Shown here piece by piece: positions 1 to 64,000 of a DNA stretch of 64,000 nt. A program made the translations under genes and the position numbers. How positions within the stretch are numbered: the stretch's first letter is position 1; each line of letters begins with the position of its first letter. The notes below the pieces were generated by a model. That model ran no database searches, had not been told where the DNA came from, and worked only from the letters and a program-made list of their open reading frames with translations. The stretch spans positions 212,406-276,405 of the forward strand of contig NW_003147276.1 in NCBI RefSeq assembly GCF_000003605.2. The letters run 5' to 3'. This stretch comes from Saccoglossus kowalevskii. Lineage: Eukaryota; Hemichordata; Enteropneusta; Harrimaniidae.

Positions 1-29
1 ATATTATATTATATTATATTATATTATAC
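1..29. repeat. ATATT pentamer microsatellite
   Basis: About six perfect ATATT-type units at the window edge, inside the intron after exon 65. Confidence 0.9.
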
Positions 30-238
30 TGCTCATCATATGTAGATCATCTCACTATCACCTGTGGATCTTATATTCAAGCTTCACCAAAACAGGAGTA
101 TGTTTGCACATCCAATGGCATATGTGGTAAACCCACAGGTACAGATTAGCAATTTGATGTTAAACTACACGTAGGATCTGCACCAACCAATCACGAACAA
201 TAACCCATATGCTACTGGTGATCCAAATAACAACTCAC

Positions 239-658
239 CTTCCACAAAAATGTCTGCTATTGAGGAGGCAGCACCGACTGAATTTGTAGCTTCACATGTG
301 TATGTCCCATCATCATCTTCCTCAACAGATGTAATAATCAGCGACACAAAATTATCATCACTAAACTCGAAATAAATATGTTCACTCTCATGTATCTCTT
401 CCTCATCCTTGTACCATATAATATCTGGTTCCGGATCACCTATGATCTGGCAATCAAGGCTAACAGCACTGTCAACACAAACTTCAACATCTTTCAGTTC
501 CTTTAAAAATTTTGGAGGCAGAAGCTGTTTATTTTTGGTTTTATGGCCCCGAAATGCTGCTTGGATTTTTTTGGCTGCAGCGGCAACTTCAGGATCTTTC
601 AAATCAATGTCAATATCTTTTTTAGACAGCTGTACTTTAAGATCTGGTTCATCAGCAT
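239..658 (-). CDS. Exon 65: IQ module and Ig 9
   Basis: A 420-bp phase 1-1 exon. Linker DADEPDLKVQLSKK, IQ module DIDIDLKDPEVAAAAKKIQ and IQAAFRGHKTK (IQ core 534-566), then an Ig: LLPPKFLKELKDVEVCVDSA, DPEPDIIWYKDEEEI, DDGTYTCEATNSVGAAS, ending FVEG. The IQ module is clearly related to the exon 56 repeat but has diverged. No stop is present; the donor is phase 1, so the gene continues left of the window. Confidence 0.93.
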
Positions 659-3600
659 CTGTGATTGGATGGAAAAAGTGATATTAGTAAGACTGAATGT
701 TAACGAGTGAAAAAGATTCATGCAAACATCTGCTGGATTAACGGTGGATTATGAGAAGGATCAATTGCAGATGACAGCTGCAACTTGTTATTAAGTACTT
801 TTTGTTTGGAAACAAAAATTGACAAGCAAGTGATAATCTAGCAAGGATTTGAGACACTTGGGATTCAGCAAAGCTAGCACAATTTTTAAAACAAAAATTC
901 TTGACTGACATCACAGGCCATGTATGGTGAAAACACATGCAAGCAGAAAGCTTACAGGTAGGAACCCAAGATGAGTTCAGAGCAATGTGAAGAAAGAATG
1001 AGAGCACAATAAAAAGTGTCACTTTTTTGCAGTCAGTTGGTAAAAGTTGTTGCCACTGAGAATTAAACCAGGTTGTGAGATTCTTATCAGTAATTTTGTA
1101 CTCAAGCCATTTATGTCATCAATTTAATTAGTAAGAATCAACATAGCTCAGTGAATTCTCACAAGTGGCATACAAAGTGTCACTTTATCACTATAGTCTC
1201 ACATCTTTCTTCCTGGCTAGGTGAGGGATTCTACATAGCTGAAAAGCTGCATACTAGCTGCTCTTTGTTGAGCACATCATTTGTATCTCATAGTTTGAAA
1301 CACAAAGTTAGTTGACAGTTCAATCACACGCAGTAATTAGTTGGAATGACACACAAGGGCAATACCAGCAAGAAAACCTGCAGGGGAAAAGTCACTAAGC
1401 GTATTAGCATTGGATTGGATGAGTAACATCATAGCTAATTGTCATATCAGCCAGACAAGCAAAGGATAATATAACCCAGGTCATATCTGCCAAACAAGCA
1501 GAAGAAGATATTACCTAGGTCATATCAACCTGATAAGCTAAGGATGATCAGATCAGACCCGACCCGACCTGACCCGACCCGACAAACAAGCTGGGAATGA
1601 AAGGATCTAGTTAATATCAGCCAGTCAAGCTGAGGATGATCTGATCAGATCTGGCAGACATGCTGGGGATGATATGACCTAGGTCATACCAGCCAGACAA
1701 ACTGGGGATGATATGACCTAGGTCATACCAGCCAGACAAACTGGGGATGATATGATCAGATCCTAGACAAAATACAACCTAGGCCAGTATACATCATGCC
1801 ATCATTCTATTGGTAGGACAAATAATTTTTTCTCTCTGTTGACTCTGCATTTCAAGTGTTAATTATATTTTTATACCAAACTTTACATTGAAAACATGTT
1901 TTGTTGAAGACATATCCGAAAGGTCTGCAGGCAGAACACTGGAATATTGGTCCTAGCTATGGTAGTTCCCATGGTAACATGATATACATAAAAGCATGGA
2001 CAAACACTAATTGAATAACAGGGGTTTGTGCAATAATTGAAAATGAAAAAAAAAACAGTACACATAGCTATGTAAACTATAAATGATCTTTATCCATGTC
2101 TTGTGGTCAAAAATATATGCTAGTATAGTAATTCTTTCCATATATATATTTTTTTGGAATGTTGAAACAAAATGTTCTGTTTATAATAGGACTGACCGAA
2201 ATAAAAAATGTTGTTGCAATCTATTTGTAATTTCAAATATATTAACATTTTGCACATTTCTATGAACTTTTTTTAATTTAATGGTTAATTTTGAAATAAA
2301 TGATAATTTACCATTGCCTATAGATGTAATAAAAACAGGTGGCTAGAATTTATCAAAGCTGACTCTGCTGTCCCCAAAAGGGTAGATAATTCTGTTACTC
2401 AAAATAAAAGAGAATTCGTCTTGGAACACTTGTGGCAAAGCAATTTCATTTTCAAGAAAGTAGAAATGAGAAACAAGAAAATGAAGAATGGATGGGTAGA
2501 AGGGTATAATGAATGGATGGGGTAAAACACAGATAGGTTTGGCAATGTATAGATCAGCTGCTTTTAAGCACACACTGGCTTGTAGCAGATGGAACTGGTA
2601 TAGCTTTGTACAGCGTGCATTTGCTTGCTTTGATGCATGCAGTTCAAGACAAATTATAACCTCACCTGTTTTGTCCAGATTTGCAGTACTTCCTGCATCA
2701 TCAGCTGATCAAAAATGATTATTATAGAATATGTGTTAAATTTATCAGGTTCAAAGTCAAATACTGATACTAACTATGGATCAGAACACACTCAATATTC
2801 CAAGACATGAGTGGTCCATTCTAATCAAACCTCCAGTTCAAATTAGAGGAATTCAAGATAATATGAGCAGCTGTAGTTCAATATTTCACCCACTTGAGGG
2901 GTTCACTTGAGAAACGCCCCTAGTCTAGTTCCAAATTTGAGGAATCCAAGATAGCATAAGCAGCTCTGGTTCAATATCTCACCCACCTAAAGAGTCCACT
3001 TGAGAAACACCCCCTAGTCTACTTCCAAATAAGAGGAACTCAAGATAAAATATGTTGAATATTTGACTTTGATCTGGTTAGTGCTAAATGAATGGTTGGT
3101 ACATGCAAAGTTTAGGAAAAAAATGACAAAGAATGCCAATGGTTCAGGTAAAAACACAACAACAATAAACATGCTATGGTCAGAAAATGAGATATGGCAT
3201 AGATTTAAATATAGACAAGACAATAAAAACACCATACATTACACTATATTCATGTCAAATACTGTAAACCACTTTAATTTTGAAAGAGACTACCGTAATT
3301 TTCGCAAATTTTGTGAGTGAAAATCAGAAACATTTGTAGCAGTGAAAATCTCTCTGGGGTCTCACAACATTGAGTCTCAGTGACTGTCACAAAATATTGT
3401 CATCATGAATGCCACACGATAAAACACGTTCCTTAAATATCTCGCAAACTCAGAACAGTGAAAATTTATCTGGGGTCTTGCACACAGAGTCTCAGTGACT
3501 TTGTGAATGCCATAACATCATTAAATCGTGAACATTTGAATTTCTAGCAGTGAAAATTAAATGATTTACAGTATATATACTAATAACACATCACCATCTT

Positions 3601-6600
3601 ATACATTGTAGCAAGCATTTCAGATATCTTTTTTAGTTACAATTCAGTATTTATATAAAAAGTTAAAATCAGGAAAACTCATGCTGAAACTTTTTTTCCA
3701 TTCATTTGTTAGCGATGGTAAACTCCATGGTTAAACACACTCATTAGAAAAACTAGATTTCCAACTACAGAAAAAACATAGATGAGCATGCATTGGGTAT
3801 GCAAGAAATTACACCGACCACCATTAGTTGTCCATATTTGGCACTGGTTTGTTTGCCAGTTGTTTATTTACTCAAAACAAGAGATTGGAGAGACAGAAAA
3901 GTACAATGCTGGATAGAAATAAAGACTAATAAAAAATAAACATAATAATGGTTAATGGTAAGTTTTCTGGATATAATACAATATAGAACCAAGCCTTGGT
4001 AAAATTAATAAGTATTGAAGAGGTATGCAAAGTATAAACAAAGTCATTATAAGACGCTGCAGGGAAAACTTGAAGCATTAAGGGGTTGACCAATATAAAT
4101 CTTGGTGGGGTGGTGCAAAATAGTGTTATTTTCACTATGACATATTAGTTTTTATTTTCATTTGAGAGTCTGAATATATGGTCTATCACTGTGGCTGAAT
4201 TTTGTTATTGTATTATTCAAAACCTTTTTTCTATGTATCTTTCAATTCCTCCCCATGATTCTAAATGGTACACACCTTAAGTCAATGCAGCAATGTATTG
4301 ACCACAATGCAATATGCATTATATAATATCAGGTCAATATCACATCATATTGACCTCAATGCAGGGCAATATTATCAATAATGACTTACCAGTGACTTGT
4401 AAATAGGCCAGTGTATTAGCATCACCACCAACATTGGTCACATTACACCGGTATTGACCGGCATCCTCAGGAAATGCCTCTGCAATTGTTAGTTTGCAAA
4501 CACTCTCCTCTACTACCATATCAAAATATCTTGACTGCTTGATTAGTTTGTCGTCTTTGTACCATGTCACTTCAGGTTGAGGATCACCTGTCAAATTACA
4601 GCTGAAAACTGCACTGTTACCTTCTTTCACAACCTACGAAGAAAATAAACAAATTTCACTGTCAAAACAGGGAATGAACACGGGTCCTTCAATTCAAGTT
4701 GTATATGTACTTATGTTAAACACCAAAAAAGATTTTTAAGCCACTTTGTCACCATCTCTTGAAACCAATGAAAAAATATTTGTCAATGAAACTATTGAAT
4801 ATCTATTCTAGATTTACTATCATTATGAGAAAGGTAATAATAAAGGTAATGCATAACACAGTCCTTAACTAATTAACATAGTTAATACTTTATTATCCCT
4901 GAATCCAGTAAAGGCAAATAAATCACTGACTCTATTAACCAACCAGGGTCCAAATATGCCCATGGTTTTTCTAAGCAATACATGTGTAGTTCTTGCATTG
5001 AGGTTCAAATTGGGCTTATCAAGTCAACATATGTTTTTTTTCTGTGTGCATTTTCTTTTTTTCTTACCTGGTTTGTAAGCTGCTTTGTAATGGTTGGGGC
5101 AACAACTTCACTTCTCAGCTGGTACCTTCTTCTGATTGTTTCAATAAACCACGAAAATCAAGCTGTTCAAGACCATCAACGCTAGCAGTCACTGCATCAG
5201 GATCAAGTTTACTGTTAAATATAGAGAACAGAACAATAAAGTTTGTTATATAAATGTTATAAGTCTAGTGTTGACCCTTTTGTTGAACTGTATTTGGTTA
5301 TAGTCCAACTATTTAAGCGAGAGAGTTGTCACCTGCGTATGCGTATGCATTTTTAGCGTGTGATGTTATCGTTGCTTGGGATGCAATTCCCGTGCGTGTG
5401 CAGGTGACGATCCTCTCGCTTTAATATATTTTGTATTTGGTGAGTTTTGTGCAACACAAATCATCAATCAACAGAAATTATTGTGCAACAAATTATTGCG
5501 ATGGTGTAAAGCTGATTGCACCCTAAAAATATAAGGCAAGAAAAAAAAGGGAAACATTTATATTTAGATCTCAAGCTATGTTGAAATTGAAAGTGCCTGT
5601 CTAAAAATAGCAGTTGATGATCGACTTATAGTCTATTTTTTGATGATTATTCATTTTGTAATTTACAGTTAATTTTCAATGACAATTAGACAGGTTTGTA
5701 AAGATTTAGCCTGTCAAATTAAATTTTTCTCTAAAATGACAGGCGACTGACTGCAAGCCTGATGGTGGCCATGAGATGTACTGCAATATTCACTTATTTC
5801 AGGCATTTTTAGAAATAATGAATTTGAAATTGAATGCTCTCAGAATGCCGAAGTTCAAGCCGTAATTGTATTCAATTTTTTTTCAGGGTACAATCATCTA
5901 TACAAACAAACTAATAGTATTGGAGATTTGGAGATAGTGAACACACAAGATTTTGTTCTATTGAAAAGAACTAGATTTCTTCAAGTGATTCACAAAGAGC
6001 AAGATAAGTAGTGCATCTATCTTTGTAGTAAAGTGCAAAACACACAGACAATCCCACCAAAGTTTCTGTACAAAAATTCTCATCAGTTTTTTATCAAAAT
6101 AATGTTGGACATAATGAACAGTATTCTTATTGAATATAAATATAATATGCAACATTTTCATGAAAATTAAACAAACTTCTCATAATTAGCAGATGTAATG
6201 AATGGGATTTGTTTAATGACAAGTAACTTGTGGTAACAAATTCAACAATGCCACTTAAGTTGATTGTCATTCAGAATAAGGGAAGGATAAGGAGATTCAG
6301 CTAGTTGGTGCTATTGAGTCATTCAGAATAAGGGAAGGATGAGGAGATTCAGCTAGTTGGTGCTATTGAGTCATTCAGAATAAGGGAAGGATGAGGAGAT
6401 TCAACTAGTTGGTGCTATTGAGTCATTCAGAATAAGGGAAGGATAAGGAGATTCAGCTAGTTGGTGCTATTGAGTCATTCAGAATAAGGGAAGGATGAGG
6501 AGATTCAACTAGTTGGTGCTATTGAGTCATTCAGAATAAGGGAAAGATGAGGAGATTCAACTAGTTGGTGCTATTGAGTCATTCAGAATAAGGGAATGAT

Positions 6601-9600
6601 GAGGAGATTCAACTAGTTGGTGCTATTGAGTCATTCAGAATAAGGGAAAGATGAGGAGATTCAACTAGTTGGTGCTATTGAGTCATTCAGAATAAGGGAA
6701 GGAGAGGAGATTCAACTAGTTGGTGCTATTGAGTCATTCAGAATAAGGGAAGGATGAGGAGATTCAACTAGTTGGTGCTATTGAGTCATTCAGAATAAGG
6801 GAAGGATGAGGAGATTCAACTAGTTGGTGCTATTGAGTCATTCAGAATAAGGGAAGGATGAGGAGATTCAACTAGTTGGTGCTATTGAGTCATTCAGAAT
6901 AAGGGAAGGATGAGGAGATTCAACTAGTTGGTGCTATTGAGTCATTCAGAATAAGGGAAGGATGAGGAGATTCAACTAGTTGGTGCTATTGAGTCATTCA
7001 GAATAAGGGAAGGATGAGGAGATTCAACTAGTTGGTGCTATTGAAGAGAAGGATTTGTGGTAGTTTGCAACTCGCAGGAACTAACTATCAGAATCAGTGC
7101 AAGAGTGGCAACAAGGATTTTCAGAGATTAGTAAATAATTGGTGGAGATCAGGCCAACCTGAGAGCAGTTGAGATAGCTCCTACTGGGTGCTTCTCCTCT
7201 GATACGTCAAGACCACTGTGAATGAATGAATGTAATGATAGATGAATTAACAATGTTACTGACATACAAAAGAGAGGTTCGTTTATGGGAAGGGTATTTT
7301 CAAAAACACAATATGTAAACAAAACATTACACATGCATACACCTAGAAACCAAAACATACGATTTTAATAGTTGTATTGAGCCAAAGGGTAACTCAAGGA
7401 GGACTTTCATTAGGGTGTTGGGGAAAATGATACACCTATACTGAGAAGCAGAACTGTACTGGGGAGTGGCCTGTATTACCCATTCAAAGAATCTTTATAA
7501 AGGACAGGTAAAGGTAACCAGGGTTTGGAGATAATGAAACACTTTGATTGTCTGAGAGCCAGAATTATACACAGAATTGGCATGTATCACCCAATCAAAG
7601 CACGCTTTATAACACAGACTACCTGTCTCAACATAATTGAGTGTACTAAGACCAGGGAATTCAGACATTTATATGATTGTACTGATTGGTAATAGTTTGC
7701 ATTCACTAGGGAAATTTTTGGGATTGGACATAATTGTTGCACTAAGATTTAGTGTGAGTTGAGGAATGAAAACACGAACAAACAAACTGTAGTCTAGATT
7801 ACTGGACTAGAATAAATCTACAAAGATACAATTGAACTAAAGCTATAATTAGTAGCAATCTCTTCAACAAACCATATAGCTACGTCACACTAAATGAAAC
7901 AGTGAGTTAATATTTCAACCGCTTTAGTCTGCATTGAATGGATGGAATGGACACAGAAACAGTATCACAATACAACTGGCATTAATGACCCCTAAAAGGT
8001 CATACATCCTGGTATTTTTTTAGGATACAAATTCACTATTAATGTTTTTTTGATGATTTACCCCAGAAATGCAAACAGTTGTTCAAAATCAGTTAAACAT
8101 GACAAAAATGGAGATACAATATTAGAGACTTTTGCTGTTATTAGACAACAACATCCAAAAAAAGTACCAGGATGTGTAACCTTAGAGGTCATGCACAAAC
8201 GACCTATTGCATGCATGCAAACATATATGGTTATGCTACAATTAGCCAACCTTGTCTCCTCCTTCGTTGTACCACCCGTTGGTATCTCTTGTCCACTCGC
8301 CTCACTGCAATAAAACATGGTATTAATTGGCCATCAAGGACTAGTTCAAGTTGGTAATTGGTATGGATTTATTAATGGAGTTTTAATGTTTGTTCCATTT
8401 TTTTCGAACTAGCAAACTTTCGTTCAGGAGGGTGAATGTTGAACGAAGAGATTACTTTTGCTGTGTGTGTGTGTGTGTGTTTTAATTATCCATGGCCAAC
8501 TTCAAAATCTAGGAGTGATAACTTACCTGGCTTTCAAGACTTGTGTAACCTTGTCAGCATCAATGTCCTCTTGTGTAACTTTCAATTCAAATTCACTTTG
8601 ACACTTTCCTTTGCTATTGAGTACAGTGCATGTATAAATGCCTGAATCTGGTGACAAAGCCATTGGAATTTCTAAAGTATGCAGAAACTGTGTACTTTTA
8701 AGTTTTATTCGTCCACCATCAGAAACTGCTTGTCCATCTTTGCTCCATTGAACTGAAAAAACAAAATATTCAGTTTTCAATACATACATATGTGACACAA
8801 GAAAGATAATGTAAACCATAATGTGAATAAATTTGTATTATAGCCATCAACAAATATTGAAGATGCATAGAAGATTTTATCAAAGTAAGTGAGTTACTAA
8901 CCTGTTGGAACTGGTTCACCATCAACTTCAGCTGTGAAAACGGCAGCTTGACCTTCTTCTACAGTCAGTGATTTAGGGGTTTCAAGAAATTCTGGTGAGA
9001 AATAGTCTTCTTCATCTGCAGAAATACTACTTTTAACAGTGATCTTGTCATCCTTTGGTTCTAAAATACAAGGAAAAGTTGATATTTAGTCGAGAAATTA
9101 GATGTGAAAATATCATATTTGAAACAAAAGGACTCCCTAAGTACTATGAAATAAGCATGGAGGTTTTTGTAACATTTTTGAGACAAAGAGTCAACACTTA
9201 ACTAACATTTTAGGGAGTCCTTTTCAGTCAATATAATGATTGCTGATCACAGTTAAATCGTTACCATACATCACTTGGGCAAATACTGCAACTGATTTTG
9301 ATTAGCTGATTTTTGTAATTTATACTTTACCTGTACATTGGCCAGTTTAGTGAATAGATTACTTCTTAGTGAAGATATAGTGAACCCAGTGAGGAGATTG
9401 TAAACCCAGTGAGCAGATTGTGAACCCAGTTTCCAAAGTGTTGTGCAGACTATTGACCAACAACAACTTAATTTGCTACCCTTGATGCAATTGGTGTTCA
9501 ATTAACCCAAATTGACCTTAGAATCTGAATTGAATCCTAGAGCCAAGATCAATAAGGGATAAATTCATCATTAAGCAACAGTAGCTACAAGTACAAGTAA

Positions 9601-12600
9601 GTGAACTTAGAAGTGTTGTGAGCAAGTGATATTTGGTGATCTAATAAGTTCATTTTATTCACATATGGTGAGGAGAATGGATTGAACCTTTATTCATAAA
9701 GCAGCTTTCACAATTCTACAGTGATAAGTGACAACCAAAGTATTTAACACTATTTTACAGAGACAGTGTTGTCATAACTGGAAATGATTTTAATCAACAT
9801 TGTTCAGTGATAACCACTAATTATTTTCATTTGTGTTGGGTCGAACTGTATGCACAATTATGACGACACTACTGCTATTCTACACAGACATTTTTATAAG
9901 CAATATCACAATCAATTTCAACCTTTACTGAAATCAAGCAAAAAGTATTACCCTTTTACTGCCATTTACCTTTTTTTTTTATAAAAACTTAATTTCAGCA
10001 CAAAATTTGTTATTGATCATATATAAAATAAATCATCAAAATCTCCAAATTTTAATTCGAATTGGTCAAAAATGAAAATTGAAGGTAATATAGTATTTTC
10101 CATTACCAATATGGTATAGACAGTGAAAGGGTTGATATAAGCAAAAGCAGAACAAAGATAATTACACTGAAGAGAAAGACAAGCAGTGGGTAACCTTCCA
10201 AGGAGACAGCTAAATACAAGTTGTACAATCTATAAATATTCATTGCACCTCAAATCACCATAGCGATGGTGTTTCCTGGCAGCTATTTTGAAAATTTGAT
10301 TGTACAACTTCAAACTACATATTGATAAGCAGAGCACTAAGGTGACATTACAACAGGTATTGAACCAAGAAAAGCTATAGAGGTCTTATTACATGAGAAA
10401 GCGCAGGAGCAGTGGAAGGTGGGTTGCAAAGTTTATGCTTTTCTACAATTGTACTGACCAACGACAGTAATAGTGGCAGATGTTTCAGCCTCTCCGAGAT
10501 CATTGAGGGCCTCACACGTATACGTCCCAGCATCATCAGGGAATATTTCAGCAAAGACTAACTGATACACATTGCCCTTATTAACATAACGGAAATCTTC
10601 ACAATCTTCCACGTCCTCAGTGCCATGTAACCAACCAACATCCATCGGTTGTGCACCTAGTTAGGTAGTGTTAGAAAACAGTTGTAACATGCAAAACATA
10701 TATATTCTCTCAACTGCTTTAATTTTGAATGATTTAAAAAAAAAATTTAGAGCAGTGAAAATTCCATTTTATTACACTTTATCCTCACAAATCATTGAAA
10801 TGACCTCAGTGTATCAAGTCGCAAAATTTTATATTGGCAAAATATTCATAGCAGATATAGTTAATAATAGTGAACCATGGTGGAATTTTATTTTATTGTA
10901 CTCATCACATATTACTTTTATTGATTTATTTTCATTCATTGCCAAAAGAAAAACAAACAAACCCTGAAGCAGAATGCATTGTGGGTAGCTGGCTGGAAGC
11001 AGATTTAACCATTTGAGTGACAAAATTAGTCACATTTTACCATATAAACACAAATTTCCCCCAAAATGTTAAACTGTAGGCAATAAGGAGTTATTATGTC
11101 CATTTGATCCAAAATCAACTAAGGAAATGTGGAAAAATACATACAATAGACAAAAAGTTGCACAAACATTTTAGTGACACAAATGATGGCTTTCAAAGAG
11201 TCTAAGGTACATTTAATCAACCTGTCACAGAATAGGCATGCTTCAGTACAGGTTTGTAATTTTGTGAAGTAATCATGGTTACCAAACCATATATAAAAGC
11301 AATTAGTTTGCGTAATTTGTAAAAAATGCAATTTTAACCTGATACCTTGGGGCAGACTGTAAGGTCAGAAAGCAATCTAGTATACTCACGTAATACAACT
11401 ATTTTGGTATTGATGTCTAGACTGTTGTCTGGGTTGTTGTTATAGGGCACGTGATTTGATGGACATAATAATTATAGAAATCCAACTAACTTTTTTATTT
11501 TAGTTTGCCAGCTGCTATCGGGTGACTGGTCATTATTCAAGTGTTGCAATAATCCTTTGGTTTATCAAACATGTAAAAATATGACTACCAAACAAGTATA
11601 TGAACAATGTAATTTCAAAACTTGTGATCTTTATCAAAAGTCAAACACAGTAATGGGTTAGTTTTAGTATAATTAACAACAGAGGTATTGAGCAAATATA
11701 AAACATTTAATAAATATTGCACTGGGTGGTTACTACACATACCTTTGAGTTCAACTTCCAAAACAAGCTGATCCCCATCATTGACTTGTGTATCTTTCAG
11801 ACCTTTCACAAACACAGGTTCCCCATCTCCTTCTCGGTCGTCAAGTTCAATTGAAGCTTTAATCTTTTCTGCTTTTGTTTCTTCTTCACTTTTGGCATCT
11901 TTCCTTGCTTCTGCTGGCTTAGCTGATTCTGTTTTGGCTTCTTCTGCCTTCTTGACAACTTCATCTTTAGTGTCTTTCCTGGCTTTGTGTCCGCGGAATG
12001 AAGCTTGGATTTTTGTGGCAGCTTTGGCAACTTCAGGGTCTTCCAGGTCAATGTCAATTTCTTCCTCTTCTGCTGGCTTAGCTGATTCTGTTTTGGCTTT
12101 TTCTGCCTTCTCGGCAACTTCATCTTTAGTGTCTTTCCTGGCTTTGTGTCCACGAAATGAAGCTTGGATTTTTGTGGCAGCTTTGGCAACTTCAGGGTCT
12201 TCTAGGTCAATGTCAATCTCTTCGTCTTCTGCTGGCTTAGCCGATTCTGTTTTGACTACTTCTGCCTTCTTNNNNNNNNNNNNNNNNNNNNNNNNNNNNN
12301 NNNNNNNNNNNNNNNNNNNNNNNNNNNNNNNNNNNNNNNNNNNNNNNNNNNNNNNNNNNNNNNNNNNNNNNNNNNNNNNNNNNNNNNNNNNNNNNNNNNN
12401 NNNNNNNNNNNNNNNNNNNNNNNNNNNNNNNNNNNNNNNNNNNNNNNNNNNNNNNNNNNNNNNNNNNNNNNNNNNNNNNNNNNNNNNNNNNNNNNNNNNN
12501 NNNNNNNNNNNNNNNNNNNNNNNNNNNNNNNNNNNNNNNNNNNNNNNNNNNNNNNNNNNNNNNNNNNNNNNNNNNNNNNNNNNNNNNNNNNNNNNNNNNN

Positions 12601-15600
12601 NNNNNNNNNNNNNNNNNNNNNNNNNNNNNNNNNNNNNNNNNNNNNNNNNNNNNNNNNNNNNNNNNNNNNNNNNNNNNNTCTTCTGCTGGCTTAGCCGATT
12701 CTGTTTTGACTACTTCTGCCTTCTTGACAACTTCATCTTTAGTGTCCTTCCTGGCTTTGTGTCCGCGGAATGAAGCTTGGATTTTTGTGGCAGCTTTGGC
12801 AACTTCAGGGTCTTCCAGGTCAATATCAATCTCTTCATCAACTTCCTGTTTGACTGCTGTCTCATAGCTATAGCTCTGTTCACTATAAAATTCTTCTGTT
12901 ACTTTTCGTGTCGTTGGTGTAGATGTTCGTTGTTTACTTTTATAACTGACAGTAGATTCCGATTCAGTTGAATACTTTGATCGGCTAGGTGACCGTTCAT
13001 CAAGACTTGTCTGTTTACTGCGTCTCTTTTGTCTTCCATGAGTAACATCATCATCCCCTTCAGAATCAATATCAGCTTCAGCTGCAAATATAGTTATTGA
13101 TTATAAAAAAAATTTCTATCAAATTCACTGACAGTTACATCAGAGAATAATGTTTAAAATCTAATTCCACACAAACGTAATATTTCTCATTCTAACAGAT
13201 AGAGGGCATGGTTTACATAACACTAATTTGAACAAATGTACGATAACAAAATTTTTTGTATAGCTTAATACTGTAGGTTTAGGTGGGTGAATATCTACGA
13301 TGCTTTCATAATGGTGGTTGGTATATATTGTTATGTGTATGTGTTTTTTTACAAAGACTTTATTTACATCTTTAGTTGCATGCATGACCCCTAAAAGGTT
13401 GCACATCCTGGTATTTCTGGGTGTATAATTACCCCCTAGCATCAGTAATTCCCAATATTATATCCAGATTTTTGCTATGTTTTCGAGCATAACGACCACT
13501 TTTTATTTGCCCCCCTTCCCTGGATGTATGAGAGGTCATGCAATGGGCCTATTTTTTTGTTTAACCCGATAAGTGTGAATATTTCAGTGTATAAAATCTT
13601 TTCCAGCATTTTTTGGATTTAAAAAAAACACACACATTCACCTGAATGAATTATTAGTTGCTGTTTATGACATAAAACAAAGAGAGAAATATGTGTGTTG
13701 TTTTTACCTTCAGTAACGATGAGTTCGGCAGTTGACGAAGCCTTTCCAGAGGCACTCTTGGCAAAGATTTTATAAAATCCAGCATCGCTCTGATTTACAC
13801 TGCGAATAACAAGAGTTTGTCTACCTCCATCTTTCTTTTCAAGTGAGATACGCTCAGTTTGTGTTACTTGTATGGCATCATCTCCTTTGAACCTAAATTA
13901 AAATTATACAACCAGCAAAGTAAGAATCGACACAGAGCTATTCATGCATAACAGTGGTTCCACTCGTTAATCCCTTTATAACTCCCGAAATGTCACACAT
14001 AAAGTATTACATTTATGATCAACTTTATCGCCTAACATTACATTTATAAGGGGAAGGAAAAAACTTTTCCTCTCAAGGTCTTTGGTTTTTGACTTGGTAG
14101 TGCTTACTAAACCTTCTTTACAAACAGCTATTTGCTGGAATTTGCAATATTTCTGTTTCGTGCATTGCATTTTGGAGAGAACTGTAATGTCAGATTACTA
14201 ACAAGCAGTTAACTTTAAACACCAATTTGGACACGTGTTGTATCCTAATTTGGAGTCAATTTTTATCAGCTTCCATAAAATAAACCTCAAATTTTTCCAT
14301 ATTTGCTTAACAATTTTAATAAAGGCCAATATGGATATGGCGAATTTGTTGAGAAGGTGTTATTAAACTGTGATGTAGGTGGTATTGCCAAGTGAATTAG
14401 GTTCAAATTCTTGTCATTTCTTCCTCCAAAAATATCAAGAAAAAACCTTATGATATCTTGTATAAACATGTGGGGCGTAACACATCGATGGTTTGCGGTT
14501 TTCATGGATTTTTGTTCATCGTTTACATACTGGCCACCTTAAACTTACCAGGAAGTAGTTGGAGCTGGTGTTCCATTAACAGCGACATCAAAGTAAGCGT
14601 TCTGTCCTTCGGGAACACGCTGGGTTTTTAGCGGGATTTGGAATGATGGCCTCACATAGCTATAAGTTTCATCTTCCTCAGTGGCTGTTGAGAGATCAAC
14701 AGTATATAATTAGTAATCTTCATGAATTTTGGATATTCACATTATCAGTTTTGCTCTTAAATATACATGTAGGTGACAAATGCACTTGTCAATGTTAACA
14801 GTTTTTTTTACAGAAGTGCTTCTAATAAAGGAAATACACTGCAGACACTTCTATTGCAGATGCCACAACAAAAGAATAATGAGATGAGCTTCCAGGGCTT
14901 GAACTGAAGGAATTGCCTTGATGACCACGGAGTTACTTTCAAATTGGTACCCTTCAATATTTTCTATGTTATTCCTATCATGCCAAAGCAATTTTTAATT
15001 TTGCCTTGACAATGGGTGCTCACTCAATTCTGAACATTCAACTCTGAACCCTGTAAAGTACTTCAATACAGGCAGGCATCAAATCAAGTTTATTGACAGC
15101 TGTCTACTTTGTCAAGTTTCTTGTGACAAATATCAACAATCCAGTGACATTTTCAAGATGCTGCGTTTGGCATTTACATTTGGACAATAACTGACACAGA
15201 ATTTCATTTCATTTTAACATTTTACATTCTACACACAGGCTGTTAAGAAGAAATAACAGCCTGCACATGACAAGGTTTTCATTACAGTTACTAAAATCTG
15301 TTTCTTTGTTTTTTTTATCAATGATTTTTATTCAATAATCCCTCAAAATGGTTCCAGCAACAGCACCCATGTTCAAAGAGAAATCTACATGGTTTAAAAC
15401 ACTTTCTATTGTAAAGAAATATGTAATAGTTATTGCAGACTGTCACAGACATTTACTAACAAGTCTGATTTTGAAGTAGACTAAGTATTCTTTACTAGAC
15501 AAACATAATGCAATGTTGTTTATGGCAGCTCTTGAGTGCTTAGATTTTGGTTGGTTTTCGGTTTATAACCTGAACATAGACGAAAAAATGGAATGTCAGA

Positions 15601-18600
15601 AAGTAGTTAAATACTATCTAGAACTCAAGTTTCAGAAATTGAAATTTTTATAACTTCCTTTGCACTATTTCTAGACATTCCATTTAAATTCCAGAACACA
15701 CAAGTGTTGATTTACCATTCTGAACACATATTTTGTATAATTACCATAAGTTAAAACATTTTCACCATACCACAAAACTCTGGTGCATAATGGTATTTGC
15801 TAAGGACAATTAAAGCCAATAAACACTTACATAGCAAGTTTACCTTACAGAAATGGACATATGTTAGGTTTTACATGATGATATGAGATCTATCATAAAT
15901 AATTTGAGTTTGTGAAACAAATTTGTTACTTCTGCAACTCTCCGGGATACTTCAAAATATTGAAGCAATGATTATGCTACCTCTCAAACTATCAAATGAT
16001 AAAAATGCCTGTTAATGCAAAGTCAACAACTTCTAGAATGTTCATATCATCAATATCTGTGATGGGGAAGATTACTTATCATTTACATAACTTTACACCT
16101 ATCAAAGAAGTCCAATACGATTGGAATCTAGGCTAATTGTTAAACGTTTCCTTGGCTGGCCCACATACCTGAATGTAGAAAGATGAGCTTTGAATTTTTC
16201 CTTTTTAATTACATGTCTTACATTCATTGAAGGGACATTCTCAAATTCACTTTATTTGGAATCATAGTGATAGTATAGGCATTGTTTACTTGTTTACATT
16301 TTGGGCTAGATCCGGTTATTTGCACCAGGATAAAACAAACACAATGTTTGTGAATTTGTTATTAAATATGTATGTATGTATCCCTGTTAACCTTTTTACC
16401 ACGACTTCCTCGCTCAAATTTTTCTGCAATCTATTCTAATTTTCTTCAAAATTTCGAGAGTTTTCAGTTTTTACTCAAAAAAATTTGACTATTTTTGAAA
16501 AATTTTACTATTTTTGTCCTAATCTTCTCAAGGAAAATGCAGACTATAAACAAGACCATTTTGAGAATTTGTGATGAAAATAGGGAACTGGTGGTGAAAA
16601 GGTTAAGGAAACAACTCATGGGTAATTTTCTCATCAAGATCAAGAGCTAGTGCCGATAAGTGAGCGATATTTGTTATTAGACATTCACATGCTGGTTGAC
16701 AAAAAATGTGAACACATGATGTCACATAACTTATGGCATGACATTAGTTTGGCCTCCAATGTGTTGAAGGAATATTTAAAACTTGGTTAATATTTAAACC
16801 TAATACTGATCCAAAATAACCTTTGTAGTACAAAATGAGAAAACACATCATGATTTGTCAGGTCACATAGGTATATAGCATGCAAATAGTTAAAAATATA
16901 TTATTAAATTTTCTAGGTGTCCATAACCAGCTGTCTAGGTGCTGTTCACATGTGAATAATCAATATAAACTAACATTGTACCCAAAGTATATTTTGGATC
17001 TGTATTTCATGGATAAACATTTTGGGCAAAATATACACCTGCTGACCTATTTAATATAACAGTTAAGTTCTTAACTCCATTATTCACCAATGTAGCAAAC
17101 ATTATTTAGTAATAATTGAATACTAGTAGTATAAACGAATCCAATTCAATGTAGACAATGCTTCCACAACTCAGTACAAAGAAAATGCTAATAACACTAG
17201 ATACTAGTTTGTCAAGAGTTTAGAAGTTCAGAGTGTTCAGCATTCAAAGTTGAATAAAGGAATTCATCCATGGCATTGTTCAGATGGAATTCACAGGTTG
17301 TTATTGTCGGATAATGGCACTGACTAAGATTTATATCGGTTTTCTTTCCATGCATTCATGAAAGGCGGTGAACTGAATATCCAACTTGCCAAACTTGTGT
17401 ACAGACATTAAATAATTAAGAAGGAACATTCAACAATAAATTCACAAAGTTATAACTTCAGGACCATTTTTCCCCAATATAACAATGGCTAGAACAAATA
17501 AGACTTGTCACCCCAATTTCTTTCCGCAATAATAAGATTGGTTGTTGGAATGGTGGTATGGGTGGTTGAAGGGAGGTTGTGACAAATTGTAGTGAATTCT
17601 AGGTCTACATTTTCTCACTATGGGTGGTGGGAAATCTTAAATTCCATTTTTTTTCTAAATTTTATTTTGCAAAATAAAGCACAATGTAATAGTTAGTTGA
17701 CAAATTGGAAGGCCACGTAAATTTTACACCAAACATTTTTAGTAACATGTGTATGTATTAAAACTTAAGATTTATGTGGACAAGACTAGGTAACCTGTGA
17801 TGTCCAGGTCCCTTGACTATATCAGGGCTAGGAAGACTGTAAAATCTTTTACCAGTGCACAATCCCTCTATCTGATAGAGGGACTGTGACCAGTGTGAGA
17901 TTCTATTATAGTACAAAGCGCAAATGGGGTCCTAATGGCGTGGGATTATTTCTGCTAGAGTCCCAAAGCTACAATAAATGCTTTTGATCAACTTTCACTT
18001 TTCATAAGTCAGTATCTATTATTTATCCATTAAAAATCTGAACAGGCCTGCATGTGAAAGTATATAGGCAGCATTGTGTAGAAAGAGTTCAAAGGTGCCA
18101 GATGGGTGTCAAAGTCTGTTAGTAAGATTGATCGATTTTGACCAAGTATTGTGTCCAGTTTGTACTCTTTTATTATGGTATAGTGTGTACATAACACAGA
18201 GACAAATATTGAATTAAAGGCATACAGGTCATGCTAGTGATTCTACATTATAATATCACAGGACCTACTTAAATGCCATCAATTCTTTATATAGCCAGTC
18301 AACCACCCATCCATGCCACTCTCTTTTTTTTCATAACACATTCACTGGTTTTACAGATGCAATGAAAAGATTCAAGTAGCTCATCAAAAACATCCATGCC
18401 TTTTTTTATATATGTTCTAAGAGTTACATAGTGGGGTGTGTACCTGTCAATGCAGAGTGATCCCTAATCTGTTGTATGCAACTGTCTGTAAGACTATTGT
18501 AAACCTTTTATTTTTCAATGCTAAAACTGTTCACAATTTCAAAATATTATGATATTTATGGTCGCTTTGTTTCATTGTTACATAGTGGGGTGTGTACCTG

Positions 18601-21600
18601 TCAATGCAGAGTGATCTCTAATCTGTTCTATGCAACTGTCTGTAAGACTATCGTAAACCTTTTATTTTTCAATGCTAAAACTGTTCACAATTTCAAAATA
18701 TTATGATATTTATGGTCGCTTTGTTTCATTGTTACATAGTGGGGTGTGTACCTGTCAATGCAGAGTGATCCCTAATCTGTTGTATGCAACTTTGTAGGAC
18801 TATCGTAAACCTTTTATTTTTCAATGCTAAAACTGTTCAAAATTTCAAGATTTGTATGGTCGCTTTGTTTCATTGTTACATAGTGGGGTGTGTACCTGTC
18901 AATGCAGAGTGATCTCTAATCTGTTGTATGCAACTCTTTGTAAGACTATTGTAAACCTTTTATTTTTCAATGCTAAAACTGTTCAAAATTTCAAGATTTT
19001 ATGATATTTATGGTCGCTTTGTTTCATTGTTACATAGTGGGGTGTGTACCTGTCAATGCAGAGTGATCTCTAATCTGTTCTATGCAACTCTTTGTAGGAC
19101 TATTGTAAACCTTTTATTTTTCAATGCTAAAACTGTTCAAAATTTAAAAATATTATGATATTTATGGTCGCTTTGTTTCATTGTTACATAGTGGGGTGTG
19201 TACCTGTCAATGCTGAGTGGTTTCTAATCTGTTGTATGCAACTCTTTGTAAGACTATCGTAAACCTTTTATTTTTCAATGCTAAAACTGTTCACAATTTC
19301 AAAATGTTATGATATTTGCAGAGACAAAATTTCCTCATTGTCCTAGGACACCAAACAAATTTTCACTGCTCTAAAGTCATGAAAATTTGTACCTGATTTC
19401 CAATAATAGCTGATCTAGATTGAACACGGCTTGTTATTAAGAGAGATCAGTTGTTTTTGTTTGGCCCAATTCTAGAGACAACTAAGTTCTCCTGACTCTT
19501 GACAAACCCTGTCATAAACTTGTAACTCATAATACAAAAGTCGGTTCAATAAAAATATATGTTTATGGAGTTTGAGTCAAATTAATATTTTTCACAACTA
19601 CGCAGGAGTCGTCATGCAACGTATGCACAAGATATATGGGTCTCATAAACAAAGATGGTGACTTTGACTGTTGCGCAGATCAAGGAGTACAAACTAAAAC
19701 GTTACCATACTTTAATTAGGTATTTTTGTAGGTAATTGGAAGGTATCGAATGAGTCACTGGCAGTAATTAGTGCAAGTCGCGCCCAGGTCAAACCTCTTT
19801 TTGCATTAGACACAAATGTCCAACATGTGTGCGACGACCACCTATTAACTATTATATATAAAGAATTGTTCACAAATATATTTTTTTAGGATCTCACAAA
19901 GGATATTTTATTCTGTATTTGATTTGGGTCCCATATTAATCAACTTGGAAACCATTGGACTGCATTTAATCTATATACCCCATTACTATAGCATTATAAA
20001 TTTCATACAATAAAGGGTAGATAAGATAAGGGCCTGTGACTATGGTAATATGCGATTAAGATCACATTATAATCAGAAGAGAAATGATGAGATACATGTA
20101 AACTTCTACTATATAAACACATTATAACGTTCAGCCTGTTGCCATCTTACATGTTTATACCTTTTGAATTAAATTGTATGATCACCCTCAGGATATAATA
20201 TTTTCTAAATTCATTTTGTACAACATTATTGTCTTAGCAATTCTTCAAAAGAAATACATATATGCCGTTTTACATTTTTGAAAATAACCAATTTTTGACA
20301 ATTACCTCCATCTCAGAAATATAAAAAATAATAACGGCATTCATATACTGGCACCAACAAAACATGTGAGGTCAGAACAGGTTTGTCATCAATATTTGCG
20401 CTTACCATGTTCAAAAATTGTGCAAATTGTTTCCACTTATACAGATTCAAGATATATATTAAACAGACTTACATTCTTCAATGAAAACATCACACGTTGT
20501 CTGTGTTTCTCCATCAATATTTCTTGCTTTGCAGACATATTTTCCACTGTCAGACAGTGTGACATCATCAATCACCAGTGAACACAGCCCATACTGGCAT
20601 TTGATCTTATAATGTTCGTCATGTGTGATCTCAATACCATTCTTAAACCACATGAAGATTGGTTCAGGAGTTCCTTGTGCAGTACATGCCAGTCGCACCG
20701 TATCCCCCTCACCAGCAACTTTCTTGCGAAGTGGTAAACTGAATTTTGGTGCCTGAGTCAATTTTGCTCTAGGGTAGATAGGAGCTGAAAGACTGCGTAG
20801 GTCTTCAACACTTGATTCCCTGAATTAAAAGATGGGAATAAATATTGTCATTAACTATTTATTGTACATTTACTTAGGAGGAAACAATACCAGTATTGAT
20901 TGATAACACAGCCACTCACTCAGAAGTCAAAACCTGCTACAAACTCAAACTCAATAAATTGATGGTACCAAAGATTCATCAGAATCGGAAAGCAACTTGA
21001 TTAATTTTATTTGATTGAAAATTGATTGAATTCTTTCCTTTTTGAATAAGCCAATGCATTACATGTTTTGAAGATATTTGGTCAGAAAAATTGTTGACAC
21101 ATGCAACTTATACATGTAGGATTTCCATTGTAATTATTCAGTAAACATAGACATCTAAATTTTGTGCCAGTACATTAATAAACTTTGCTGATGCTAACAA
21201 TTTTAGAACAAAGAGACAATATATCCAGATGTAACACAAAGTGGGCGGTAATAAACAAAAAGTTACTTTTTTTTTCAAGTTTTCAATCAAGTATAGTAGC
21301 TAGTCTATTGACTGGGTAATCTGAATGCTCACATATCAATTGAAATTACTATTTCAATTGCACATGCAGATGCACAATGCAGCCTGACAAGATGTGCTGT
21401 TTCTTGGATACTAGTAGGTGGAAATTCACAAATTTATACTTGATAATTATCCAAAGAATGTTGTTTTTGTGTTTATTTTATTTATATTCTACAGAAGACA
21501 TATGTAGACATTCATAGCTCCACCAGGGTATTGCCCTCATTGGATAAACTATTATTTTGTAAGGGTGGTAGCATATTCATTTTTCAAATTGCAAAGAAGA

Positions 21601-24600
21601 CATTTATCTCCAATTTGCCAAAACGTCCTATTGTGGAACAGCATAACCCCTCTGAAATGAATGTTGCATCTTCCATTGACTGAATTACTTTCATGACAGG
21701 CATTAATGTCAAGTACAATTTGAGTAGTTGTCTGATTCTATGTGACGTCAAGACTGCAACTTAAAACTGTCACAGTTGACAATGTGAATACAGGTCAAGG
21801 GGAAGATTTCATCAATCAATTATACTCACAAAGTTAACAGACATAACCCAAACAATGAGTGAACTCATCTCAAGTTCATTGGAATACAATACAGTTTGTT
21901 TTTTTTGTTCTGTTTTACAAGAATGTTTGTCACCAAACTAATTTTCTTGGCCATCAGTGCAATGCCCCTCCCCCTCCCCCTCCTAAGGAAACTTCCTGAT
22001 CAAACAATTTTTCTCACCAAATTTCACAAATAATTTAACAAAATACATGGGAGATTTTGTGCACATATTGATTTGAGGATCAGATTACAAGACAGCATGT
22101 ATAGAGTGGTCCATGTAAGGTTTGGAGGATGAATTAATAACATACTTGAATTAGTTAAACAGACTGCCAACAGTGCTCATTTCATTGTCTAACATTACAT
22201 GTGCATATTTAGTTAGCTTATGCCAGACTTGGGTTATGTAGGAATTTAAACTCCCTAGGTAAATGAATATGTGGTCAAAGCATACTGATTTATATTTTGA
22301 ATTCTTTTGACTTTATTTTTGTAAATACTGCTCACTTCTTTTCATGTCTGAACTAATACCCAACCAGACATTACGTAATACTTAATTTAAACACCAATAA
22401 AAAAAAATCTATTTCTGAGAAAACTATTTTAAACCAATCAAATGAAAATGAGTCACGAATGACAGATACATGTACATGTAGGGGATCAAACAATGCTCTC
22501 ATCAAGAAATTATTTTGTAAAACTTTTAATATTTTATTATTATTTTTTTGTTACTGCTAATAATCAATAAAACATGGGTTCATACAACATTTTGACATAT
22601 GAATAATAACATTCTTGACAAATACTTGAATTAGGTCACAGCAAAGTAAATAATTTTAATAATATGCTTACCTGGACAAGGTGGTGTCACTTTCAGCACC
22701 AAGACCTGCGAATTTGGATTGATAATGATAATTATTGGAATGTTGAATATTAATTCCCACATTAGTTTCATACATGTAGTTAGGGGAACGATATGAAGAG
22801 CTGGGAGTTGGATAGTGAGATGCTGCATGTGGAGTGTTATAATTTGGTAGATAACGTTGCATTATTTCCTTAATTGCTTCCCGTTTTAATGCTCTGTCCC
22901 GTTCCCATTCTTCCAAGTGGCTACCGCTAACTGGATAAGCACTGCCATGTGAGTGGCGTTCATCGATGACTAATCCGTGATGGTAATCTCCCGATAAAGA
23001 TCTAGCCGGACTTGAACTTCTACTTGGTGTACTACTATGGCCATATCTGTTGACAGATAGGTAGTCCATTCCTACATCACCATTGCGAACACTGTTGCTA
23101 AAATTGTCAAATCCATTGTAAGGCTCCCTAACTGGGCTACGAGTTCTCCGATCCATTGACCTACTCCCAATGCTACCACTTCTCTCACGACTCAAACTGC
23201 GAGTGCGATTTTCAAACCTATCCACACTCAAGTGGTCCATACGAGAGTTCCTTGATTGGCTCCTGCTTTCCTTCTCTGCATTCCCAATTTGGATTTCATA
23301 GCCCCTATTTACAAATTCGTTGCAAGCATTGTACTGTTCTTGTGATAAGTAACTTCTATTGTCTAAATAACTTCTATGCGAGTCACTTGGAGTGTGATCA
23401 CGACTAGGTCTAACTCCATGACTTGTTCCACTATACACAGTGGGTGCAGACAGTCCTGTGCTGGTAGAGCTGTAGGTGGGTACACGCCAGTTTGCTGTAG
23501 CTGGTCGGTGTCCTCTACAAGTGCTACAACGTACAGCATCACTCATTGCTACATTCAAAGCATGGCTACTAGCATCGAGTACAGCAACAGGTTTAAATCA
23601 ATACATTGAAGTGTAAGCCTGAGCTATGCTCAACTTGATAAATAAGCATAACTTTACACTGCTTCAACAATGACAGGCTTCCAATGGTCCAGCCCCTCAT
23701 GAATATTCATGAGTATACATGAATGAGTATATCTATTTAACATAGCCAAGTCAACAAGCTGATTATACAGAGAACCAAAAAGAAAGGGGAACAATGGATT
23801 GACAAAGAAGACTGTCAAAAGAATTGTTGATTATACAAAGATATTTTATCTGACACAATTTACAGGTAACATGGAAAGAAAAGAAATCCGAGCAGCAGAA
23901 CATTTTATTGTTCAGATAAAGTACTTGCACTTGAAAAAGTGATAATTGAAAACCATGTCACAAAAATGTCACCAACATATTTCCCCTCCTCTTCATGCAA
24001 GTTCATTTATTTAAATTTTGGGCAACCACTTTCAGTGAAAATACTGAAGATTTATTTTCAATCCACATGTAGTTTTGGTTGCTACAGTATTAATTAGTGT
24101 ATCTTTATTCCATTTTCCACCTAAATAGAAATGCCATAATTTTTCCCCCTATACAGCTGAAATAAAGAAAATCTTATTATAGTATTTTGTGCTTGAAACC
24201 TTTAAATTATTAACTTATTTGTAAAATTGAAATGCTTTGTTTTTAAGTTTAACATTCCAAAGTGAGATGCATCCTTGACCTGTCAGTATTGATTGCAAAT
24301 ATTTTGTTTCAAACTGTTGACATTTAGAGGATAACTTCCTATAAGCAGACCATTTATCTATTGCACTTGAATGACTTTTTTAATTTCCTGTCTTAAAAAT
24401 CATACAATTTTATAATGATTAATGAAATTATTCTTAGATTTTGAACTGGTCTCATAAATCGACAAATATAAAATTTTAAAAGTTATAATTCATCAAAAAA
24501 AAGAAAAAGAAATTAAAATGTTAATTAAAAGGTTAAATTATCATTTATTCAGATTTGCTTCTCTCCTAATCTCAATTCATATTGTGATTCATGAAGTGAA

Positions 24601-27600
24601 CAAAACGATTGTTTTGTCGAGTAACAGGCAAGTCTTTATGTTTGTTAATGGTTATCATAGCAACTGAATTGGCAGGGAAGAGTTGAAACAAAGCTGCTGT
24701 GCAAGAAAGAGAAATCTGAAAGACTAATACACAGTATGTTGTTATACCATAGGAACACTGCCTATGCATTATATGTCTATTTTAACAGGATATTTATTTT
24801 AAACAAACAAATTTTGAAGTATTATTTCTACAGAGAATATTTTCAAAATACAAATGTTTTATTTAAAAAGTAATTAGGTCTGAATGCAAGTGAAACTAGA
24901 ATGGGTGTGGTGCCTATAACCCTTTAAAGATTGCAGCCAGTTCAGTGAGTTTGTTCAGTCTAGCATCTTCGTGATTATTCTCCTATTTTCAGCTTATTAA
25001 ATACATTTCATATTTTTTACTTTTATGCCTGAGACTTGGTAAAATGTGATTGTTTCAGTGGCGGATGGCAAGAAAGTTAAGAAAGAGACGTGGTTGCAAC
25101 CTGTATTTATGGTGGATTCTGCATGGCATCTATGTTATATGTTTCCTCTGCTTATAAGTGATTTCAAGAGGATAAATGAAAGAATCAACAGAAACTGTAA
25201 AAAGAGTGAAGTAGGCTGTTCATTAAACAAGAGACACTACTCCACAGAATCAAGTTGAAGTGACACCCAAGACAATATACAGTAACAGCTATTTATTGTT
25301 AAGAACACTACACTAAAAATATCCAATGTCAAGAGGTCAGTGAACCATGGGGCAGCCAGACAACTGTATTTTGGAAAAAAGTTAACAAGTAAATGAAGTG
25401 GGGTGGTAACGCTCTCATCTCTGTGCCAAATATCAGTTGATACAGCATGTGTGAAGAAGACACAACTGTCATCCATTGTTCAGAAAATTTGCATATTCAG
25501 ATTAGGGGTTTGTTATACTTATCAGCCAATCAACATCACTGTCATCCATTGTTCAGAAAATTTGCATATTCAGATTAGGGGTTTGTTATACTTATCAGCC
25601 AATCAACATCACTGTCATCCATTGTTTGGAAAATTTGCATATTCAGATTAGGGGTTTGTTATACTTATCAGCCAATCAACATCACTGTCATCCATTGTTT
25701 GGAAAATTTGCATATTCAGATTAGGGGTTTGTTATACGTATCAGCCAATCAACATCACTGTCATCCATTGTTCAGAAAATTTGCATATTCAGATTAGGGG
25801 TTTGTTATACTTATCAGCCAATCAACATCACTGTCATCCATTGTTTGGAAAATTTGCATATTCAGANNNNNNNNNNNNNNNNNNNNNNNNNNNNNNNNNN
25901 NNNNNNNNNNNNNNNNNNNNNNNNNNNNNNNNNNNNNNNNNNNNNNNNNNNNNNNNNNNNNNNNNNNNNNNNNNNNNNNNNNNNNNNNNNNNNNNNNNNN
26001 NNNNNNNNNNNNNNNNNNNNNNNNNNNNNNNNNNNNNNNNNNNNNNNNNNNNNNNNNNNNNNNNNNNNNNNNNNNNNNNNNNNNNNNNNNNNNNNNNNNN
26101 NNNNNNNNNNNNNNNNNNNNNNNNNNNNNNNNNNNNNNNNNNNNNNNNNNNNNNNNNNNNNNNNNNNNNNNNNNNNNNNNNNNNNNNNNNNNNNNNNNNN
26201 NNNNNNNNNNNNNNNNNNNNNNNNNNNNNNNNNNNNNNNNNNNNNNNNNNNNNNNNNNNNNNNNNNNNNNNNNNNNNNNNNNNNNNNNNNNNNNNNNNNN
26301 NNNNNNNNNNNNNNNNNNNNNNNNNNNNNNNNNNNNNNNNNNNNNNNNNNNNNNNNNNNNNNNNNNNNNNNNNNNNNNNNNNNNNNNNNNNNNNNNNNNN
26401 NNNNNNNNNNNNNNNNNNNNNNNNNNNNNNNNNNNNNNNNNNNNNNNNNNNNNNNNNNNNNNNNNNNNNNNNNNNNNNNNNNNNNNNNNNNNNNNNNNNN
26501 NNNNNNNNNNNNNNNNNNNNNNNNNNNNNNNNNNNNNNNNNNNNNNNNNNNNNNNNNNNNNNNNNNNNNNNNNNNNNNNNNNNNNNNNNNNNNNNNNNNN
26601 NNNNNNNNNNNNNNNNNNNNNNNNNNNNNNNNNNNNNNNNNNNNNNNNNNNNNNNNNNNNNNNNNNNNNNNNNNNNNNNNNNNNNNNNNNNNNNNNNNNN
26701 NNNNNNNNNNNNNNNNNNNNNNNNNNNNNNNNNNNNNNNNNNNNNNNNNNNNNNNNNNNNNNNNNNNNNNNNNNNNNNNNNNNNNNNNNNNNNNNNNNNN
26801 NNNNNNNNNTGTCAGCCAGACTACTGAGGAGAGAATCCACAAAATAATTGGATAGCAGCCAGGCTGGCAGATTTAGTATTTAACTTTCAAGACAGTCAAA
26901 ATTAGATTTTCTACTACTTTCTGCGTCTAATAGAGCAAAGTACTAAAGTGGAAGAAGCATTTTTACCAGTATTATACAATAATTACCAAAATGTGTGCAT
27001 AGAAATGTTCAAAAGTAGACTGTGCTTGATGTACCATAAAATCAACTATGTGGTAGGGACCTTGCATGTAATGTCAGCCAGACCTGTTTATGAAGGTTAA
27101 TGTTAGTAATTATTTATGAGGGACTGCCTAACATGTCTGGGTAGAGTGTGATGGATTATGGGTAAAATCATAAACTGTTCTGAGTAAAGGATTTCCTTGG
27201 CATTAACACTTTCTGGTCATCGTTTTAGTATAAAACTTCCTTTTTTCTTGGCAAGGGGAAGCTAGGGATAGGCTAAAGGAAGTTGAGGTTAAGATATTAG
27301 TTTATTTATAGCTCTTTAGATGCATTTATATATGAAGGGAGAAAAGAAAAGAAATCTAACATACCACAAGTTTGAAATTGGCCGTGCACTTCCAGTATAT
27401 CGGCACCATTGTTTTTAGTATCACAAATTATGCAAAGCGGGATAGATCATTCATGGCAAAAAAATATTCAGAAATATTCTTCAATGATGGTAATTATTTC
27501 CTTACAAAGTACAATGACCATAGTTTATACTTTACTTTTAAACTTAAAATTTGTTAATTTGATGCCAAGTCATGTAGAGTAGCATGTTGAATTACCTCAA

Positions 27601-30600
27601 ACTACCTGTGAACCAATAAATCTCAACCTCTGCAATTCATGTACTTCAATGTCCAAAAGGTTATGTCAGTAAAGTTCTATTTTTAGTAAATCTATAAACA
27701 ACTCTGCTTCACTAAGTTGCCAGTCTATGCCTGATACATACTAGAAATGCCTTAACTATATTATCGTCAACAACTTGCGGATCAGGTCAAAATTCAGAAT
27801 GAGAGGTGAAAATGATGCTTCAAAATAGACTGCATTAATTCATAATGTTTTTCCTCAAGCAACACCAAAAGTGTAATTCACTGAAAATAGTCCTCAAAAA
27901 AATATTTCAATATCACTATATCAATCAAGTTTCTCTATGTTTACTCGAATTGAACTTGTTTATGAATAATTAACAACATGGTGCAATACAGCGACATACA
28001 CCAATTGGTATTCCTCTTGATCCACACCTGTTTTTACCTGGACAGGGTTTTATTGAAGGGTTGTACTGAGATGGGGGATGTAACTTACACAACATTAACC
28101 TTTGACATTTTAGGAATTATTATAGGAAGTAAATACTTGAAATGAGCCAAAGGTGGCATAGCTGACGTCATGGCAAAAACATTCCTACTATATATGCAGT
28201 TCACTGACCTATTTGTTTAAAAGTGGTGGTGTCTGCCAGCAAAGCCTGTGAAGCTCATTTACTGTGCCCAATAGTGTCAAGTTACAGGGATGGATCATTG
28301 TACTGATGACTCTGGTGTACATATGTATGCATAACTGCACTTGTTTCATTGTAATTTTATACCTGGCTCCAGGTACATTGTAATCCTCTATTAAGCATTG
28401 AATGCATTTCATTCACAGGTAGTAAACAAAATAATACCATCAAATTATTAGGCATCTCAAAGGAAACTGAACAGGATATGTAAAATATTGTTATAAAATA
28501 TTAAACTTCTAGGGTATGAGGGTAATTTATTATGGCAGGGCAACAAAGTAATGATCTTTGTGGAATAGATCATTTATTTACATTTGAACAAACAAGCCTT
28601 TCCTGAATTACAAGTACAAGCACTTCGCACACACTGGCAATCATTCATTTGAGTATTTACATATGACTTGTTAGACAGTTGAGCAAATTAATTCATGTCA
28701 TAAACTGTCCATGAATTGAATGGGTGCATCAACAAATGCGTCTAATAGTGGAAATATATTACTCAGTTCTGTAACTGGTTATTTTATCAACGCCCACAAG
28801 GAAGTGGATGACCAGGAATCACCAAAATTGCCTGTTGACACATTTGTTGCTTTTAGTACACATTCATGCAGCTGTTCGATGTCCAGTTCTTGATATCTGT
28901 CAGTAATGCACGTGTGATTCATTCTTCAACTGTTCACCTTTTCTTTTAGCAATTTGTACTGCAGCTTGTTTTCCATGTATCAAATGACCAATCAACTGAC
29001 ACTTTCACTCCATAATGGTCTTAGTAGTTTTTTTCACTGTTCACCCAAGCAAAATTTTGTACATTTGTCCTGCGAATCTGCAAATCCACATCTCAAAAAT
29101 CTCTTTTTCATATTGGCAGTGATGATCCACATGTTTCAGCGTTTTGGTATAAGTGTTTTGATTATTATCACAATTGCACATATAAGCACCAGGGGTATAG
29201 CATATTCAATGATCAGTCAATGTTAATTATGACAATATAAAAAGAAAACAAACATACCTTCCACAATAAGTTTAGCATCACAAGATATTCTACCACATAT
29301 GTTAGAAGCTTGACATGTGTAGATACCAGCATCTACTAAGAATGCTTCTTGGATAATCAGAGAACAAGTATCATCGTCTTCGAATATCATCTCATAATGT
29401 TGACCACTTTCTATCTCTTTATGATCTTTGAACCTAGCATAGAGATAGATTAGTGACTAGTGGTTACTGTGGGTCTATAATAGTTATGGGCAACTATTAA
29501 AATAAGGTATCTGCATCCCGTTGATGCCAGGATACCCTATGACTGCCATACACACCACTCAAGGCAAGACATACAACTCCAGCCCAAATCATAAGGACAG
29601 TTACAGTCGTTCTTTGAAATGGATCAGGTTATATGAATAATTTCCAGAGAGTTTATTGGCTACATTGTGTCACATGTAATGCAGAAATATTGAGTACCGG
29701 ATTACCAGGAAAAGTATCCAGATACTGAATAATAATTAATAAATTGCCATATATTTTTATATATTTTCCAGAAGTAGTTGTATGAACTACTGAATACGAG
29801 TAATTTTTGTCCAGCTTGACACTATTAATTGATTCACATGGAATTATGGGACATGTTCTTACCATGTGATTATAGGTTCTGGCATACCAATAACTTTACA
29901 GTCAAACTTGGCAGCACTGCCATCTACAATAGTGGTGTCTTTTAATAATTCAACAAATCTTGGTTTTCTGTAGATGCTTCTCTATCAACGTAGTCAGCTG
30001 AGAATTAAAAAACAACAATGGCGTCAGCTTTCTTCATTTACAGAATTGTTACTCTATTTCTAATTAGCTACTAATTTTTAATCACATAGTATATTCTTCA
30101 TAACACTCATGTGTGCTCCTTGTACGAGAAATAGATATTTTCCTGGAATACTTACGATCAACAGTAAGAATACACTTGGTATAAGTTGTGCCATGAATAT
30201 TAGTGACATTAGCCAAATATTCTCCTGTGTCTTCCAGAGTTGTCTCTTGTATTTCTAGTACAAATACACCAAGTTTACGATCTGCTAGGAACTTGTAATG
30301 CGGATGATCATCACGGATCATAGCGCCATCTTTGTACCATACTACGTTACATGGTGATTGGACTGGAGGAGCATGTACTGTTGAAAGATAAAATAAAATG
30401 TGTTATGATAGTTACTTGTGAAAACTCTTTCATGTTTTGAGTGTTCCTGACTCAACAGATCACAATGTTATTAACTTAAACTATACCTTGGAATGACAGA
30501 GGATAGATGTAACCAAGACCACATGTCTTATCTTGCAAGTTCTTCACAAATTGTGGTGGTAATTCAGATAATCCAAGCTCGGCTCCACGTAATGAACGCA

Positions 30601-33600
30601 GTCTTCTTGCACGCTCACCAAGTGTCATTCTGAAAATAAATTGATATATGTATATATATATTCAGGTTTCAGAGCTTCTCTATTATAAGCCTATTTAGAC
30701 TGAAACTGATTCAACAAAGTGGAGTTTTTTGGGTTTTTTCATAAACTTTCTTTCAAAAACAGTTGTCTCTGAGAAGAGATGATGAAATACAACATATTCC
30801 TTACAACTTGCTGCATCATGTTGGCTCTATCAGCTTCAATGAAAGCACATGTACCTCAATAGTCGTAAATATTGTATACTGGATAATTAAATATGACTTG
30901 TTTTAATCACAGACTCAACCCTCTCATTATGTAAGTGCATAATAGAGCAAAATTTTGAGTTTATATTCTGGAGAATTACAAAATTTTTACTAGATTTTAG
31001 ACAGAAAGTCACAGTAAACAGGTTTACAATTCTTTCCATTTTGACAATGTATAATAAAAGTTTGCTGGCAATACTACTATCTAGGACTTGGTTTTTTTTA
31101 CTTACTTGATTCTTCTGAATCCTTCAACTCTCTTCTCTCCACGTCGTTCAAGTTCCGCTTCATCCATATCTATAAATAAATGGATAGACTTGTAAATTCC
31201 TTTTTTACAACTATTGATTTCTACTTTATGTATTATAATGATAACTGTACAATAAACTTACATTCAATTTCCAGAAGTGCACTGCAGTGTGCTTTGCCAT
31301 ATGAATTCACAGCTTTGCAAGTGTACTGGCCAACATCATCAATTCCGGTATCCATGACAACCAGTGTGTAATGACGATCATCATAAAACATTCTGTATTT
31401 TAGACCAATCTTGAGCATTCTATTGTCTTTATACCATGTAATGAGTGGTTCAGTTAATGCTGATACTTCACATTCAAATCTACCAGCATGTCCTTCCAAT
31501 GCAGATTGGTTCTCCAATGGGATCACAAATCTTGGTGCAGCGTCAAGAATATCTACAGAACAAAGAATGAAATTTAATTTCATTAGTTTTGAAAATCCAT
31601 GACTTCCCAGTACTGTAAAATAATTTACTTTCGCTTGGAATTAATTTTCGCTGAAGGAATGATTCAGTGAAAATAAAATCCAGCGAATATACCTTTTTTT
31701 CCTATATATTACATTCAACTTATCAAAAATTAGTGAAAATAAATTCCATACAAAACACCCAAAAAGTCTTTTCAGTGAAAATGAATTCCACCTAAAATAT
31801 TTACAGTATCTGTTGTTTTATTAGCTGCCACCACATATATCTTAATCCAGTTCGTTTAGATTATTATTAATAATCTTTTGCTTGCTCTTCATTAATGAAT
31901 GTGAGTAATCCATGGATCTGATTCTGAACCCAACCCAATCTAAACTAATCCAATCTTTTCTTTTTCAATCCAATCGAGTCCAGTATAATTTAATTCATTC
32001 CACTCTCAACTCCCAATAATTTAGTGCAATTTAATCCAATCAAAACCAATACAGTCTTATCCAATTTAATCCAGTCTAATCAAATCTATTGTAATCTTAA
32101 CCAATTTAATCTATAATTCTATCAAATCTCAACCAATTAAGTATACTCTAATATAATCTAGAGAGCTCCAATTTCAAGTTTAATCTAATACAATGCAGTC
32201 TAACCTTTTCATGTCACATGATCAACAATATACACAAGTTCATGTACCATGACTTACCCATATATAGTAGTCTTTCATAAAGTGACTTGCCACGATATGC
32301 TTTATGTACAGCTTGTAAGCTACCCATGTGTGCCAGTCTACCAATACCAAGTAATGTATCACCAGCACCGTGTGGGCGACGTCTTTCATGGAATTCACGA
32401 AGTTTGTCGGTGCATAATTTTCTAGCTTTTCGTCTAGCATCTTCGTCAGTTTGCATTTTCAACCATGGATGACGGATGGCTTCCTGTACACTCATACGTT
32501 GTGGTTTTTCTTTCACCAGTAGTTTTTCAATGAAATCTAAGGCTTCATCTGATATATCGTCGAATGCCTCTTCATCAAAGTCCCACTCAGATTTTGAAAC
32601 GTTACGAAGAGTTTCTTGGTCATCATCACCCAAGAATGGAGAAAGACCACTCAGCCTGAATAAAAGGTGCAAATATCATTAAAATTCCACCAAGAGAATA
32701 AGTTTTTGTTTTTGATTAAGTAGTTAGGAAACAATACACAATATCAATCAAATTAATTTAACTATTTTAAATTTGTCATGTAACTTATTTATCTTAAAAT
32801 ATTATGGCAAGCGATTACCGTAACCCTTTGAAAGTTGGTGCAACATTTTCAATTTTCTGTGTATTTTTCATAATTTTGCTGTTAATTTTCGACCAAACAG
32901 ACATGTTTTTAGAAGATAATTGGAAATAAATTAGGTGGTAAATAGCAATTTTATCATTCAAAGTGTTACAACTGAGAATAAACATATAAACAAAGCTGAG
33001 TAAACAATTGGGAAAATTCTAGAACATAGACAAGAGAAAAAGTTAATCACAATTGCTTGGTGACCATAGTTCTAGTGAAAGCTTTGTAAGTAGACATATG
33101 GCATGGATAACATTACAAAAATCAAATTAAATAGTTAGTCAACCATTTCATCTAAATTAGTTTAACTGCTTACATTCTTTGCAAGATTGACTCATGAGTA
33201 AACAAAACAAAAACTACAGGCATAATAACTGATATGTTTGTATTTTATTCCCTGAAAAGCAATTGTCTGGAACAGACATATTTTCCTAAATACAGGAGCA
33301 TATATTGAAACTGTTTTCATCCATGTGTGACTCATTTTCCGTTTTTTAATGATCAAAATAAATAGAGGAACTCTCACAAACAAACAATTTATCGGTTCAA
33401 GTAACATTTCAAATTATATTGAAGAACAACAAATTTAAATGGTAATTTACTTTCACAATGAGCAAAACTTCATGTAACAGAGTTCTTTTTCACTACACCA
33501 CATTATTTCAGCAAAAATACATAAATATTGAAAACATGATGAACTTACAATATATATGCCATGACTCCAACAGTCCACATATCAGTCGGTAAACCAATAG

Positions 33601-36600
33601 GTTCAAAGTTGACAACTTCTGGTGCCACGAATTCAGGTGTACCAAACATTACTTTGATTTGTTCACCAGGATCCATATGGCGTGCGAGACCGAAGTCAAT
33701 CAACTTGATGTCATAACCAGTACGTGTTGCACATAAGATGTTCTCAGGCTGAAAATAAATAAACACACAACATCAGTTTAGAAAAATCAGTAGAATACTG
33801 GACAGAATGAACATACAATAATCTGTTATGGTTTTTTTTTTTTTTTAAATATTATTACCGATACCAACTATTTGTATCAATGAACTCAAAATGTGATCTT
33901 TTCACCAGAGTTTATGTTTTTGCTATAGAAGGCTCACTTATTTGTAATTCATGATCCAATAAAAAAGGATGCTGCTTTGATTTTTTGATAAAAGATGCGG
34001 CATGGCATCATATTTGATCAAGGCAGTAAATGTGTTCTGATTCAGTAAATGCATATATTAGTATTCGTGTATACAAAATGCATACAGGCACTGCATGTAA
34101 TGACTATGGTATTTTGAGATGTGCACTTTGATGCTTCACATGCAGGCACTGCATGTAATGACTGTGGTATTTTGAGATGTGCACTTTGATGCGTCACATG
34201 CAGGCATTGCATGTAATGACTGTGGTATTTTGAGATGTGCACTTTGATGCGTCACATGCAGGCACTACATGCAATGACTGTGGTATTTTGAGATGTGCAC
34301 TTTGATGCGTCACATGCAGGCACTGCATGTAATGACTGTGGTATTTTGAGATGTGCACTTTGATGCGTCACATGCAGGCACTACATGTAATGACTGGTAT
34401 TTTGAGATGTGCACTTTGATGCGTCACATGCAGGCACTGCATGTAATGACTGTGGTATTTTGAGATGTGCACTTTGATGCGTCACATGCAGGCACTGCAT
34501 GTAATGACTGTGGTATTTTGAGATGTGCACTTTGATGCGTCACATGCAGGCACTGCATGTAATGACTGTGGTATTTTGAGATGTGTACTTTGATGCGTCA
34601 CATGCAGGCACTGCATGTAATGACTGTGGTATTTTGAGATGTGTACTTTGATGCGTCACATGCAGGCACTGCATGTAATGACTGTGGTATTTTGAGATGT
34701 GCACTTTGATGCGTCACATGCAGGCATTGCATGTAATGACTGTGGTATTTTGAGATGTGCACTTTGATGCGTCACATGCAGGCACTGTATGTAATGACTG
34801 TAGTATTTTGAGATGTGTACTTTGATGCGTTTCTAATCGAGCAAATACTTACCTTGATATCAAGATGTAGAATATTCTTTTCATGCATATATTTGATGCC
34901 ATCACACAACTGTCTCATGTATATCACAACCTCAGGCTCAGTTAGGACGTAGTTTTCGTCAATTAAACGTTCAAAGAGTTCACCACCAGACAAGCTTTAA
35001 ATGAAATATTCAAACAAATTGTTATACAAGCAGAAAAGATTGTGAGTTTTACTATCAGAGGAATTTAATTAAATTTTCTCACTATGCCACTATAATAGAA
35101 AGATGATCACACAGTCCTGTCATGTAGTCCGAAACTGGATGATGATCTCTATTGCAAAATGCACTATATGTCAGCTCTCGCACTTGGACAATGCACAAAA
35201 AACGTCAGGAGAGACAAGAGTGGCATTCAATGTTCGACAGTGTCGACTGGCACAAAAAAAAATAAATGTAATTATCCAACTTACAATTCTAGAACCATGA
35301 TAATTTCTTCATCCGTTTCAAATACTTCATGTAATTGCAATAAGCGTTTATGATGTAACTGACACATTATTTCAATTTCTTTTTTAACGGCTTTTCTTTC
35401 ATCTTCTCCAACTGTAATAAACTTAGCAGCCCAAGTCTTGGTGGTTGTTTTCTCAATTGCACGATAGACAACACCATATGCTCCCCTAGAATCCAATGAA
35501 TAGTTAGTTTTAATACTCACAAAAGAAGGAAGGAAAATAAAAATAATGTGCACTGGTGGGGAAAAGAAAATCATAAAAATTTGTACAACTGACAATTCAC
35601 ATTTTAGACCTCATGAATGGTTATAAATAGTATCAAAATAATGTTAATAAAATAATAGTGGCTATGGGTAATTTCCAACTCGATCCTTACCTGCCAAGTT
35701 CTTCACATATTTCATAATGATCATACACAGATCCAGGTCGGCCACGTATCACATCGTATGGCAAGAAATCCAAATCAACTTGATTATCATAGAATTTACG
35801 CTTGTATTCATAATCTTCAAATTCAGGTCTTTCAGGTGAACGTGCTGAAAAAAAAGAACAATCATATTTCTGTCAAGAATACTGTAGAACTGTTGCTATT
35901 TCGCAAGACACAATTTTTCATTAATTATGCAAATATGAATAAATCTTTGAAGTATCTAGCTGCGAATATTTCCCTATGGTCTTTGAGACTGAAAGTTACA
36001 GTCACTTTCACAAATGTCTTAAAATTAATATGAAATTAGCAATTTTCTGATACATTTTATTATCCAGCGTGTATCCCTAACGTATGCAAGCATCTCTGAA
36101 AAGCTGATTTATACAGGGTCTTCTGGTTTGCAAAGAATCAACATTCAAGACAAGCCAAGTCCAAAATAATCAATATGCACAATGAAATGGATTCAGCAAA
36201 GAGGCAATCGTTTTTATACATTTTTATTTTTTTTATACCTAAACTTTAAAAGCCACAAAGATATAGACCATAGGATGTGACACCAGTACGAGGACGTATC
36301 AGACACAATAATTACAAAAACATAGAAAAATATAAAATTTAACTTTCTTTATACCAATTCTTTGAAGGTAAGGTTAGACATTTTAAACTTACGTGTGGTC
36401 TTTATAGTTTTACTAACTTCTGATGATTCACTTTCACCGTGGAGATTGAGAGCTCTAGTTCTGAACTGATACTCAGTGTGTTCCTTCAATCCAAGGATAG
36501 TATGTGATGTATTCCTTGTTGTTATACACCTTGTCCATGTATCAGTACCCACTTCACGTTTCTCAACAAAGAAAGACGAGACACGTGAACCGCCATCATA

Positions 36601-39600
36601 CACAGGTGGCAACCAAGACAGACGAACTGAGTCTTTTGATACATCCATCACTTCAAGCTCCCTTGGAGGATCTGGATACCGGAGAATCTTCAGCGTTACC
36701 GTACCAGTATCATGCCCAAGGCAATTGGAAGCTACGATAGCATACTGACCAGAATCCTCTTTGGTCACTTTGCGGATCGTGAGGTAAGTTTCATTGTCTG
36801 TTGTGTTGATTTCATAATGATCTTTATGTGCCAAATCAACACCATCCTTATCCCATGCAATAGTTGGTGTTGGTATACCAGAGTATGGTATGCGTAGTTT
36901 CACCATCTCACCTTGAACACACACCAAAGGTACTCTCAGACGAGCTGGTGGAGTTACTTTGGGTGCAACTGTTGAAAAATTGAAAAAAAAGTGCATCAAG
37001 TTTACAAATCTCAGTACAAAGTATCTAATTTTACCCTACAAGTTTTTAGTTTGTATTTTTAAATAACAATTAAAAGTTTGCATTGCATTTCTGATAGTAA
37101 TTTGAACAAATTGTGCTCCAAGTTACATGAACATTAATTTGCTGTTAATCACTAGAAACAGAATGAGTGTAGTTATTTTGTTTGCATCTACAAATGGCTC
37201 TAAGTATAATGTAGAAATGAGAAGAGTCAATAAAACAAGTTGTATTGTTTTGGTCTTTCTAAAAAACTAAATAAATACTGCACTGTTGTGTACATCGACA
37301 AAAATAAAAAGCTGATAGAATATAAAAGATCCATAAAAATTGTAGATGACTGTTACCTTGTATGAATAGCTGAGCTCTGGATGATATTGTAGCAGCTTTG
37401 TTATTGCATCTGATAGCATAGTCACCAGTATCCTCATTGTAAACATCTTTGATTGTCAGTGTATGAATATTACCATATGCTTCAATCTTATATTTGAGAC
37501 TATGTTGAATATGTCTGCCGTGACGGAACCACTGTACTTCGGGTTGTGGATAACCAGCAACCTCTGCGGTGAATGTTGCCACTTTACCACACACAACATA
37601 CGTTGTTTCAAGTTCTTTCACAAAGTGGGCTGGTATAGGCTCTATTGTCAAATAAATACATTATATTAAAAACAAATTAAATTAACATAGTAGCTATAAA
37701 AGCAGCAAGGAATTTCTACAAGTCCCTTGGCTTAATTTTGCCAAATATACTGGTATATAACTAGCCTCAGAATAAAATGTCAACTAACCAACAAGATCCT
37801 TGATGAGTACAGCCTTAGACGAGAAACTTGGTTCGCTAAGTCCAGCTCTGTTTTCGGCAACAATACGGAATTCATATGCAGAGTCTTCAATAAGATTGAC
37901 AACGTTATACTGAGTGTCTGTCAATTCACTGCGACTTGCACGGAACCAACGACGACTTGTAGTTTCACGTTTCTCCACAATGTAGCCAGTGATTGGACTG
38001 CCACCGTCAGAGACAGGTGGTTGCCATGACAGATGAACACTATCTCTTGTAATGTTAGTCACAGTGGGAATGCCAGGTTGACCTGGTTTATCTGTTGGTT
38101 GCATAGAAAAAAGACAAATGTTGCATTATCACTGGTAATTAATTTTAGGTATTTTACATTTCATCACATTTACTGGATTTTAAATTTTAGTCAATGAGTT
38201 CAATCAATCCCTTCAGTATGTTCAAATTTAGTGGATTTCCCATCAACAAAATTAGAGAAATTAAAACCAGGTGTAGAATTAATGAACTTTCTCCTGTCAA
38301 AATTATGATGCATTTTTTCACTCAATAATGTATTTTTGTCAATTTAGAATTGAATGAACATAACCTCCTACTGCTTATGGGTTTTGTTTTGTTGTTTTTG
38401 AAAAATTTGAAAAATTTTATTTTGTAAAAGACACCTTCAGTGTTTAAAAAGGTTGAGTAACACAATAGATAAACATTTGTATGAAAAATGAGGAGGAATA
38501 CTGATTTTTGTCATTTACATACACAACAGCTGAGTTGAATACTTTTCACCTAAAATGGGCAAAATATGTGAATTTTTTCTCTAAACTCTACATAGATTTT
38601 AATCAGCACACAAAATTTGGAATTATTTCAGAGTTATAAGAAAACAAAATGTTATTACATACCATAAGGCCTCTTAGCTAATACAGACTCCATAGCTTCT
38701 AAGTGATGGCCAATTCCATGAATATTCTCAGCGCAGACACGGAACACATAATGATGTCCTTCAATGAGATTGATGACTCTGTGTTCTAGTAATGGTGTAG
38801 TGCCAACTCTTAACCAGGAACCTTTGTTAGTTTCTCTCATCTCAATGATGTAACGGAGGATGGACGATCCACCATCATCACTTGGTGGCTCCCAAGATAT
38901 GGTCATGGCGTCCTTAGCTACATCAAAGCATCTAAGAGGACCAGTTGGTGGACCAGGTTTATCTGTTAAATACAACATTATTGCATCATTAGGAATAGTT
39001 TTCATTGGTTGACAGCAGTAAAATCAGGAGAGGGCAACTGAAGCGTGTGATCAGTCCATTTTTTTTCTTGAGTGTGCCAACATTATTTCCTTGCAACACT
39101 TTGCATACAATTTTTCTCACTCTGTCTTGCGATTTTTTTTTAACAAATCCCCCTCCATGATTTCTAATCGCCAACGTCTAATGGGAGCTTGCAGTGATGA
39201 TAACTTACCTTGTACAATAAGTTTTGGTGAGACAGACAGTCTACCCTGTGGATTTGACACTGTCATGGTGTATTCCCCTTCATCTTCTCTCTCAATATCT
39301 CGTATTGTCAAATAACAGACATTACCCATCACTTCCAGTCTGTATCTTCCTTTACCAATTATTTCTGTATCTCCATGATACCACTGTATATATGGTCTAG
39401 GTACGCCACCAAAGCTCACAGATATTCGCACAGTAGAACCAGCCTTTGCTGACACTTCACGGTTTCTGTGATCTAGCTCAAGGGTTGGTGGTGCTGAAAG
39501 ATGAACATGTTATGTTAATTTCCATTCCTATGTGATGCATTGGTAAATGTTGTCATGACAACAGTCCTAGTTGGTTTAATCAGAACTTGTGAAAGTCGTT

Positions 39601-42600
39601 AAGTTTGTTGCAATTATTCAAAGCTGATATGGCTCATTAAACTATTTTGACTCATCTACCCAATCACTTACTTTGTATAATGAGTTGCGCAGATGTCTTT
39701 GCTTTTCCCTTTCTGTTAGATGCTTCCACTGTGTACATGCCAGCATCAGCTAAGCCTGCCTTCGGTATCAATAGAGTGTAAACATTATCCTCTTCTTCCA
39801 AGATGTGATAACGACGTCCAGCAAATATGTCATGTCCGCGACGAATCCTGAAAGATTCAAGAACTTGGTTAACCAGAAGCCAAAAAACAACTGTTTGAAT
39901 TTACAGTCTTTCACTAAATATCTATTTAGTTCTGCACTTTTGAAATCTATAACAAACGCATTACAAATACATTGACCAATCAGATGCCATAAATATTCAA
40001 ATTTATGCAAATGACTTACCATCTTATTGTTGGTTTTGGTACACCTGTAACGATGCAACTGAACATTGCTTGGCTGCCTTCGCTCGCTGGTACATCAACA
40101 AGCTCTTCAACAAAAACTGGCGCCATTCCAGCTGTGGAGAGGATACCAAAGAATATTCATGATTAATCAAACTGTATCATATTACAATTAGTTCAGGAAA
40201 ATTAGCCTTGACTTTAATGAAATTTTGTCCATGTGACAGAACACTTACCTGAGACGTCTTCTGCAATGACAGGTTCTGATGCTCTGCTTGGGTCACTTTC
40301 TCCAGCAGCATTGACAGCTCTGACACGGAATGAATACTCAACCTCCTCAAACAGATCATTCAGGAAACAGTGTGATTCCTCAACATGTTGTCTGTGTGTC
40401 CATTCGAAACTGCCTTTGACTCGTCTTTCAATGATGTAACCAGTGATTGGACTACCACCATTAGAGATGGGGAGTAACCATGACAATCGGGCAGTGGTTG
40501 GAGTGATTTCACGAATGGTTGGAATACCAGGTGGTGATGGAATACCTGTATTTTAAAAATTATGAATGTCAGTTTAAAACAACTTCAACACTACATCATG
40601 AGGTTATTGGATTCAGAACAACCAAAGTCAACACATGAGTGTGACATGCGACAGAGAGGTTAACAAATTTAACGATTCACATTGACCAAAAACCAAAATG
40701 AAGTTGTGCATTTCACTTTTGAGGCTGCATTAATTTATGTCTGCATAGATTATCTACTTTTGTGCACACACCGTTCAACATTCTGCAATCAAAGCAATCA
40801 TTACAAAAACAATTCACATTCAGTATTATTCCTGTCATACAGAATATCAATCAATTTTCTACTTGACCATCTGTTCTGATAGACATGATAACATGGTAAC
40901 ATTGGTTTTAGCCAATTCTTTCAAAATGACTCAACATTCATCTATATTTGCTGGTAGCCAGCATCACATGTCTTAAAGGTCAAATTCAGTATTGTGCCAA
41001 CAAATTAATGACGGTAAACTTACGGATATACTCTCTGGCAACCCTTGGTGGTGAAGTAGCTTCACTTGGAGTGCCAACACCTTCAGCATTCACTGCAGCA
41101 ACACGGAATTCATACTCGTATCCTTCAGTCAACATAGTGACAGTGTACATGGTATCTTCTATTATCTCAGGGTTTATCTTAATCCATCTAAGACTGTGTC
41201 TCTCATGCCTCTCCATGTTGTAGCCAATGATTGGAGTACCACCATCAAATCTGGGTTCAGTCCAAGTCAGCGTCATACGATCTTTCTTGATCTGGTAAAT
41301 TTCTGGTGTGCCTGGTATACTTGGCGTAGCTGTAACACAGAAAATAAAAGTCATGAAAATTCCTCTTTTTTTACCTTGCAAGCTGTTTTAACAGGGACAA
41401 CAGTGATGATTAAATACGAAAATGTAAATGTTGTCTTTGTCAAAATCAAAACCACTATATTCCAGCTGTAATTCTCAACTGCTGATTGATACCACACTTT
41501 TCAACTTTAGCATGGCAGTCTATAGAGTAAAACTGGTAAAACACAGGTGACTGATTAACTTTTTTTGTGCAGTAATAAATGAGCATTAAAATTATAAAAT
41601 ATGAACAAAGAATATTATTACATTGTTAAGGAATCTTTTGGTCTGATATAAACATGATATCAACATGAATATCATCACTAACTTTCTTTGTTTAATTGTT
41701 TGTTGTAAAACACATGAATGACCTGTGGTCAATAATATTTGTATTACATGCCTCGATGTCAATATAGCTGAAATTTATTCTTTAAAACAATCACAGTTCA
41801 TAAAATCATTTTGTGGTGGTCACCATTTTGGAACAACCATTCGTATATAGTAGCGGGTAAATAATATTTGGTAAGCTGTGTTCTAAGTAACTATTCAAAA
41901 TATTTAAACAATTCAAGCAATGATTCTTTTATTGATAGCATAGAAGAAAATAAAATTAGCTTGAATGTTCCATTCTAAATGTATTTGTGTGAAAGTGAAG
42001 GTAGAGAAATCTCATGAATCATTATAGTATTTATAAATATACAGGTACTTACTGAACGGACTCTTGCATACAACTGGTTCTTGTCCTTCTAAAGGTGGAC
42101 CGACTCCATACATGTTCTCAGCACAAACTCTGAACTCATACGCGGTATTTTCATTGAGTCTTGTCACTGTGTATGAAGTATTCATTACAGCGTTACTCTC
42201 AAGTATCCAAGTCTTCATAAATTTCTCACGACGTTCAACAGAATAGCATTCCACCTTGCTGCCACCATTTTCTTTCGGTGGTTCCCATGATAGGCTGACA
42301 CTGTATTTGCCTACATCGGAGATCATTAATGGACCAGTTGGTGCACCAGGAGCATCTGAAGGAATAAAATAAACATTAAAATTGTTATTTAACAATATTC
42401 TAAAAAAATATTTAACACTCTTCACCATACATGAATTGATTGTCATCTACTTTCAAAAAGTCAGTGGTGTTGTGTTCATTGATATTATAAGAATAAGCAA
42501 GATGATGATTTGTCATAGATATGAATTGCTCACAGAAATTACATTAACTAATGCAGGAGATAAATTGAGTAATTTTATATTTTTGATGAGCAACAAGGAC

Positions 42601-45600
42601 TCCAAGGCAATTAAATGTATGGGGACCTATCTACTTAAAGCCATGGAGTACAGAAAACTTTAACGTATCTATTTATATTGTATTGTAATTGTGTTGTGTT
42701 GTGTACGGATATATTTATTGCTTTTTACCAAAAGAAATATTGTAATTTCTAAGGATGCAATAAAATTTGATTATTATTATTATTATTATAGATACTGGTA
42801 GGTTAATACAGTTAATAATTTATTACCTGCTTCTCATAATTTTCAGAGCTTTTGACAACAATTTAAATTTAAGAAAAATAAATTATCTTAGAAAGCATAG
42901 AAAGACCTTCCTTGTGTTGAGGGTATGGAAGGCATCAAATTGTATGAGAAATATTTAACATTAATTATTTAAAATATGAACTCACCTAAAACATTTACAT
43001 GGATGTCTGCGGTGATTTTACCAGCTGAGTTGCTTGCTGTGACTGAATATTTACCAGAATCACTTCTCAGTGTATCCTTAACAACCAAAGTTGTTTTATT
43101 ATCAAAGCAATCAATACGAGTTCTTCTATCTTCTTTGACTTTGACATCATACCTGTACCATGCGATATTGGGAGTTGGTACGCCAGTGTATGGTACAATG
43201 AGACGCAGTACATTACCTGCCTTCAGTGTTACCACATCAGGTACAGAATCCATGTCCAGTGTTGGGATAGCTGAATAAAAAAAAAAAAAAAATAATAATC
43301 TATAATGGTAAACATCTTTTTAATTTAGTGAAAGTCATGGAAATTCCAAAATTTGTAGCAGAGAAATTTTTATAGACAGGAAGTCACAGTGACATTCTCT
43401 CTTCACGAATGTGTTTTTTTTAATTATTGAAATGTTTTTTCCAAAGAAACAGTTTGTAGTAGTTGTTGACATGAAGTCTTTCAAAAACAATGAGAAACTC
43501 TACTTCTATTTCTTATTACATGACAGACAGATGTGTAATAAATTGATGAATTGTTTTGTTCAAGCCAAAAACCTTCCCTGTTACAAGAGGAGAGGCTGAA
43601 TAAATTCATGACTGTTTCGCTCATGTCAGAATACCTACCTGTTACAAAAAGAGAAGCTGAAGTCCTCAAGTCAACACATACTGCGGTGTATTTAGCAATA
43701 TCTCGGGGACCAACATTCTGGATAACGAGGGCACGTCTGTCACCATCAATGACAAAGTGTACTCTGTCAGTTTCGAAAAACTGGATTCCATCCTTTTCCC
43801 ATTTCACTTCAGCATTTTCATTGGATATAACACATTCAAATGTAACATTTTGTCCGACAGTGGCTCTGGTGTCATATAGTGATGTAATAAATTCAGCAAG
43901 TTCTAAAAAGAAGAGAAAAACATTAGTGATTACGACATCATAGACGGGGGTAAATGTAAATGAGTTTGGGCTTACACCGACCATAACCATACACAGGTTA
44001 ACAATGTATATAGTTATCAAATAAACCATCTAATTTTCACTGCAAACAATTCTCATGGTATTCGTTCATGAGGACAAAATTTCTTGAAAGTCACTAACAC
44101 TACATGTTCATAGAACTCACACAAAATTTTCACTGCTATAAAATTTCCCAACATTCACAAAATTGACTAAAAACAGTTTACAGATGTTATCAACTAAAGA
44201 GAATTATCAAAACAGCAATATCAACTATCTTTAGTGTCTAGTAACCATGCTTGCCAGCGATCATTAGGCAATACTAAACTTGAAATTTCATATGAGGGAG
44301 GGAGGGGACTATTATTAGTGGAGGTGTATAAACCCCAATGTAAGTATCCAACTTACCAACTGGTTCTCTTGCCTTTTCTGGTGCTGATGGTGCACTACAT
44401 TGACTGACACCAGCTTCGTTCTCTGCAAATACTCTGAATTCATACTCATAACCATCAATCAATCCAGTTACTGTATGTGTAGTGTCAGTGATCAGTGTTC
44501 TATTGACAGGCATCCAGCGAGTAGCATGTGTCTCTTTTCTTTCAATCAAGTAACCTAGGATGTCCGCACCGCCATCATTACGAGGTGGGCGCCATGAAAG
44601 CACCATCGAATCAGATCGATATTCTGTTACTTTTACATTTCCAGCTGGATCAGGTACATCTAGACAATCACAGAAAGTATAGATACATTTAAGCTTTATA
44701 AATACATTCTAGAAACGAATACAAAATACTGCCCTCTATAGTATACTAGTGCCCTCTATAGAGTTTAATAATCTTAAGAGTAACCAAGTAATATTTTTGA
44801 AAGTCTAAGAGGTACATCTAAAACAAAGAATCCAGAGTTAAGTGTTAGATGTATAAACAGATAATGTAGCAATTAATAACAAAAGCTGCCCTTTTTTATC
44901 ATAGATTGTCATACCTATTGTCTTTATTAAACACAAGAGTTCATGTGTTTGTTAGGTAAATCTATTATCAATGAACTACTGATAGCTATATAACATGAGC
45001 AATTTATAATACAGCTAATCAACAATATGTTTTGGATTATTTTAATATCCACGTAGCTAAAATGCTATACCTTACACAGAGTTGTGCATAGAATAAATAA
45101 TATGAGGTTATTACCACAATACTGAATACACAAAAGAAGTACAGTCATCATGTCAACTGAGGTATAGCACAGGTTAATGCGACCCATGCTGCCTGAGTGC
45201 ATTATTTGCAGTATTCTCGTAATAACCTTATCTTTTTCCTGCTTGTAGTGATAATTTATTAAGAGATAACAGGCCGAAATGACATCAAAAAATGTTTTGT
45301 ATTGTCCGAGCGTATGCGTGGTTGATGGAATTCTATTTCTATCATGCGCTAGTTCAAAGTAAACAGAGGAAAGTGTTTCAATATGATGTCAATAACTGGG
45401 AACATGTTAATGTTGGTGATGAAGTTTACTCCTTATAAAGGAAAATTGAAACTGATATATTTTGGAATAAGTGTGTTTTACGGAACGGGAAAGTCTATTG
45501 TTTTTGCTGCTAGATGTACAATACTAAGTCTTACCATATGGACTTCTGACGAGTACAGGTTCTACTCCTTCTAATGCTTCACTGATACCATATTGATTCT

Positions 45601-48600
45601 GTGCCATAACACGGAACTGATATGCTGTACCATCAAGTAAACTGGTAACTGTGTATTTTGTACCAGTAACAGTCGATGAAACACGGCTCCATAGTGTACG
45701 ACCATGGTCACGTTTTTCAAGAATATAATTGGTTATTTCACTTCCTCCATCTTCAAGTGGGGGCTGCCATTCTAAAGTTACTGATGCTTTGGTGATATTG
45801 GAGAAGGACAGTGGTGGCTGTGGTGGTCCTGGTTTGTCTGTGTTTGGGAAACAATATTTATTCATTTGTTGTAAAATTAATTTGTCAATTATTAGTAACT
45901 AAGTTCCAATTGTAGCACCGATTACAAAAGATAACAATTTTTTTGCAGGAATCTGCTACTCACTGTACAGTGTTACATTACAAATATACAGCAATACTAA
46001 ATGAATTGAAACACACATGGTGAGACAAAATTAATGTAGATTTGCAAGACTTACCAAGAACCATAACAGTAATGGTTGCGGTATCAGTACCAGCTTCATT
46101 ACGTGCTTGTACAACGTACTCTCCACCATCTCGTCTTTCAGCTTGTTTGATCAGCAATGAACATCCATGCTCTGTTGTCTCAAGTCTTACTCTCAATACA
46201 GTCTTCATGACTTGACCATCTTTGTACCAGATAACAGTTGGTTCAGGAACACCAGAGATTGGTATATCCAATCGTAACATTGTGCCAGCTTTGACGATGA
46301 CAACATCAGTGTACTGGGATGGAAGTCTAATCTTGGAGGCAACTACAAATGAAAGAATAACATTTTGTGAGCTAAGTCTCCTACTCTCAATCCCCCTTTG
46401 CCAGAATTACAGCATTTTATTTAGACAGTAAGGTGACAGCCTTTGATCAAAATATTTTACCTGCAGGTTCCTTAGCTTTAGTCAACACTGATGGTGCACT
46501 TGGTTTACCAATACCAGCCTTGTTTTCAGCACTGACACGGAATTCATACTCTGCTCCTCTGATTAACCTGATTGCTCTGTACGACTTCTCTTTAATCACA
46601 CTGAGTGACACTCTGGACCACATTGTGCTCATCCTTTCTTTCTTTTCTAGGTAATATCCGGTAATCTGGGTACCACCGTCATAACCTGGTGCACTCCAGG
46701 TGAGAGTCATGGAATCAGCATGGACATTGGAAACCTCAGGAATTCCTGGTTGCCCTGGTACATCTGAAATTGAAAATGAAGTTGGTTTTTGAAATTACTA
46801 TGTCAAAATAAATAGACAATTTGCTTTCTATAACATAATAAATTATATAATTATCATTAATTATTTTGTCAATGGAGTCCGTATGATGTGTTAACTCAGA
46901 CATCAGAGAAACCAGAGAGCTTTTCAAGTTTAACTTCTTGTTTATTACGCCATTTTCGGTTACATCAATGGCACTAATTTTTACATATCAATACACTCGA
47001 GTGATAAGGTGACAAATAAGAGCATTACAAAGGTATGTATTCTGACACATGAAATAAAGTAGTCCATAAAATGTCACAGTCTGCAAGACAGGGAGGAAAT
47101 CATACTGACTTTTGTAATATTTTCTATGCCTATATGAACATGTACTTACCATATTCACTCTTTGGTCTGACACGGTCACTAACCAGAGGTTCACTCACAC
47201 CATACATATTCTCAGCACTGACACGGAATTGATATTCCATTCCTTCAATGAGATTTCCAACTCGCATTGTTGTATCTGTTTTAACACCAGGCACTTTAGT
47301 CCACATTCTGGAAGCAGTCTCACGTCTTTCTAGAATGTAGTTGATGATTGGACTAGAACCATCATTAGCAGGTGGTTGCCATGCCAATGTCACATTGGTG
47401 CTTGTTACACTGAGTAATTCCATTGGTCCACGTGGTGGGCTGGGTCTGTCCACTACCTTGACTGTGAATGCAGCACGATCGCTTCCGGCTTTGTTAGATA
47501 CAGAGATTTGATATACACCTGAATCTTCTGGCTCTGAGTTGAATGTTATTAACTCACTTGATGAATCAGACGCATCAACTCTAACTCTCAATGAAGATGC
47601 TGCTATATGGTCATCTTTCGTCCACTTCACAGTTGGCATTGGTACTCCATAGTAAGATGCTTCCAAATGGAATGTTGTTCCAGCCTTTACAATGATTGGT
47701 TTCTTGAATCGGGCGTCAAGTTTCAGTTTAGGTGCAACTATGGAGAAATAGAAATAAGTTTTTACTGCTGGCATAACCAGTGGAACATTGTATTTTTACA
47801 AATCTTTATTTCACAACAGCACATTCAAAATTTCAGGTTGACTAGGGGGTTCAGCAGGGGGGTTGTACCACTCATATATAGGTAAGATTGGTGTGAATCT
47901 GAGGGATGCTCACCTGCTGGTTCTTCAGCTCTCACTGTTCTTGATGGTCCACTGGGTAAACTCACTCCAGCTTTATTCTCAGCTAAAATACGGAACTCAT
48001 ACTCTGCACCTCTGGTTAGTCTGGATACTCTGAATGTAGTGCCGACAACTGGCAAACCAGTTGCTTTGATCCATCGTGGACTTGTAGTCTGTCTCATTTC
48101 AATGATATAACCAATAATATGAGCACCTCCATCATGAGATGGTTCATTCCATGTCAAAAGCATAGACTCTCCAGTAGTTTCTGTCACATCTGGTGCACTT
48201 GGGGATCCAGGTACATCTGGATAACAAGAAAAACAAGTACCACATCATATCTATTCTATTCTATATTTCCATTCTACTCTGCACTACTGTTCTGTAGTTT
48301 TGTATTGTATTGTATTGTATTGTAGTGTAGTGTAGTGTAGTGTAGTGTAGTGTAGTGTAGTGTAGTGTAGTGTAGTGTAGTGTAGTGTAGTGTAGTGTAG
48401 TGTATTGTAGTGTAGTGTAGTGTAGCGTAGCGTAGTGTAGTATAGATTTAAATACTAACCATAGTGTCCTCTTGGTACAACTCTTTCACTTTCCAGGGGT
48501 TCACTGATACCATATCTATTCTGTGCCATAACACGGAACTGACACTGTGAGTCTTCTGTCAGGTGTGTAACTCGATACGATGTATCTATTTGATCTGATG

Positions 48601-51600
48601 TCACAGTAGACCACATATAATGTGTTGTGTCTCTCTTCTCAATAATGTAATTAGTAATTGGACTTCCTCCATCATCACGAGGCGCTAACCATGACAATGT
48701 GACTGATGTACTTGCAATGTTACTTGCTTCTAATGGTCCGCGTGGAGTTCCTGGTTTGTCTAATACTTGGACATTAATGTTGGCAGTGTCGCTACCAGCT
48801 TCATTGGTTAGATGCAAAGTATAATGACCACCATCTGATCTGTCTGTATCTTTCACTGTGATTGCTGTATGATCTTCAGTACTTTCAAGTCTGATTCTCC
48901 ATGATGACTGCAATGGTACGCCATCTTTGCTCCATTTGATGGTTGGGATAGGCGATGCTTTGTAGGGTACATCTATGCGGAATGTTGTACCAGCCTTCAG
49001 GATAAGAGTGTCTCTGTATTTGACATCCAACATTAGTTTAGGTGCAACTGTACAAGAAAAGAAATCATTTTTATGAGATGCTGATGATAATTAAAAAATG
49101 CTGCATCATTACATCAATGCCAAAATATACTACAATGTCTGACAGTCAATAAGTATAAAGTTGAACATCTCACCTGCAGGTTCGACTGCTCGGACAACCT
49201 GTGATGGTTGACTTGGTTGACCAACCCCAGCTTTGTTTTCAGCCAATATACAGAATTCATACTCTGATCCCTTGAGTAGTCTGTTAACTATACATGATGT
49301 TTCAGATATCGAGGCAAGGTTGACTCTATTCCACTGTGCCATGTGACGATCTCGCTTCTCAATGAAGTAGCCAGTGATAGGAGTTCCACCATTAAATGAC
49401 GGTGGTTCCCAAGACAGTTCTATATAGTCTGATCCAACAGATAGAATCTCTGGCATACTTGGTGGACCTGGCTTGTCTGCAAAAATATAAATGAAATTTT
49501 GTTAATATGAAAGCAATTATATGAAAATTGTTACTAAGGTAATTTTATTACATAACCAAAATGTCAAATTATTATGTGAGTAATTATATGACTCACCATA
49601 TTTGCTCTTGAGGTGTACTTTCTCAATAGTCTGAACAGGTTCACTCTCACCGACTTTATTGACAGCAATAATACGGAAACCATAATCATAGCCTTCCATC
49701 AGATTAGTTACTCTGTGCGTAGTATCAGTGACGTTAGTGATACGTGCCCACACAGTTCGGGACATGTCGCGTTTCTCAATAACGTAGTGGGTAACTTTGC
49801 TACCTCCATCATCACGAGGTGGTTCCCATGACAATGTGACTTGAGTACTGTTGATGTCTGAGACCATCAAATTCTTAGGTGGTGCTGGTCGATCTAACAC
49901 TTCGACACGTACGGTTGTTGACGTATCACCAGCTTCATTAGACAACTTGAGTGTGTATGTACCAGAGTCAGCACGTACACAATTCTTTGTTGTTAAGATG
50001 GTACTCCTGTCAGTACAATCTGATTTTACCCGGAAGCTTGTATCCAGTGGAAGGCCATCTTTCAACCATGTGACTGTGGGTTTGGGTGATGCTCTGTATG
50101 GCACATCAAGATGGAAAGTATTGTCCACTTTCACAACAACTGTGTCTTTTATCTTGCTTGTGTCAAGTTGTGGGGCAACTGAAATAATCAAAGTTTGGGG
50201 TCAGTACATTTACAGGAACAGTTTGTGCATGAGGATCAGACATATTAACCTTAACACCTGAAATAAATATACAACCACAGAACAAGATGATAGGCAGCCT
50301 CTTCCAAGGACTTACTTTAAATAACTTAACCATCATACTGAAAACTAATATTTGAGGGTGCATCAGACTTTATAATTTATTTCTGCTCATAAAATTATTG
50401 TTATGGTATGTGGGAACTATTTTCTTCTTCTTCAAATTAGCTTGGTACATGTAACTACCGTATATTACAAAGCACAATAAACTGGTTTGTACCAGAAAGG
50501 ACATGAAAATAGCAATGGATAATGTACATGTACTCTCAGTAATTAGCCAGGAGTGTCTGGGTGCAGACACTAATACTTGATCCGTTAGAGTGACTGAATG
50601 CACACCTCAAGATAACCGTCATCAGTATAATGTGTTTAAATCAATGAGAATATTTGGAAGACACTGCATGAGTCAATGCAAGCAAGCAAATTTATGTTAA
50701 TGGAGAATTTATTTGGAAATTTTGAAAATTAGACTGATCGTTTTGCAAGTGTGATGTGTGTTTTTTCATGCATGTTGGGGTTGAGAAAGGAATGTAACAT
50801 GCGTACATGAATAGGAGGTGAATTTTAATATTTTGTCACATAGAGGGATTTTAGTAGTATTGTGAAATGTGGTGACTGTTTTGAGTTATTTTTCTTAACA
50901 AATTAGGAATTAATCGGAAGACACATGCCATGGGGAGCACTGTGAGTCATGTCATCGATTAGTCTTCGGCTTATTGGTGCATTCAAGCTAATAATTGGTC
51001 GTTCCTCAAGTTCGTAATATGTTGGTGATGTCATCAATTTACTACTACTGTAGTTTTTAGCCATCACACTAGCATAGCTACTTAGTATAGGTCTGTCATC
51101 CCATTTAAAAATCCCAGAGTCTGAAAACACAAAATATAAACCTTGGTTTTCTTGACATTAACATTAATAATCACACTTTTTCTATACCTTGTAACCCATT
51201 AGAATCTTAAAGATCACCACCAACTTACTACTCACTATTGTAAACCATGTTTCACTGAAGGTAAAATATTTGCGATTTGACAATTTTATAGCATAGCATT
51301 TTATGAATGTCACTGATAATACTGTACATGTTGTATAACCCAAAATAAAATGTCACTGTTACAAAATTTCAAGATTTTCACTGACTTGCGAAATTCACAA
51401 ACATTTGCCTCTTGCAAAGTTAATGGTTTACAAACTCCCTCCACCTATGTATACAACTCAGTGCTTGAAATTCTGAGGTCATTCAAACTCGTCAACATTT
51501 TCTCATTCTGATTCAATTATTTTTAGGAGTTTTTGTCCCGAAAATGGCTGTGGATGCCTTCTGAATACTGAAGTTCAAGCTCTGAATTTCCTACACCCAA

Positions 51601-54600
51601 TGATTCAATCTTTCCAGTTAATTCAGCTTTGAACCACATTCACAAGCTCATCTCGACCCATTATCTGAGATACTATTGTCCATCACTATATAGGCAATTA
51701 AAACCAAGATAAGTATACCACACTGTTATTAATCAATTAGTATTGGCAATGTCCTAAACAATATACAAACTGATAACACAATATAGCTTTAAACACACTT
51801 CTACTCATAGTGGACAATCCAGTTGGAAAACAATCTTAAAACTCAGATTCTCAATGTACTCATTTCAGGTAGCAAGTTTGAATAGAAAGTAAGCAGCTAT
51901 ATATATATAGATATATATATAAAGGGAGCTTGTACAAACTTTTATTTATAGTTTTACAATAAATGTACATAATTTTACAGTTTTAGGAATAAGTTTATAA
52001 GTATACACAGATAAATTATGCAGGTTAACTTAATATAAAGTGCACACATGTTGACTTTGGTGCCTAAAGTTTTCATGAAAATAAGTGATGGCAGTTGTTG
52101 AATCAATGCATACCACTTATATTATACTCCTAAAATTGAAAGTACAATAAATTAGGTACATACCTGCTACTGCTCTTGGTTCAGTTGGTCTGCTGGATTT
52201 ACCAATACCTGCTTTGTTCTCAGCAGCAACACGGAACTGATAGTCAATATTTTCTCTCAAACTTGTGGCTGTGTATGTGGTGGTTTTCACAACATCTGTG
52301 TTCATTCTGACCCAGTGTGTGGAGTATCTCTCAGATTTTTCAACGATGTAACCAGTGATTGGAGCACCTCCATCATTAAGTGGAGGAAGCCATGTTAGAG
52401 TCATTGTGCTGTTGGTCATGTTGGATAATTCAGGTTTTTCTGGTGCACCTGGTACATCTATGAAATATAAATCAGTGAGTTTAGTGACTGCAAATGCTGG
52501 GATATTTGACTGTCAATGAATACCATGACAAACACAAAATTAAATCATGAATTGTATTCTGTATTAAACCAGACTTTTATAATTTTACTATCCAAGTAAT
52601 ACTTGCGAGATATACCAAATGTCTTGAACTAAAAATCCCTTTTAGTATTGAGACCTTACACAGATGGGATTTCTTCCAACATACACTTTCTTCAACTGTC
52701 CTAGAACAACTCATTATTCAAAACAATAAATGCATATGGCATCACACATACTTGATTTGATGACATATTTTAATTATGGAATAAAACTGAATGTGAAAAT
52801 AAACCTTTACTGTACCTCAAATACATGAATGGGCAGTTGTTCAAAAAATATGTATTAATATAATTGAAAACTGTACATTACTCACCCAGTATGCAAAGCA
52901 ATTTTTTGACAAATTGACTTACCATATGGTGCCTTTGCAAGTCTTGTCTGTGATGATTGACTTGGTGAGCCAATACCTGCTTTATTGAAAGCACTAACTC
53001 TGAACATATACTCCCTACTTTCTTTTAAGTCTGTGACAGTATATGATGTGTTATGTATATCCTCCCTGTGGGCTTTTTCCCACATAATGCTGAAGCCATC
53101 TTTCTTTTCAATCACGTATCCCAATACTTTACTGCCACCATCAGAGGTTGGTGGTTTCCATGACAATGTCATTGTCGTCTTGGTAACATTGTCGATTGAT
53201 GGTTGACTTGGTGGGCTAGGTACATCTGTTTGCATAATAGTAAGATTGGTATGAGCTCCAGCACTTACCTGGGTTATATGAAGCCATGCGATGGATCCAT
53301 GCAGTTAGGAACCAACATGCTAGGAATTACACTCTCACATTCTTGGCAACCAACAATATTTTATATTCATTTTAGGTCAAATCGCTAACTGTTAATTGTT
53401 GATGGGGGTTTTAATCAATAGTTTTCAAATTTGCAGTAAATATTTAGGTTGAAAACATGTAGCCTGAGATACCTCAAGAGAAGGCATGTGTTTTCAGACA
53501 TCATGAGCCTATCACATTTGAAAATAAGCAATTTTCAAAAATATAAAATAAGAATTCAATGGTTGAAAGTCAACAAAAAAAAAAGTTCAGGTATTCTAAT
53601 TCCAGATATTGATGTTCTTGTTGTTACAGTGTTTTCAACTCGAGTTAACACCAAGGATACATACACATGCAAAGTTAGAGATGCAACACTTTTCAGAAAC
53701 ACACATGAAGCAGAACAACAATTACAACCACTTCCATGATCCTTTAACAGCTAAGCACACAAGTATAAACTATATATGAATACATACAGCTACATGCTCA
53801 AAACAATATCAAGCACAAAAGGACAAACATGCTATCACTTTTTAAAAGTTATTTTCAATACAGACAATACAAATCACACAGTTGTTAGAATTGTAACTTT
53901 ATTCATAAATGTAATGAAACATGCTGTTATTTTGGAAAACACCATGCTGTCTTCACGATGGGGGTCTTACCATAGGGTGGTTTGGCTAGCATGGGAGCCG
54001 TTGCTTCACTTGGTGGACCCAATCCAGCCTTGTTCTCGGCCATAACACGGAACTCATATTCGCTATGAGATATCAGACCACTAACTGTATAGGTAAGTTC
54101 AGGTATTGCAATCTGATTGACTGGTGTCCATCGGTATTCAAATCGTTCCTTTTTCTCAATATAGTACCCAATAATTGCCGCACCTCCATCTGCTGCAGGC
54201 GCTCTCCAAGTAAGCGTCATTGATGTGTCTGTGATGTCAGACACGGCTGGTTTGCTTGGAGCACCTGGTATATCTGCAAAATAAATAAAAGTCATGAATG
54301 AAACTGAATCAAGTACATTATAGAAACTCTTAGTAGTTAACCACAAAGTACACAAGGTGAGAGAGTTCAGATGATGAAAATCCAGTTCACAAAAGAACTT
54401 GCAAACTAAGATGTCTGAATTAAGTCCAACCGGATTTTCTGTGTAACGAAAACTAGAAGGAGCTTCAATCCATATGTTTGTTAAATGTTCCTGGACTTGT
54501 CAAATGAGTAGAACATTGTTTCTACCTTTCTCAATCATCCATAGTAGATTGAACAGTATACAGTGTACAAAGCGAAAATCAATACTTACCATATGGTGGT

Positions 54601-57600
54601 TTAGCTACTGTTGATTTTGATGGGTAGCTTGGTTTGCCGATACCAGCACGGTTTTCAGCAGCAACTCGGAATTCATACTCATGATATTCATGCAGACCAG
54701 TTACCATGGATGTTGTTTCTGGTACTTTGTGAACAAAAGTCCATCTGTTTGTAAATGGTTCTTTCTTTTCAATAATATAGCTTGTGATAGGACTGCCACC
54801 ATCAGAGGCTGGGCGTGTCCAGGAGATAGTAATGGATCTAGCTGTAACCTCTGTCACATCGGGTGTTCCAGGCATACCTGGTACATCTAATAAAGTGGTA
54901 ACAAGAAAGCATTTGTAATATAAATCTTATGTGTGAAATTATTATAATTGTATATTAATAAAAACTAACTGTACATCTAATAAAGTGGTAACAAGAAAGC
55001 ATTTTTAATATAAATCTTTAGTGCGAAATTATTATAATTGTATATTAATAAAAACTAACTGTACATCTAATAAAGTGGTAACAAGAAAGCATTTTTAATA
55101 TAACTCTTAAGTGCGAAATTATTATAATTGTATATTGAAAACTGTAACTTTTTCTGATCTTTTAAATTTAGAAAACATTGATTGGTTAGAAGGTCAATCC
55201 ACCCTGCTAGCAACCAATCGGAATGATAGATAACTCACCATAAGGTGGTTTAGCGACTCTGGGTCCAGCAATTTCACTTGATTTACCAATGCCAGCTTTG
55301 TTTTCAGCAGTCACACGGAACTCGTATTCATGTCCTTCCCGGAGATCACCAACACTTAAAGTTAGATCTGCTACACTAAAACGGTTTACTCTGGCCCATC
55401 GCATAGTACCTTGATCTTTCTTCTCAACATAGTAGCCAGTAATTGGAGAACCTCCATCAGATGAAGGTTTAGACCATGTTAGTGTCATGGTTTTACCAGT
55501 GACACAGTCGATATTAGGAAGTCCAGGGGAACTGGGCACATCTGAAAATTGAAATTTATATTCAAATATGAATATCATATTTGCTCATTTAGAACAGGGC
55601 TCAAAATTCAAACTATTGTTTTGGGAAACCAAATATTAAAACTGGTTTCCCACATATTTATTTGTTAATTTTGGATTAAATGAACATAATTTCCCATTGC
55701 CAATAGTTCTTGATCAAATATTAATCTTATTTAGTAAATGATGACTGAATTAAACTATGCCACTCCAAGGAGCATATGTGTTAAAAAGTTTTGAAATAGT
55801 CATAGAGAAAAATGAAAAAAAAAAACAGCTTTAATTTTGCACAAGAAAACTTTCATGAAATATAATAACATTTTGCAATGGTTATTTATGTTAAATTTGT
55901 TCCATTTGATCTGAAATTATCAGAGTATAATAATTTCAAGCAGAAAATTGGAACTTACCATATGGCAGCTTAGCAATGACATAATCTGATGGTTGACTTG
56001 GTTTACCAACACCAGCTTTGTTTTCAGCCATTACTCTGAATTCATACACTGATTTTTCAATTAATCCAGTTACAGTGAAGGATGTGCCTGTTACTACATC
56101 TCTGTTTGCTTTCATCCATCGTGTACCATGTTTTTCTTTTCTTTCAATGATGTAGCCAAGTATTCTGCTGCCTCCATCTGATATGGGTGGAGTCCAGGTG
56201 ATGCTGGCTTTATTGATATCATAAGATGTAATCTCAGGTTTACCAGGTGCATCAGGCACGTCTGTGATGGTGAAAACATACAAAATTATAAACTCCAGTT
56301 CATGGGCAAATGGCTACAATTCAGAAGTATCAATAGAAAATTAAATTTGAAAGAGACTTATTGTTTATTTTGAATATAACACTGCATTTTTACAGTTTTA
56401 ACCAAATCTGGCTTTTGCCATCTAATGTGACACACACCTACTATTTAGATTTTTATCTAAAAACATTTAAAAATGTTGTTCAATTCAATGGGTGCAATAT
56501 TTTTTCATGCAGTATATCAGTTGTTGTTTTAGTTTTAAAATCTGAATACAACAACTCATTAAGTATCTAACAAAATATTAATTGCCTACCATATGGTGGT
56601 CTTGCAATTCTCACAGCTGATGGTTCACTAGGTTTACCAACGCCAGCAGCATTTTCAGCAGACACACGGAACTCATACTTGCTATCTTCAATCAAATCCT
56701 TGACTGTGAATGTAGTATCAGTGATAACATCCCTGTGTGCTTTGGTCCATCGTCCGGTTCTTACATCGCGTTTCTCAATGATGTATCCAGTAACATGTGC
56801 TCCACCATCCTGAACAGGTGGTGTCCAGGTCACAGCCATTGTACTGCTGGTGACATCCAGGATGGAAGGCACACCAGGAGCACTTGGAACAACTGAAATT
56901 AGGAGAAATTGTAGGTTACAATATATGAATCAAAGCAAAATAATTCACCAGAAAGTAACAACAATTTTCAACAAGAATTTCCAGAATGAATGGCTTGACA
57001 AATATTTCAGCCAGATCTGCCAATATCGATGGAAATTACAAATTTCAATAAGAATTGATACTCACCATATTTTGGTTTTGGTGTAATAGGCACGGACGGT
57101 TCACTTGGTTTACCAAAGCCAGCCTTATTCTCAGCAAGTATTCTAAACTCATAAATATTGCCTTCTGCTAGTTTATGAATAGTAGCCTTTGTCGCTGAAG
57201 TTGTTAGTTGTTCTGCTTTGCTGTATCGGGTGGCAAATCTGTCTTTCTTTTCAATGATATAACCGATTACTGGGCTTCCACCATCAGATGAAGGTGGTGA
57301 CCAGTTCAAAGTTACTGATGTATTGGTGATGTTTGAGACCTCTGGTGAACCTGGAGCAGCTGGAACATCTATTGAGAGAATATATTAATTTTAGTGACAT
57401 ATCCAAGATCAGACAAGCTATTTAATACATATTGTTGGTACCATAGTCAATGGAACATTCAATGTACATGTACGCTGACAATTTACTGAATTAAGCTCTT
57501 TAATTGCCTAAAGTTTGTATGTATTAAAAAATGTAAGTTCACACATTTGTGTGTGCACTTGAACACCAAATAACCGAATAACCTGAAGAATGGTATTCTT

Positions 57601-60600
57601 TCCATCTTCACCCTTAACACATTAAGTCATTTTTTCAAACCCACACATTTTTATAGACAATAAAAGTTATGTTTGCTCTAGGCGTTGTCCATTTTGCACA
57701 AAAATAATGAAGGAACTAATATAGTAACTAGCTATATGCAAAATGTTGCACCAAAACATTGGTTTGAAAAAAATAATGGCATTTGAAGGATCAAGAAACT
57801 CCAAAGACTAATGCAAGTTTGTGGGCAGCGTCTACTTACCATATGGTGGTTTTGCTAATCTTGCTTCGGATGGACTGCTTGGTTTGCCCAGACCAGCTTT
57901 GTTCTCTGCAATCACCCTGAATTCATATGTATGACCTTCTTTGAGATGAGTCACAGTTGCCATAGTTCCAGTGATAGCTGTTTTTACAATATGCCATCTG
58001 GTTGCGAATGAGGCTTTAGCTTCTATGATATATCCAGTGACTGGATTGCCACCATCAGTGGTGGGAGGGGTCCATGATAATGTCATTTCTGTGCTGTCTA
58101 CATTAGATATCATTGGTGTACTTGGTGAATCAGGTGCATCTGAATAGAGGTAATCAACATACAGAATTATAAGTAATACCATGTGCATGTACATTAGCAA
58201 AGAACTATGGTTTTACCAATGTGTCTATTTGTATGATCTATTCATCTTTGAGGAGACTGACTGTTATATAGTATGAATAACAAATTTCAAGTGTCTGAAT
58301 TGAATTACGAACATACAAATCATAAATTTTGCCAAACTTTTCATTTACAATGGCAAAGAAAATCAGTCAACAAGCATGGGCCATTCCTTTTTTATATTTT
58401 TTCCTTTAAGATGGCCAATACAAGAAGATCACTGTTATTTGATGTATTCATTTATCATGGCCACTTAATTTACTGAAATTTTTTCAGTTAGTTATTAAAT
58501 TTAGTATCATACTAAGAATAACTAAGAATAAAATAAATATTTATAATTGGTTATAGAAAACAAACCAACTAGTATGCTTAATTAAACCTCAAGAGATATA
58601 AATATCTTACCATATGGTGGTTTGGCTACTTTAGCAGCTGAGGGATAACTTGGTTTGCCAACACCAGCTTTGTTCTCAGCACTGACTCTAAACTCATATC
58701 TAGTTCCCTGGATCAGATCTGTCACAGTGTATGTCAAATCTTTGACCGGTTTTCTGGTTGCTAATGTCCACTTAGCTTTGCTTGTGTCCTTCTTTTCAAT
58801 GATGTAGCCAGTTATAGGTGCACCACCATCAGATACAGGGGGTGTCCAGGTGATGGTCATGAATGATGCATCAACACCAGATACGGAAGGTGATCCAGGT
58901 TGTCCGGGTACATCTGAAAAGATTAGAAATCCAGTTCATGTAATGTCTTTAAGAAATACAGCAGTAACTTTCTTTTCTAATTTTGGGAAATAAATCACTG
59001 CTGATAATTGTTTGACAATACCTTGTCTATTCATCGGGAAGTGTATATAAATAAATCAATGTAACAATGCAGGATTCTAGATCTACATATTAATGGTCCA
59101 ATTATATAGAAAATAATGCTTTATCTGCCTCATTAGGGTACCCTAGAGAATTAATGTGAAATAATGAAGACTATGCCAACATACCATATGGTGGTTTAGC
59201 AACATGGGCTTCTGATGCTTCACTGGGTGTTCCAACACCTGCAGCATTCTCAGCACAAACACGGAATTCATACTGGTTACCCTCAGACAAACCAGTGGCT
59301 TTAAATGTTGTATCTGTCAGAGCCATTCTGTTGATAGCCTGCCATCTTGTACTGAAGCGTTCACGTCTTTCAACAATGAAGCCAGTAATATCAGCGCCAC
59401 CATCTGAGGTTGGTTTGGTCCAGCTCAAAGTCATAGATGTCTCGGTGACATCTGATACAACTGGTTTACCAGGAGGACTTGCAAGCTCTATAAGAATGAA
59501 CATAAATTAGGGTTTAAAACTTCCGCTTTCATGTCTGTGTGTTTATATTCCAGCAAACATGTACACGCAATGATTATTCTTTCAACAAAAGTAGACAGGT
59601 ATGCAAATCAGTCATTATGTATAGAACTCTATAGATAATGATTGATTTGCATATTAACTTTCTTATTTGAGTAATTAATTTATAGTTATAATTAATTATG
59701 CAACTAAGAAAATTAATATGTAATAACAATATTTCATTTTGCTTTCAAACTTACGATAAGGTGACTTGGCCACTTCTATTTCCGATGGATTACTGTATGG
59801 TCCAACACCAGCTTTATTCTCAGCAGCAATCTTGAATTGGTACTTTGTACCTTCCGTTAGTCCAGTAACCTTATAAGATGTGTCCAGAACTTCTTCAAAA
59901 TTTACACGACTCCAGTAGAATCCAAATGCTTCTTTCTTTTCTATGATGTAATTAGTGATTGGAGCTCCACCATCTGATTTAGGTTTTGTCCAAGTCAGTG
60001 TCATATTTGTTTTATTGATGTTTGAAATTTGAGGCATACCAGGTGCTTCAGGTGGATCTGAAAGAACGTAATTTAAGACAACAGCTATAACAGGGTCCAT
60101 AGCACCAAGAGCCAAATAATTTCCAAGACTTTTTCAGACCTTTTCCCAAACTTTCTTGCATTTTTCCCAGGACATTTTGACCCTTAATTCAGGCCAACAT
60201 CATCACCAAAGTTCTGAGGATATGGTAGTTCCCTGGAGAAAATGGGCCTTTCTAAAAATGAATTAATAACTATGAAGAAATTCTTTTATTTTTCCTGTAA
60301 TTTAAAGACAACCCAAATACTTTCCAAACACTTTCAAAGAATGTTCCTGACGTTTTGGTCTCTGTGTAAAAATGTGCCTATACATACAAACTGTGTTTAA
60401 CCTTTGAAGTATGCTATCATTTTGTCTGTGAATTGGTAAAAATCACATGACCATATTTACTGGTAAAAGTAAACAACATCTGTTTATATATTACACTCAC
60501 CATATGGTGCTTTAGCAGTTTTGAGTTCAGATGCTTCACTAGGCTTGCCAACACCAGCTTTGTTCTCAGCAGCAACTCGGAATTGATAGGCAGTTCCTTC

Positions 60601-63600
60601 AGACAAGCCAGTAACAGTGAATGTAGTGTCTAGTACAGCATCTCTAGAAGCTCTCATCCATCGAGAGGAGTAGCAATCTTTGCGATCAATGTAATATCCA
60701 GTCACAGGACTGCCTCCATCATTGACAGGTGGAGTCCATGTCACAGTCATCTCATGACAATCAGCAGCAACAATGTTAGGTTTTCCAGGTGGCATTGGTA
60801 AGCCTGAAAAATAAAAGTGGATATAATAAACCATTTCAACATACAGAAGCTGTTTTCACTTCAGAACATAGCACCGACTTTTCGTCAACTTGACTGAATC
60901 TACATAATGCACAAGTATGCAGTATGTGAAGTGAGTTTAAAGTGCACCAGTCTTAGTTCACTTTAAAAAAATATTTCCATACTTAACCTAGAAAAATAAC
61001 TACTTACCATATGGTGGTTTAGCAACAACACTTCTTGATGGTTGACTTGGACTACTTAATCCAGCTTTGTTTTCAGCTAACACACGGTAAACATACTCAT
61101 TGTTCTCCAATAAGTCTGAGACTTTTAACATTGTGGCTTTCATGGGTGTAGCATTCACTCTGGTCCATCTGGTAGCAAACTTGTCCTTCTTTTCAACATA
61201 GTAACCGGTAACGGCAGCACCACCAGTTGACTCTGGAGGTGTCCAGTTGAGGATCATCGAATTTGCAGTAACGTCACTGACAGAGGTTGTTCCAGGTTGG
61301 CTTGGTACATCTACACCGAGGTAGAGATTGTTGGCAAAAATTGTTGAAGTGGTCATCAAATCCATACAGCACTTCATGCAACAGCGTGCACCATAAAAAT
61401 CAGGAACACTTTCATGCGTTTACCAGATGAATTGCACTCATGCGCATGCAGATTATGCAGCACTGATGATGGCAGAAAACATTGCACCATACATCTGTGT
61501 ATCTATTCACTTTACAAAAACAGCTAACTAACTTTGATAACATTGTCAATCCATGCAACTAGTTTAATTGCATATTAACCACACAACTGAGAAATCATAC
61601 TTTTTTGATATCACATATACTCAGAACTTTTAGTATCATTCTACAATCATTGCAAGCACTTACCTCTAAGTTCCTAGGAATGGTGACTGTTAGATTTCCT
61701 ACCTTAAGCACATGCACATATTTGATGTCTGTTACTTTCCATGCTGTTATTTTAACTCCCAAATAAGTATTTGTCACCATACTTACCATAAGGTGGTTTG
61801 GCAATTCTGGGATCGGATGGTTCACTAGCTTCACCAACTCCAGCTTTGTTTTCAGCACAAACACGGAATTCATACTCCTGCCCTTGTACAAGTTCAGAAA
61901 CGGTAGCAAAGGTTTCTTCAACAGTCTCAATCATAGCTCTACTCCATCGACCAAACTTCACACGCTTTTCAATTGTATAACCAGTAACTGGGCTGCCACC
62001 ATCTTCATCAGGTGCAAACCATTTCAATGCCATGCTCGTACTATCAGCTGTTGTCACTCTAGGTTGAGCTGGTGGCCCAGGCACATCTGGCAAAAAAGAA
62101 TAAGTATAGTGCGAAGAAATGAATGAATGGGCACACACATACAGAAAGGTTTTCTTCCAAAATTGGACATACAGAACAACATGCTAAATTTTATGTGATG
62201 TGCAAAATCAGACTGGACCTTAATTGAAGTTCCTAAAACACAGAAATGTGTTTCATATTTAACACAATAAATTGTACTCCATACACTGTGGGCAGTTTGA
62301 GGGATCGGCATGCATGACTTGAATTATTCAACCCAGTCTTACCATATGGTGGTTTAGCTATCCTTCCAACTGAATCAGGACTAGGTTTGCCAACTCCAGC
62401 TGCATTCAGAGCACTGACGCGCAACTTGTATTCTGCGCCTGTGATCAGTTCAGTCACGGTGTACGTTGTTTCACGCACAGGAGCAATAGTTACTTTGATC
62501 CACCTGTGTTTTGCGGTCTCAAGCAATTCAACAATGTAACCGATGATTGGACTACCACCATCAGAAACAGGTGGAGACCATGTAATTGTCATATCATGTG
62601 CATTAATCTGGATAATGTCAGGTCTGCCAGGTGAATCAGGAACATCTAGAGTGTTTTGAAATATGAGAAGCATGAAGATGAGGTACAGAAGAAGAGAATT
62701 GCAAAATATAAGAAAGAATGAAGAAGAAGAAGAGCTTGTACATGTTGTGTATCAACTTACCATACGGATGCTTAGCAATAGTTGGTGCAGTTGGTTCACT
62801 GAATTTGCCAACACCAGCTTTGTTTTCAGCGGCAACTCTGAACTCGTATTCAGTACCTTCCTTAAGACCATCAGCTGTGTAGGATGTTTCAGGCACAACT
62901 GAGATGTTTATTCTTGTCCATCTGGTGTCAAACTTCTCACGTCTTTCAATAATGTAACCAATTACAGGTGCTCCGCCATCGTCCAGAGGTGTATTCCATG
63001 TCAAGTTCATCTTGTTAGCACTTACTGCTGGGAGCTGTGGTTTTCTAGGTGCATCAGGAACAGTGTAAGGTGCTTTGGCAACAACATTAACAGATGGTTC
63101 TCCTGGTTTACCAACACCAGCTTTGTTCACAGCAGCAACACGGAAGTAGTATTCAGTGCCCTCATTAAGGCTGTGTACAGTTGTCGTTGTGCTTGTACTG
63201 GTATCTGTCATAGTCCATCTGGCGCTGAATTGTTCCTTTCTTTCAATAACATACTCAGTCACTGGACTTCCGCCATCATCTTTGGGCGCTTTCCATTTGA
63301 GAGTTGCACTTCTTGCTGTGATGTTAGAGATATCTGGTTTGCTAGGACTACCAGGAGGATCTAGTGAAGTTAATGATGAGGAGAGCAGAGTAGACAGTCA
63401 AGAAAGAAGTTTCAGATGAACATGTAAAAGTAGCATTTATGTTATGAGTTCAAGATGGCAGACCAGACATGCTGAAAGAAGTTAAGCAGCAATAAAACTT
63501 ACCATATGGTGGTTTCACTAAGACTGGTCCTGTTGAAGTACTTGGTTTGCCAACACCAGCAAGGTTCTCAGCAGTTATTCTGAAGTCGTAATCTGTTCCT

Positions 63601-64000: not shown

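Follow-up and report, generated by a model that had tools for sequence, protein, structure and literature searches.

We found that the tandem repeats which follow the fifth and precede the sixth Ig domain detected after the kinase of a titin/twitchin-like gene of Saccoglossus kowalevskii are best read as built-in PEP-19/PCP4-like modules, each joining an acidic half to an IQ half, a reading well supported by sequence comparison. The first-pass annotation of this DNA had described near-identical 53-residue IQ repeats in one exon of a titin/twitchin-class C-terminal Ig region, and this description held: three complete units could be read inside exact AG/GT borders, the Ig/Fn3 map bore out that they stand behind the kinase, with Ig5 before and Ig6 after them, and the kinase class and surrounding Ig region were confirmed by PDB matches of the kinase together with the domain map. 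Within the window (the whole stretch of 64,000 nucleotides analysed), the array exon is composed as follows.

11743..13081, minus strand: exon with a Ser/Arg-rich lead, the acid/IQ array and the N-terminal part of Ig6 (AG/GT borders, open frame; phase 1 at both ends)
12840..13081, minus strand: lead segment, acidic and Ser/Arg/Lys-rich, preceding the array (from the translation)
12681..12839, minus strand: acid/IQ unit U1, 53 aa (read from the sequence)
12272..12678, no strand: N run of 407 bases within the array (an exact 47-base dovetail is common to its flanks)
12227..12271, minus strand: unit tail of 15 residues (45 bases) at the gap edge, its DNA equal to the U1 tail (sequence comparison)
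12068..12226, minus strand: acid/IQ unit U2, 53 aa (read from the sequence)
11909..12067, minus strand: acid/IQ unit U3, 53 aa (read from the sequence)
11743..11833, minus strand: first part of Ig6 (PVFVKGLKDTQVNDGDQLVLEVELK), read from the translation, with the rest in the next exon (10463-10642)

The exon borders are exact on the minus strand, at 13081 (after ...TTTGCAG) and at 11743 (before GTATGTG), and the Ig profile picked up only the second part of Ig6 (positions 24-83). U1, U2 and U3 share 92.5-95.6% DNA identity at a 53-residue period. Equivalent points on the two sides of the gap are 454 bases apart, a multiple of neither 3 nor 159; because its flanks dovetail and its stated length breaks the frame, we count three complete readable units, and the array total is not fixed. 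The units share one plan: an acidic coil (IDIDLED) leads through a proline into one IQ helix, and a Lys/Glu-rich linker follows before the next unit. A low-confidence AlphaFold single-sequence model (mean pLDDT 64) begins a helix exactly at the proline of each unit (residues 26 and 79) and predicts separate helices at 26-61 and 79-114. The window has 1971 stop-to-stop frames that are 20 residues or longer; in these IQxxxRGxxxR is found three times, always in the array, and the looser [FILV]QxxxRGxxx[RK] four times, the additional match falling in the single module at 528-623. Codon changes among U1-U3 are mostly silent in the 33-residue core (6 silent, 1 replacing) and mostly replacing in the 20-residue linker (1 silent, 4 replacing), a contrast over 12 changed codons (Fisher's exact test, one-sided 0.045, two-sided 0.07).

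The Pfam IQ family (PF00612) matched a two-unit stretch at 52 bits (E about 2e-14), which upholds the original 'IQ' label as far as it goes; the label is nonetheless too coarse, and a PEP-19-like acid/IQ module fits better. The unit IDIDLEDPEVAKAATKIQASFRGH aligns with PEP-19 without gaps, acidic half included, and retains residues through which Ca2+ binding to calmodulin is tuned. Other PDB chains rank above PEP-19 by total score: in the window-unit search the flagellar protein RSP23 (1.5e-8) and Sp17 (0.0053) outscore it (0.0086), and with a four-module profile it comes seventh (E 0.00051), RSP23, neuromodulin, neurogranin, Sp17 and CFAP91 standing above. It is distinguished by coverage, being the one chain with the acidic half covered among the 12 IQ-bearing PDB chains matched by that profile, and in this respect a PEP-19-like module describes the unit better than a myosin-light-chain IQ does. 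In the window-unit search the RSP23, Sp17 and CFAP91 matches start at unit positions 8-10, so they take in the last acidic residues. A unit from contig C4558 has PEP-19 as its best PDB match (E 1.9e-6 over 32 residues). When the 18-residue flank was permuted 200,000 times with the register fixed by the IQ motif, no permutation scored as high against PEP-19 as the real sequence, and for the acidic ten residues alone 4 of 200,000 did, although PEP-19 was picked after the search and the search E-values are the fairer measure.

According to the accessible text of a study of PEP-19 (PMC5122967), mutation marks Asp31, Asp33 and Pro37 as important, and structure marks the hydrophobic residues 30, 32 and 34 and Glu38. 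Their equivalents are all kept, or hydrophobic-equivalent, in 4/4 window modules. Across the 26 modules read (of 27 in the genome; C2531:52068 was left out), positions 31, 33 and 38 are acidic (Asp or Glu) in 26/26, positions 30, 32 and 34 are hydrophobic in 26/26 and the IQ motif is present in every one; since the query that retrieved this set included the acidic half, conservation there is partly selected for. The Pro37 equivalent is present in 4/4 window modules and 20/26 overall; six copies on C3771:394-407k have Lys instead. The same text reports strong impairment of PEP-19 by P37G (PMC5122967). The Arg51 equivalent is Lys in 13/26 modules; R51K impaired a PEP-19 peptide, as did K57A, and position 57 is Asn in module S (the single module at 528-623) and Lys in the other window modules. 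Position 48 is Ala in 24/26, and in PEP-19 S48T and Q47N together abolished binding. As in PEP-19 (PDB 2n77), an alternating acidic/hydrophobic coil, a proline and an IQ helix follow one another with identical spacing. PEP-19, however, stands free as a small protein with a single module, whereas here tandem modules stand within a giant Ig/kinase protein, with Gly-His after Arg51 and Ala for Ser48.

The remainder of the array-bearing gene, whose 5' end lies outside the window, is an Ig/Fn3 chain whose kinase falls in the titin/twitchin/MLCK/DAPK class, and contains the following.

32217..35872, minus strand: kinase of titin/twitchin/MLCK class in five exons (AAK, HLDIK and DFG motifs plus a C-terminal tail; the outer limits are those of the open frames)
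22671..23597, minus strand: long open frame, a Ser/Arg-rich linker between Ig3 and Ig4 (Pfam: 0 families)
528..623, minus strand: a lone, diverged acid/IQ module, S, ahead of Ig9 (matched at E 2.4e-13 by a profile built from the three array units alone)
243..491, minus strand: Ig9 (the I-set match starts 6 residues past HKTK of module S)

The kinase matched Aplysia twitchin (335.9 bits), MYLK4 (315.1), C. elegans twitchin (310.8) and titin (281.9) in the PDB, with pairwise identities of 143/262 to Aplysia twitchin and 139/255 to MYLK4. Five Ig domains and a long linker separate it from the array; its tail gave no calmodulin-peptide match in our search, so that our reading ascribes no calmodulin binding to this kinase itself. 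Obscurin is marked by two kinases and SH3-RhoGEF-PH; here further kinase exons lie downstream on the same strand, but long N runs cover the joins. Module S, a fourth module in the window that the first-pass annotation had missed, scores 17.2 bits with the Pfam IQ family, under the cut-off of 20.3 that the array itself exceeds. The window also holds several other tandem arrays.

The S. kowalevskii genome holds 27 acid/IQ module matches on three contigs, some near MLCK-like and spring-like regions, and the module is evidently not peculiar to the window array. On C4558, eight one-module frames lie downstream of a kinase and Ig stretch. On C3771, a frame at 188.8-189.45 kb, about 23 kb below the window, carries a tail resembling the calmodulin-binding tail of MLCK and, 40 residues further on, an acid/IQ module followed by an Ig domain; an MLCK-like kinase exon is linked to it by order and strand only. 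The tail (KTANAVKAIGRMASL) matched smooth-muscle MLCK (KTGNAVRAIGRLSSM) at E 0.049, over 15 residues. As a 21-residue query it returned five PDB matches at E <=10, namely three smooth-muscle MLCK peptides, RS20 and one chain labelled CaMKII, all of which we take to be calmodulin-binding peptides; an 87-residue query including the tail matched PEP-19 and no MLCK peptide. Judged by its sequence, this frame comes close to an arrangement proposed by Wang and Putkey (2016), in which, in the accessible text, an acid/IQ module inside a larger calmodulin target would serve as a dock for apo-calmodulin (PMC5122967). Elsewhere, C2531 27501-35500 (5137 of 8000 bases N) gave no Ig, Fn3, kinase or IQ match at E <0.1, none of 28 pattern matches to the unit on viral contigs or 221 on prokaryote genome contigs was confirmed, and an NCBIfam search gave sub-cut-off matches only.

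By analogy with PEP-19, we lean slightly towards reading the modules as tethered docks that hold calmodulin beside muscle kinases and quicken its Ca2+ loading. Each unit would hold the calmodulin C-lobe at resting Ca2+, and its acidic side chains would quicken Ca2+ entry to site III; the array would then form a local reserve of fast-loading calmodulin on the same scaffold as the kinase, from which, as Ca2+ rises, calmodulin could move to Ca2+-dependent sites close by, such as MLCK-type kinase tails. We infer calmodulin binding, Ca2+ tuning, hand-over to a kinase and expression in muscle, and the animal may have a muscle scaffold on which calmodulin is directly docked and tuned. The window and the genome would then offer candidate natural cases of the Wang-Putkey dock, in muscle-type kinases and in tandem, and whether a muscle scaffold preloads kinases with fast-responding calmodulin can now be tested with short peptides. 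If it does, a class of proteins frequently treated as mechanosensors would gain a Ca2+ input as well. A wider extension, tentative and in our judgement improbable, is that in the lineage of this animal PEP-19-like modules turned into a general accessory of the titin/MLCK class, placed as docks by MLCK-type tails, as arrays behind kinases and, within a spring-like region, as modules with a PEVK-like linker on one side and an Ig pair on the other, where stretch might uncover or mask docks and link strain to how fast calmodulin is activated.

The modules might instead do no more than tie up calmodulin, a role proposed for neurogranin and neuromodulin, cutting the supply to kinases and calcineurin without Ca2+ tuning or hand-over, with phosphorylation of the Ser in QASFRGH freeing calmodulin; we find this doubtful. 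In its IQ half the unit resembles neuromodulin and neurogranin very closely (AATKIQASFRGH), the core being nearly identical (KIQASFRGH) and containing, in 3/3 array units, the Ser that serves those proteins as a phosphorylation switch. To this extent the likeness noted in the first-pass annotation stands, but it does not reach the acidic half of the unit, which that annotation had omitted. Positions 33 and 38, acidic in PEP-19 and in 26/26 modules, differ in neurogranin, which like neuromodulin is a small free protein; moreover, the Ser occurs in just 10/26 modules, and several modules lie near kinases. The accessible text on PEP-19 likewise describes the acidic residues of neurogranin as differently distributed (PMC5122967), while sequestration gains from the accessible part of a report in which neurogranin knock-down in C2C12 cells led to more calmodulin-calcineurin binding (PMC7038096).

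It is very unlikely that the array is a slippage product, neutrally expanded in a disordered linker and carrying no selected calmodulin function. The DNA identity of the units suggests that they are probably recent, the other tandem arrays of the window fit such an origin, and the silent/replacing contrast comprises few codons; but that contrast runs against neutrality, and a similar core is kept by module S and by 22 other modules read on the three contigs. A myosin-type array, whose IQ motifs would bind light chains or EF-hand proteins and so act as a lever or spacer in the structure, is suggested by the exact tandem motifs and is highly improbable. The IQs of myosin necks lie about 23-27 residues apart on one helix, against 53 residues with a Lys/Glu linker here, and we rejected a myosin neck on this spacing; the four myosin chain sequences among the matches listed were weak hits (E 0.21-0.98) and covered the IQ half only (profile positions 16-32).

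Among known systems, the titin M-band region and the twitchin C-terminus likewise have the order Ig-Ig-Fn3-kinase, followed by Ig domains and unstructured insertions; we know of no IQ array there, and the titles and opening abstract lines of literature from mostly open journals mentioned none in titin, twitchin or MLCK. Vertebrate obscurin, a giant sarcomeric protein of a kinase-bearing family, also has an IQ amid Ig domains, but the available portions of the reports describe a single IQ, then four Ig domains and SH3-DH-PH, and mention no array behind the kinase (PMC10017460, PMC10129394). Smooth-muscle MLCK, with its calmodulin-binding tail and telokin Ig, is resembled by the C3771 frame, in which a similar tail also precedes an Ig domain; in that frame, however, an acid/IQ module stands between the two.

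The minus strand of the window codes for one portion of a giant Ig/Fn3/kinase protein. From N to C terminus, at least 19 Fn3 domains in a row are followed by mixed Ig/Fn3 domains, an Ig-Ig-Fn3-kinase block, and nine detected Ig domains up to the window edge:

52192-63779, minus strand: run of at least 19 Fn3 domains with no detected Ig in between, towards the window edge
22671-23597, minus strand: Ser/Arg-rich long open frame between Ig3 and Ig4, with no Pfam match
11743-13081, minus strand: exon carrying the tandem array of 53-residue units
528-623, minus strand: module S, a fourth acid/IQ module (acidic segment plus IQ), single and diverged, immediately before Ig9

The kinase carries AAK, HLDIK, and DFG motifs; canonical catalytic motifs are described for invertebrate members of the family, with high activity in the Aplysia and C. 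elegans twitchin kinases, whereas vertebrate titin kinase differs (PMC4042850). Among its best PDB relatives are Aplysia twitchin (335.9 bits), MYLK4 (315.1), C. elegans twitchin (310.8), and human titin (281.9), and because its identity to Aplysia twitchin (143/262) and MYLK4 (139/255) is similar, we place it on sequence grounds in the titin/twitchin/MLCK class and choose no single orthologue. The kinase suggests that the animal is an invertebrate. Tandem arrays also occur in the window, at 6266-7044 (52-base period, 15 copies), 34081-34830 (58-base period, 13 copies, within a kinase intron), and 25465-25866 (73-base period, 5.5 copies, stopping at a 943-base gap).

The first-pass annotation had described 53-residue IQ repeats before Ig6 and after the kinase, and both the repeats and their location hold: three complete units of 53 residues, labeled IQ by Pfam, precede the start of Ig6 in the same exon, and the Ig chain lies C-terminal of the kinase. 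The exon borders are exact (13081 to 11743, AG and GT flanks), and a Ser/Arg-rich lead, the units, and the first strands of Ig6 follow one another within them, Ig6 being finished by the next exon (as read from translation; the Ig profile detected the second part only). Loss of this exon alone would keep the frame but remove the start of Ig6, and single skipping is therefore unlikely. A 407-base gap interrupts the array; its edges share an exact 47-base overlap, with equivalent points 454 bases apart (2.86 periods), so that three units are visible, and a gap of roughly the stated length would bring the count to about six.

By total score, PEP-19 (PCP4) does not lead the PDB matches: a single unit retrieved flagellar RSP23 (E = 1.5e-8) and Sp17 (0.0053) before PEP-19 (0.0086), and a profile of the four window modules (three array units and module S) placed PEP-19 seventh (0.00051), after RSP23, neuromodulin, neurogranin, two Sp17 chains, and CFAP91. 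The earlier likening to neuromodulin and neurogranin holds for the IQ half of the unit. Both PDB entries are labeled as IQ-motif constructs. What distinguishes PEP-19 in these alignments is coverage: among the 12 IQ-bearing chains of the 23 chain sequences matched by the profile, the PEP-19 alignment spans positions 2-30, against a start at 13-17 for each of the remaining eleven (in the single-unit search, RSP23, Sp17, and CFAP91 start at unit positions 8-10). The 11 chains without an IQ, one of them a spore germination protein and the other ten either labeled TRPM3 or likely to be it, match the acidic half only, at E 2.4-5.3, as chance would. The unit aligns to PEP-19 gap-free, and with the register fixed, 0/200,000 flank permutations reached the observed score, and 4/200,000 did so when the comparison was restricted to the acidic ten residues, although E-values are the fairer guide since PEP-19 was selected after the search. 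A unit from C4558, another contig of this genome, has PEP-19 as its best PDB match (E = 1.9e-6) and is thereby a firmer link between the module and PEP-19 than the window unit.

Searching the 572-Mb genome with the unit returned at least 27 matches, all of them on three contigs: at least 12 on C3771 (the window's contig, of which the window is 212406-276405), 8 on C4558, and 7 on C2531. Of these, 26/27 were read (16/26 distinct), and all 26 carry IQ, acidic residues at positions 31, 33, and 38 (PEP-19 numbering), and hydrophobic residues at 30/32/34, with Pro37 in 20/26; the query held the acidic half, and these counts therefore measure consistency, not an unbiased rate. In PEP-19, as reported in PMC5122967, residues 30, 32, and 34 of the acidic coil bind calmodulin at site III, between its helices E and F; substitutions at Asp31, Asp33, and Pro37 inhibit the modulation of Ca2+ binding, and the on-rate is not increased by an IQ peptide that lacks the acidic segment. 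All four window modules keep these residues or hydrophobic equivalents of them, and all four have both Arg51 and Pro37. Module S shares 73-74% DNA identity with the array units and has Ala in place of Ser. Among the three array units, codon changes in the 33-residue core are mostly silent (6 silent, 1 replacing) and those in the linker mostly replacing (1 silent, 4 replacing; Fisher one-sided 0.045, two-sided 0.07), which, on few changes, points to constraint on the core.

Some results count against a PEP-19-like reading, among them the tail of the window kinase, which gave no calmodulin-peptide match. R51K and K57A each impaired a PEP-19 peptide, and position 48 is Ser in PEP-19 (PMC5122967); in the modules read, position 51 is Lys in 13/26, position 37 is Lys in six of 26, position 48 is Ala in 24/26, and module S has Asn at 57. 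PEP-19 is described as disordered when free (PMC5122967); a low-confidence single-sequence model of the array (mean pLDDT 64, pTM 0.26) begins its helices at the prolines of the units, like bound PEP-19.

We consider the units most likely to be tethered PEP-19-like calmodulin docks, with binding, kinetics, hand-over, and expression all predicted. The analogy with PEP-19 predicts that apo-calmodulin docks on each unit through its C-lobe and loads Ca2+ faster; several units together would form a local fast calmodulin store on the scaffold, and calmodulin would then be handed to an adjacent Ca2+-dependent site. Wang and Putkey proposed such an arrangement, with an acid/IQ module inside a larger target and calmodulin moving to a neighboring site (PMC5122967). 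The main rival is that the modules are a pure calmodulin sink, as has been suggested for muscle-cell neurogranin (PMC7038096). A layout of the kind needed for hand-over lies below the window, where a minus-strand MLCK-like kinase exon (C3771:182501-202500; top PDB match MYLK4) is followed by a single frame at 188.8 kb: it starts from the MLCK-like tail KTANAVKAIGRMASL and continues through a 40-residue spacer into an acid/IQ module and then an Ig domain. The first 15 residues of this tail align with KTGNAVRAIGRLSSM, a peptide of smooth-muscle MLCK (E = 0.049). Its five matches within an E limit of 10 are presumably all calmodulin-binding peptides: three come from smooth-muscle MLCK, one is RS20, and one is a chain labeled CaMKII. 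All parts of the proposed layout are in one frame there, whereas in the window array it would hold over a longer range.

An IQ within a giant Ig protein has precedent in vertebrate obscurin, which has a single one, and the acid/IQ module is known from the free proteins PEP-19 and neurogranin; the window protein has IQ units in tandem, and its modules lie within a giant Ig/kinase protein. In the open-access literature searched, which leaves out most subscription journals, no listed title or abstract opening reported acid/IQ modules arranged in tandem in a protein of the titin/MLCK class.

C4558 carries a kinase, of which four exons are visible, and part of an Ig domain; beyond an N run come eight open frames with one module apiece. 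Above the window, at C3771:394501-408500, six modules with an identical core and Lys where the module has Pro lie among Glu/Pro/Val-rich linkers and Ig domains, a setting that resembles a spring-like repeat and may include calmodulin docks. The C3771 modules outside the window share the strand of the window gene and may belong to it; below the window, N runs of 43.5 kb and 15.5 kb (gaps or withheld sequence) cover the joins, and above it the modules were read from 394 kb onward, beyond the 276-394 kb stretch. A 1402-residue minus-strand open frame at C3771:135992-140197 has a loose 'ELVVVTPSE'-type repeat and an acid/IQ module at its end. More diverged kinase exons with Ig/Fn3 domains, possibly of obscurin-like or other genes, lie on the minus strand at C3771:20-106 kb, and this contig may hold several kinases of this kind in one cluster.
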